NCBI GenBank assembly: GCA_036873135.1
Contig: JAPTYO010000035.1
Coordinates: 62,001 to 126,000, forward strand
Direction of reading: 5' to 3'
Source of the DNA: Clarkia xantiana subsp. parviflora
Lineage: Eukaryota > Streptophyta > Magnoliopsida > Myrtales > Onagraceae
Length of the DNA: 64,000 nucleotides
In this document: in pieces, positions 1 to 64,000 of the stretch
Layout: each line of letters starts with the position of its first letter
Position numbering within the stretch: position 1 is the first letter of the stretch
Made by a program: the position numbers and the translations under genes
The notes under the pieces: model-generated
What the model saw: the letters and a program-made list of their open reading frames with translations, nothing else
What the model was told of the DNA's origin: nothing
Databases searched by the model: none

Positions 1-2
1 CA

Positions 3-934
3 CAGCCGTGGTCGGATGTTAGCATGGACTTCGTCCTTGGGCTTCCTCGTACTCAGCGCGGAAATGACTCTATTTATGTCGTGGTCGATCGTTTTTCGAA
101 GATGGCTAATTTCATTCCGTGTAAGCGCACGACGGATGCTATAAACGTCGCTCAGCTGTATTTTCGTGCTGTCTACCATCTGCATGGCCTTCCCGCATCT
201 ATTGTTTCAGACAGAGACACTCGTTTTCTGAGCCACTTTTGGAGTAGCTTGTGGCGCTTGGTCAACACCCAGCTGAACTTTAGTAGTGCTTATCATCCTC
301 AAACTGATGGGCAAACTGAGGTGGTCAATCGCTCTCTCAGTAATTTATTACGCAGCTTGGTTGGTGACCATATGAAGTCGTGGGACTTGAAGTTGTCACA
401 GGCAGAGTTCGCGCACAATCATGCTTTCAACCGTAGCACGGGCTTCAGCCCCTTTCAGGTGGTGTATGGCCTCTCCCCCAGGGGTCCCCTTGACTTGCTT
501 ACTCTGCCTAGCAAAGTCCGTGTCCATGCGACGGCCGAGGATTTCATTTTACAGCTCCGGAAGGTCCATCAAACGGCCCATACCCAGCTGACCACCCATA
601 CGGCCCAATACAAAGCGCGGGCTGATCTGAAACGGAGAGCGGTAGAGTTTGAATTTTGCGATCTTGTATGGGCTATCCTTACCAAGGATCGCTTTCCTGC
701 TCATGGATATAGCAAATTTGCAGCAAAGAAGATTGGCCCCGTGGAGATGTGGCTAAGATAAATCCTAATGCCTACCGCCTTCAACTCCCCGGAGATGTCC
801 ACACCTCAGATGTGTTCAACGTGAATCACCTTATTCCCTTTGCTGGCGACAACCCCTCCGACGATGAACCAACCTCAGATTCGAGGACGAATCCTGTCTA
901 CCCCGGAGGGAATGATGAAGGCGAAACCGAATAG
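3..934 (+). pseudogene. Ty3/gypsy integrase, C-terminal part (chromovirus-like), frameshifted
   Basis: This is the 3' end of a gypsy-type pol gene, already open at the window edge. The integrase core is clear: the first catalytic Asp lies in MDFVLGLP, the second in the SDRDTRF motif, and the Glu in DGQTEVVNR. The ORF stops at about 761 after KKIGPVE. The reading continues in another frame from 749 with a GPY/F-like module ending in VNHLIPF, then an acidic tail to a stop at 934, so about one base has been lost near 748. The tail and missing chromodomain resemble CRM/Reina-type elements, but the exact clade is a guess. Integrase would join retrotransposon cDNA to chromosomal DNA in the nucleus; this copy is dead. 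Confidence 0.88.
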
Positions 935-1205
935 ATTTCGAAGATTTTTGGTCGTGAATAGTGTTTTTCGGGCGGACGTTTGGATTTTGGCGCATGAATA
1001 GTGTTTTTCAATCAGAAACGGTGCTCCGTGAAATACGCTGCTTTTTGGCTAAATTCCATCATCTAAGGCTTCAAAATTGCATTTTAATATTATTTCGGGT
1101 CTTTTTTGCAATTTTTAATTTATTCGGGACTTGTTCGTTATTTTCGGTTATTTCGGAGTTTAGGGTTTTCTATTTAAGACATTTTTGGACGAATTTGCAT
1201 GCAGA
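935..1205 (+). other. 3' non-coding/LTR remnant of the upstream chromovirus-like element
   Basis: AT-rich sequence follows the integrase stop and contains a repeated phrase (tgaatagtgttttt at about 955 and 994). It is probably the start of the 3' LTR, cut off where the minus-strand Ogre element begins near 1195-1210. No LTR end or target duplication can be seen. Confidence 0.45.
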
Positions 1206-3678
1206 CAATGTCTGACATGCTCAATGCAATCAGTTGTCATGGTAGACCAGAAATAACCGAGTCTCATTATCTTTTTTGATAACATCCGCCCGTTCAAGTG
1301 TGATCCACAATTACCTTCGTGAATCTCTTCCATCAGGTGTTGAGCTTCCTTTGCATCCACGCATCTCAAAAGAGTGTCATCAAATAACCTTCTATACAGG
1401 GTTGGACCACTGAGGAAATAATTGCAAGCCATCCGTTGTACCACCTTTCGATCGTTCCTCGTGGCACTTTCTGGGAACTCTCCAGTTTCCAAATATCTTT
1501 TTATGTCAGCAAACCAGGGCCGGCCGTCTGACTCCCCCACGACGCAGCAATAAGCTGGAAGCTCATTGATCCTGACTTCTAGAGGTAATATTTGGTTCCC
1601 TGGAGAGACCGTAACCATTGAGGCGAGTGTTGCCAATGCATCTGCGAACTGGTTCTTGTTTCTCAGTGTATGAGTAAAAGTGATATCTTCGAATTCCTCT
1701 GCAAGATCCTCAAGGTACTTGTGGTATGGTTGGAGTTTGGAATCTCTTGTTTGCCATTCTCCGGTCGTCTGGAGGATAATTAGCATGGAGTCTCCAAAAA
1801 ATTCTAACTTCCTAACTTCGAGGTCCGCCGCCGCGCGCAAGCCGAGAATGCAAGCTTCGTATTCTGCCATGTTTTTTGTGCAGTGGAAGGTAACTTTGGC
1901 CGCCACCGGAAAGTGCTGACCTTTTGGTGAGATCAACACTGCCCCAATACCTCCCCCGACTGAGTTCACAACTCCGTCAAAATACATCTTCCAATTTGGG
2001 TTCGCATCAACATCCTCATCCACCTGCATAATCTCCCCATCTGGAAATTCAGAGTTGATCAGGTGATCATCCTCTATAGGGAACTCCGCTAAATGATCAG
2101 CTATCGCTTGTCCCTTCACTGAAATTCGAGGTACGAACTGTATGTCATACTCAGATAGCTGTACCAGCCACTTGGCGACATTCTTTGTCCACGATGGCTT
2201 TTCTAGGAGGTATCTTACTGGATCCATCTTCGAGTACAAGTGTATGGTATAGTACAACGTGTATTGGCGAAGTCGTTGCATTACTCACACAAGGGCACAA
2301 CATATCCTCTCCACTTCCGGGTACTTTGCTTCGCCTTCGGTGAACTTCTTACTCAAGTAGTAGATGGCGTGTTCTACCTTCCCAGATACATAGAGTTTCC
2401 CCAACATGCACCCCAACGAGCCTTGACGCACAGTTAAGTACTTAATAAGTGGTCGTCCTGGTATTGGTGGCACAAGGACGGGTGGGTTTACTAGGTAAGT
2501 CTTGATGGACTCCAGGGCATTCTGACATTCTTCATCCCAAATTATTCGAGCATTCTTGCGTAAGAGACGAAATAAAGGTTGGCATTTGACTGTCATATTT
2601 GCAATGAAACGTGCGATATAATTCAAGCGGCCTAACAGGCTTCAGACTTCCTTGACAGTCGATGGAGGGCGTAGTTCTTGTATCGCTGACAATAAAGCCC
2701 AATAATTTGCCTGACGTGGCTCCAAATGTGCACTTAGCTGGATTTAAACGCAACTTGTACTTCTTGAGCCTTTCAAATAACATGCGCAAATTGACTAGGT
2801 GATCTTCACCTTCTCGAGACTTCGCGATCATATCATCCACGTACACCTCGATCTTCTTGTGCATCATGTCATGGAATAACGTCACCATGGCCCTCTGATA
2901 GGTTGCCCCTGCATTCTTAAATCCGAAAGGCATTAACTTGTAACAGAACGTCCCCCACATGGTGATGAATGCCGTTTTTGACTTATCTTCCTCGGACATT
3001 CTGATCTGGTTGTATCTTGAGAACCCGTCCATGAACGAGAACATCGTGTGGCATGTCGTGCTGTCGACCAGCATGTCAATGTGGGGCAAGGGAAAGTTGT
3101 CCTTCGGACTGGCTTTGTTGAGGTCGCGATAATCGACGCAGACTCGGACTCGGCCATCCTTCTTCAGCACGGGAACAATGTTTGCTACCCACTCAGAATA
3201 ATTGCATACCTCTAGAAACCCGGCATCGATTTGCTTGATGACTTCCTCCTTGATCTTGAGGATCAGATCAGGACTTTGTCGCCGTAGGTGCTGTCTCTTG
3301 GGTCGGAAGTTCACTGTGTCAAGCGGTAAGATATGCTCCACAATTGACGGGTCGAGGCCTGGCATATCAGCGTATGACCAGGCAAAAATCTCCTGATACT
3401 CATTCAGTAAATCGATCATCTGAGTCCTTTGATCCGGGGTTAGACTCGTCCCGATTTTTAACTCGTGTGGTTCTTCGAGCGTCCCAATGCTTATGGTTTC
3501 AGTGACTTCTGTCGTCAGGATTCTCTCTCCCTCGTACTTATCCCATCTTTCTTTGATTTCTTCAGAGATGCTATCCTCACCAGAATCTTCCCCGCGAGGT
3601 ATAGATCTGGATTCGGCGAAGGTTTTATTGCACAATATTGTATCATTTCGCCATTTTTGTTCTCGAGATGCATTGTTC
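1205..3678 (-). pseudogene. Ogre pol: reverse transcriptase, RNase H, second RNase H, partial integrase
   Basis: The RT begins just after the predicted intron and keeps the CVDYRDLN block and the YVDD catalytic motif (about 2830-2845). After GFIVS (about 2690) roughly 12 codons of the conserved RT-connection are missing and the frame shifts. A TGA lies a few codons later (about 2642) and another at 2287-2285 where homologues have Trp. A first RNase H/tether region leads to a second RNase H with YFDG, AEYEAC and FGDS carrying the acidic residues (about 2000-1620), typical of the Tat lineage. The reading ends in the HHCC zinc finger of integrase near 1210. In a live element this polyprotein would copy RNA to DNA and integrate it. 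Confidence 0.87.
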
Positions 3679-3873
3679 CTATAGAAGAAGCAGAGAGGAG
3701 GTTGGCATTAGGGGCTGAAGCATTTAAAATGAGAATATACAACATTGCAATCATGACGAATAACAAAAGGAGGGATTCATTTTATATTTTCATGACAACT
3801 TTCCCTTTTCCTAAAACGCGGGGCTTATAACATATGCCCCACGCGGAATACATTCATTTTTAAAAGGTCTTAC
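3679..3873 (-). other. Predicted Ogre intron between protease and RT
   Basis: On the minus strand the protease frame reads Asn-Glu followed by TAA, but the bases read GA^GTAAGA, a strong plant donor (GT at 3873-3872). A polypyrimidine-rich acceptor TTCTATAG ends at 3679. Removing 195 bp joins protease to RT in the same open frame through Ser-Asn-Glu-Asn-Asn-Ala-Ser, and the frame then runs into the RT ORF. An intron at this position is known from Ogre elements, where inefficient splicing is thought to set the amount of RT. Unspliced RNA stops one codon into the intron. Confidence 0.75.
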
Positions 3874-4766
3874 TCATTACTAAGAGAAAGTGCATAAACA
3901 GGCATTGTCATCCAGTTGGTGATACTCTCCCCGCTGGATAATGGATGGACGAAAGTGCCCGGAGGGACCTCATCGATTAAGGCTCCAATAGTAACAGCAG
4001 TTGAAAACAGGCTTGACAAGCCAGTGTTATCGTCGAGATCTTCGGTCTGGATAACTCGCGGTGGACCAGGAATTGTCACCTTGAGGGGAGGGAACTCCAA
4101 TGGTTTTGAAATTCCGTTCAAATGCTTCTTCCGGGAAACTTCGTAGTCTTTGGAGCTGGGGTGGAAGCCTAAACCAAAAGTGCCCTTGTTTTTCTTCGGA
4201 GCTATGGGGGAGACGATACCCTGATTACGGATTCCCAAGCCACGCCCCAAGATGAAATTATTGTTCAACATGATCTTCCCTACCATTAGCTCGGCTTTGA
4301 CTGGTGCTGGCTCTCCCCAATCCCTGATCACAGAGACAAGCTCGAAGGCATGGAATGACAGCGAGTCATCTCCCTCGACACTGATGAAGGAAACAGCAGT
4401 CTCTTTATAAATGTTGTAATCCTCATCCCCATCGACTATAACCAGACGACCCTCTGAGATGAATTTCATCTTTTGATGCAAAGTAGAAGGCACTGCTCCT
4501 GCGGCATGTATCCAAGGCCTTCCCAAAAGTAGGCTGAACACTCCCGGGATGTCCATGACTTTGTAAGGCACATTGAACACACACGGACCCACTTCCAACT
4601 GCAATTTGATCTCTCTTGGAACTTCCCTGACGCTACCGTCAAAAGCTCGGACAATACTCTTGGTTGGGCGGATGAGCGATGAATCAACTTTCATGTGTTA
4701 GAGGGTAGATAATGGACAAACGTTCAGGGCCGAACCGTTGTCAATCATTACCCTCGAAAGCACGTA
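3874..4766 (-). pseudogene. Ogre aspartic protease region
   Basis: This continues the gag frame. The retropepsin active-site block IDNGSA is present at about 4728-4740, and the flap-side LLGRPW motif follows at about 4520. Two stops separate it from functional reading: the TGA ending gag at about 4767 and a TAA at about 4700, just before the downstream open stretch (4694-3870). Homologous elements are continuous here, so both are probably nonsense mutations. The enzyme would cleave the Gag-Pol polyprotein during particle maturation. The open frame runs into the intron donor at its 3' end. Confidence 0.82.
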
Positions 4767-7085
4767 TCATCTACTTTTGCACACGATGTGGAGGGCTTTT
4801 ACGTGATCCTGCCCATCAGATCCTAACTCCTCGTCCCCGAAAGCGATTTGCCCCGAAAAGACTGAACCAACGAGGTTTTCCACCTGGCGTGCCGAAATTT
4901 CTTTCGGTACAAGAGCCTCCTTCAAGACGTTCAGTAATGCTTCCCGATGTGGCTCGGAACTCAAAAGGAGAGAAAGCAAAGAAATTTGTGCCGGATTTTT
5001 ACGTAGCTGGTCAACCACCTTGTACTCGGCCTCTTTCACAATCTTCATGAAGGTAGCTGCTTCCTCTTCAGTCACACTCCTTTTTTGGGACCTTTCCGGT
5101 TCCTTTTCTTTGATTGGCTTCTCTGGCTGCACATAATAACGTCCTGATCGATTCATAGTGAAGACTCCTTCCTCCTTCGTTGGTCTAGTCGTGTGACCCC
5201 CATAATTCCATGGCACTCTCTTATCACTCTCGTACTTGAACGGAGCTGGTCCTTGTGGCACATAGTCAATGACCAGGGGAGTAATCACCAAAATGTAATC
5301 CTTTGGTACCTCAATATCTCTAGAAATATATGGGAACAATTCTTCCTCAAAATTGATCATATTGACCAAGCCAGAAGCATGGTTAGGAAGTGGATTGGTG
5401 TTGACATTCGGTGGTGGGACGGGATTCAAGATTAAGTACTTATGGTCAATGAGGTCCTGAATCTTTTTTTTTAGGCGAGGGCAATTGTTTGTGTCATGCC
5501 ATGGTGCTCCCATGTGAAACTCGCACTTCACACTTAGATCGTTGTTAGGGATTCTTGTCTCGGGGCTTAGAAATTCAGGACCTATGAGCCCCTCGGTCAG
5601 TGCCTTCTTATATACTTCAATTAGAGGTATCGGTAGTGGAGTAAACTGTCGTGCCTCTCGGAATCTCCTTTGGTTCCCACCTCGGTTGGGGGGATCTTGG
5701 GGGTTAGGGAGAGAGCCTGCCCCTTGCTGGGCCCGAGGAGCCTGAGGCGTCGGGGCCACCGGGGGTGGTTGGTAATGCTGATACGGAGCGACATACGGGG
5801 CCTGATAAGGATTCGGATAAACTGCGCCCACGGTTGGTGCAAGTTTCTTGGTGTTAGCTTTCTTGAGATCACTTGCGTTCTTGTGTGGGTCTTCAATCTT
5901 CCCCGATCGAAGTCCCCGCTCGATCAATTCGTCAGTCATGATGAGGTTTGAAAATTCTGCTGCTGTTTGACTCATCATTTGTGTATAGTATATACCCTTT
6001 AGGGTGCTGATGAATATTGGGACAGCCTCATTCTGCTCGAGAGGTGGGTTCATGCAATTGGCCTTTCCTCCCCATTCCGTCGCGTAATCCTTGAATGACT
6101 GGCCCTCCTTCATTTCCATTGCTTGAAGATCCAGTCGGGTTGGAGCATTATCCAAGTTATGCTTGTACTGGCGATGGAATAGCTTGGCCAGCTGCTCCAT
6201 GTTAGGGACTTGTTTCGTCTTTAACCCGGCAAACCAAACCAGAGCTTCCCCTCTTAGACTTTCTTGGAAGGTCTGAACCATTAACCTGGTATACTGTTGA
6301 GATGGAGACATTTTTTCCATGTAAATCTTGAGGTGAACCACTGGGTGTCCAGTCCCATTGTACTTTTCAAAATCTGGAACTTTAAACTTATCAGGCATTG
6401 GGACTTCTTGGAATAGGGTCAGATCCAAAAAGTTGAGGTCCCCTAGTCGGTCTGTTCCCTGGATGGACCTCATTTTTTCCTCGATTTGCTTCAGATGTTT
6501 GTCTTGCTCAGATTCGACAGGGGTGATGGAAATGGAGTTTGCATTCCCAGATGCATTATCTGGAAGGCCATATGGGGCTGGTGGAGCTTGGTTGATACGA
6601 ACATAAGTGGGTGGTGGAGCTTGGTCGGTATGGCCATATATGGGTGGTGGAGCTTGGTTAGGGTTGCCATGGAGTGGAATCTGGCCCAGCTGGTCATGGA
6701 TAAGAGGCTCCGTTTGATCGGGGAGTACATGAACCGGGGGTGGAACCTGATCAGGGACAAGAGTGTTCCTTATCTGAGGGTCCGTGGATAGTGGCACAAC
6801 TCGAGAGGTCGACGTCGGGGAGATCGTGGCGGGGTTGTGAGGGCCAAAGAGGGCCAGAAGACGCTCGACTTGGGTGGCCATGCTAGCGATGGACTGTTCC
6901 GTGCGTGCGTTCATGGCTTGCATGGTTTGCTCTAGTTGGACGATCATTTCTTCATTCCCTTGAGGTGGCGGGGCTAAAGGATGATGCACGGGCTCTGGGA
7001 ATCCTGGTGGATGACCCTGATTCTGTTGCTCCATCCGTTCCTTTCGAACGAAATCGCGAGTGCGTATAGGACTTGTCCTTGCCAT
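4767..7085 (-). CDS. Ogre gag (capsid/nucleocapsid precursor)
   Basis: A 772-residue open frame starts with MARTSPIRTRDF. The N-terminal third is Pro/Gln-rich with imperfect repeats around APPPxYG. The gag capsid domain lies at about residues 240-390 (LVWFAGL, FHRQYKHN, TEWGGKA). A CCHC-like knuckle, CEFHMGAPWHDTNNC, is near residue 520, which would bind RNA. Length and layout fit Ogre/Tat gag. It is the longest intact frame in this element and shares its frame with the protease downstream. It is probably translated only as a remnant, since the element lacks its 3' half. Confidence 0.88.
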   Translation of the reverse strand: MARTSPIRTRDFVRKERMEQQNQGHPPGFPEPVHHPLAPPPQGNEEMIVQLEQTMQAMNARTEQSIASMATQVERLLALFGPHNPATISPTSTSRVVPLSTDPQIRNTLVPDQVPPPVHVLPDQTEPLIHDQLGQIPLHGNPNQAPPPIYGHTDQAPPPTYVRINQAPPAPYGLPDNASGNANSISITPVESEQDKHLKQIEEKMRSIQGTDRLGDLNFLDLTLFQEVPMPDKFKVPDFEKYNGTGHPVVHLKIYMEKMSPSQQYTRLMVQTFQESLRGEALVWFAGLKTKQVPNMEQLAKLFHRQYKHNLDNAPTRLDLQAMEMKEGQSFKDYATEWGGKANCMNPPLEQNEAVPIFISTLKGIYYTQMMSQTAAEFSNLIMTDELIERGLRSGKIEDPHKNASDLKKANTKKLAPTVGAVYPNPYQAPYVAPYQHYQPPPVAPTPQAPRAQQGAGSLPNPQDPPNRGGNQRRFREARQFTPLPIPLIEVYKKALTEGLIGPEFLSPETRIPNNDLSVKCEFHMGAPWHDTNNCPRLKKKIQDLIDHKYLILNPVPPPNVNTNPLPNHASGLVNMINFEEELFPYISRDIEVPKDYILVITPLVIDYVPQGPAPFKYESDKRVPWNYGGHTTRPTKEEGVFTMNRSGRYYVQPEKPIKEKEPERSQKRSVTEEEAATFMKIVKEAEYKVVDQLRKNPAQISLLSLLLSSEPHREALLNVLKEALVPKEISARQVENLVGSVFSGQIAFGDEELGSDGQDHVKALHIVCKSR

Positions 7086-7440
7086 ATGTATCTACATAAA
7101 ACAAACACACGAATAAGATGAACGAAGAAATTGTAAATTATGCATGTTTTGGTTTGAAAATTTTGCATGTCTGTTCATTCCATTTATAGACTTCGATTAC
7201 ATAGCAAGTGTACAAAAAGGGTATTCCTCAAAAGATTTAATCAATCGAAGTCTAATTCTAGAGATGTTTCACGCGGTCTTGCAGCTCATTGAATGCATTT
7301 GTTGCTTGTTCCTTGGTTCGAATGAAGGTCGAGGATATACATTTTGAAAATCTTTTCACTCTCCTCGTCCTTCGTTTGAACTTATCAAGGGTGCCACTCA
7401 ATGCAGCTACTCTGTCCTTGCATTTTTCCCAAGACTGGTC
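7086..7440 (-). other. Ogre spacer between ORF1 and gag
   Basis: About 355 bp without a convincing frame lie between the end of ORF1 and the gag start. No motif was recognised; it may hold leader or splice signals for gag expression. Confidence 0.5.
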
Positions 7441-8755
7441 TCAATTTTTGACTTTACGTTGGGCACATAGCAGTTCTTCGTGGAGTCGTTGTATCTCTTT
7501 CTCGAGCCTAGACTTCTCTTCGGCCCAAGCGACGCTCTGTACTCCCTCGCTTGATTTCACACTTGCACGTATCCCATCATAATGTGCATGTTGTTGCTTG
7601 ACTCTATCCCCAACTATTTCCTCCGGGTTCAAAGGCATGGGAGTTGAGTAGAATACATGGATGTACTCCATCGTCGCACGGTATTCATTCTCCTTGGCCG
7701 TGGGGGATTCTGCCGCCTTTATGAAAAGTAGGATTCGACTTTCCCAGTCATTATTCACCTGTCGAACTAAGTCACGGGTGGGGTTCGCAATGCCCATTTT
7801 GTGCCACTTGTGCATTCTCGGGGGCACGTGAACATGCAGTGGAATATCTTGAAACCCACCGAATTGTCGAATAACTCGAAAAGGATAGGTAGTCGCTTCA
7901 CCTCGATGACTAAGAAGTGGAACTCCCTCGAAATTTTTGCACATAAGGATCGTAGGAAGGTGAACGGGTAACCATCGTGCCGTCCATAAAATATCCTTAT
8001 GTGTTAGTTTTGAAATGTGAACTTTCCAATCGAGAGCTTTCCAATTCTCAGTCTCAAAATATGATCTACCTAACATTCTTGAAATAACCTTTTTGTCCCC
8101 TAGAAAACTTGCCCGAGGAAAGTTCGCGCCAAATTTTGTTTATGTGGCTCAAAAACCAAATTTGAAGTAAAGCGGGACTGGCTCTCAGTTCTCCTTTTCC
8201 GTTGGTTTTTAAAATGTTTAGAGACGTAATGGTCTCAGCAAGTAATGCTACCACAAAACTTTTACCTTCCACCACTTGAAGGACGACTTTGGCCAAGGCC
8301 GAGTCGATTAGACCATTAGAAAAGGGGAACAAGAGTGTACCCAAAATAAGTAAAATGAAAGCATGACATCTCCCCTTGTCATTGGTTTTATCGGCAATTC
8401 GGTGCTCGATCCAGTATACCAAAAGTTCAATGGATAGGCCGTGCCCCCCATTTAATCTGAGCTCGGTGGACATTTTACTCGTTGTGACTTTGAGCAATTT
8501 GGCTAGGGTACTGTCCTCGCCCCATTGTTGGAGATCGGGCTGGATGATTCCGTGGTCCCATTCTACCCCTTGAACGAGCTGACAATATTCGTCGAGCGTA
8601 GGCAAAATTTCATTGCCATTAATCACAAAGACAGCTTTACCTATGTCCCAAAAGTTAGACAACGCATCAAGGAGGGACCAGTTGACTTTGTAGTTAGCAA
8701 GCTCGTGAACTTCACCGATTTTTTCACTCACGTACTTTTGGTCTTCTTTTGTCAT
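7441..8755 (-). pseudogene. Ogre ORF1 (plant DUF7745-like), frameshifted
   Basis: Two overlapping frames (8755-8066 and 8076-7441) together make about 440 residues. The first contains ILPTLDEYCQLVQG and a hydrophobic block FILLILGTLLFPF; the second ends in a Glu/Lys-rich coiled-coil segment (KSRLEKEIQRLHEELL). This matches the extra protein that Ogre elements encode upstream of gag, whose function is unknown and which carries the plant DUF7745 signature. The frame change near 8070 breaks it. Family naming is from recollection of motifs; a profile search would settle it. Confidence 0.75.
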
Positions 8756-9407
8756 GGCTTTACATATTCGACTGATCTCGACCTTGGGTGGTTGTATGGC
8801 TTTGGTGCGAGGGCAGTGGTTCGTCTACCTCATCCTTACCGAAGAGGACACGTGAACCTCCCTAAAATTAAATGAAATGAACAGACCTTTTTATTTTTTG
8901 AAATTTATGATGTAATACAGGTACTGGAAACTAAATATTCCACTATGATTTGTGTTACATTTACAAGGCTTCGGGAACATGAAATAAAATACAAGGGCCC
9001 ATCCTATACATGTCATAAACTAAGGCCAAAAAGAAAAAAACCAAACATAAAGACACACAGCTGGCAGGAGGTTATGTGGCGTGTGGTATTTGTTCTAGAA
9101 GGATGGATTTCTAGGTTCTCGAACAAACGATGGAACCTTACTTCTATAGAGAATCACCTCTATAAAAGATCATCGGCTCAGTCAGTTTTGTTGAGTTGAG
9201 TTTTTTAGGTGCGGGCCGGCGGTCCAACCGCTCCAGGACCGAGTGGGTGATAGTAACCAGTGTGGTGTGTGTGCAAGACAAATTAAAGTATTCAAAATAT
9301 GAGATTAAAAGCTGCACACACGAACAAACTGTCAAAACGGATATGGAAGAAATTTGCGTTTAAACAAGAAAAGAAAAATACAACAAGCCTAAACCCTCTT
9401 AAATGGC
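8756..9407 (-). other. Ogre 5' untranslated leader
   Basis: About 650 bp between the primer binding site and ORF1. No long open frame or motif is seen. It would contain the packaging and dimerisation signals of the genomic RNA. Confidence 0.6.
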
Positions 9408-9427
9408 TTTCCCCAGCAGAGTCGCCA
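9408..9427 (-). promoter_or_regulatory. Primer binding site of the Ogre element
   Basis: On the minus strand the site reads TGGCGACTCTGCTGGGGAAA, three bases after the LTR end. It matches the usual Ogre PBS, attributed in the literature to tRNA-Arg. Confidence 0.8.
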
Positions 9428-10343
9428 AAATGTCGCAAGTAGGATCCGGCCAACGCTCTCTCGGAAATAGAGCGGGTTTCGAAAAAGTGTTATTTGTTGG
9501 ATCGGCGAACGACGAGTTCAGTCGAATATGGAAATATCAACCGAACCGGGGAAAATAGAAAGAGTCGCCGCCGATTAATTAAAGGCTAATCGGAATCCTA
9601 AAGTTGCATAGCGTACATGGTACTTACATCCTAGGGCTTTGAATGGTCTGCGTCCAGAGGTTTGGGTTCGGGGGTTTGATTACGTATTAAAAGCTCGCAA
9701 GCTAAAAATCCGCCCTTTCGGTACTTTGGCTTGTCCTGTCTTGTTTAATTTTTCACTAAAATATTCATTTTGAGGGTTGAACTGCAAGTATCAAAAGGTT
9801 CATGGCCGAGTTGCAATCATCAAGAAATTCATGGCCAATTTGCAACTATCGAAAAGTTCATGGCTGAACTGAAAATAAATTTGGAAACATGTTAAAATGA
9901 CCATGAACTTCTCTGTACTAATTTTTAACACTTAACAGAGTTCTGAGATATATAAGTAATATAAACACATATAAAACTTATAGAGAATTAAAAATGTGCA
10001 ATATGTACATATATAAAACTTAAAGGTAGTATAAATGACAAATAAGTGAAATAAACAGATATAAGACTTAATAATGTATAAACATATAAGTAAATGACAA
10101 TAAGTAATATAATATATATAAAACTTATATATAATGTAAATGACAAATAAGTAAAACAGATATATATAAAACTTGTAGATAATCGAAATATAGATATATA
10201 TATATATATAGTGCGAAAAGTAAAAACGGTAAATAAATAAAACTCTACATTGAATGTGATGGGTCTTTAATCAACTTGCACTTTATTTATTCTTGAAATG
10301 TAAATACAACTTTTGATTAAGCAGTACTTACATTGGGCTTTTT

Positions 10344-10832
10344 CCGGGAAAATGTCGTGACGCGTGGAACCGAACCAAGAATTATCGAGCGACTAACTAA
10401 TTACTTAAACCTACCACTCACACACTCAAAGTTTTACTAACTCTCAGTTATTTGGTTTTTTTCATTTTCCCTTCTCTATTCACTTCGTCTCCCCCTTTCA
10501 CTGAGACCTTGCTTCTCTATTTATAGAGTATAGTTTAGCCCTTTCTCTTTTTTTTTTTTTATAGTGAAACAATGCAACTTGCCAACTTGCAGTAGCATGG
10601 GTGCCTAGGGGGGTGTGTTGCTAAGCTTATATTATCCTATCCTTTTTGTTTTTTTTTTCTTTTTCTATTTTATCATATTATATATATATATATAATACTA
10701 TATATATTGTCTAATTAAAAAAAAAAACTTAACAATAATGCTAATAAGATTTTACTACTTTTTTTGGTTTTTTTTTTCTAATCGCTCGATTATTCCCGAC
10801 TCAGTTCCACGTGTCACGATATTTTCCGACCC
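10344..10832. repeat. Inverted repeat pair inside the Ogre LTR
   Basis: Arm 10344-10395 and the reverse complement of 10779-10832 align over about 52 bp at roughly three-quarters identity, sharing the gtcgtgac-cgtggaac and atcgagcga blocks. One arm is upstream of the TATA box and the other downstream. Confidence 0.75.
10515..10530 (-). promoter_or_regulatory. TATA box of the Ogre LTR
   Basis: Minus strand CTCTATAAATAGAG, followed by a purine/pyrimidine-mixed start region. Transcription should begin about 30 bp further left (near 10485), placing the U3/R boundary there. Confidence 0.7.
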
Positions 10833-10864
10833 TGTCCAAAAGCAGGTGTTTACACCTACATAGT

Positions 10865-11690
10865 TAACCTTCAAGGAATTCCTATCCGAGACAGAGAGTT
10901 CGAAAAATACGGGAGGCTAATCCTTCGCTTGGGGGAGGCAACAGACCAGGTGACACCCTGGTCTTCAATAAAGAAATAATGATCCTCCCAATGCCCACTA
11001 CCGCGGTAATAAGGCACGACGAAATGCAGATTCTTATCCCAATCAATCTTACTAAGTTTAGAAAAACCTTCTCTCTTAAGCACAGGATGACGGGTCACCA
11101 ATGTAAAGAACCCAGAAGGAGCAAGGTATTGGAGACGGTAGAAACATCGGAAGAGAACCTGGGAGTAAGCCCGACACTCCCGATGGCATAACATTTTAAA
11201 CCCAATCCAGGCACGAATCGCAGAGGGTGCAAATCAAACAGGGGAAATCTAGTAATATGCACAAAGCTCCCCGAGCTCGGCACAATAAGGGAAGCGTACT
11301 TATCGGAGAGATAACCCGTTAACTCCCACAAAGGGAGCAACGCTCTGACATATACGAAAGGGACAACCTTCAACATACATCTGAGGAGACTCTCTTATAC
11401 AAAGGGTAAGGAGAAACTTTTTAACCATTTTCACCTTCACCTCTATTGATAATGAATTGCATATCAAGATTAAGAGACTATGCTCACCCTCCAACAACGG
11501 AGAGAAATGCCACGCCCATCAAAGGCGAAGGCTAAGAAACCATACTTGCAGTCCCGCAAATAGAGCACAATAATGCGCCTAGAGCGTCCCACCGGTCCCA
11601 ACCACACCGAAAAGTAGCTCCTCCAACAAGGAGAGGAAAATTTAAAGGTTGCGTAAAACGAGACCAAGGCTCATAATTCTTACCTCAAAG
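10865..11690 (-). pseudogene. Fragment of a Tat antisense ORF (aORF, PF04195-like)
   Basis: Several frames on the minus strand align with the other aORFs in this window: FRCFYRLQYLAPSGFFTLVTR (11190-11130), then a Trp-Asp block, then HYFFIEDQGVTWSV (about 10960). The corresponding motifs in the copy at 57300 are FRCFYRFQYQTKVGF and HYFFITDRYVTWSV. The fragment is frameshifted upstream of 11194 and stops at the edge of the Ogre LTR, so the Ogre seems to have landed in it or close by. It is antisense to the plus-strand LTR at 18068, so it may be the aORF of that older element. Confidence 0.7.
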
Positions 11691-12005
11691 CGTTTATGAC
11701 ATCTACTTATAAATTGATGCATAAATTTATTCTAATTGATAACATCATTTTGTGTATACAATACCTTTAAATAGGGAAAAAGGAAGGGTACAAGGAAAGT
11801 CATCGGAAGGTCGGGATCATCGGAAGGGAACAAGGAAAGTCACGACGCCACCTGAGCACTCAATGAAGGCCGGGATCGTCGGAAATGTATATCTCACAAC
11901 TCGCTTGGGCGATATTCCACAAAAATAGAGTCAAGGAAAGGTTAAACCGTTTCCATCCAGACCCGCTTAACGTAACAGACTGTCGAATCTTCGGGTTGAT
12001 CGTCG
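11691..12005. other. Unassigned stretch left of Tat D'
   Basis: Contains short direct repeats around tcatcggaaggtcgggatca and ggaacaaggaaagtca near 11800-11840. No gene is seen. It is probably internal sequence of the older Tat element. Confidence 0.4.
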
Positions 12006-12600
12006 TGTTAGGTCCTTCTATTCGCACTCATTGATCCGAGCTCGCTGTCTGAACCTGCACACGAGGTAGTAACTAGCACGAAGAGGGGGGTGGTGCTAGT
12101 TGAGCCCTCTTCGATGCTTAAATAAGAATTCTAGAGAGAGAAAGCTAGAGAGAAGTCAGAGCTCCTAAGCCAATCTCAAGTGAAGATAAAGAATAAAATG
12201 GGTGGCCTAGGTCCCTTTTATAGGCAGCCTTAGAACCGACCCCGGGTTTTGTGCGGTTAGACGGCGGTTTAAAAGAAAGTGTGAACCGTCGTCTGGTTTG
12301 GTCAAGGTTGGCTATTGGAAAACTCTAACTTAGTGTAAGAACACAAATGGAACACGAATGCTGCAGACGACGACTCGAATCACGTCAGATTTGGGCAATT
12401 CTGGCGTGATCCGGGTCTCCTAGGGCAATCCGGACCACTCCGGATTGCTAAGGCATTCCGGAGGTCCGGTTCGGACGTGTGTGTCACGCGTCCGGGCCGT
12501 TTTGACCCTCGGGAACGTGTTTTGATCCGTTTATGTGATTTTGACGTGTTTACGAAGTCCGAAACGTAAATACAAATCCGAATTGGGCAGATATCCATCA
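12006..12600 (-). repeat. 3' LTR of Tat D'
   Basis: 595 bp with minus-strand TG...CA ends (TGATGG at 12600, CTAACA at 12006). A TATAAAAG box lies at 12215-12222 and a GC-rich palindrome (atccggaccactccggat) at about 12430. Confidence 0.75.
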
Positions 12601-12617
12601 CTTGCCCCCGAGTCAAG
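12601..12617 (-). promoter_or_regulatory. Polypurine tract of Tat D'
   Basis: Minus strand CTTGACTCGGGGGCAAG lies directly before the TGATGG LTR start. It is the plus-strand primer site for cDNA synthesis. Confidence 0.7.
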
Positions 12618-13189
12618 TAATGGTTCAAACCTTGCTTGACTCTATTTTTAAGATAGGATAAATTCCCAATTTGGGTTCGGTGCTGACCTCAGGGGTTGAT
12701 TGATCGTCGATTGGGCACACGGGCCTTGATTTTGCCTATCCTTAATTTTCCTTGGCGAGTATTTTGATATCTGCTGACAGGGTTAGCATAGCAGACACGT
12801 GTACATACAATAAATGTATGCGAAGAGTTATAACTACATGTAATCATATTTATGGATGTTGACATGCATAAGAGTGCACTGATCGCAGACGCCTTAGACA
12901 TGGACGTGGCCGACACGGGCGCGACGGGTGCATCTGAAGTAATAAAGACATGCATGATGAAATGACGTGTGATTGATAATAAAATCATGTAATCAATTAT
13001 GTAATGATGAAAATGTGGGTCATGGATTAAGATAGATGAGATGTTCACAAATAAATCATGGATATGTGACACATGAGCATGATTACATACGTCAAATCTA
13101 AAAAAAATGTACGTTGTAACAAGGGTGTAAAAACACTCAGTCATGCTACTAAGGACTTGTAAAAAATAGAGAGGGATCAAGGATTACCC

Positions 13190-16100
13190 ATAGGTATAAA
13201 TACTATTAGTGAAAATGAGAGAGAGCATTCATTTGTCAAGCCTCCGCACTTAACAATTTTTAGAGTGACCCTTAGTTTCTTGAAGAAGAAGACATCTTGG
13301 GGTTAGCAATCTTGGAGACCAAGCAAATTCCGACCAGCCACCTAACAACCATTCCCGGCAGCGAAATCTCCGGCAGGCGGCGAGGGCGGCGCAGCCAGGG
13401 ACGGCGGCAGCAGCCGGAGGAGCTCACGGTGGCAGCGGCGCGTGCGTGGCTTCCAACGGCGGGGGGCATTTTTCACGGCGGCGGACGGCTCTCCGGCGTC
13501 GGCTCGTGGTGGTGGGTCCGATTTTGGGTATGGCTAAATCATTTGCAACCTTGCTTGGGTTCAATTTGATCTTGATTGTCTCTTGAAATTGCTTATACTA
13601 GCATGCCCACAAGGTGTTTGATGAAATGCCTACAACAAGTTAGTTCAACAAGATAGGCCAAAATTTGGCTAATTGCTGAAAATTTATAAACATGAATGTA
13701 AGTAATAATACTCCCCTCATGTATGATGATCGTAGTCGACATGTTACACCATGATGTAGGTAGTGTTCAAACATGCTTGACGTTGACTGTTGAGACTTGA
13801 TCGTTGTTATCTCCACCATGATGAAACACTTAGAAAATAATTTTGTGGTGGTTGATAGTTGATACTTGCTACTTGATAGTTGACGCTTGCTATCATGGTG
13901 AAACACTTAGAAAATATTTCTTGGTAGTTGACGCTTAATACTTGACGTCTGTCGTTTGTCGTCTGCTATCATGGTGAAACACTTAGAAAATATTTCTTTA
14001 CTCAACTTAGCCCCATGATCATACTAGTATAGTGACTAGCATGTCGTCACCATGCACGCGTCCACTTGATATCATAATCATGATCGTTGTAGAAGTTGAG
14101 TTTAATCTTATCTTGACTAATCACATGAGTAGGTAGGAACACATGTCGCGGACGTGACCATTGCACACGTGTTAACTGCGCGCGTTGCTTGGTGTATACA
14201 TGTTCATAGCGTGCGTGATGTATAGCGTGCATTATGTAGTATCTTGAACACTTAGAATCTCTCAGGCATGTTGAAGCATATGTTGTAGTTTCTAAAAAAT
14301 GGTATAGCATTATGTAAGCGCGTCGTTTGTCATGTACGTGTTTGACGTGTGCGCACTCAGCGCGCGTATTGTAACCACTTGAACGCTTACATTTTTTCTT
14401 CCAAGTCAACATATATGTTGTAGTCCTGCATTAATTAGAAGATACATGCAAGTATAAATGTTAGTGCCATAATCATATTCGCACTTGTTACCTTAAATAA
14501 AGGCGTAGTATTATGTAGACGCGTGTAGATCACGTAAAACACATAGGTGTCGGGACGAGACCCATATCGACATAGAGTTCCCCCCGTAGGGGATGTCCGC
14601 TATGTGATGTATAGAGACTAAAATGTTTGTAGATACGTAGTTGTCTCCATATGGAGAGTGTTCGTTACTTAGTGTTCGCATGGGTGCCTGTCGCGTATGC
14701 GCGCGTTGATAGAGTTGTTATTTGCACCTGCAGGTTGAAGCGACAGGACAGTTCTTCTTGGGTTCGTGCTTGCACTTAACTGAGATAGTCATTATGAGTA
14801 AGTTCCCCATTACTACTCTGCATGTTACTTTATGTTCAGACGTCGGTGACGAATCTGAGGCCGACTTGACAGCGGTTTCGGATAACGAGTTAGGAGTTGA
14901 CTATGATCACACCCAAGAGCCTGCAGCCAAACCAGAGACGACGGAGGTGATAAAGTATTTTTGTACCAAATGGATAAAAGAGGAGCGGTATATGTTGGGT
15001 ACATCTTCCTCCGGACGTTGTCCATACTTGGAGGCTGTATTTCCTTTCGACGTACTCACAAGTTTCACCCAAAGTCAACCCACGGTACCTCCAGACGACT
15101 TGTCCGCTGTTGACTTGGGGCGGATCCGGGAGGGCTTGCGCTTTCCTTGTTGTCCAGACTTAGTTGATCTCTGCCGGTTTTACCAGATCTCACCTTTGGA
15201 TTTTGCGCCTGCGGGACTCCGCGTGTGGACTTGTTTCCGAGTACTGTTTTATCAGCAGTCGTGGCATTATTCTACAGTTATCTTTCGTTGCTTCTACCAA
15301 TTTCTGCGTCCAGATGTAACAGGGTTGTGTAGCATGAAGATGCGTTGGCCTTGATTGCAAGAGAAGGGGATCACAACACTTGGGCTTGGAGCAGAGTGGG
15401 ATAGTGATATCAGGCTCGCTGCGAGGGCTGACCGTTCCGGTTCTAATTGGCGACATCAGTACTTCTTTGTGTGTGATGTTGGCACTACTTGGGATACCGC
15501 GCATGTTACAGAGGCTGATCCTGCCCCCACTTTCTCCAAGCTCTCTTCTGTGGATAGGAAGGTCTTGAAGCACATATATCATTGTCAGCAGGCGCGCACT
15601 TATCAGTTTCTGTTGCGTGCATCAGACCAGGAATTGATTGATGCAGGGATTCATGTGCTTTCTTCTGAGGATTCGGTATGCAAAGAACCTTTATAACTTC
15701 CTATTAGTTGTGATGTAGGTTGGTTTGAAGGAAAGAGCTCGTCCTTGCAGACGGATCCTGCTCGCGTCACTTCTTCTACTAGGAAGGTTGTGCCGTCTCC
15801 TGCTCCTCCCACTCCTAAGGCTTCCGGACATGGCCGTGGCAAGGGATTGATGAGTAAGATATTTCCTTGTGATTTTCCTTTGCCTTAATATTCTTCCGTG
15901 TTGTTGTTCTTAACTTGTATTTGTTTGCAGGTCGCCGGCTCATATGACTGAGCGCGTTGTTACTGTTCCGAACTCCAGCATACCTGCTAAGAGGTCCAAC
16001 GCGGGGGCGCGTGCCTCGAGTGATCCCAAGCGCGCTAAGGCTGGTCCGACAGGCCAAACTCATTCCTGTGATAAAGGGAAAGGAGTGGAAGGTCGCACAG

Positions 16101-17130
16101 TGGTGCCTTCTGCCCCCCGGTCGAGGGATCGACCCACGGAGGAGCGTACCCCTCGCCGAGGTATGTGTTGCGCGCTTCTTTCTTTTGCTATCCTTGTATT
16201 ATTTTGCTTGTTGTCTTCATGTCTCTATTGTTTTTTGTTTTATAGCGCTCTCTGCGCTTGGACGTGATGACTTGATTCGTCCTCTGGAGCGTGACATTTA
16301 TGGGGGTGATTGGACGCCTTTTGCTATCGATGGTCCTCGATTTGCTAAAGAATCCAAACTTAGCACTCCGGAGGTGGGCGTTCGAGTGCTGCAAAGGTGC
16401 GTCCCTCCTAGTGATCGACGTATTCGGCCGTCGACTGATGAGGAGGTGCAAGCCTATGTTGACAGTTCCTTGACTCGATTCGCTCCCGTGAGTATCAATC
16501 TTCTCTTTTTCCCTATTTGTATGAATGCATGTATTGTTGTAACACCTTTATGCCCTGTTTGTTGTTGTGTTGTTTTCAGGCTGTTGCCGATATGGTGAAC
16601 ATGTCTTCCTTCGTGATGGAGCTTACAAGCGAGAAACGAGCTGCAGTTGAGAAGTGCGACGCCGTCTGTCGTGACCTCGCTCAATCCAAGGAGAAGGCGC
16701 GCACCCTTAGCCCGAAGGCCTCACTATACTTCTCATCGGGCTCGACTTTTCGATCTTGAGACAGAGATCGTCGCCCTCGAGAAGAAGATCACGGAGGATG
16801 GTGACGCGCATGAGGTGGCGCTGCGTGCTGCACGTGAGGAGGGCTATGAGGTGGGCAAGGCAGAAGGACTATGTTGTTGGACATGTTGACGCTTTGCGCC
16901 ACTTGGCACTTGAGGAGGCCAATTATGAGATGTTGTTCAATAATGACAGTGGTATCAACCTTGTTATCACCGCTGCTGAGATTATGGAGGTTGCCCCCGA
17001 GCAAGCTGGAGATGTTGACACCTCGCGAGTGGCGCCAGGTTTATTTTCAGGAGTATATCAAACTCTTGTACATAGTTTTTGCTCCCCGTGTTTTGGGTTG
17101 AGGTTGCTTTGGGAGTTGACCCTTGAACCT
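13190..17130 (+). pseudogene. aORF of Tat D' (PF04195-like protein), spliced gene, broken
   Basis: A plus-strand gene antisense to its host element. A TATA-like gtataaatac is at 13192. A GC-rich leader exon (about 13225-13527) is followed by a ~1.2-kb intron ending TTGCACCTGCAG at 14733; the ATG is at 14794. Coding exons are about 14734-15676, 15751-15853, 15931-16160, 16246-16487 and 16580 onward, all with GT-AG ends. The first carries the conserved core (LRFPCCPDLVDLCRFYQISP, FRCFYQFLRP, HQYFFVCDVGTTWD). The last is a coiled-coil region. TGA at 15352-15354 and frame changes near 16735 and 16865 break it. The function is unknown; the name 'putative gypsy type transposon' says only where it is found. 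Confidence 0.72.
13528..14733 (+). other. Long intron in the aORF 5' leader
   Basis: About 1.2 kb without coding signal, starting at a ggtatgg donor and ending at a CAG acceptor. It includes three near-copies of a phrase around tggtgaaacacttagaaaatat (near 13820, 13895, 13972). Confidence 0.5.
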
Positions 17131-17508
17131 TTGTTTATATTCTGATTTCCTGGGATTTTGTTGCCTAGACCTGACATGATCGTTGTAGAAATGCATGATA
17201 ACTCGTTAGTAATATTTCATAACTTGTGTTACCATAGTTGTTCGTATACATTGGACCTGCATGATAGGATTGATCTCCCTGTTGCAGTGGATATAACATT
17301 CGTAGTTGTGACAATAGGACGTGCGTTGCTAAGTCTCATGAGTTCCATCTTGTTTTAAACCCAAGGAATGGCATAACGAGTTTATCGAGTACTTGCCGTG
17401 TTTAAAGATAATGACACGCAAGACCATAGTATAGCAATGCACTTGGCGCTGGCGCTTAGCACGATAGAACTTGGCTCTGGCACTTGGCACGTAGTATAGT
17501 CGAGCTCC
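17131..17508. other. Spacer between aORF end and right LTR of Tat D'
   Basis: No gene is seen. Several short ggcgct/cttggc repeats occur near 17440-17490. The expected PBS next to the LTR is missing. Confidence 0.4.
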
Positions 17509-18040
17509 TTGATCCGAGCTCGCTGTCCAAACCTGCACACGGAGTAGTAACTAGCACGGAGAGGGGGGTGGTGCTACTTGAGCCCTCTCCGATGCTTAAA
17601 TAAGAATTCTAGAGAGAGAAAGCTAGATAGAAGTCAGAGCTCCTAAGACAATCTCAAGTGAAGATAAAGAATAAAATGGGTGGCCTAGGTCCCTTTTATA
17701 GGCAACCTTAGAACCGACCCCGGTTTTTGTGCGGTTCGACGCCGGTTTAAAAGAAAATGTGTCGTCTGGTTTGATCAAGGTTGGCTATTGGAAATCTCTA
17801 ACTTAGTGTAAGAACACAAATGGAACACGCATGTTGCAGACGAAGACTCGGATCACGTCGGATTTGGGTAATCCTGGCGTGATCCGGGTCGCCTAGGGCA
17901 ATCCGGACCACTGCGGATTGCCTATGGCAATCCAGACCGTTTTGACCATCAGGAACGTGTTTTGATCCGTTTATGTGATTTTAATGTGTTTACGAAGTCC
18001 GAAACGTAAATACGAACCCGAATTGGGCAGATATCCATCA
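17509..18040 (-). repeat. 5' LTR of Tat D', truncated at its 3' end
   Basis: 532 bp matching 12030-12600, with TATAAAAG at 17693-17700. The last ~25 bp found in the left copy are replaced by unrelated sequence. Confidence 0.7.
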
Positions 18041-18067
18041 TAAACCATTGCTTGACTCAGGGGCAAG
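18041..18067 (+). promoter_or_regulatory. Polypurine tract of an older plus-strand Tat element
   Basis: cttgactcaggggcaag lies immediately before TGTTGGATATACGCC. It is the mirror of the tract at 12601, in the opposite orientation. Confidence 0.6.
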
Positions 18068-18612
18068 TGTTGGATATACGCCCAAGTTATCTTAAACTAG
18101 ACTCGGTATCACGACCGTATCGTTCCATACTCAGTTACAATCCGAAACTTTAATATCGGTCACCCCGAAACCCAAGAAGCTCAGCCAAAGTCCAAAATAC
18201 CAAGGTCGGAAAAATCCCGAGTGGCGAAATCCACTCGGAGTACCCGAGCAGAACTTCTGCTTGGGTAACCCGATCGGCTCCCTAAACCATGTAGATCCAC
18301 CCGTTGCCAAACAATGGTTAAACCATCATATTTGAGGTTTATCTTGGTTTTCACCTATTTAACCGCCACAACCGAACCGGAAAATCCCGAAACTGGGGCG
18401 GTTCTCAATGAACTCTATAAATATAACTCGCCTATTATCTTTAGAAGGTAATCTTAATATCTCTCTAGATTACGCTTTCTCTCTAACGAATACTCATTTA
18501 AGTATGGAGTGGGCTTACCAGGAGCCCCTCCCCCGTGCCCATTTTACAGGTACGCAAGGAGAAAGGCGAGCGGAGATTCGAGACGAGAAGGATCTCGAAG
18601 AAGGTGATTGAA
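18068..18612 (+). repeat. 3' LTR of an older plus-strand Tat element
   Basis: Starts TGTTGGATATACGCCC after a polypurine tract and probably ends at ttgaaca (18612). TATAAATA is at 18416-18423, followed by a ctctct-rich start region. U3 has two hairpins, 18217-18238 and 18242-18266. The rest of the element is interrupted by Tat D'. The end is judged only from the CA dinucleotide and similarity of layout. Confidence 0.6.
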
Positions 18613-19575
18613 CAGGCTTGGTCCTGAAATTTGGAGTTGGTGCGAAATTGTTGCAAGTAGTATGCAAATGTTGTATACATGGCTTTATAAAGCTATAACC
18701 CACAAACCCAGCCAGAATGTATTATAGATTCCAGTTTATATATAGATTGCCTCTTATGTCTGGAAAAGAATTGCAACATATATAGTAGATTTTTCAATAA
18801 ATAAACCATATAATAATTGTTTGTGAAAATCATGACCATCATATAAAAAAAATTCAAAGTCCAACCAAACTACAAAACAACGAAGACATTTCCTAATAAT
18901 CCCAATAACCCAATAGACAACAAGTCATATAAGTTGTGCCATTCCTGCCTGGATCAAGAAAATCTGCGGCGGAAGGTTGAGATTTGATTTAGAAATTAGG
19001 GTTTTTCACAATGTTCTTGTCAAATTCACGATTTTAGGGTTTTGTTTCTTCTTCAATGTTGTTATTGTAAGTTTTAATCAATTGGAAGCTTGTGGTTTAA
19101 TGTCTTATTATAATTATCTGAAATGCGACTATCGATTAGATGGATTGTAGATGAATTAAGTTTTGTTAAAGTTCTTGTTATAACATGTTGGTTCTCTAGC
19201 AAGAACTACTTTTATATAGTAAGTCTAATACTAGAGTGTATATAATTGGGATAGTAGAGTTGATGAGCAAACACATGATTAATTATAAATTTATAAACCA
19301 AATGAGTTTCACCAGAACAAAATACATATAATATAAAAACTAAGAAACTCCATACATACTCTTAAAATAATAATAAAAATGAAGTGTGAGCGCAAATGTA
19401 GCTCTCGCCCAATCTGTCTTTATTGTGTTTGATGGAGTGGAGTAATTGAAATGAAGCACCTGCCATCAACATTTGATAAGATTCATCATTATATTTGTGT
19501 AAAATTAATTAATTAGTAGAATAAATAAATAATAATTAATTAGCTGCTAGTAGAGAAGAGTGTTGTGAGGTACCT
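18613..19575. other. Stretch without a recognised transposon
   Basis: Plain AT-rich sequence. Phrases such as ttagggtttt (about 19000-19040) resemble plant 5' leaders but no open frame follows. Bases about 19380-19458 may be a 3'-UTR exon of the gene to the right. Confidence 0.4.
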
Positions 19576-19608
19576 GAGTTTGCAATGAAGAAGAGGAGGT
19601 TTGTTCAT

Positions 19609-20060
19609 TCAGGAAGAAGGGAGAATTTGTAAGTCATTATTATTATGATGATCATCATCATCATCATCACCATCAGTGATGGTAATAACTGGTATATGAA
19701 ATTGTTTATCCTCCCAATAGGTCTCCACTGATATTGGGTTACAACTGCTTAATCCCCACTCGTCCTCATCATCATCCACATTGATGATAATATTATTATT
19801 AGATGGTTGCAGCTGCCTCCACCTTTTTTGATTTCCCTTTCCAACTGACTGATTGATGATATCAAAGATTTATTTATTTATTTATTAAAACCAACGTAAT
19901 TAATTTTGGATGGATGGATGGATAGTAAGTAATATGAAGTTACCTGAGAATTAGATGGTGGCTTTCTGGTATGTCGTAGCTGTTTCTCTCTTTCTTTGGA
20001 GAACAAGATTGAAGATGAAGAAGAAGAAGAAGATGCTTTCACACGCTTTACCAACCTCAT
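19609..20060 (-). CDS. Hypothetical small acidic protein, two coding exons
   Basis: Exon 1 (20060-19944) starts MRLVKRVKAS, has a run of eight or so serines (a CTT microsatellite) and ends at CAG^GTAACT. Exon 2 (19848-19609) begins after AATCAG and runs to TGA, giving about 118 residues. It has basic patches (KRWRQLQ), Asn/Asp runs, and the segment SVETYWEDKQFHIPVITITD. Both junctions are phase 0, and Trp-rich, non-repetitive stretches argue for a real protein. A further GT-AG intron (about 19575-19459) would lie in the 3' UTR. I do not recognise the family. It is the only candidate host gene here and may be a fragment of a larger gene. Confidence 0.45.
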
Positions 20061-21141
20061 CCCCAACCCTACCTAAAATACTCGATCTGTATCACACTAG
20101 TATAGTAGTTGTGATAGTGCTTTATAAGACGATCGACAATATATATTTTTTGTCTCTGCATCACTTATTGCTGCTATATATACATAATATTTATTCAATT
20201 CAAACAATTAATGCGCTCACTCAAATTACATATGCTATTTTCTTCTACAATAACATTTATATATTCAAATTTACATATACAGAGAATTTCTATAAATATC
20301 TCATAAATATATGTGTTAAAAAAGGTGATTAAAATAAAATTACATTCTGAATAAATTAACAATGTAACAACATAAATATGCTCATTATGGAATACATTAA
20401 ATACTATAGGTAATAACTAAATATTCATTACCTCACAGTTATCGAGTTTTGTAATTAATATACCATCCATGTATATTAATATTAAATAAAAATAATGAAT
20501 ACCTCGCGCACCGTACGGATAAAAACTATATATATTTATTTAATCGGATGTGTAATATGCATGTTTGAGCAACTAATTTTGTTTATAAATATACTTTTAA
20601 ATCTACATCAAGCTCAATATTTATATATAATAATAAATATCAGAAATAGAAACTATTATTATTTATTTTTATGTTTGTTGAAAAATTATATATTTACGTA
20701 GATACTAAAATAGAAAATAATTTTATTTTTCTAAATTTGTAGAGTTGTGATAATTAGAGAACATTAACTAATAAAACTACATGTATCACTCACAGAGGAA
20801 ATTATAAGATTTAACTTAATTGTTATTAAAAAAAATTGCATTGTAGATATAAAAACGAAAAATGATGAAAATTTAACAATTCTTGTAATAAAATATTATA
20901 TTACCGACTAAATGAATTAGTATATATTATATATACATATTTATGGTTGATATTATTTTTCCAACATATACAATTTTACGTTCAAAGATTATATTTTTGG
21001 ATTAAATAAGATCTATAAATATATTTATATACAAATATTATATCTCTTATGAATTTATTTACATGCATATTGATATTGATTATACAAACCTAATTCATTT
21101 GCTTACTGGTAAAAGAATTTGATACAAATAAAAACATCTAA
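20061..21141. other. AT-rich flank, nothing recognised
   Basis: The first ~100 bp would be the promoter of the small gene on the minus strand. The rest is simple AT-rich DNA with no convincing frame or terminal structure. Confidence 0.4.
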
Positions 21142-21164
21142 TCTACTATCTACTATATTATATT

Positions 21165-21344
21165 AATTCTGTATCGGAAGCTCTCTGGTTGACACGTGGA
21201 CAGTTTGTCCAGTCAGCATTTCCTAATTTAGTTGGAGTTTTACAAATATAGATAAATTCTGTATCGGAAGCTCTCTGGTTGACACGTGGACAGTTTGTCC
21301 AGTCAGCATTTCCTAATTTTGTTGGAGTTTTACAAATATAGATA
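21165..21344 (+). repeat. Tandem duplication in the H1 5' subterminal region
   Basis: Two nearly identical 90-bp units (21165-21254, 21255-21344), each with gacacgtggacagtttgtcc. Confidence 0.9.
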
Positions 21345-22060
21345 AGAAATATTGAGTGATTGAAAATTAAGATGTATTTTTATATCCTATTTTGGTCTCT
21401 ACGCAGTTTAAAGAAACAAATCAAATAAAAGTTTCCTTTTAAATTTAAAATCTATACAGTTTGGTTCCGGAATACCATAGGCCGCCACATAAGCAATGTA
21501 TATTTATAGAATAATAATAAATAAAGCAACGGTATTTCACAAGAAGAAATTAGAAAGTATAATTAATAATATTATAATATAAGAGCAGATCGGCTGATAT
21601 TCATTGTATAATTAAGGAATGAAAGTTTCTTTTTCTAATTAACTATATATAAAACATAAGCACACAATTAGTAAGTTGCTATGGTATCATTAACTATTTT
21701 AATAAATAAATAAACACAATAATATTAGATTATAGTTCTACTAAATTTACTCCTTCAAATTTAATCAAATAATTAATTGGCAACGTATATAGGTAAAAAA
21801 TTTTATAAACAATATATAATTAACTAACGGCAAAGAAACTAATTTGGCAACATTATATATACTAGATACCTGCGCGCGCGCTACGCGCGTACGCGTTGTC
21901 TTCCTGAGAATGTTGTAATGACATCATTAGAATGACTCCGAGAATGATACAAGATCGGCTCGATTCCTAGGATGATACAAGACCGTATTTTCTTAAAAAA
22001 TTCAATTAAACTATGTAACATACAGTTATAATGAAAATAAAATAAAAAAAATTCTAAAAA

Positions 22061-22142
22061 ATTTAAAGTAAAATGCTCGAGGGACCGGGAGCAAGAACAT
22101 TCACTATAGAGCTCCCGGTCCCTCGAGCATTTTACTTTAAAT
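22061..22142. repeat. Perfect 32-bp inverted repeat with 18-base loop
   Basis: Arms 22061-22092 and 22111-22142 are exact reverse complements, built around tgctcgagggaccgggagc. It is much richer in GC than its surroundings. Confidence 0.92.
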
Positions 22143-22146
22143 ATGA

Positions 22147-23545
22147 TTTTTTTTAGTAAGGTTTTGGTCTTATATTATCAGAGCTAATAATGCAATTTGT
22201 AGTTCTTTGAAGCCGGACTCATTATGTCTCAAGACGACAATGCGCACACTTCTAGCATATACCAGTATATTTAATATACATATTAGGAAAAACCACTTAA
22301 GCCAATTAAGAAAAAGTTAATTTGATTATATTTTGCAATTGTAGATTTATATGCACATAATAGTAGGGCTAATTTAGTTATGACACTATTCAAAATTAAC
22401 TAAGTTTTTTCGAAATAATAAAAATACGCTAAAAGTGGAAAAACAAATGAAATAACCAATTTTCAACAATAAATCATATTTTGTATCATAACATTTATTC
22501 GCGAAAATATATTAATATTATTGGCTATTAACGTATCATCATGAACTTACAACGATATGCATTAGAAATACATTAATATTATTAGTTAAATTTCCAAACA
22601 TGATCATGCGATTTCGATAATTTTTTCTCTCGGTTCATCTAGAATTTATTTTAAATTTTTAGATTATTTTTAAACTTGATATAATATTTTTTTTTTGCAA
22701 TTTAAGTTAATTTCAGTATTCGGAACCAGTTAATACAATTAAGTATTAAGATAGTAACAAAGTTTATTAGCATATATATATGGTAAAGACGTATGGCTTT
22801 TATGCATTAAATCGTAGGTGGGTATATGTTTTTGCTCATTTTTCGTTGAACAACAAAGAATCCCTTGGTGCGTGATTTTTTTTAATCAAGTTCTATTCTT
22901 ATATTATCAGAGCTAATGATGCATTTGTAATTCCTTAAAGCCAGACTCATTATAGACGACAATACACTCTTCTAGCATATACCAGTATATTTAATATACA
23001 CATTAAGAAAAACCACTTAAGCCAATTAAGAAAAAGTTAATTTGACTATATTTTTCAATTGTAAATGTATATGCACATAATAGTAGGGCTAATATTTATG
23101 TCACTATTCAAAATCAACTAAACTTTTTTGAAATAATAAAAATACGCTAAAAGTGGAAAAGGAAAATGAAAGAACCACTTTTCAACAATAAATCATGATT
23201 TGTATCATAACATTTATTCGTGAAAATGTATTAATAATATTGGTTCTTAACGTATCATCATGAACTTACAACGATATGCATTAGAAATACATTAATATTG
23301 TTAGTTAAATTTCAAAACATGATCATCATGCGATTCTGATGATAATTTTTTTTTTTCTCTCGGTCCATCTAGAATTTATTTTAAATTTTTAGATTATATT
23401 TAAACTTGATATAATTTTTTTTTCACAGTTAAGGTTAATTTTAGTAGTCGAACCGTTTAATAAAATTAAGTATTAAAAGAGTAATAAATACTTTATTAGC
23501 ATAGATGGTAAAGATGTGTGGTTTTATGCATTAAATCATAGGTTC
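22147..23545 (+). repeat. Direct duplication of about 670 bp inside Helitron E
   Basis: 22147-22822 and about 22885-23545 align throughout (for example tcttctagcatataccagta, aacttacaacgatatgcatt, aatttattttaaatttttag) with scattered changes and small indels. Confidence 0.85.
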
Positions 23546-24246
23546 GATTCTTTGTAGTGACAATTTGTAATTTTTTTTCTTCAAATATTTAGAAATAATA
23601 AATTACAACAAAACCCAAAGTTAATTGATTACATTAATTAATTCAGCTAATATTCAGAAGGGTATTTGTGTAAAACCAAGTTCTGTCTTAGTAATATAGA
23701 TAATCATATAGAAATCTGGCGGTTACAAAATGACATTTGGCCATTATATAATAGATATGGAACTATTATGTATATGACTCAACATGTACTTGTGTTTATT
23801 AAACAAATTGCCAAAAAAATATTGTAAAAAAATTCCTATTATACTAATAATAAAATATTAATTATAGTACTACATATAGAAACACAACTAATTAAATATT
23901 ATATATAAAGCAGGCACAAAACTAACATGAGGTATTGTATATACGTACAATATAACCTTCTTGACATTATAAAAAAAATGAATAATTATTTAAATAAAGT
24001 TTTGAAAAACTAACAAATTTGGAAACTAACGTAAAAGGTAGTATTAGTTTAAAATATCAAAATTGAAATTTCCTATAAATATTAAAATATTATATATTTA
24101 TTACTGTAAAAATAGATAGTTTGGAATATATATATATATATATAATCAATTGATGACATCCTTTTAAACCCTAATGAGAGCATATATAAACCCACCATGT
24201 TTCATATATATAAATAAATAAATATACAATCGATTAATGCCTCAAG

Positions 24247-24540
24247 ATGAACTTTTACAAGTTATGACTGCGCCCCATCGACCTTGCCCTTGCGGTTCCC
24301 CACACCGATCTTCCATACATCACCATTATTCTGACCAACAATGTCTCAAGTCATGAAAGACAGTTGTTGGTTTTATGTCAAGTACATCCCTAACGCGTTT
24401 ATCGTGAATATCAACGACCAGGTTGAGATGTGTGTTTCACAATTATATAATACCTACGTTATTTTTCCTAACACCGTTAACTTACTTGAATTGATGAATC
24501 TTATGAATAGCGGAAGGTATATAAGAGCATGTTACACATA
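24247..24540 (+). pseudogene. 2-oxoglutarate/Fe(II) dioxygenase gene fragment
   Basis: Three frames together read a plant 2OG-dioxygenase C-terminal half. MNFY begins the NYYPPCP-like motif, then PHTDLPYITI supplies the iron-binding His-x-Asp, then KDSCWFYVKYIPNAFIVNINDQVE corresponds to the strand where family members read ...VPGAFVVNIGDQ.... A degenerate NSGRYIRA follows, matching the SNGRYKS motif. Frame changes near 24270 and 24345 and inserted bases before NSGRY show it is dead. It lies in H1's own sequence, so it is probably a captured host gene fragment. The closest subfamily cannot be told from this piece. Confidence 0.72.
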
Positions 24541-24867
24541 GGAATTGTGAGTAAAAAGAAGACGAGGATGTTGTTGATAGTGTTTGTGAGATGGTAAGGT
24601 CGGTGCCAGAGATGGTGGACGATGAAGTTTAAAATGAAGAAGCTCAAGGAATACATTTACTGCAAGATTAACGGTATTCCTCAAGCACCAACTTTTTGAA
24701 TCTTTTGTGATTAGTTCTAAAAATTAACCGATGACAACTAATTAAATTGAGATTCTATGGATTTAGCACCATTGGAAATATTATGTGTATATATATACAC
24801 ATTCTTTTTATTAGCTTCTTTCTAATTCTTTAAAATAATAATATACCATATATATAGACTACTAAGT

Positions 24868-24894
24868 TGTTGGGTTGTCTTGAATTATGATTAA
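24868..24894 (+). repeat. 5' LTR of the copia element, first 27 bp
   Basis: TGTTGGGTTGTCTTGAATTA... matches the start of the 3' LTR exactly up to the Helitron junction at gattaa. Confidence 0.93.
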
Positions 24895-27104
24895 CTAGCC
24901 ACTGACCCCGCGCACCGCGCGGGGAAATTTTCAAATAAAATTAAAACTAAAAAAATTTGAGTTAGCTTAATTTATTAAATATGCAACATTATTTGAAACT
25001 TTTAATGCGAGAGATATTTAATTTAACAACTAAGAAAAATAAATAAAAATATCTAATTGACATAAAAAAATATACATATAAATAAAGTTTTATAAACGAC
25101 AATACTTATAAAATTGTGTTATAACCATATAAATAATCTGAATATATAATAGTACATATATGTTTTCTTTTGCTAAGACATATGTTGTTGAAATTTGAAT
25201 ATTGGCAAATTAGTATTATTTATTTTATTATTAACAATACATTTTTATTTATTTTATTATTAATTTATATTCATGTGTGCAGCGTATAATAGATTCGTGC
25301 AATATTTTATATATATCAACGCAATATAGTAGAATGGATAAATTTTGCATAATATTCCAAACTATACAAAAATAACTATGATATATATATGGGTGAGTTT
25401 AAATATTATTTACTAACTTTTTTATTAACTAAATTTATGCAAGTGATGACGGTGTGTTTCTTTTAGGCGGTGACGTCAAAAACATCGTGAATTGTATAAT
25501 TATTTTAATTTAAATAGAATTTTTAACTGTTTTTTATGTGGAGAGTTGTGCGGGAAAAATCATAAACTAATTATAAAAAAATATTAGTACCATTATTTTA
25601 GAAAAATTTTGTGTGTCAAGATTGAAATTTAATATATATATATATATATATAATTAATTTTCACTCTTATTATTTATAGATATTTAAATGTAGATTAAAT
25701 AAATAAAATCTATTTAAAAAAATTCAAATAATATCATGATGAATTATTATTTCTTAAATATCTATATATAAATAAAATAAGAATAGTATCTTCTGTATAT
25801 AATTATTATATCTATCCTACTAAAAAATACAATCTATATGTATTTCTTATTAAATTTGCTCGAATAATTACTATTATATAATATATAAAATAAATATAAT
25901 GATGTATAAAGGCATCGAAAAAGAAAAACTAAAAAAAAAATTGTCATATCAAATATGAGTTTTTGTCGATGCTCAAATTTAGTGCCACTACACACGATGG
26001 TACCAACTTTGAAAAATATTGAGAAGAAGACGATTTAAAGATTTTTTTATGTCATTAAAAAATAGGTAACTCTTATGATTAATTTAATAGTTTTTAAAGT
26101 GACTCGTTAATTTTCAAATTCCAGTAGGTACAGAAAGGCGAGCTTAAAAGTCTTAGAAAATTTTATAGGAAAAAAGAAGCAAACTGAAGATAGTTAGTAG
26201 GCATAATGATAGCATATCAGTCACCTAAAGTTTCAAAGCTGATACATTACCTCAATATAAGCCGTTCATGTGTGATAATTCACTGTTGAGTGTTTCCGTT
26301 GTTCTTTTATCTTCACTTTAGCAATTTCTAACACAAAGAATATTGAACGAAAAAACTATTGTCAATTAAAATACTACAAAGAATAAACGACATCAATATG
26401 TTTAAGAAAACATTACCAATATAATTAACATGTATTAGTGTCTTCAAAGGATGTTCAAGCAAGGGCCCATAGACCTCGAGGATTTTTTTTTTCTAATAAA
26501 TATTTTCTACAAATTTAGCGTTGTTAATAATTATACTTATATTTTAGTAATTAATGAAAAAGCTCTTGACTATGGATATGGTAGGTGTTACTGCAATTTA
26601 CCTTGTACTTTTTTTTCTTAAAACAACCACGAATGATAACATACATATTATTTAAAAAAATAAAATAATCAGTCAACAATATTTATACATACAATTTGAA
26701 AATCATATAAATACTAATATATTCATGAGGCCAGAGATTTTTAGTGGATTAGACCACAGCTTCATTGCAGAGGCTATGCGCAGTTGTAGCATATATAGCT
26801 CAAAATAAATATACAGGGTGCGAGATGGAATTTTGAAGGAATTCAAAGATCTACTTCAGTATCGATTAAAGGTTCTAATCATGCATATATTTATTATTCA
26901 GTCACCATAGAGAATTATGTGATCATTGAGGAATTAAGTGAAGAAAATAATCTATGACGTACAAATCCATCCAGAAAAATGGCATAGACATTCGTGATTC
27001 GTCGCCACTAAAGTCGTAAGTCAACATTAGCGCCCAATCTCCATCCTAAAAAATATATATATATTATCATCAACCAAATTAAGAAAAAAACCTAAAATAC
27101 TTAT

Positions 27105-27245
27105 AAAAATGAAGAAGATGAAGATTGCTGACGTGAAGTTGGTCGATGATGGAATCTTCTTGGTTATTGAAGGTGAGGCGAGGCACTCCGGTGTGCAGCG
27201 TTCCCCTTCGATGGCAAAGTTGGCACGTCTACACTAGTACACATA
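27105..27245. other. GC-richer island in Helitron D, possible captured gene piece
   Basis: A short stretch reads MKKMKIADVKLVDDGIFLVI and onward on the plus strand before stopping. Composition differs from the AT-rich surroundings. I do not recognise it. Confidence 0.25.
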
Positions 27246-28292
27246 TTTGTTGAATAGAAGATAATTGTTTTGTCGTCGTCGAAGGTCAGGCCACCATGAA
27301 AGTTCATGTTAAGAAGATATGACATGCACTTATATATAAGAGAAAATATAATTTAAATTCATAAAATTCTAAATCAATGACTAATATGAGGTATCACCTT
27401 CAAGTCTTAATAGAAGGAGCGCACCGATAGAGTTTGAAAATAAGTTGATGCGTTAATCAACTTTTCCCTACGAACATCTTTATATGATCATATGGTTGAA
27501 ATATATATATATATATATATATATATATTGACTCGTTCAGTATATACCATAGCCTATTTTTGTACAATGTATATATTATTGGCAAAAAAAAAATATATAT
27601 CAATTGATTACATAATATGCAAAAATCTTGTAATTTCCTATATTTGAATTAATTAATTATAAATAAATATACAAATTTATGCATGTATATACCGCGTGCT
27701 CATATATAGAAACAAAAAATTGAGTCCATGATCATGAAGAGGTGGTGTCCGCCTTCTTCGTCCACTAAAATTTAATTAGTTATTAATTAAAAGAGAATGC
27801 AATATAATGGTTTAATAAATTGAGTAGTATGTACATAGGGGATTTTTTTTATCGTGGTTTTATATATGTTTTATTATCTATTATTATATTTCTTTATATA
27901 ACATATATTTCTTTACCGTAGTTATATACATATATTTCTTTACCGTAGTTATATAATTTTTTTTTTTGCAAGAACGACATAGAAATCATATTTTAGAAAC
28001 TATTAAATTATATTAACTCCACCGTTGCATACCTAATATACAATAACTATTGTTTTATATATAACGTTTATTCTATAAATTATTCTATATATATACTGTA
28101 TATGTGGCGGCATATGGTCTTCCGGAACCAAACTGTATAGATATTGAATTTAAAAGGAAACTTTTAATTAATTTATTTCTTTAAATTGCGTAGAGACCAA
28201 ATTAGGAGATAAAAATACTTCTTAATCTTCAACCAATCAATATTATGTATCTAAATTTAGAAAACCCCTATTAAATTCCGATTAAATTAGGA

Positions 28293-28356
28293 AACAGTAT
28301 CTGCGTGGACTGTCCACGTGTCGGAACAGTATCTGCGTGGACTGTCCACGTGTCGG
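28293..28356 (-). repeat. Tandem 32-bp palindromic repeat near the Helitron D 5' end
   Basis: Two identical 32-bp units (28293-28324, 28325-28356), each containing the perfect palindrome cgtggac-t-gtccacg. Confidence 0.92.
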
Positions 28357-28396
28357 CCAGAGGGCTTCCGGTACCGAATTAATATAATATAGTAGA

Positions 28397-28866
28397 TTAG
28401 GCCTGTTAGACTATATATATAATTAATGGTTTGATTGATTATTATATAGATATGTTAGGCGGTGGACTATATATATAATATATATATAGATAGCCTAATG
28501 GCGGTGGTTTGTGTACACTATATATATAGCGTGGGTTATGTTATTAGCTGCTGAGAGGAAGTCTTCTAGGGTTAGCTAGAATCAACGGAGAGCATAGGTT
28601 GTGTGCGTGAGTTCTATGCGTGTGTGAGATGTTTGGTTTAGGTGAGTGTGTTTAGAGCAACGTGTAATAGGTCTCTACATGTATTGTGAGAGTGAGTGCT
28701 CTATGTGGTCTCGTCTTGTAATCATCCGGTGTTGATTGTGCTAGTGAAGTGGTGCTCCTCCTTTGCCCGTGGACGTAGGTCGCGTTGACCGAACCACGTT
28801 AAATCTTGTGTTCTTTATTGCTTTCTTTTCATCCGTTTGTGAGTGTTGAGACAATCGATCCTAACA
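28397..28866 (+). repeat. 5' LTR of the copia element, remainder
   Basis: Continues the LTR from ttaggcctg to cctaaca. A TATATATA stretch near 28519-28528 is the likely core promoter. The Helitron lies upstream in U3. Confidence 0.92.
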
Positions 28867-28868
28867 AC

Positions 28869-28880
28869 TGGTATCAGAGC
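28869..28880 (+). promoter_or_regulatory. Primer binding site, initiator Met tRNA
   Basis: TGGTATCAGAGC, two bases after the LTR, is the standard plant copia PBS. Confidence 0.95.
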
Positions 28881-28907
28881 CAAGGAGATTCAACACGATC
28901 GCTGAAG

Positions 28908-30587
28908 ATGGAGATGTCGAAGGCGGGAATAGAGAAGTTCGATGGAAACGATTTCGGTTTCTGGAAAATGCAGATTGAAGATTATCTGTACCAAAAGGAT
29001 CTGTACGAGCCTTTGTCTGGGGAGAAGCCGGAATCCATGACGGAGCAGCAGTGGAAGCTCAAGGATCGACAAGCCCTGGGGCTGATCCGATTGTGTCTGT
29101 CCAGGAACGTTGCATTCAACATCGTCAAGGAAACATCGACAGCAAGCGTGTTAAAAGCGTTGGCAAACATGTACGAGAAACCATCGGCGATGAACAAGGT
29201 ATATCTGATGCGCAGATTGTTCAATTTACAGATGGTTGAAGGTGGTTCTGTTGCTGAACATATTAATGCCTTTAATATGATTGTGTCGCAATTGAGCTCT
29301 GTTGAGATTAATTTTGAGGATGAGGTTAAAGCTTTGATTTTGCTGTCATCTCTGCCCGAGTCGTGGGATACTATTGTTTCCGCAGTTAGTAGTTCCCGTG
29401 GTTCTGAGAAGCTGAAGTTTGATGAAATCCGAGATGTTGTTCTTAGCGAAAGTATTCGCAAAAGAGAAATTGGTGAGTCATCATCAGGAAATGCTTTCAG
29501 TGTTGACAGAAGGGGGAGAAGTAAATCAAAGGGTTCTAATCAGCATGGACGCTATAATTCAAGAAACAGAGGAATACCACAAGGAACATGTTGGAATTGT
29601 GGTGAAGAAGGCCACTATCGAGCTGATTGTCCGAAGTCAAATAAGAAGAATCACGATCCTGGCAATGATAGTGATTCTGTGAATTCAGCAGAAGACATTG
29701 AGGACGTGTTAACCCTCAGTGTGGATAGCTCACTTGAATCCTGGATTTTGGATTCTGGAGCATCGTTTCATTCGTCTCCGAGCAAGAAATTGTTCCGAAA
29801 TTTCAAGTCAGGAAAGTTTGGAAAAGTGTATCTTGCTGACAACAAGGTGTTGGAGATCGAAGGAAGGGGGAATGTCTGCATTCACAGTCCAGCAGGAAAT
29901 CAGTGGACATTGGAAGATGTCAGGTACATTCCTGGTCTCAAGAAGAATCTGATCTCGGTTGGTCAGTTGAATCGCACAGGTTATGCAGTAGATTTTGTGA
30001 ATGGTTCGTGGAAGATTAACAAGGGTGCTATGGTTGTAGCACGATGCCTTAAATCTGGAACCTTGTACACCACTGAAGGGTGTGTAAACGCGGCTGCTAT
30101 TGAGAAGAGTGCATCCAGACAGATGAGCGTTAAAGGAATGAAGATGCTGGTGAAGAAAGGAGCTTTAGAGGGCCCGAAGTGTGTTGACAAGGGACTCTGT
30201 GAAAGCTGTGTTATGGGGAAGAAGAAACGAGTCAGTTTCGCGAAGACCCCAAGGGAGCCAGAGGTAAAGCCGGTAACACCTGAGCAGGTGTTGAGGAGAT
30301 CATCCAAGACTGTCAGACCACCAGATAGGTATTCACCTTCGTTACACTATCTGTTGTCGACGGATGATGATATGGGAAGACAGAGTGTCTTGAAGAAGGT
30401 GGAGTTGGGGGTTGGTTGCTCTTCTGGTCAGAAAGAACATGTTGTTTCTACTCCAGATCGGTTAGTCCGGGACAGGGACAGGAGACTGGTCAAGTTTGAA
30501 GACTTGGAGGCATGTTGCCTCAGTGTAGCGAAAGCTGAGACCGAACAACACTTGAGCTCGGGTAGGATCTCGCGGAGATCGGGTTAG
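28908..30587 (+). CDS. copia Gag-protease polyprotein with internal pol deletion
   Basis: The open frame also extends upstream into the LTR, but ATG at 28908 (MEMSKAGIEKFDG) is the usual gag start, giving 559 residues. The gag domain covers about residues 5-200. The zinc knuckle CWNCGEEGHYRADC starts at residue 228. The protease active site WILDSGASFH has its Asp at residue 282. A GAG-pre-integrase remnant follows (KGMKMLVKKG...CESCVMGKKKRVSF) but lacks the WH..LGH half of its zinc site. Then the frame jumps to the integrase tail (RRSSKTVRPPDRYSPSLHYLL) and a non-catalytic end of about 75 residues. The uninterrupted frame despite these deletions suggests it is still translatable. Confidence 0.9.
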   Translation: MEMSKAGIEKFDGNDFGFWKMQIEDYLYQKDLYEPLSGEKPESMTEQQWKLKDRQALGLIRLCLSRNVAFNIVKETSTASVLKALANMYEKPSAMNKVYLMRRLFNLQMVEGGSVAEHINAFNMIVSQLSSVEINFEDEVKALILLSSLPESWDTIVSAVSSSRGSEKLKFDEIRDVVLSESIRKREIGESSSGNAFSVDRRGRSKSKGSNQHGRYNSRNRGIPQGTCWNCGEEGHYRADCPKSNKKNHDPGNDSDSVNSAEDIEDVLTLSVDSSLESWILDSGASFHSSPSKKLFRNFKSGKFGKVYLADNKVLEIEGRGNVCIHSPAGNQWTLEDVRYIPGLKKNLISVGQLNRTGYAVDFVNGSWKINKGAMVVARCLKSGTLYTTEGCVNAAAIEKSASRQMSVKGMKMLVKKGALEGPKCVDKGLCESCVMGKKKRVSFAKTPREPEVKPVTPEQVLRRSSKTVRPPDRYSPSLHYLLSTDDDMGRQSVLKKVELGVGCSSGQKEHVVSTPDRLVRDRDRRLVKFEDLEACCLSVAKAETEQHLSSGRISRRSG

Positions 30588-30705
30588 GCCAGTCGGGGGC
30601 CTTGGCAAAGGAGGTAGCGGACCATGGAGCACGCTAGCAATGTGGAGCTATGAAGAATGCAAGTCAAGGTGGAGCTATGGTGAATTCAAGACAAAGGTGG
30701 AGATT
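30588..30705 (+). promoter_or_regulatory. 3' untranslated region and polypurine tract
   Basis: Three near-copies of caaggtggag lead up to the 3' LTR; the last, acaaaggtggagatt, ends one base before TGTTGGG and is the polypurine tract. Confidence 0.8.
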
Positions 30706-31202
30706 TGTTGGGTTGTCTTGAATTATGATTAATTAGGCCTGTTAGACTATATATATAATTAATGGTTTGATTGATTATTATATAGATATGTTAGGCGGTG
30801 GACTATATATATAATATATATATAGATAGCCTAATGGCGGTGGTTTGTGTACACTATATATATAGTGTGGGTTATGTTATTAGCTGTTGAGAGGAAGTCT
30901 TCTAGGGTTAGCTAGAATCAACGGAGAGCATAGGTTGTGTGCGTGAGTTCTATGCGTGTGTGAGATGTTTGGTTTAGGTGAGTGTGTTTAGAGCAACGTG
31001 TAATAGGTCTCTACATGTATTGTGAGAGTGAGTGCTCTATGTGGTCTCGTCTTGTAATCATCCGGTGTTGATTGTGCTAGTGAAGTGGTGCTCCTCCTTT
31101 GCCCGTGGACGTAGGTCGCGTTGACCGAACCACGTTAAATCTTGTGTTCTTTATTGCTTTCTTTTAATCCGTTTGTGAGTGTTGAGAGAATCGATCCTAA
31201 CA
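30706..31202 (+). repeat. 3' LTR of the copia element
   Basis: 497 bp, TGTTGGG...CTAACA, uninterrupted, followed by the target duplication taagt. Confidence 0.95.
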
Positions 31203-31207
31203 TAAGT

Positions 31208-31320
31208 TACATCAGTCAATCCATTCAACCTACAAATTGTCTGCTAAAGAGATTTAACCACCATCGTGACATCAATTTTTTTTTCTAAGCGTCCCGGTTT
31301 TTCTTTTATATATATATAAA
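31208..31320 (+). other. Helitron H1 own sequence between copia and Helitron A
   Basis: 113 bp of AT-rich DNA with no feature; it ends in tatatataaa, the target of Helitron A. Confidence 0.5.
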
Positions 31321-34300
31321 CTAGTTGGTGTACCCCGCGCGTTGCGCGGTATGTATTTCAGATAGTGCAAAATTGAATTTTATTATTGATAATTTAATTG
31401 ATTGGTTTTTTTTATTTGAAATTGTTTATTCAAGTTTAGTGAAACACTACATTTAAAGTATTTTTAATTTATATGTATAGTTTTATCTTTATCGAACATC
31501 ATAGAGTGTGTGAATTGTGGTTTTATTTTTTAAGTAAAAAATTTATGCATATGATATTATAGTTTTTCTTGTTGTCATTATAAACCATTTTCTTAAAAAT
31601 TACTTATTACATTTTACTGTTATTTATAATTTTTAATTGAAGTATCTTATATATTTGTTAATTATTAATTATTTGGAGTTTTAATTGAAACTTTAATTAG
31701 TCTTCAGGTAATAATACTAAGTATAATTGTTTATTTAAGTGGAAAAATAGTTATTTAATCTCTAAGTTAAAAACGGTGGATACTATTAGCATATGTATTT
31801 GATTGATACTAATGGATTATTATAAATTAGACTAACTTATTGTTGGGACATGTGTTTTTGTCCCTTATTTATATCTTATACAACTTTCATAATGGTCCAT
31901 AAGGATTTCATATAATGTCTGGTGAAAGAAGTTGATATGATAGATATTGTTCAAATTGGTATCGAAGTATTTAAATATCAATAAATTAAAACAGAATGTG
32001 GTGGTGTTATTGAAGGTAATTAATGAAGTTGTAATACATATTTAAGGGATGAAATATTTTAACTTATACATTTATATTTTTATTGCACATCGTACGCAAC
32101 GCATAAAGACTCCATGGTGATTTGTTGTTTGTAGTGTTTGTGGTGATATATTGAGATTGTATTCTTCTGGAACATATATTCTGTCGAGATGAAGTGACCC
32201 GACCATTTGCTTGAAGTGTCGTCTGCAGTTTTTTAGTATTTTTTTGTCAATTCTTATTTTTCATTAACTCCTTGAATAGTTTTTCACCTATTCGATCATG
32301 ATCCTCTATTGATATCCATGCGAATGAACAATCATAAGTTGTTTGATGATTTCTTAATTTCTTTATTGCTCATTTCATCCAGTATAGTTCATAATACTTA
32401 TCTCCAGTTATGAAAAATTGGTGAGTGCCTATCATTATATAAGCACACATTTTTCATGTGCACCATTTTATTTAAAAATGTTCGACCATCTGGTGTTAGC
32501 ATTGGTAAACGTGGATATAGATTTGGAAGATATATTTTTCGCAACACGTATGGATCGTTTGCCAACTGGAGAAGATACGTGCAACTGCATATAACATAAA
32601 AAGTTATTGTTATTTGTTTATTTGATTGTAAGTAGTGTTTTGAAATAGAGCTAGTATTTTACCAGCTAGTGAAAGCGTCGAACGCTCTATTATCTTGTCT
32701 TGATAATAACAGTAATATTACTTCTAGAATTGCCTCCGGAAGATCAAATATTGACAAAATTACCATGGTCGCTTTATTATATGATCGACTTTGAATAAAT
32801 AAATAAATAAAAATTAAGAAATTTGTATTGTAGTGTGTGATAAAAAAAGTAGTAATTTCTGCAAGGTTGGCGTTGTATATATAATGAGTTTGTTAACGTA
32901 GATGTATGTATTATTTATATTACCGTTTGGCTTTTAATTAGGGTTTTTTTTCCATTAAACATGCAGAGTTATGGCATGTGAATTATGGTCTAAGACTGCT
33001 GGGTGTTAATAACCGATGGGAATATATTATCGTTGTGTATATATATTACCGTTAATGACAAAATTAACCATGAGAAATTGGATAAGACAGTATATGGAGG
33101 TTTGAATATATCCACCATCATGTCTAAGGTGTGTTTGTGTCTATCTACTAAGCCATAACATTACAACACAAGCAAACACTATAATTTAACTAAATTTGCC
33201 CAACACAAAATAAGTCATCAAAATGAACTTTAAAATCAGCTTTATTCACTGTAGTTTAATAATTTATTATGTATTTTATTAATTCTGAAATTACTTAGTA
33301 AATTTTATAACTAAGCATATAATTTATATAAAATTTTATTTATTGATAATTAGTTTTTGTTATCACATGATAAATAATCTTTAGTCATCCAGTAGTTAAC
33401 ACCATTATAATTTACGGTTTATTTGGTATCAACTTATAATATAGAAAAATGATATTTCTTATTTAATTTATATATCACTGTCAGAATTATTCTTAAGTAG
33501 GTATAATTTTATACCATCAACTTTTAATAATTTATTTTAGTAATTAATGTTAATTACCAAATTGCTAGTTAAACTTTATATGAATGTGCTTGCTAGCCAG
33601 ACTTTTTTATGTAACAAATTGCTAGTTGAACCTTCTATATTATGCAAAAAGTTAGCTTGGTCAATCTTTACGTAAACCTTAGATAGAAAATACTTTCAAA
33701 AATTGTTAAAAACACTCCAAAATTTTACTATAATAATATAATGACATGATGTTTTATATAAAAACAAATTTTCAAATAGTACATGTTAAGAAATATATAA
33801 AAGAAAAAAATTTAGCTTAAAAATACAAAAATTAAAAAATAAAAAAAAACTATAATACGTAAACTCTTAAAAAATTTAATTTTTTTTTTTTTTTTTTTTA
33901 TCTTTGGAGGTTATACATTTAACTTATGTATATTTTTTTGTATAATATGTAACATTCTAAAAATTTATTCGATAATTATATTTACTTTTATGTTATTTTA
34001 AAATTATAGTAGAACTTTAGGGTACTTTTTGTAATTTTAGAAAATATATTTCGTCCATAATTAATGGAAAAATTGACGGAGCTAACATATTGCACATAAG
34101 GAAAATTTTAGCTAACAATTTGCTACAAAACAATATGGCTAGAAATTATACTTTTCCGTAAAATTCAGTTAGAAATTTGGTAATAAATCCTAGTAATTAT
34201 CAATAATATCAATCAATTTATGTAACCGGCCCTTAACAATATGAATCAATTACATTTTGTTAGATAAGGAAAATTTATAAATTACCATCTTAATATATAT

Positions 34301-34619
34301 GCTATAATAATTATGAAGTGAATTTATTTGACAAAAATAAGTAAATTTTAAATATGAAAACTTAAGAATTATGACAGGAGCATATAAGTAAACTTACATG
34401 TTAAAGGAAATTTTAGATTCACTAATTTAGAATTATGAATTAAGAATATATATTACATTATAATGAATTATAATGCTTTTGAAACCCAGCTTTATAAGGG
34501 TAGAAACATGTATGTATTCAAAACTGATTGATACTATCTTACATTCATTTATTTGGATGAAAATAACCACTTCAACAGGAAATTGAAAACACATCTCAAT
34601 CGAAATAGCTAGAGGAATA

Positions 34620-34855
34620 GGAGATGAATGAGAGAAGGAAAAAAAAATTGTTGTTGTCAATGGATCAGGGACTAAGTCAAAGAAGAACCTTGTGTAATTG
34701 GATTGTGCCAATTCGAAGAGTAAAAAAGGCTACGGGATCTACGGTCAAAGGAGTGGACGACTCAAGAGCTGCCTCGGATTGTGGCTCGGCATATCGCTAC
34801 AGTTGTGGGATGATATCGATGTCGATTTCATTGGCTTGACACTACAATGGCTGTA
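34620..34855. other. GC-richer island in Helitron A
   Basis: About 235 bp clearly less AT-rich than the surroundings, with a 71-codon plus-strand frame. It may be a captured gene piece, but no motif was recognised. Confidence 0.25.
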
Positions 34856-35390
34856 GAGTTTAATCCTTTTAACTACATACAAATTTCATAGCGTGTACCT
34901 ACAAATTTTTACGTCTAACTTATATCATATGATTTGTTCTTTAATTTACTCTACAAATACCTAATTAAATTTCAATTTTACAGAAACGGAAGAAATACAT
35001 TTACATGCAGCTCAACTGGTCGTTGTTGTGGAAGGTATATACGTTTATTGCTACAGTTATGCATTCAATTTAAAGTTACAACTGGTATACATATTGCAGT
35101 GTAAAGAACGTTACAATTTTAGCCTAGATATATTCAAACATCTTTATTTTTAGGCTGAAATTAATATAAGGGAAAGAAGTAGCAATAAGCTGATCAAAAC
35201 TCTTTTTGTAACATTTGCTGTAGGGAAAATAACGTTTTCGAGAAATTGGAAGTGATTATTTATATATGTGAATAATGCCACATCAACTAAGTTAGAGAAT
35301 GAATGAAATGGACCAATCAAATTAGATTATTTGTACATGTCATCAATGTGTTGTCAACACCTATTAAAGATAACCAAAAATTATATAGAT

Positions 35391-35427
35391 GTGGATAGAT
35401 AGATAGATAGATAGATAGATATAGATA
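35391..35427. repeat. GATA microsatellite
   Basis: About seven gata units at the putative 5' edge of the inner Helitron A. Confidence 0.85.
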
Positions 35428-35918
35428 TAAATTAAAATTAAAAATTTATTTAATAAAAATGATATAATTTATCGTGTAAAGTTTGAATGAAATTATATAT
35501 AAGTTTAATTAAGAAATATATTATATAAAAAATCAATGATGATGTTTATATTATTATAACATTTTATGTTTGTGAAAATTCTAAAATATTAATAATGAAA
35601 TGATGAACTATATATGTGAAATAAATGGAGGGTAACAATAACTAATAAAAAAGAAATCACTGAGGACAAAGTAGAAAACTGATCAAATATAGAGGACTAT
35701 ATTTGATATTTTATTAAATGAAAATGTAACATATCATGAGAAGCAATATGGAGCTTTGGAGCAAATCAAAGGCATTAGAGCTCCACACATGTCAATGTAA
35801 CGTCATCGAAGAGAGAAAGTAATTGATGTGGACCAATGTTATTTCTTCATTTTGACATGTCATTGTTGTGTTTTATTACTTGTCGTAATTATATAACACC
35901 TATCGAGATTATACTAGA

Positions 35919-37740
35919 CTAGATGGGTGACCCGCGCGTTGCGCGGTAAATATTTATTTATATAATTGTCATAATATTATGAAAATTAATATTTGATATT
36001 TATAATTAGTTTGATTAGTGTCTGTTATTTAAAAGAATTTATTCAAATGAAATTCTACTACATATTTGAGGTGTGTAACTGTGTGTATATATATAAGCTT
36101 ATATAACTCTTTTTTAATGTGTGTAAATATATGTTTTATTTGTTAGTTTTTGCTTTACTCATTTGGTATTACAATTTTTTGAGCATACTCATTAAAAACC
36201 ATAAAAAAAATACATAATAAGTAAGATTATGATTACATATTCTTATAATTGTACTATCTAATTAAAATTTATAAATTGTACACATCTTTGATAGTAATTT
36301 CTACGTTTAATTGATAATTGATCATTTTAATTTTAATTAGTATTCCAATTAATAATTTTAAATGTATTTTCTTCTTTTTCTTATTCTCCTCATCTTTTTA
36401 TATTCCATTTTCGTATTTTTATAAATTCATGAAACTAAATATAGTTATAAATTGATTCTATATTCACAAAAAAAGTTTAACTAAACCTTATAGATTTTAT
36501 TTTTTAAAATTCATTTATTTATATTTAAATGGTATTTGATATGGATTGTTAATATATGTATCTAATATATGTTATTATTTTTAACATATTTTTAATGTTT
36601 TTATTTTATTTTAGTTAACTGGAATTTAATCGAAATGTTAATATTTGTAATGAATCTTATTATTTTTAACATATTTTTTATATGTTTTTTTTCCACATAT
36701 TTTAGTACAATTTGTTAGGGTTCAATTGCAAGTTTCTATTGTTAGGATTCAAAGTAACTAACATGTAAATGAAACAAAAAATAAAGTGAATGAGTGTCAT
36801 AAAAACAAAAAAGAGTTAAGCAAACATATAAATTCGAAGTATATTTTTCTATATTCACTATTAATATATTAAACCCTAAAACCTTATTCTAATATATATA
36901 TCAGTATCACTATAAACCAAATCTAAATATTATTTTAATATTAAAATAATAGTAAAAAAAATGAAGCATGAGTAAATTTTTTTATATAGTTTTTTAGTGG
37001 ATTATTAATAAATGAATATTGTTATGTAACTTGCAAAATATTTGCAACTCCTCTCAAGATTGAATAAGGAGCTTTGATGCAATTTTAGAGTGTTCATTTA
37101 AGCAAAACTATGATGTCACATAAGCGTATATAACATACAACCTAGTTGGACCAATATAATTGAATAATTTTTATTTTTTTTATTTTTATTTAGATTACTC
37201 GTCAACATCATATTAAACTTTTCAAATTTATATTATAATATAATAATATACATATAGATAGATTGTATATCAATTCTCTATAGTTTATACGAAAAAATTT
37301 GTACAAATATGAGATGATTAAAGTGAAATATAATAACAAACATATAAGTTTTAAATTATATTTTATTCTTATATTCTATATTTAAATATATATATTTAGC
37401 CTTAACTAAAACAAAATATAATCTTAATATTAACATAGCATTACACAATGAAATATATGTAATAATTTTATTTTTATTTTAGTGGATTATTATTGATTAT
37501 ATTAGTATTAATTGTTATGTAACGTACACAAAAGATTGAAACGGTCTTCAACTTGCATTGTGGATGCTTGGAGCAATTTTAAGTGCATTGACTTGCTTAC
37601 ATGTCATTGCCATGTCTTTATGAGAAAATGTAAGTTTATGTGGACCAATATAATTATTTCATTTTGCCATGTAATTGATCTATTATAGTACTTGTCAACA
37701 TTTTGTGAGTTTCATCCAAATTATATAGAATATAGATAGA
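35919..37740 (-). mobile_element. Helitron B
   Basis: 3' end at 35919: CCGCGC-AAC-GCGCGG hairpin, short spacer, CTAG, directly against the TC start of Helitron A. The 5' end is probably TCTATCTATATTCTATATAATTTGG at 37740. The subterminal block occurs twice inside (37147, 37641). There is no gene. Confidence 0.65.
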
Positions 37741-37742
37741 TA

Positions 37743-41355
<3,613 letters not shown>

Positions 41356-42819
41356 TCGTCTCACAATACGATAGATCATGCATGGCCCATATGTTTACCC
41401 ATGAAGCGGTAAGTTCAACATAACCGCAACAACTGGCTTCTCTATCGTGCTCTCCATCATATAAGGGAATACGATATATTTAATAGATATATTCATCTAA
41501 ATATAATAAGATATATTTATCTATAATATATCTTATTCCCTTATACATCACACGATATATAGCAACATAGCATGCTTTGTTTTTATTATGGTTAATTATA
41601 TTTAGCTAATAATTTTATGATCTTCTATAGATTATATTGAGTTATTATTTTTAGATTCATACTATTTATGTACTGACTTCCATTAACTATACTCATAAAA
41701 GTAGTTTTTTTTTTAATAAAATTAATCTCTTTTCATCTTCTCCCCCATAAAAGATGTTACATCATGTGTGTATTTTCTCATAGACGTATGCAAAAGCTTC
41801 ACTATAAACCTGGTGATTCCATAAGTTTTAGAATTAACTTGATAAATTGTGGAGAGCTTGACAATCGAAACCCCAACAAAGAGGGAATGAGGGTAATCAG
41901 ATAAAAAAAATTGTAGAGCAAAATTAATGACCATAATCAATCAACTTTGTTACATAATTTTAGTTGGATCAACAACTCACACCGTAAGTGTGAATATGCA
42001 CAAGATATTTTGAAAATGAAGTGTTTCTTTATAATTTTATTCGACATGTATTAGTTATATATAAATGTTACACATTTTTTTTTTAATTTTAACATTGTTT
42101 TTTAGTGTAATCTTTTATGTCGAATTTAAAGTGTGGACAAGGAATTCACTATTGAGGAGAAAAGTATGATGTGTAGAGTGATGCTTCATAAAATAACTAT
42201 ATATATTAAAAGCAAGATAATGTATGGATACTGTTAGAAAAGAAAAAAAATTTGTATGATACGAATAATAATCACACATTTTTTTACTTATGTTTATTAG
42301 AATGTATTTTAAACCACTATCATTTTTGAAAAATATATATATCTATAATCTAAATAAAATACATTGTTACATATTTTTTAAGTTTATGTAAATATAGTTT
42401 TTTTTTCTTAACTTAAGTTTAGATTATTAAGTTAATAACATTAAATAATATTACTATATTTTTTGATCAACTATACTAATATATTAAATAATAATATAAA
42501 CTTATTTTCCAATAAATATCAATTAACAAAAATGAGTAGGTGTTAAAATTGTAAAATTTATATTATATCAGTTATACATATAATAAAAATTATATATAAT
42601 GTTGACTATTTCACTACTTTAAATATTGTAAATAATAATTAGTATTAAATACTTTAAATAAATTATTGCATTATTATAATTAGTTTTTTATAATAAAAAA
42701 TATTAAAATTTTCAAATAATTATTATTGTACAGTTACATATTCAATCGGTTAAGACTACTTTTTATTTAATTTTTATTCTGAATTTTTCTCCCGCGTGGT
42801 GCACGTGGTGAGTGGCTAG
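41356..42819 (+). other. 3' part of Helitron H1
   Basis: About 1.46 kb with no convincing gene. A 72-codon minus-strand frame (41940-41722) has no recognised motif. It ends in the CTAG terminus. Confidence 0.45.
41459..41546. repeat. Imperfect inverted repeat
   Basis: ataagggaatacgatatatt and its near reverse complement aatatatcttattccctta face each other across about 45 bp. It could be a tiny MITE-like hairpin. Confidence 0.6.
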
Positions 42820-43209
42820 TATTTTATTAATTTGGCATTGGAAGGTCTCCGGCTGACACGTGGACAGTTTGTCCAGTTAGCTTTGCCTAATTTAATCAGA
42901 ATTTAATAGGGGTACTCTAAATTTAGATACATAATATTGATTGATTCAAAATTAAGAATTATTTTTATATTCTATTTTAGTCTTTACGCAGTTTAAAGAA
43001 ACAAATTAATTGAAAGTTTCCTTTTAAATTCATTGTCTATACAGTTTGGCACCGGAAAACCATAAGCCGCCACGTAACAATATATATTTAGAATAATAAA
43101 TAACTATTATAATATTTAATTAATATTCGTCGGACTAATTTGGAAAAATTAAATGGCCGAATTGTGTAATTAAATAACTTCAATATATATTATATTATAA
43201 ATAAATAGT

Positions 43210-43375
43210 AATGCCAACTTTGTATTCGTTATATAATTAATACATAGGAACAAAGTTAGGATCAATCTTTAGAATAGATATATATACAATAATAAATATA
43301 TATAACCAACGTTGGCAACTTTGTATTCGTTGTATATACATTGGAACAAATTTAGGATCAATCTTTAGAATACAT
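43210..43375 (+). repeat. Direct repeat of about 65 bp
   Basis: Two copies starting caactttgtattcgtt (about 43215 and 43317), each ending atcaatctttagaata. Confidence 0.8.
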
Positions 43376-43399
43376 ATATATATATATATATATATACAA

Positions 43400-43839
43400 C
43401 TAGGTGCTGCCCCGCGCTACGCTCGGGGCGAATGGCTTAATCGTATATGTTTATATATATATGTAGAAGATTAAAATTAAGATCAACCACAATTTTAAAA
43501 GAAAAAGACTTATGGAAATGTAACTTATGCTGTTGTGCCACGTTCAGATTAACATTTCATTGTTCTAAGTATAAACGTTCAATTATATTGATGAACCACG
43601 ACGTCTGTTAACTCCTAACTTAAATATAAATACATAAAATTTTCAATGTAAGTCATTAACCTATCCTCTAAAATTTGTTGCTATTCAAGTAAACTTTACT
43701 ACAAAATAATCCTCAAATTCAGTACTTTGTCTCAGTAAATTGAATAAATCACAGACTTTGTGTTCACAGCTAAGTATATTCCTTCTAAAAAAATCTACTA
43801 AGATTAACTATCTATCTAAAGCAAATTAAAGAAGATTAT
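43400..43839 (-). mobile_element. Helitron F, 3' end only
   Basis: CTAG at 43400 next to T, then a CCCCG(A/C)GC-type hairpin at 43411-43429 on the minus strand. Its 5' end should lie further right, but the Tat A insertion intervenes and I could not find it. The rest of this stretch holds no gene. Confidence 0.5.
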
Positions 43840-44573
43840 TGATGGATATACGCATGATTCGGGCTCGGTTTTAATTATTCGGACCTCATACACGCGCGTA
43901 AAACCCAATTTCGAGCTAACCGGGGGAAACCGGGCAAGTCGCGAACTTGCCCGGCACCCCCGGGGGGCTTACCCGGAATTCCGGGTAAGCTTAACACCCG
44001 GGGGTGTCGCGCACACCCCCCATTTCGTCCCGAATGTATAAGAGACCCGATTTTTAACTAACTCCTATGTGTCCGAGACCTACGTTTCAAAGGCGCGTGC
44101 GTCCCGCTCGTGACAGCCTCCTAAGACGAGCGTCAGAGTCCTTTTCCCAAAGCTCTCCCCTACATCCCGGTTCACATTTCCACATTGAACCGGGTCAAAA
44201 CCGGTTTACGGTCCAAGGTTGCCTATAAATAGCCACCTTGGGGGTAAACATTTTCAGGTCACTTTCGGGGTGAGAATCAAGAAAAGCTCTGACCTCTCTC
44301 TAAAAACTCTCTCTCTCTCTCTCTAGAAAACATCTGATGTTGATCGTCGGAGCGAGCGCACCAAGCACCCCCCCTCTCCACGGGTGTTGCTTGGTAATGC
44401 TCCTCTCGCAGGTGCAGAAGGACGGTGTATTAGAGAGCCCGAAGGACATACCGCTGTTCTGAAGACGAAGCTAAGGCCCGTACACGACTTTAGGGAACGG
44501 ACTTGGCTCGCACCCAACTCGAAGACTTCGACGAGTTATCCAGCGGGCAACCCGCAGTAACTAGGTCGAAACA
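43840..44573 (+). repeat. 5' LTR of Tat A
   Basis: TGATGGATATACGC...TCGAAACA. TATAAATA is at 44224-44231 and a (CT)9 tract lies in the start region. The U3 palindrome cluster is at 43930-44030. Confidence 0.95.
43930..44026. repeat. Palindrome cluster in the Tat A U3
   Basis: Three GC-rich inverted repeats in a row: 43930-43954 (ccgggcaagt arms), 43967-43990 (perfect, gcttacccggaa half-site) and about 44003-44019 (gggtgt arms). The 3' LTR has the same set at about 53274-53365. Confidence 0.88.
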
Positions 44574-44592
44574 CTTGGCGCCGTCTGCGGAT
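44574..44592 (+). promoter_or_regulatory. Primer binding site of Tat A
   Basis: cTTGGCGCCGTCTGCGG directly after the LTR, as in other Tat elements. Confidence 0.85.
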
Positions 44593-44611
44593 CACCCACA
44601 GGACCAAAAGC

Positions 44612-47600
44612 ATGGCAAGCAACGAGCAACCACCGCCGACTAAGACGAAGAAAAGAGGACTAGGACCTCCAAGGAAAACTCCGGCCCCGGAGTCAAGCAT
44701 GAGATCTCCTCCGCAGAGAGACCCCCCGCAAAGCCAACGCGAGGCCTCAGTCGCCTCGTCTATGCCAACAAGAAGCTTACACTCTCGGAGTAACGCGCAA
44801 GGAGGCACACAGCAAACCAACGCTCCTCCAGGCTTCGCCCATCAAACCTTCAACACGCAGGAGCAACCATACGGAATGCCAAATGCTGGAGCATACAACC
44901 AGGCACCAGGGGCACAGGCTGCACCTGCAGTCACCCCAGAAATGATGGGGGCACTCGAATAGCTGCTTCATCTGAGAGAGGCCCTGCGCAACCAAGGATA
45001 CGGGGCGCCACCACCCCCTCCCGCGCAACAAGCAAATATGCCCCCGCCACCAAGGCAGGCGCCTCCAATGAATGCACCTCAGCAGAGAGGCCCTACAATC
45101 TCAAAAACCCCGACCTTTCACGGGAATGCATAGCAAAGCAGGCAGTTCCCCCAACAAGGGACAAGACAGGAGCTCTCGCACTCCCAAACACCCTACCAAG
45201 CAGGGCCATTCAATGAAGAAGCCTGGAGGCAGCCGTCTCAAACATTCCAGGGATATCAAGGTGGATATTCTCAGTACAACCCGACGCAGGCGCAATTTCC
45301 CCAACAAGGCGCAAGCATGGAACAAGAAGCATACCCCCCAAATCAGGGTAACCCAGTCACCGGGTTGACGGAGGAGATGCTTGAAAAGCTGATCGAAAAG
45401 AAGATAAAGCAAAGGAAAATGAGAGGGATGAACACATTGGTGGACACCACATCCCACCCTTTCACTGACGAGCTGGTGTACAGTCGCGTCCCAGACGCAC
45501 TGTATAATCTAAGGCCGGAAAAGTACCGAGGCAAGTGAGACCCGATAGAGCATGTACAGCAGCATGAAGTAATGCTTTTGGGAAGGACAGACAACCCTCA
45601 CCACATAGCCATGACGTTCCCCCAAACGTTAGGCGGACCAGCTGCACACTGGCTCTTCTCCCTGCCAAAGAAAAGCATAGACTCGTGGCAGTCCCTCAAA
45701 GAAAAGTTCATCCAACGTTACATGGGAGAACGTTCGATTATCAAAGGATCAAATGCCTTGGATGACGTCAAGCAAGAGTGGAATGAGTCCCTCGCAAGCT
45801 ACTACATCCGATTTAATCAAAACATCTCGGAAATTCAAACGAACATCGCAGAGATAGAAATCATCCATGCCTTTGTTAGAAACCTGGGTAGGCACGGGTA
45901 CGATTTGGGCCAAAAGCTTTCTACAAGACCGGCGGAAACAATGGAAGAACTCGTGGCAAGAGTAAAAGAGTACATTGATGCTGAGCATTACAAGATGACA
46001 GCACGGGACAAGTGGGTTAAGCCCGGCAACAAGAAAGATGAAAGTAAGCCAGGCCCCCTGAAGCAGAACCAAACCCCCCAACAAAAACAGTGGACTCCGC
46101 CCCAGAAGAGAACATTCAACATTGAAGAAGACAAGAATCCAGACGTCAACACCATTGAGCTAATCCCTTTGAACGCTCCCCTGAGTGTCATACTGAAAGA
46201 AATGAAAGAGCAAAACCTCTGGAAAGAGCCATTCGGTTTCAGAAAGGGCCAGCTAGGGAAGGAGCAAGACAAGTGGTGTGAAAGCCACGAAGTCAACGGC
46301 CATGAAACTGACGACTGTAGAAGCCTTAAGTTCCAAATCAATCGAATCATACAAGAAGGCGGACTTAAGCACTACGTCGACCAAGGGGGAAAGATTGAGA
46401 AGGTGAAAAGAAAATTCACGCCAAAGGAGAAAGGAAAAGAGAAGACCAATGACAACCCCCCTCCTAAAAAGAGGGGAGTTATTAACGTCATTCATGGTGG
46501 TCCAGCTGCAGGAGGACAAGTCTCCAACACAAGAGATGTATACGCTGCGCAGGCAAACACACTCCCCTTGTATGGGAAAAGAAAGAAACCAGAAGAGGAG
46601 GACCCCGTGATAGGATTCTCGAGAAAAGACATGGCACACATCGTCTACCCGCATGATGACGCGTTAGTAATAACAATGGAAATCAACGGGTTCGATGTCA
46701 AAAGAATCCTAGTCGATGGAGGAAGCTCGTCAGACATCTTCCATGTCAAGGTCCTCGAACAGCTTGGAATGAAGAGAGAGGACCTGATGCCGGGAAATTT
46801 CCCGTTAGTAAGCTTTGCAGGAGCTGCTACATACCCACTGGGGATGATCACCCTTCCCACTGTGATAGGAGAAGGATGGAACGCAATGAAAGTCGACATC
46901 ACTTTTGTGATCGTCGAGAGCCTTGGCGCTTACAACGGAATTCTCGGAAGAACAACGATAAACCCCCACGAGATGGTGCCTTCAACGGCACACCAAAAGC
47001 TGAAGTACCGCTTAAGGGGAGGAGTTGGTGAAGTCTTGGGCGATCAGACGATAGCACGAAAGTGCTATGTCAACGCCTTAAGATGCAAGAACCGTCTGGA
47101 CATAGCAGTCATTGAAAGGGGACAGTGTTCCAAGTCTGAAGTGGAAAGGCGATTTGACGAAATGATGAGCAGAGGAGAAAGACTCCCAGCACCTCAAACC
47201 CCAATGCTCCCAAGCATATGGGACATCAAGCAAGGGGAGTCGGAATCCATCCAGAGTTACTTCAAGCGATTCGCCACAAACGCAACTTCAAGTTTGGCAG
47301 AGAAGTCAGCCGTGATCAATGCCTTTTTCCTGAACATGAACTCACCTACATTCCTCCTTTTTGGACGAACACAAGGGTGGAGAACAACCAAATCTATGGC
47401 CGACTTAAAAGAGAAGATGGAGACAGCAATCGAGGTCGCAAACGAGCTGGGGTGGTTCAGCCCACCTACAGAACAAGAGGAGGCGCCCGAACACAAGCGT
47501 GCAAGACAAGACTTGAACAACAACCAAGATGGCGAATGTACACCTCTGAACATAGAGGTGGAAGAGTTGTTCAAGACCATCCTGAAGGATGTTTTACCTC

Positions 47601-47788
47601 CTCCAAGCGAGATCCGGATTGCCTTCCTCGGGAAGAATCCAGAAATGTGGTGCCACTACCACAACAGATGGGGTCACAGCACGAATGGGTGCCCCTCTCT
47701 ACGTAACATAATCGAGGAACTGATCAAACAAGGAGCTCTGCGCTCCTACATTGCATGCGAGAAGCCAGCTTTATCAAACCGTCACTAA
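44612..47788 (+). pseudogene. Gag - protease - second gag-like block polyprotein of Tat A
   Basis: One frame of 1,059 codons interrupted by TAG at 44960, TAG at 45131 and TGA at 45536; from 45539 it is open. A Pro/Gln-rich leader precedes the gag capsid domain (about 45600-45990: HWLFSLP, DDVKQEWNESLASYY, AFVRNLG). A first CCHC-like motif follows (CESHEVNGHETDDC, 46277), then the retropepsin site LVDGGSSSD (Asp at 46715). A second gag-like block comes next (DIKQGESESIQSYFKRF to MADLKEKME, 47222-47425) with its own CHYHNRWGHSTNGC (47651). Normally RT would follow the protease; here the ORF ends instead. Element B has the same order. Confidence 0.85.
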
Positions 47789-48022
47789 GGGAATAATCCT
47801 TCCCCTATGACAGGAAAAATCACTATGTAATGGCAAGCTACCCCGGTCTAAAACCAGGAACGAGCCACATACATCATCAACAAAGGCCCTAGCTCTACAC
47901 GCAGAAAGGGCAAAAAACAAGAAAAGCCATCAAAAAGATATCAAAGCAAGACTAAGCAAAGCTCATGCCTATATACAAAACAAAGGGAGCGCGACGCATG
48001 AAAGGAGACAAAATAATTTCAT
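47789..48022 (+). other. Spacer after the Tat A polyprotein
   Basis: No frame or motif was recognised. This is where pol would lie in a complete element. Confidence 0.45.
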
Positions 48023-48595
48023 CAAGGATGTGAACGTACTAATCTATTTACATCCTTGCAAAAGTCGGGGGACAGTCGGTTCCTTAGGAATCCTCCCTCG
48101 CAAACAAATGCAAGTGTCGGACGTACTAATCTATCCACACTTCGCCACAATACAAGGATGTGAACATACTAATCTATTCACATCCTTGCAAAAAGTCGGG
48201 GGACAAGCGGATCATTAGGAATCCTCCCTCGCAAACAAATGCAAGTGTCGGACGTACTAATCTATCCACACTTCGCCACAATACAAGGATGTGAACATAC
48301 TAATCTATTCACATCCTTGCAAAAAGTCGGGGGACAAGCGGATCATTAGGAATCCTCTCTCGCAAAAAAATACAAGTGTCGGACGTACTAATCTATCCAC
48401 ACTTCGCCGCAGTATCAAGTATGTGAACATACTAATCTATTCACATCCTTGCAAAAAGTCGGGGGACAAGCGGCTCCTTAGGAATCCTCCCTCGCAAACA
48501 AATGCAAGTGTCAGACGTACTAATCTATCCACACTTCGCCGCAATATCAAGTATGTGAACATACTAATCTATTCACATCCTTGTAAAGGAAGACA
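48023..48595. repeat. 131/132-bp tandem repeat, four units plus a partial
   Basis: Units start at 48023, 48154, 48285, 48417 and 48549. Each has two related half-units with (a/g)(c/t)actaatctat cores. The first half can fold with 11-bp arms (aaggatgtgaa / ttcacatcctt) and the second with shorter arms. Confidence 0.95.
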
Positions 48596-48969
48596 AGCAG
48601 TTCAACAAGGATCATCCTCCTTACAAAACCACAGATGCCGGTAATACTAACTCATCCGCACCCCGCCACCGACAGGGATGCAATTTCCTAAGGAAGACCA
48701 TCGGATTAAGGAAATCGGCCTGTCAACAGAGCAACACTCTTCCAAAAAGAGAACAAGTTATAGAGACACCAATAAAGGAAGATGCAAAATAATACTAAGT
48801 ATTATACCTTTCTAACATCTCATGTCAGGCATATATATATATAATATAGCAGGACTAAAAAGTAAAGACATCCAGCCAGCATAAAAAGTCAAGCCCGGGA
48901 CGCACCCCGCCAAAATCTCACCCATGCAAGGGGAGCAACCATATATACACAAGAAAAAACAAAGAAAGA
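48596..48969. other. Spacer between tandem repeat and aORF 3' end
   Basis: No gene is seen; a short TA run lies near 48833. The plus-strand and minus-strand transcripts would converge here. Confidence 0.4.
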
Positions 48970-51309
48970 TCAACCTGACCCAACGTCAGGAGCACCAGAG
49001 CCAAAAGCGTCAGCCATAAAAACATCATGCGCAGGGCTGTTGAAAACACCACGGCGATCGTCACCAGCAGGGACAGACAACTGTCCCGTCAAACCACTCG
49101 CTTCACCCACATCGCTCGTTCGGATCCCCGCAATAGCCCCGAGGGCATAGCCAGTATATGGACCAGCACTCTGGAAAGGAAAATCGGGGGCAAGAGAGTA
49201 TATCCTCCTGAAGTAATCCACAGAGAAAGACTCCATGCGATCATCACGTGCCTTCTCGAGAAGTTTGGAGTAATCGGCTGTAGTAGGAAACTCAATCATC
49301 CCAAGCTGATCACCCAGGGCAACATGAGACTCCTTAGTCTCCTTCAGCGCCACAGCATGCGCCTCCTCATCGACCTTCTCCTGGCGCAGTAGGGCAAACA
49401 GCTCCGCCTCCAGCTGAGACGCACAATCCTGACTTCCCTTGAGATCAGCGGAAGCCTTAGAAGAAGCATCTGAATGTGCGCGCGCCTTCTCCCTCAACAC
49501 AACGACATCCTGAGACAAGTGCTCATGACGATCCTGCAGACCCCTCGTCTCCTCAACAAGCTCAACAACAAAGGAGGAAAGGTTGGTCATCACGGCATTC
49601 ACCTGCAACAACAACACAAGCACATCACACACAAAGAAGCCAGACAAACATGATAGATCCAACATAAAAAGAAAACAACGTACAGGAGCAAAGCGCGCGA
49701 GCGAATCCTCAACACACTTCAAAGCAGCCTCAGGATCCCGGGGGCACGTCTTGCGATCAGCCGGCGGAACAGACAGCTGAACCACACGCACACCAACAGC
49801 AGGCATGCTCAAGGAAACATCCTTGGAAAAGCGAATAGCAGACTGAGAATAGGGAGTCCACTCGTTCCCGGACACATCCCGATCAAGCCGACACATCAGA
49901 TCAGACTTGCGAAGAGCTGGAGGAGTAGGAACAACTACATATCAAAAGCAAACACATTAGGACAAGGCAAACTATACCAATACAACAAGAAGTCAACCAC
50001 AGTCACCTGCCAAGGGAGGCACCTCCACTGAACGCCCGCTCCCCGACCGGGGGACAGGCATGGTCGAATCTGCATACATTGGCCCCTTCCCTTTGTCGCA
50101 GGAAGGAGCAAGAGGCATGCCGGCAGACGTCGACCTCCTAGGATCGCTCGGGGAACGGACGTCAGCATCATGCTCTCAGACAGGTGCAACTCCCCCCGCC
50201 GTCGGAAATACCAAGCCTGCAAAGACAACCACAAAAAGACCATTAGCATGTTAGCATGGGGAAAAATCCCAACGAAACCTTTAAAAGGCACAAGTCCCAT
50301 ACCCGGGCCAACAGGAGGAGTTTCGCCAAGGCCGGGAACAGTCTGAGGAGACCCGCCTGCAACTCCACCCTGTAAACAGGGGCGTCTGTTAAGAAACCAA
50401 CCTACAAGGAAACAGGAACAAATGTTATGAAACTTCAAAACATACCAACTCATCCCCCGAAGGACGTACATGAATGCCCGCCGCGAGCAGCTCGGCGTCG
50501 GAAGCACGATAAAGGGGGCTGTACTCCCCCGCCCTATTCGCCGTGTGAATCTTCTTCAAAGCAACCTTGTCTGTATCGGAGAACTCCTGAAAACGCGGAA
50601 CGGGATCGGCATCCAATATGTGAGAGGTCGTCCAAGTCGTGCCCGCATCCTTTATAAAAAAGTACTGACACTTCCATTTGTTTTGGGAAGTGTCCGATCT
50701 TTCGCAGAACCGCGCCTCAGTATTCCACCCCGCCCTGCGCAAGCCAAGGGAGGAGAATCCCTTCTCAGTCATGTGAGGCCAACGCAAGCTGAAAGTACAC
50801 ATCCCAGACTCATCTGCCTTACCCAGGCGGTAGAAGGCTCGAAAAAGCGCTATCGAGTAATCCCAAGAGTTTAGATGACATTGCACCCGGAAACATGTCG
50901 AAGCTCTAAACCCCGGTGGAGTGATAGAGACGGGAGAAATCCTGTAATATCGACAAAGGCGGACCAGATCCTAACAATAAGGAAACCGCAGCCCTTCTCG
51001 GAACTGTGAAAGATAAACAGCCTCATACTCAGCCGGAGGAACGGTGGGCCGACCAAATTCGACCCCCTTCACGACGTCCCAAGGATACGTGACCTCCATG
51101 CTAGGACACCAGCCCCGGGTCGACACATAGAGATCAAACTTGGAACGTGGAAGCTTGTTGGGAAAAAACATTTGGGTCTTCTCCAGTATCACGCGATCAC
51201 CCGACGGTCCCAAAAGCACACCGCTTCGAGACCCAGAGTCGGAATCCATGGTGCCCTCATCAACCTCCCCATCAATGTTATCCAAAACAGAGTGATGAGA
51301 CTTACTCAT
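48970..51309 (-). pseudogene. aORF of Tat A (PF04195-like protein), five coding exons
   Basis: Coding exons on the minus strand are 51309-50446, 50369-50303, 50216-50007, 49934-49684 and 49602-48970, all GT-AG. Their lengths sum to 2,025 bp, exactly 675 codons, and each join keeps homology to the copy at 14794-17000. Exon 1 holds the conserved core (REGLRFPYC, FRAFYRLGKADE, CQYFFIKDAGTTW). Exon 3 holds SDPRR...CDKGKG, a low-complexity linker. Exons 4-5 hold GVRVVQLSVPPADR and a coiled coil. Nonsense codons at 50973-50971 and 50178-50176 break it. Localisation and function are unknown. It is antisense to the element's genomic RNA. Confidence 0.82.
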
Positions 51310-52515
51310 TGCGTGAAGAAGCCGAAACCGTTGCCTACCAGGAACACTCTAAGTATCAGAGACGCGCGCTTGCAAGCCCGTCAACCAAACCCTGCAAAAA
51401 CCATACATAACCCAATCAAAAACCAAGGCAACACATCAACCACATTCATTGAGTCCTTTTCAAGGACATCCAACCCAACGGACCAACTGTCCGCAAGCAA
51501 ACAGCTAGGGACCCTCCCGCTCGGGAGTCAAAAATCCCTACGCTCGCCAAAGGCCTAGGCCACCTACTAATCAAATTTCCATATATTTGTGCAATGTGAT
51601 ACAGGTATTCAAGCATTCCGCAAAGCGATAAGTTCAAGAGCTAAAGAAATCCAAAACATGCAAAGTTGGCCATAATTACCAAAATGCCATCCGACCACAT
51701 TTCGATCAAATTTTATCCCCAAAACGGCCCGAGGCTCCGGGGGCACATACAAGCAGCTCAAATACATTTAAGCAAGCCCATTACATGCCACGGGGAGACT
51801 TACCCCTACCCGAACAATCCGATGAGCACTCGGGTCAACTAAGCCACCGATAAGCACGAGCTACCAAGCAATCACCTAAACTCCGGGGACATGGCTATCC
51901 ACTCACAAATAATCGTGGAGTCATTATTACACTTGGGGGCATCATATCAAGTCACCCACATCAAAATACAAAGGGTCGAACTTTTCGCTCGAATATGTCC
52001 GATTTCGAACCTCCACGATTTCCCCTCGGTTATCCGAAACCTAAGGGCCTCTTCACAAAGGGAGTTCACTAACCATAACTCTACCTATCTACATTTAGAG
52101 TTTTGCCAAAAACGGATTTTGAAAAATCAAGCCAAAATTTCACTTAGGCATTTCGTCGAACACCTATCATGCACCTTATTAAAATGAAAAATGTGCAGCC
52201 CTAAAGGTCCAATTGACATCAAGCAAAGGAAGGAGAGGACATTACCGATCAATACCCGACAAGAAGGACTCGAAAACGGGTCGAATTGAGCCCGAAATCG
52301 ACCCGTAAACAGTGCAGCCGCCGCCCGCCTTGCGCCGCCGCTCCCGCCGCCGCCTCGCCGCTGCTGGGCCGCCGTGACCTCGCCGGTGGTAGCCCTGGTG
52401 GTGGCCGGCCGAAATGGGGTCTCACTAGCACCCTAAAGTGAATTCCTAAATCACTACCTTAGCCCCTCCAAAACCCTCTCAACAACCTATTCAAATATTG
52501 ATAGTTTTATAAACT
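51310..52515 (-). promoter_or_regulatory. aORF leader: promoter, GC-rich first exon and intron
   Basis: Minus strand gttTATAAAActatc near 52508 is a good TATA box. A GC-rich segment rich in gccgcc (52430-52300) matches in position the leader exons of the copies at 13225 and 55900. A likely acceptor (cttgcaag) lies about 60 bases before the ATG at 51309. Confidence 0.6.
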
Positions 52516-53173
52516 ATCACAAAGGAGGTTTACTACACAACCTAGCAAGCACCATACATCCAAGAGGTACACTCACATCCACCCTCCATTTTTTAAAGTT
52601 GTTGATAACTTGGATTTTCACCATCAAATGACTTAGCTAAATTTAACTAAGTCATTTCAAATGGTCTCAACTACTTGAAAACATTATTTTTAAGATTTTT
52701 CGTGTCAAGTCCGTTACATGTGATTTTCCAAACCCGGCGGTATTTCGTTTACTAAAACCGTCGTCTCGCCGTCACGACGGCCGTCTCGGACGACGGACTC
52801 CCGAAAACCACCACATGGCATGAAAAACGTTTTATCAAAACTTTCATGAGTGGTTATCACTTTGATACATTTAGTCGTGGCATGAACTTTCCATATTTCT
52901 TTGATCATCGTGCGAACCCGAAAAATTTCGTGCGCGCTCGCGCCTTAATTCTCCAAAAAATCACATTTATCATATTACTCGCAGTCCGTTGTGCTACTAA
53001 CCCTTTGCGCAGTTATCAAGCACGACCATCTCAAAAAACTAAGGCAAGGAACTCGTCTAAGCCGCGTGTATCCACCATTGGTAGGTCAAAACTCAAGGTG
53101 AGCAGACGACCCGAATCACGCGTATACCCTATCTTAGAATAGAGTTAAACAAAGGTCAGACCATTATTTAACC
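52516..53173. other. Spacer between aORF promoter and 3' LTR of Tat A
   Basis: No gene was recognised. It likely contains upstream elements of the aORF promoter. Confidence 0.4.
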
Positions 53174-53183
53174 GGGGGGCAAA
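53174..53183 (+). promoter_or_regulatory. Polypurine tract of Tat A
   Basis: ggggggcaaa directly before TGATGGATATACG. Confidence 0.85.
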
Positions 53184-53916
53184 TGATGGATATACGCATG
53201 ATTCGGGCTCGGTTTTAATTATTCAGACCTCATACACGCGCGTAAAACCCAATTTCGAGCTAACCGGGGGAAACCGGGCAAGTCGCGAACTTGCCCGGCA
53301 CCCCCGGGGGGCTTACCCGGAATTCCGGGTAAGCTTAACACCCGGGGGGTGTCGCGCACACCCCCCATTTCGTCCCGAATGTATAGGAGACCCGATTTTT
53401 AACTAACTCCTATGTGTCCGAGACCTACGTTTCAAAGGCGCGTGCGTCCCGCTCGTGACAGCCGCCTAAGACGAGCGTCAGAGTCCTTTTCCCAAAGCTT
53501 TCCCCTACATCCCGGTTCACATTTCCACATTGAACCGGGTCAAAACCGGTTTACGGTCCAAGGTTGCCTATAAATAGCCACCTTGGGGGTAAACATTTTC
53601 AGGTCACTTTCGGGGTGAGAATCAAGAAAAGCTCTGACCTCTCTCTAAAAACTCTCTCTCTCTCTCTAGAAAACATCTGATGTTGATCGTCGGAGCGAGC
53701 GCACCAAGCACCCCCCCTCTCCACGGGTGTTTCTTGGTAATGCTCCTCTCGTAGGTGCAGAAGGACGGTCTATTAGAGAGCCCGAAGGACTTACCGCTAA
53801 TCTGAAGACAAAGCTAAGGCCCGTACACGACTTTAGGGAACGGACTTGGCTCGCACCCAACTCGAAGACTTCGACGAGTTATCCAGCGGGCAACCCGCAG
53901 TAACTAGGTCGAAACA
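53184..53916 (+). repeat. 3' LTR of Tat A
   Basis: 733 bp matching the 5' LTR; TATAAATA at 53569-53576; followed by the target duplication attat. Confidence 0.95.
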
Positions 53917-53921
53917 ATTAT

Positions 53922-54345
53922 TGCAGCTAATTTTTGCAAAAAAAGCACGTGTCGATGAAAAAGTTGACCTTTCCTTCAGATTTTTTTTACGGAATTACCC
54001 ATTTCTCTCTCTTTTTTCGTCCACCTCTTTATCATTATATTTATACATTTTTACTTAATAAATTTATCTCTTAGTTTAAAATTATTTTTACATTTATTTA
54101 TCCACCTCTTTTAGCGATTTATCCAAATCATATTACTACTTAACCTTATTAATAATTAATTATCAATCATTTATCCGTGTATTCTAAAAAAAATTAATAT
54201 AATATTATTGTTTTACATTTTATGTAGATATTTGTTTACACTAATTAATATTTTAAAAAATATATACATTTTATTATTGATTAATTTGTTATAAAAATGT
54301 CTATAAGTTAGAAATATATGTTATAAACAAAAGAAAAAAAATTTC
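53922..54345. other. AT-rich target DNA between Tat A and Tat B
   Basis: No feature was recognised; it is continuous with the AT-rich DNA left of 43835 once Tat A is removed. Confidence 0.5.
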
Positions 54346-54350
54346 CTCTA

Positions 54351-55205
54351 TGTTAGGTTCCGGGATTTGGGTCAATGGGTGGTCGGCTCAAATCTCGTTC
54401 CTCACTGGAGGGGTGGATGATCCGGTCCTCTCGGGTTGCCCTGTCTTAGCTTGCGTCCTTCCTTCTGTCGCTTCTCTTCTCCTTGCGCCCTGCAGAAGGG
54501 GCAGTACCAGACACAGAGAGGGGGGGGGGGGGGGTGCCTGGTGAACCCTCTTCGATGCCTAAGTCAGTATCGTTTTTAGAGAGATAAAGCTAGAGAGATG
54601 TCAGAGCAAAATAATCCAAATTGCCAAGATGTCCAAATGAATTGTGAAGGTGGGGTATTTATAGGCAACGGTGTCATTAATGTGGCTTAATGACATCGTT
54701 AACCCTAAAACACAGTTAATTAACCTTTAAACGCATAATTAAGACTTTAGGATACGGAGAAGGTAGGCGGAGTAAACCGATTATGGGAGTCCACAAGTGG
54801 TGTCGGGGCCCTTTGGGGGAAGGGAAATCCGACCCCCAAGGGTAGGGGTTGGGTGAGGGCACCCTACCCCTCCTAGGGAGGATGGGGTTGGCCAACCCCA
54901 TCCCTCCTAGGAGAGATCGGGTTGGCCGACCCGATCTCTCCTAGGAGAGGTCGGGTTGGTCCACCCGATCTCCCCTAGGGGAGATCGGGTCGGCTGACCC
55001 GATCTCCCCTAGGGGAGGTCGGGTGTGGCCACCCAACCTCACCTAGGTGAGTTTGCCTTGGCCGGACGAGCGCTCCGGCCTCGTCCGAGCCGTTGATGTT
55101 CTCGCGAAATGTTCGGGTTGAAGTTTCGATTTACAATCGTTAATGGGATGATAAAAATACAACGGTTCGGAAGTCAACGGGTTCAAATTGGGCGTATATC
55201 CATCA
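54351..55205 (-). repeat. 3' LTR of Tat B
   Basis: Minus strand TGATGGATATACGCCC (55205) to CCTAACA (54351); TATAAATA at 54656-54663; a run of palindromic units at 54865-55050. Confidence 0.92.
54865..55050. repeat. Tandem palindromic units in the Tat B U3
   Basis: About five units of ~33-36 bp, each a palindrome of the type cctagg-gag-atcggg-ttggcc-and back. The 5' LTR (61089-61235) has one unit fewer. Confidence 0.9.
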
Positions 55206-55222
55206 CATGCCCCCGAGTCAAC
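55206..55222 (-). promoter_or_regulatory. Polypurine tract of Tat B
   Basis: Minus strand gactcgggggcatg directly before TGATGG. Confidence 0.75.
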
Positions 55223-55790
55223 CAATGGCTTAACCCTTGATTGACTCTATTTCAGGGTGGTATGATACGTGCAATTTGAAACCGGGGTTTTACCATTCGT
55301 CTGAATGTTTGCTTACCCATGGATGCGTGTCTCCGACTCTGCCCCCTGCCTTATGAGATAGAGGAGTTGTAAACGTTAGAGTAGCGCGGACGTATGCCTA
55401 AGCACGCGTCCGTCTCAGGTGGGAGCAATAAATCTATCTTTGCTACCGGCGTATACTTAAAAAATTCACCCTTGCACAGGGGCGCAATACGAATGCAACT
55501 AAGTAACTTACGCTTCAAATTCGTGCCGGGATTCTATCTAAGTGAGGAAAAATTTAATTTTGGCCAAATTTTTTTCCTAAGTATGAAATGTTCAAGAATA
55601 AACCTAACTTGATAGTTTTTCTAAGTATGGAGATATACTTAGCCATAGTTTTTTTTTTGGCCAATACTTAGCCATAGTTGAAAGGGATAAAAATGATGGT
55701 TTTTCCTTGGCCCTTAGATCTCATTTAAAGATAGATGGAGGGTGGTGATTAAAACTCTTTAAAAAACCCTATCATCTTTTCAATATAGAG
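55223..55790. other. Spacer between 3' LTR and aORF leader of Tat B
   Basis: No gene is seen. A duplicated phrase around tacttagccatagtt lies at about 55635 and 55665. Confidence 0.4.
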
Positions 55791-57615
55791 GAGAGTTAGA
55801 AAAATACCTTAGGGAGTCACCATAGCCACCATCTTCCCTCTTTACTCACCCTTGGAGAACAAGAAAAAATTGAGAGCACCCCCAAGGTAAGGGCCGGCCA
55901 AAATTCCGGCGAGAGACCCGAAATTCCGGCCAGCAGCTCCGGCGGGAGGTGACCACCAGCACGGGACGGAGACGACTAGTGGATTAGCAGCTCGAGACGG
56001 CGGCGCGACCTCCAGCGGCTGACGGACGAAGACGACGCGGCACGAGCTTGGCCGGTGGAGGGCGGTGGCCAGACGAGCAGCGGCGTCGGGAGGCTTCAAC
56101 GGCGAGTTCGTCTCCGACGACGACAGCGCCAAGTCCGGCCAGGACTGTCGACAACGGGACCAGGCAGCTCCGGCGTGGTCTGGGGCGGACTGCGGCGACG
56201 AAGGGACGGCTGGGAGCGACTCCGGCGACGACGGAATTGGGGCTCCGGCGAGGGGCTGATTCCGACCGACTTCGAAATTCGAATTTCGGACCCGTTTATC
56301 ACATCGGGTCGGGTTTTCTGAAGGTCCGCTCTTTTCCTTTCTGTTACCGCATAAAACGTTGATTTTTGAGTCGTTGATACTTGATTGCCGATGCTTGATT
56401 GCCGATGTTTGATTGCCGAAATTTGATTGCCGAAATTTGATTGAAAGTGGGATTGCCGTGGATAACCGTCGATAGTTGTGGATTTGGAAAAAAATTTTGC
56501 CGGTCGTCCGGATATAGTTTCTTGTTCGATTGGACTATCCCGGTTTTGAATTTGATGTCGTATCGCCGTTGGTGTGTTAATCTTCGTTGGAGGGCGTAAC
56601 GGAATTTTGCCTAAAACCCGACTTTAGGCTCGGATAAAATTATTCAATTTGGTTGTCGTGGTGTCCTTGGATCTTTGGTTGTTGTCGTTGGTCGGGTGTC
56701 GGAGTATTTCCGGTTCTTCGGAAATTTTTCTTTTCTTGATATTTGTCGTGTCGTGGCAGGTACTGTATTCCTGGTGGTGTCCGCGCACACAGACTCTACA
56801 TAGGCGTCGCATCCTCCGAAGGATGAGTGAGTTCCTTTTCTCTTCCTTTTTGGTCGCATTACTTCCTTTCCTATTGCTAGCTTAGTGTCGTGATCTTCGT
56901 TGGGGTGTTAGTCGAAACTTGATTCGAACTTTGGGATTTCCTGCTACCTTTGCCTTAGGTCTCGCTGCCCTGTCGGAGAACCATCTCACTAGGTCCGATT
57001 ACAATGAGCACGTTACCTTAGGAGATATCTGTCCCCTAGATGAGCCTCTGTATCCTTTTCTCCCCTCCTTGGGGAATACCCGCGAGACGGTGACGGAGCC
57101 TCCTAGAGGGAAGGTTGCCGTGTACCCCTCCCAGATTCGATTTGGGTTGAGGTTGCCTTACTGCGATGACCTCATAGAGTTGAGCAGGTTTTTCAGGATT
57201 TCTCCTGTGAGCCTTGCCCCCAGTGCCCTTCGTGTTTGGGTGGGCTTTCGGGTGTTGTGCCATTGGTACTCCTGGAAGTACTCCCTCGTTCTGTTCCGAT
57301 GTTTCTACCGGTTCCAATACCAGACGAAGGTGGGGTTTGCGAGTTTCGTAACTCGCTATCCGACCTTCAAGGATCCCCGATTTGCTGATTTCGGGTTGAG
57401 TGGGGTCGAGTGGGATACCTCTCTCCGCTTCGTGGCCCGGAGTGACAACTCGGCCAGTCACTGGGCTAAGCATTACTTCTTCATTACGGATCGATACGTC
57501 ACTTGGTCGGTCTTGAATGAAGATCGGTCCGATGGTTGGCCTGCTTTCGGGGAGTTCTCTTCAGTTGATTTAGAGACTATGAAGATCATTCACGAGAGCA
57601 ACAATGCTTTGTCTA
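55791..57615 (+). pseudogene. aORF of Tat B (PF04195-like), C-terminus deleted
   Basis: A GC-rich leader exon (about 55800-56330) and intron end at a CAG acceptor at 56759. The ATG is at 56823. A second intron (GT at 56827, TTAG ending 56958) joins ATGA to GTCTCGC in frame. The open frame then runs from MSLAALSENHL to about 57605. The core is the best preserved in the window: LRLPYCDDLIELSRFFRISP, FRCFYRFQYQTKVGF and KHYFFITDRYVTWSV. Sequence after 57605 is antisense gag, so the linker and coiled-coil exons are lost. No stop codon interrupts the remaining core. Role unknown. Confidence 0.78.
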
Positions 57616-60518
57616 GCTTTTCCTTGAGCTCTCTCATCGTGCTCGTCATGACCATCTCATAGAGCCCCCCATAGGCCTCGAATGAGTTTGGATGCATGTT
57701 TCTAATAAATGCTCTGACGGTTTCTCCTCTTGTGGTGTCCATGTTGGCACCATAACTGGAGAATCTCTGGAAATAGCTTGATATTGACTCCCGCGGCATT
57801 TGCTTGATATCATCGATGTGACGGAAGCCTCTTAAGATGGAGTCACTTGTTCTTTTCCCCTCTATGGTGTCTGGCTGCCAAGGTATGGCTGTCACTTTCA
57901 CAGCTTTGCTCCTGTGTCTCCTCTTAGGCACTGTTTGAAAAAACTGCCTGCTCAAGCGGAGTACCACTCCATTCTTCATCTTTCCCTGCCTTTGCCTCCT
58001 TCTCCTCCTCTTTCTATCTTGGTTGGCTCCTACCATGACCACAGCCACTGTGTCTGTCCCGTGTGATCTACGTCTCATGGAGTTGACATAGCACTGCCTT
58101 GCGGTGCGTTGATCACCTAGGACTTCTCCGACTCCATTCTCAGTGATGTACTTCAGCTTCTGGTGTACAGTGGATGGCACGATTTCATATGGGTTTATGG
58201 TTGTCCTTCCTAGGATCCCATTGTAGGCTCTCAGGCTTTCAACCACCACAAAGTTAACATTCACTTTCAGCTGTGTCCATCCTTGGCCCATGGTCACCGG
58301 CAGGGTTATCATTCCCAGGGGGTAGCTTGTTGCCCCTGAGAAGCCAACTAGAGGGAAGTTGACTTGTTTGATGTCTGCCTTGGTTTTCCCTATTTCTTCT
58401 AGGACTCTCAAGCTTAGGAGGTCAGCCGAGCTGCCCCCATCCACCAAAATTCTCTTTACATCAAAATTATCAATGTCTATTGTGATAACTAGAGCATCGT
58501 CATGTGGGAAGACGATGTGGCTCTTGTCCTTCTCTGAGAATTCGATCTTCATTTTCTTCTCCTTCTCTTGGCCTTTTCCTCCACCTCGGCACTGAACCCA
58601 GTTTTGATGCGTAAACCTCCCTTGCATTAGCAGTTGGGCCACCTGACGCTACTCCCCCGTGTATCATGTTTATGGTCCCTCTCTTGTTGGGTGGAGGATT
58701 GTAGTCTGCTTTGCCTTTGCCCTTGTCTCTGTGTGATGGCCCTAGCTGCATGCTGTTGCCCCCATGATCCACGAACTGCTTTAGGTCTCCCCTTTGGATG
58801 GCATTGTTGATGCTTAGCTTTAGGCTGAAGCATTCGTTCGTGTCGTGCCCGTAAGCTTCATGGTTGTCGCACCATCTATCCTTGTGATTCCCCACCATTG
58901 GGGCTCTCCACCTTGCAGGGGGTGACCAGAGCTTCTGGTTCCGCATCTCTTTGAGGACAGTAGCTGGAGTGGCGTTCAATGGGACGAACTTGATTACATT
59001 TATTTCTCTGGGCTTTAGTGGTTCGCCCATTTGGTTTCTTTGCTGGGGCGGACGCCATTCCTGCTGCCTTGTGTGCTGAGGTGCCTGGGGTGGTTTGCCT
59101 TTGTTCGGCTTTGCATTGTCTTCCTTGGTTGCTTGAATCTTGGCTTTCTTACTTGCCCTGTGCCTCTCCAGGTCTATATGAGTTTTGACTCTTCCTGCAA
59201 GCTCTTCTAAGGTGCTTGCTGGCTTCTTGGGCATCTTTTCTGCCAGTGTGGACCCGAAGCGGCCTAGGTTTCTGATAAAGGCTCGTATTACCTCACCCTC
59301 AGTGATGTCGCCCTGGATTTCTGCGATATTTTGATTGAACCTAGTGTAGTAACTGGCCAGAGATTCATCATATTCTTGTTTCACATCATCGATGGAGCCT
59401 GTGCCTTTGAGGAGTTTCCTCTCCCCTAGATATCTCTGCAGGAACTTCGCCTTTAGCTGCTCCCATGAGTGGATGCTTTCAGAGGGTAGACTGAAGAACC
59501 AGTGTGAGGCCACCCCTGATAGGGTGTTTGGGAACAGGAGTGCCTTGTATCTTTCATCAGTGGTCCTCCCAAATAGGGAGGCCTCATGCTGTTGGATATG
59601 CTCTAGGGGGTCTCCCTTCCCATTGTACTTTGCAATTTGCACTGTGTGCAGGGAGTCTGGCACCCTGTTCATCTCCAGTTCCCTTGTGAAAGGGTGGTTC
59701 GTTTTGTCACTTAGACAATGCAAGTTGGTTTTCTTTGACTCATTCATCTTCCGGGTTATCATTGCTTCTATTTCTTCCGGAGTGATCAATATCGGTGTTG
59801 GAGTGTAATTCCTCTGATAGCCTCCGTGGTTGTAGATAGGACTTCCCGGGATCCCTTGTCCGTATTGATACGGGTTGTAGGTGTATCCTTGGTGTCCCTG
59901 CTGGGGTGCTTCGTAGAATTCTTGCCTCCTTGGAGGTCTTGCTTGTCTTTCCTCCCCCAGTGGGGTGTAAGCCCTTGCGTTCTGCTGTTGCCTAGGAGGC
60001 ACGAATTGTTGCCTTCCCTCTTGGGGTGGCACCTGGTAATATCTTCTTTGCTCCTCTTGCTGCCCTGCTCGAGGGTGCGAGTGGTGCTCTTCCGTTGGGA
60101 TCTGCTCCTCTTCATGAGCTTCAGTGTGTGTCCCCTGGGTGTATGCCGGCCTTGCATATGTTGTGTGGGCGTGGTTGCCATCCCTTTAGGCCGGCATCCC
60201 ATACGGATACCCTTGGGGTTGCGCCTCATAATAATACCCCTCAGGGGGTGCCGTGTGCTGGGACGGCACTCCCTGTTGTTCTATTTATCTCTGTGGCCTT
60301 CTTGCCCGAGGTGTGGAGGCTGTGGAGGACTCAGCCCCAGCTGGGCGTGAGGGTCCTCCCTCCTGGTTGTTCTGTTGAGGAGGCTGTGGTATATCTTGTG
60401 GTTCTGGTTGCATTGGCTGCTTCCCAGGGTTAGGCTGCCTCCCTGGGGGTATAGGGTCTCTCCTTCTCCCATTGCCCCCTGGTGGGCGGTGGTGCCTAGA
60501 CACCCTGCTGTTCGTCAT
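57590..60518 (-). pseudogene. Gag - protease - partial second gag block of Tat B
   Basis: Starts at ATG 60518, 33 bases after the PBS, with a Pro/Gln-rich leader broken by stops (first near 60285). From 60032 to 58500 the frame is open: gag domain (HWFFSLPSESIHSW, DDVKQEYDESLASYY, AFIRNLGRFG) and CCHC-like CDNHEAYGHDTNEC (about 58870). A frame change near 58590 leads to the open frame 58642-57590 with retropepsin site LVDGGSSAD (Asp at 58441-58439). Then comes a second gag-like block (DDIKQMPRESISSYFQRF, TMRELKEKLDKAL) that is cut at the deletion point. Same order as Tat A. Confidence 0.85.
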
Positions 60519-60550
60519 TGCTCGTGTTATAGCCAGGCTTTCTGTCCGAA

Positions 60551-60569
60551 GCCCGCAGACGGCGCCAAG
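60551..60569 (-). promoter_or_regulatory. Primer binding site of Tat B
   Basis: Minus strand cTTGGCGCCGTCTGCGGGC directly after the LTR end. Confidence 0.88.
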
Positions 60570-61391
60570 TGTTAGGTTCCGGGATTTGGGTCAACGGGTG
60601 GTCGGCTCAAATCTCTTTCCTCACTGGAGGGGTGGATGATCCGGTCCTCTCGGGTTGCCCTGTCTTAGCTTGCGTCCTTCCTTCTGTCGCTTCTCTTCTC
60701 CTTGCGCCCTGCAGAAGGGGCAGTACCAGACACAGAGAGGGGGGGGGGGGGTGGTGCCTGGTGAACCCTCTCTGATGCCTAAGTCAGTATCGTTTTTAGA
60801 GAGATAAAGCTAGAGAGATGTCAGAGCAAAATAATCCAAATTGCCAAGATGTCCAAATGAATTGTGCAGGTGGGGTATTTATAGGCAACGGTGTCATTAA
60901 GGTGGCTTAATGACATCGTTAACCCAAAAACACAGTTAATTAACCTTTAAACGCATAATTAAGACTTTAGGATACGGAGAAGGTAGGCGGAGTAAACCGA
61001 GTATGGGAGTCCACAAGTGGTGTCGGGGCCCTTGGGGGGAAGGGAAATCCGACCCCCAAGGGTAGGGGTTGGGTGAGGGCACCCAACCCCTCCTAGGGAG
61101 GATGGGGTTGGCCAACCCCATCCCTCCTAGGAGAGATCGGGTTGGCCGACCCGATCTCTCCTAGGAGAGATCGGGTTGGTCCACCCGATCTCCCCTAGGG
61201 GAGGTCGGGTGTAGCCACCCAACCTCACCTAGGTGAGTTTGCCATGGCCGGACGAGCGCTCCGGCCTCGTCCGAGCCGTTGATGTTCTCGCGAAGTGTTC
61301 GGGTTGAAGTTTCGATTTACAATCGTTAATGGGATGATAAAAATACAACGGTTCGGAAGTCAACGGGTTCAAATTGGGCGTATATCCATCA
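60570..61391 (-). repeat. 5' LTR of Tat B
   Basis: 822 bp; TATAAATA at 60876-60883 on the minus strand; palindromic units at 61089-61235. Confidence 0.93.
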
Positions 61392-61396
61392 CTCCA

Positions 61397-61744
61397 AACT
61401 TTTAATTTAAAATTTTGCATATAATTTTTTTTTATTTATTTAAAATATTAAACATAGTTTATATTAAAAATTTATTTCTTATTTTAATTATTTTCCACAT
61501 TTTTATTGTATTTACATTTTTTTATATTTAATGCATTTTTTATATTTTATTTTAAATTTTTAACTAATAAATTATTGAATTAATACTGGAAAAAAAAATA
61601 TCAGGTAATCTTATATATATTGATAAAAAGGAGCATACATAAATATTATATATATTTTTTAAATAATCGAGAGAGAAAATGGAATTAATTATTGATGGGT
61701 GGTTACTTAGACAAAAACGTTTTTTGTTTAACAAAAAAAAAAAA
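61397..61744. other. AT-rich DNA right of Tat B
   Basis: No gene. It ends in an A-run (61731-61749) at the point where gag sequence of Tat C begins, which may mark a junction made by end joining or an old poly(A) insertion. Confidence 0.45.
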
Positions 61745-61788
61745 AAAACATAACGTGCGGGGTGGGAGAAATCCGGTGCGGCTGTCTG

Positions 61789-62667
61789 TTATCCCTGCAC
61801 CACCTGGGCCAGGGACCTCACGCTCTTCAAGAGGCGCCGACGACCTTGGTACTGCTGAATAAAACGGTCGTGCATATCAGCCCAACTGGAGATGCATCCT
61901 GGGGGCAGGCTGAAGAACCACGTCAGGGCCCTCTCAACAAGTGTGCCTGTGAATAAAACGCACACTATGTCCTCGTTTGGGGCTCTGCCTAGACATGCCA
62001 TGAGATGCTTCTGGACATGATGAACTGGATCTCCCTCGCCATCATACTCCTTAATTGTGGGGATACCCAACCCTGGCGGGGCGAGGGTGTCTATCAATCG
62101 GGGAACAAAGGGATGGGTGGATCGATCCCTCAGTTCCGACATCATCGGCTTCTGGTCCCCCATGCAGATGTTCACGATCTTCACCACCTGGTCGGGGGTG
62201 ATAGGACCATTAAGGGGAATGGTCCTATGCTGCACCGGTCCAGGCGCATCGATCACAAATCGCTCTGACTGAGCGAGCTCCTTACCCTTGTCCTGGTTTC
62301 TGGGTTGGGCCTCCTGCACATTCTGAACCTCCCTCGGCCGAGGCGGAGGCACCTCCTCCTCCTTCTTGGCAGCCTCTCTCCACTCTAGGAGAGCCTCCAT
62401 GGCCTCCAAGAACATCGGCATGGCATCCGCCACAGCCTTCGCCAGGTCCACGTTTGGAGGAGCATCCTCCTCCCTATTCTCTTGGTGTCGAGCAGTATCC
62501 TCAGGAACCTCATTGTGCCCACCTGTTCGGGAAACCTCAGCAGGGAGATTTTGGTCCACAATACGCTCCGGCGGCCCTGAATTCAGAGTTCCGGCAGTGT
62601 GACGGGAACCACCAGATTGTCCTTGCTTTTTCTGCTTGCCAGCCGCCATTGAACGAGTAGAAGTCAT
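61789..62667 (-). pseudogene. Gag of Tat C, C-terminally truncated
   Basis: Starts MTSTRSMAAGKQ, 20 bases after the PBS, and stays open for 292 residues. A charged and Pro-rich leader leads to the gag capsid start (STHPFVPRLID, EYDGEGDPVHHVQKH, ALTWFFSLPPG, FIQQYQGRRRLLKS). The same blocks occur in Tat A and B gag. The ORF ends where similarity is lost near 61780, so the C-terminal half of gag, the zinc motif, protease and everything after are missing. Confidence 0.82.
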
Positions 62668-62686
62668 TTTTGGCTTTTCGTTACGA

Positions 62687-62705
62687 TTCCCACAGACGGC
62701 GCCAA
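62687..62705 (-). promoter_or_regulatory. Primer binding site of Tat C
   Basis: Minus strand TTGGCGCCGTCTGTGGGAA directly after the LTR. Confidence 0.9.
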
Positions 62706-62960
62706 TGTTGGATCACGGTTGGAACTCCGGTGCGGTCTTGAAGGAAATCCGAAATCCTTCGCTCCACGTAATCCTTCAAGAGGGGAATAGACCGGGCGGT
62801 GACCCAGAATCCCTCTCCGATGCTTAAATGAAAATCTCGTGGCAGGCAAGGCAAGCGAAAGTATGAGTATGTAAGTGCGTATATGTGATCTGAGGTAACT
62901 TCTTCCTTTTTATAGGAGAGGAGTTACCCCAGTTACCTGATGAATCGCCAGGGCAGTTAG

Positions 62961-63030
62961 CCCACGTTCCGCTTATCTCGGCCACGTTCCGCTTATCTCG
63001 GCCAGTTGCCCACATTCCGCTTATCTCGGG
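62961..63030. repeat. Tandem repeat in Tat C LTR, three ~20-28-bp units
   Basis: Three copies of cca-c(a/g)ttccgcttatctcgg. Confidence 0.9.
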
Positions 63031-63184
63031 CCACTTCCCCACTACTCTGATAGTGGGCGTGTTTCTTGGCCTCAACCTCTGATAGCAAGTCCCGACCAAT
63101 ATCGGGGACTCCAGATTATCTCATTAGATCACCGCTCGGGGCCCCTCGTCATCGTGACAGGGCCAACATCCTCAGGTATTCAAT

Positions 63185-63265
63185 ATCGGGGCCTACTCAA
63201 AGGCATCTCATCGGGGCCTACTTAAAGGCATATCATCGGGGCCTACTTAAAGGCATCTCATCGGG
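63185..63265. repeat. Tandem repeat in Tat C LTR, three 27-bp units
   Basis: Three copies of tcggggcctacttaaaggca followed by tctca or tatca. Confidence 0.92.
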
Positions 63266-63433
63266 AGCGTCCAGCTCGCATATCGTGACCGACCCTGTCG
63301 GGACCCTTCACCATCGGGACCCCTCTCGTTGGGACCCTTCGCATTGGTCTTCATGACATCTTTTAGGGCCCAATGGGCCTATTCACCGTTTACTCGTCGT
63401 TAAAGGGCCTATCGGCTATAGCGAAACCCATCA

Positions 63434-63446
63434 TTTGCCCCCAAGA
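63434..63446 (-). promoter_or_regulatory. Polypurine tract of the right-hand Tat C element
   Basis: Minus strand cttgggggcaaa directly before TGATGGG, so this LTR is the 3' LTR of the element to the right. Confidence 0.8.
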
Positions 63447-63799
63447 CATGAGGGACTTACAGTTCGTCGTGTCTTTCAACTCCCGACCTCCCGATATCGG
63501 TATCAGAGGCTTTTCCTTTGACAAAACTTATTAACACGGACCTTCTCGTCCACGATTCCTCGATACCTCGGGGATAGTCACCAAATCCGAGAAGACTCTT
63601 CGGTTACTAGGCCACTAAATGCAGCGGGTGATGAAGCGACTGCTTGGGTTCTCGTGTCTGCTTTTTCTGAAAAAGCACTTTTCAGGCTGTTTCATCATTA
63701 ACGTCTCTTTCCATTCTGCCCCCTTTTATCTCAACGGCTCGGATTGAAACGTTTTACCTTCAACGGTCCAGATTAGAATGTCCTTTCGACTGTCCCTTC

Positions 63800-63812
63800 T
63801 CCTATAAAACCC
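63800..63812 (+). promoter_or_regulatory. TATA box of the Tat C aORF
   Basis: cctataaaaccctaa with TATAAAA at 63803-63809, about 165 bp before an ATG and pointing away from the LTR. A pyrimidine-rich leader follows. Confidence 0.6.
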
Positions 63813-63968
63813 TAATTCGGGGCACTGTTCTTCTTTCTCTTTTTCCGTTTCACTCTCTGCGATTTCAAAAACTCTGCAACTTCGAAAGCACAAGTTCTTC
63901 TTCGGCTTCCTGTTTTCCGATCAGTCTTCCGGCGACCGTTAAGATCATCCTTTTTGTTTCGATTCATC

Positions 63969-64000
63969 ATGTCTGGTAAAACTTCCTTCTCTGATGTTAG
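63969..64000 (+). CDS. Start of the Tat C aORF (cut by window end)
   Basis: ATG then Ser-Gly-Lys-Thr-Ser-Phe-Ser-Asp, resembling the Met-Ser start of the other aORFs. Position (between a 3' LTR and the internal region, antisense to the LTR) and its own TATA box support the call. Only about ten codons are visible. Confidence 0.5.
   Translation, partial: MSGKTSFSDV

What the first reader, a model, noticed from the sequence alone, without database searches (positions are those of the whole stretch)
43840..61391. Two different Tat-type elements share a gag-protease-gag2 plan without RT or integrase
In Tat A (44612-47788) and Tat B (60518-57590) the frame after the protease does not enter RT but a second gag-like block. 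In A it reads DIKQ-ESESIQSYF-RF...MADLKEK and in B DDIKQ-ESISSYFQRF...TMRELKEK. Both resemble the C-terminal half of their own gag1 (DDVKQE-ESLASYY-RFNQN...TMEEL). In A the block carries its own CCHC-like motif; B is cut before that point. The LTRs of A and B belong to different families, so the arrangement is probably inherited and maintained rather than a one-off duplication. This suggests a long-lived non-autonomous lineage with a modified Gag that uses pol from other Tat elements. I do not know a published description of a post-protease gag duplicate.
Basis: partly seen in the sequence, partly recalled or inferred. Interest (0 to 1): 0.82.

Follow-up and report, generated by a model that had tools for sequence, protein, structure and literature searches.

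The report
Plant retrotransposons with a second Gag
Related families of plant retrotransposons that have lost their own copying enzymes carry, in that place, a second piece of the particle-building Gag protein that selection has kept, and I found no earlier description of it.

Summary
Elements A (43840-53916, +) and B (54351-61391, -) both read gag1-protease-gag2, with no RT, RNase H or integrase found. Gag2 is a capsid C-terminal domain (CA-CTD); in A and the B family a C-x2-H-x4-H-x4-C zinc knuckle follows. It is homologous to gag1 (1e-16 over 207 aa) and its model resembles retroviral CA-CTDs. In the host genome all 150 scored matches to gag2 of A, of B and of a third family F were family-level copies (lower bounds). 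Frames of 1075-1078 aa (A) and 1105 aa (B) recur. Gag1, PR and gag2 trees all read (B,(A,F)): one origin, then inheritance. Gag2 is under purifying selection in A and B (pN/pS 0.26, 0.28; shifted frames 0.88-1.49). Autonomous-type elements on the same contig have PR followed by RT; one shares LTR start, polypurine tract and primer site with A. Best reading: a long-lived semi-autonomous Retand-type lineage that keeps its own Gag and protease and borrows pol. What gag2 does is inferred. New variant of a known kind.

The parts
43840..44573 (+). Element A 5' LTR (98.0% identical to the 3' LTR); target duplication ATTAT at 43835-43839
44576..44590 (+). Element A primer binding site TGGCGCCGTC..., 2 bp (CT) after the LTR
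45539..47788 (+). Element A open frame of 749 aa: gag1 (from within the capsid domain region), protease, gag2. Frames of 1075-1078 aa in other copies fit window 44561-47788 by length
   Evidence: 8 of 8 fetched long-frame copies are open over these 749 codons
45617..45883 (+). gag1 capsid domain (Retrotrans_gag, E 3e-17)
46277..46318 (+). gag1 zinc knuckle CESHEVNGHETDDC
46604..47098 (+). Protease block (LVDGGSS...GILGRTT)
   Evidence: homology to PR regions of plant gag-pol proteins; no Pfam protease model matched
47207..47773 (+). gag2: CA-CTD beginning at the motif WDIKQGESESIQSYFKRF, linker, zinc knuckle
   Evidence: (Gag_p24_C 6.9e-5, below cut-off)
47651..47692 (+). gag2 zinc knuckle CHYHNRWGHSTNGC
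48060..48584 (+). Four units of 131 bp in tandem between the coding region and the 3' LTR (a frequent Retand trait)
   Evidence: trait from PMC11963269
50425..51348 (-). Antisense ORFs; the 50425-50970 ORF is 42% identical to the B antisense ORF (2e-40), its own Transposase_28 match is only 0.071
53184..53916 (+). Element A 3' LTR; polypurine tract GGGGGGCAAA just before it, target duplication ATTAT at 53917-53921
60570..61391 (-). Element B 5' LTR (94.3% identical to the 3' LTR)
58503..60185 (-). Element B gag1 frame (Retrotrans_gag E 2e-13; zinc knuckle CDNHEAYGHDTNEC)
58055..58558 (-). Element B protease block (64% aa identity to A)
57593..57850 (-). Element B gag2 CA-CTD; this copy is truncated before the knuckle that other B-family copies carry
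56886..57662 (+). Antisense ORF of B with Transposase_28 (PF04195, E 1e-5, 26.1 bits against a cut-off of 26.2)
54351..55205 (-). Element B 3' LTR

Best explanation
A and B belong to a semi-autonomous Retand-type (Tat, Ty3/gypsy) lineage. A Gag-protease-Gag2 polyprotein replaced Gag-Pol once, before families A, B and F split: pol was lost and a second gag-derived module took the position after PR. SHOWN: the architecture, its shared origin, the high number of gag2 matches in three families, and purifying selection on gag1, PR and gag2 in A and on PR and gag2 in B. INFERRED: the element builds particles from its own Gag and PR and has its RNA copied and integrated by RT and integrase of autonomous Retand elements with the same primer site, a like polypurine tract and the same LTR start. 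Because gag2 keeps the capsid dimerisation domain and (selectively clearer in B) the RNA-binding knuckle but not the CA N-terminal domain, it most likely co-assembles through CTD-CTD contacts, recruiting the partner's Gag-Pol into particles and/or packaging the element's own RNA.
Against: No expression, protein or particle data. No partner is identified: RT-bearing elements here have gag1-PR about 40% identical to A, and the LTR bodies are unlike. A-family gag2 NC is weakly constrained (pN/pS 0.59 +- 0.20; random placement as low in 318 of 2000 for mid+NC). Between B and its close copy L021, gag2 shows no constraint (dN 0.046, dS 0.044 on about 12 changes). The gag2 model has mean pLDDT 63; gag1 could not be modelled well (52.8). 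The origin of gag2 (own or foreign gag) is undecided. F's knuckle was not seen. Three further PR loci on the contig are followed by neither RT nor gag2; one of them (L009:5119-5591) has an F-like primer site.
Confidence: 0.7

Rival explanations
1. [quoted passage not shown]
For: Same kind of content as a C-terminal half of Gag; PR lies just upstream, so release is plausible; p22/p18 interferes with particle assembly through Gag (PMC4599808 abstract and passages; PMC8458377 abstract and outline). Selection on gag2 is real.
Against: Ty1 p22 comes from an internal transcript and is identical to the Gag C-terminal half; gag2 is a diverged paralogue fused in frame. A self-inhibitor in families with at least 150 gag2 matches each is hard to maintain. 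No cleavage site was tested.
Confidence: 0.2
2. Gag2 was captured from the gag of another (autonomous) Retand element by template switching, not duplicated from the lineage's own gag.
For: The AU test does not reject gag2 grouping with autonomous-type Retand gag (p 0.195) or with Escallonia gag (p 0.105; 0.095 CTD and 0.73 NC). The NC part of A gag2 is nearest to Escallonia gag (44%). Over CTD+NC together the profile of other Tat gags scores slightly better than A/B gag1 (2e-19 against 3e-17).
Against: The best trees put gag2 with gag1 of the same families (98/98; 90/82 for CTD; 81/79 with more rows), and the CTD profile matches A/B gag1 better than other Tat gags (4e-11 against 1e-7).
Confidence: 0.35
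3. Gag2 is a neutral relic carried along inside mobilised copies.
For: The window copies are individually damaged; gag2 evolves faster than gag1; no constraint is visible between the close pair B and L021.
Against: pN/pS 0.26 and 0.28 for all gag2 in two families, with 0.88-1.49 in shifted frames; amino acids and frame kept between A and B although third positions differ at 63%.
Confidence: 0.04
4. The block is the ordinary protease-RT linker of Tat elements, mistaken for gag.
For: It sits at the linker's position, after PR.
Against: hhalign to 23 linkers 0.1%, to gag 98.9-99.2%; seven RT-bearing loci have 202-248 bp between PR and RT matches and no such block; 0 of 55 database proteins have it.
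Confidence: 0.01

Closest known systems
Semi-autonomous GAG-Pro elements RLG_Sabrina_SA and RLG_WHAM (wheat; PMC9744471, passages seen)
   Same: High-copy gypsy elements whose intact frame holds GAG and protease; no RT or INT; thought to be mobilised by an autonomous partner while supplying GAG.
   Different: The passages seen describe no second gag-derived block after PR (shorter Sabrina variants instead replace GAG-Pro with other short proteins, two of them likened to viral capsid-formation proteins). A and B have Retand-type antisense ORFs.
RLG_Quinta / RLG_Cereba pair (einkorn; PMC11302176, abstract and passages seen)
   Same: A non-autonomous partner keeps GAG, has lost RT/INT, and shares primer site and LTR termini with an autonomous partner.
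   Different: [quoted passage not shown] it is centromere-specific.
Retand lineage (PMC11963269, abstract, passages and Discussion seen)
   Same: Antisense TRP28 ORFs and tandem repeats between coding region and 3' LTR; some recently active members are non-autonomous.
   Different: In the passages seen, its 10 of 63 defective clusters lack GAG, GAG+AP, or RH+INT; none is said to lack RT or to have a second gag.
Ty1 p22/p18 (PMC4599808, abstract and passages; PMC8458377, abstract and outline)
   Same: A C-terminal piece of Gag that interacts with full-length Gag.
   Different: A Ty1 element, internal transcript, sequence identical to Gag; gag2 is a fused, diverged paralogue.

Membership tests
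Retand (Tat, Ty3/gypsy) | RT phylogeny places the element in Retand | not testable with these tools
   No RT was found in A, B or L021/L022. The PR tree puts A, B and F in a 13-row group with RT-bearing elements of the same contig and P0001, P0024, P0028, P0031 (91/88), which is supportive only
Retand (Tat, Ty3/gypsy) | Antisense TRP28 (PF04195) ORF between coding region and 3' LTR | tested here: met
   B: PF04195 1e-5, 0.1 bit under cut-off; A: PF04195 only 0.071, but 42% to the B ORF, 2e-40; L022 (B family) 98% to B
[quoted passage not shown]
   A: four 131-bp units; none reported there for B, which is shorter
Semi-autonomous GAG-Pro element | Intact GAG-protease frame in many copies | tested here: met
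   23 of 150 A matches in frames of 1075-1078 aa, 39 of 150 B matches in frames of 1105 aa. Sequence was read for 8 A copies (749 codons) and 8 B copies (PR-gag2 only); the rest is by frame length
Semi-autonomous GAG-Pro element | No RT, RH or INT in a full-length copy | tested here: met
   A (43840-53916) and the B-family element at C35:189343-200204 (L021/L022): no hit of 62 plant gag/pol proteins outside gag-PR-gag2; L011 and L018 give INT hits with queries from the same proteins
Semi-autonomous GAG-Pro element | Mobilised by an identified autonomous partner with matching termini | tested here: inconclusive
   Same primer site core, like polypurine tract and same LTR start (TGATGG) as the element at C35:153358-162425, which has gag, PR, RT, RH and INT; LTR bodies differ; no transposition data
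Ty1 p22-type restriction factor | Trans-dominant inhibition of particle assembly | not testable with these tools
   Needs experiment
[quoted passage not shown]
   A gag2 26% identical to gag1 over 207 aa; B gag2 48% over 50 aa
Ty1 p22-type restriction factor | Made from an internal transcript | not tested
   No transcript or promoter analysis was done

The most novel reading that the evidence does not exclude
Gag2 is a purpose-evolved capture device: a CA-CTD-NC module carried on the C-terminus of Gag-PR where Pol used to be, which docks onto the partner's Gag-Pol so that a pol-less element builds its own particles and loads them with foreign RT and integrase. This would be a dedicated parasitism domain made from capsid, kept in at least three families.
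Probability: 0.35. Interest if true: 0.82.

Novelty: new variant of a known kind. Interest (0 to 1): 0.64.

Why it matters
How non-autonomous LTR elements obtain pol in trans is open. Here is a lineage that lost pol, kept its own Gag and protease under selection, and fixed a capsid-derived module at the place pol left. That gives a concrete, testable candidate for a pol-recruiting (or partner-poisoning) domain, in families with many long open frames. Surveys that start from RT would miss such elements.

Tried and rejected
Gag2 alone against 5.8 billion proteins: 652 candidates, none at E <= 0.01. Viral and prokaryote contig scans: 92 and 115 pattern matches, none confirmed. PDB by sequence: nothing for A; for the gag profile only p24 at E 1.6-2.2. 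The gag1 model was too poor to search with. The gag2 upstream linker shows no CA-NTD signal (0.1%). The NC-only tree is unresolved. The hhalign of whole alignments A1 and A4 followed PR into the linker and says nothing about gag2. YN00 failed and NG86 dS was undefined between A and B. L001-L008 gave no gag1, PR or gag2 profile hit. In print: in searches no listed title or abstract start described a post-protease gag duplicate; only open-licence full texts are held, and of the six papers opened I saw abstracts, outlines, passages or single sections, none in full.

Rows dropped: CTD/NC trees kept 22 of 62 database proteins, then 12 (where the broken L009 and L019b gags of the contig were also left out). 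PR tree: 21 of 28 near-complete database PRs kept, and PRs of L009, L013 (first), L019 and L012 not used. Of the 14 fetched A-family copies, 8 were chosen for long frames and 6 not; the 8 alone give gag2 0.29, the 6 with A 0.22. Of the 14 B-family copies, 8 had 1105-aa frames and 6 did not; the 6 alone give 0.23. Contig survey: 22 loci of 10 kb and the window, 284 of 505 kb.
Full report
OBSERVATION. Element A spans 43840-53916 on + (LTRs 98.0% identical, 5-bp target duplication ATTAT); element B spans 54351-61391 on - (LTRs 94.3% identical; flanks CTCTA and CTCCA, one mismatch). A's 749-aa frame (45539-47788) holds Retrotrans_gag at aa 27-115, a protease-like block and then a second gag block; Pfam finds Gag_p24_C at aa 558-590 (6.9e-5, below its cut-off) and, in B's second frame, the C-terminal part of Retrotrans_gag (0.01, below its cut-off). 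BLASTP: A gag2 to A gag1 1e-16 over 207 aa including the knuckle; B gag2 to B gag1 3e-12; A gag2 to B gag2 5e-12. None of 1000 shuffles reaches any of five such scores.

NOT THE LINKER. Plant Tat proteins found by search go from PR to RT through a short linker. Of 62 database proteins (19, 43), 55 have a PR match reaching its end region, 32 of those have at least 100 aa after it, and 0 have a gag2 match there. On contig C35 (284 of 505 kb read, window included) seven loci have PR followed by RT, 202-248 bp apart, and no gag2 between or after: L011, L016 (two), L018 (two), L009, L028. L011 also has RNase H, integrase and antisense TRP28; integrase was also found in L018, L028 and L010/L016. Three further PR loci (L009:5119-5591, L013:2688-3056, L019:6834-7196) are followed by neither RT nor gag2 at E 1e-5.

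GENOME. The window lies in an unnamed 695.6 Mb assembly. A's gag2 (209 aa): 22,315 first-look candidates, 150 scored, all 150 at 93-100% identity and essentially full length; 13 of 150 have a stop inside, 49 of 150 lie in stop-free frames of at least 700 aa, 23 of 150 in frames of 1075-1078 aa, the length of window 44561-47788. B's gag2 (90 aa): 18,275 candidates, 150 of 150 scored at 91-100%, 1 of 150 with a stop, 39 of 150 in a frame of exactly 1105 aa. In L021, gag1 to gag2 lie in one frame, with three stops. A third family, F, was found at C35:31038-32917 (L013/L014); 60 aa of its gag2 CTD give 150 of 150 at 80-100% (4,969 candidates; A is 55-59% there), with 22 of 150 carrying stops by my count and a longest frame of 905 aa, so it looks older. 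Only 150 matches are scored per search, so these are lower bounds, and they are gag2 matches, not verified full elements. L012 holds a degenerate relative in which gag1 NC and gag2 NC follow each other with no PR match between (weak PR pieces lie downstream). F's knuckle was not seen: the F copy read is interrupted after the CTD.

SHARED ORIGIN. With elements of the same contig added, gag2 sequences form one clade (100/99) and gag1 sequences another (97/94), both with topology (B,(A,F)); the PR tree gives (B,(A,F)) at 98/97. A gag1 and A gag2 as sisters are rejected (p 6e-53). So the plan was present in the common ancestor and was inherited. Whether gag2 was copied from the lineage's own gag (81/79) or from an autonomous-type Retand gag (p-AU 0.195) stays open.

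SELECTION. Fifteen A-family copies (14 fetched plus A): pN/pS gag1 0.10, PR 0.17, linker 0.43 +- 0.15, gag2 CTD 0.15 +- 0.05, gag2 NC 0.59 +- 0.20, gag2 all 0.26 +- 0.05. Shifted frames give 0.88 and 1.49 for gag2. Placing the same variants at random gives as few nonsynonymous changes in 0 of 2000 trials for gag2 CTD, 4 of 2000 for all gag2, but 318 of 2000 for mid+NC. Fifteen B-family copies (14 fetched plus L021): PR 0.09, linker 0.28, gag2 CTD 0.24, mid+NC 0.32, all 0.28 +- 0.03; shifted frames 1.06 and 0.94; random placement 2 of 2000 (CTD), 48 of 2000 (mid+NC), 0 of 2000 (all). Copies not chosen for long frames give 0.22 (A, 7 copies) and 0.23 (B, 6 copies). Against this, B and its close relative L021 alone show dN about equal to dS in gag2 on about 12 changes.

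HOW IT PROBABLY WORKS. Shown: a lineage without detectable pol keeps gag1, PR and gag2 under selection. Inferred: the product acts largely on its own RNA, since otherwise selection on each copy's protein would not persist; RT and integrase come from autonomous Retand elements. One such element on the contig (C35:153358-162425, LTRs 99% identical, with gag, PR, RT, RNase H and integrase; no TRP28 found in it with the B query) has the LTR start TGATGG, a GGGGGCAAA polypurine tract and the primer site TGGCGCCGTC, as A does; B's tract differs slightly. Gag2, being CTD plus NC, is best placed to co-assemble with Gag and bind RNA. Recruitment of Gag-Pol or packaging is my first choice, p22-like interference the second.

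COMPARISON. Semi-autonomous GAG-Pro families (RLG_Sabrina_SA, RLG_WHAM) and RLG_Quinta are the nearest kind (passages); Retand supplies the antisense TRP28 ORF and tandem repeats; a review of additional ORFs in plant LTR elements speaks of antisense and env-like ORFs in the passages seen (PMC7264820); Ty1 p22/p18 is the nearest functional analogue of a C-terminal Gag piece. No title or abstract start listed by searches-34, 65, 66 and 115 described a post-protease gag duplicate. I call it a new variant of a known kind.

Noticed in passing
window 61789-62712 (-), primer site at 62704: A further Retand-type gag (primer site spacing as in the RT-bearing elements) breaks off right at the capsid CTD start, next to a long T run and AT-rich DNA.
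   Followed up: partly
L045-L058, PR-gag2 linker (B family); window about 57851-58054 (-): The B-family PR-gag2 linker carries a strongly basic stretch (such as KKRRRRQRQ) and is itself constrained (pN/pS 0.28); A's linker has no such stretch. It could be a nuclear localisation or RNA-binding motif.
   Followed up: no
L012:3530-4153; L024:4154-4918: L012: gag1 NC followed by gag2 NC with no PR match between. L024: two gag1-like NC units in tandem.
   Followed up: partly
G000:C15:10594003-10594629 (+) and G000:C27:2113856-2114482 (-): Two A-family gag2 matches lie in frames longer than the usual 1075-1078 aa (1429 and 1124 aa); not read.
   Followed up: no
L007:732 (-): A TGATGGATATACACCC start after a CGGGGGCAAG tract: an LTR of the gag2-clade type next to a different gag.
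   Followed up: no
window 14713-15354 (+): TRP28-type ORF of another Retand-like remnant (46% to the B antisense ORF).
   Followed up: no
window 1160-7091 (-): A different Tat-like element with gag (774 aa), PR-like and RT pieces in separate frames; tblastn with gag2 found only a weak match inside its own gag.
   Followed up: partly
window 54844-55063 and 61046-61249: B LTRs contain overlapping palindromic repeats (arms 68-176 nt, 70-81% complementary).
   Followed up: no
window 28803-30587 (+): 594-aa frame that looks copia-type: gag with a CCHC knuckle followed by a protease-like piece (by eye, no profile search).
   Followed up: no
database protein P0005: A Tat-type gag-protease fragment is filed under Serratia marcescens (2-kb contig); probably plant contamination.
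   Followed up: no
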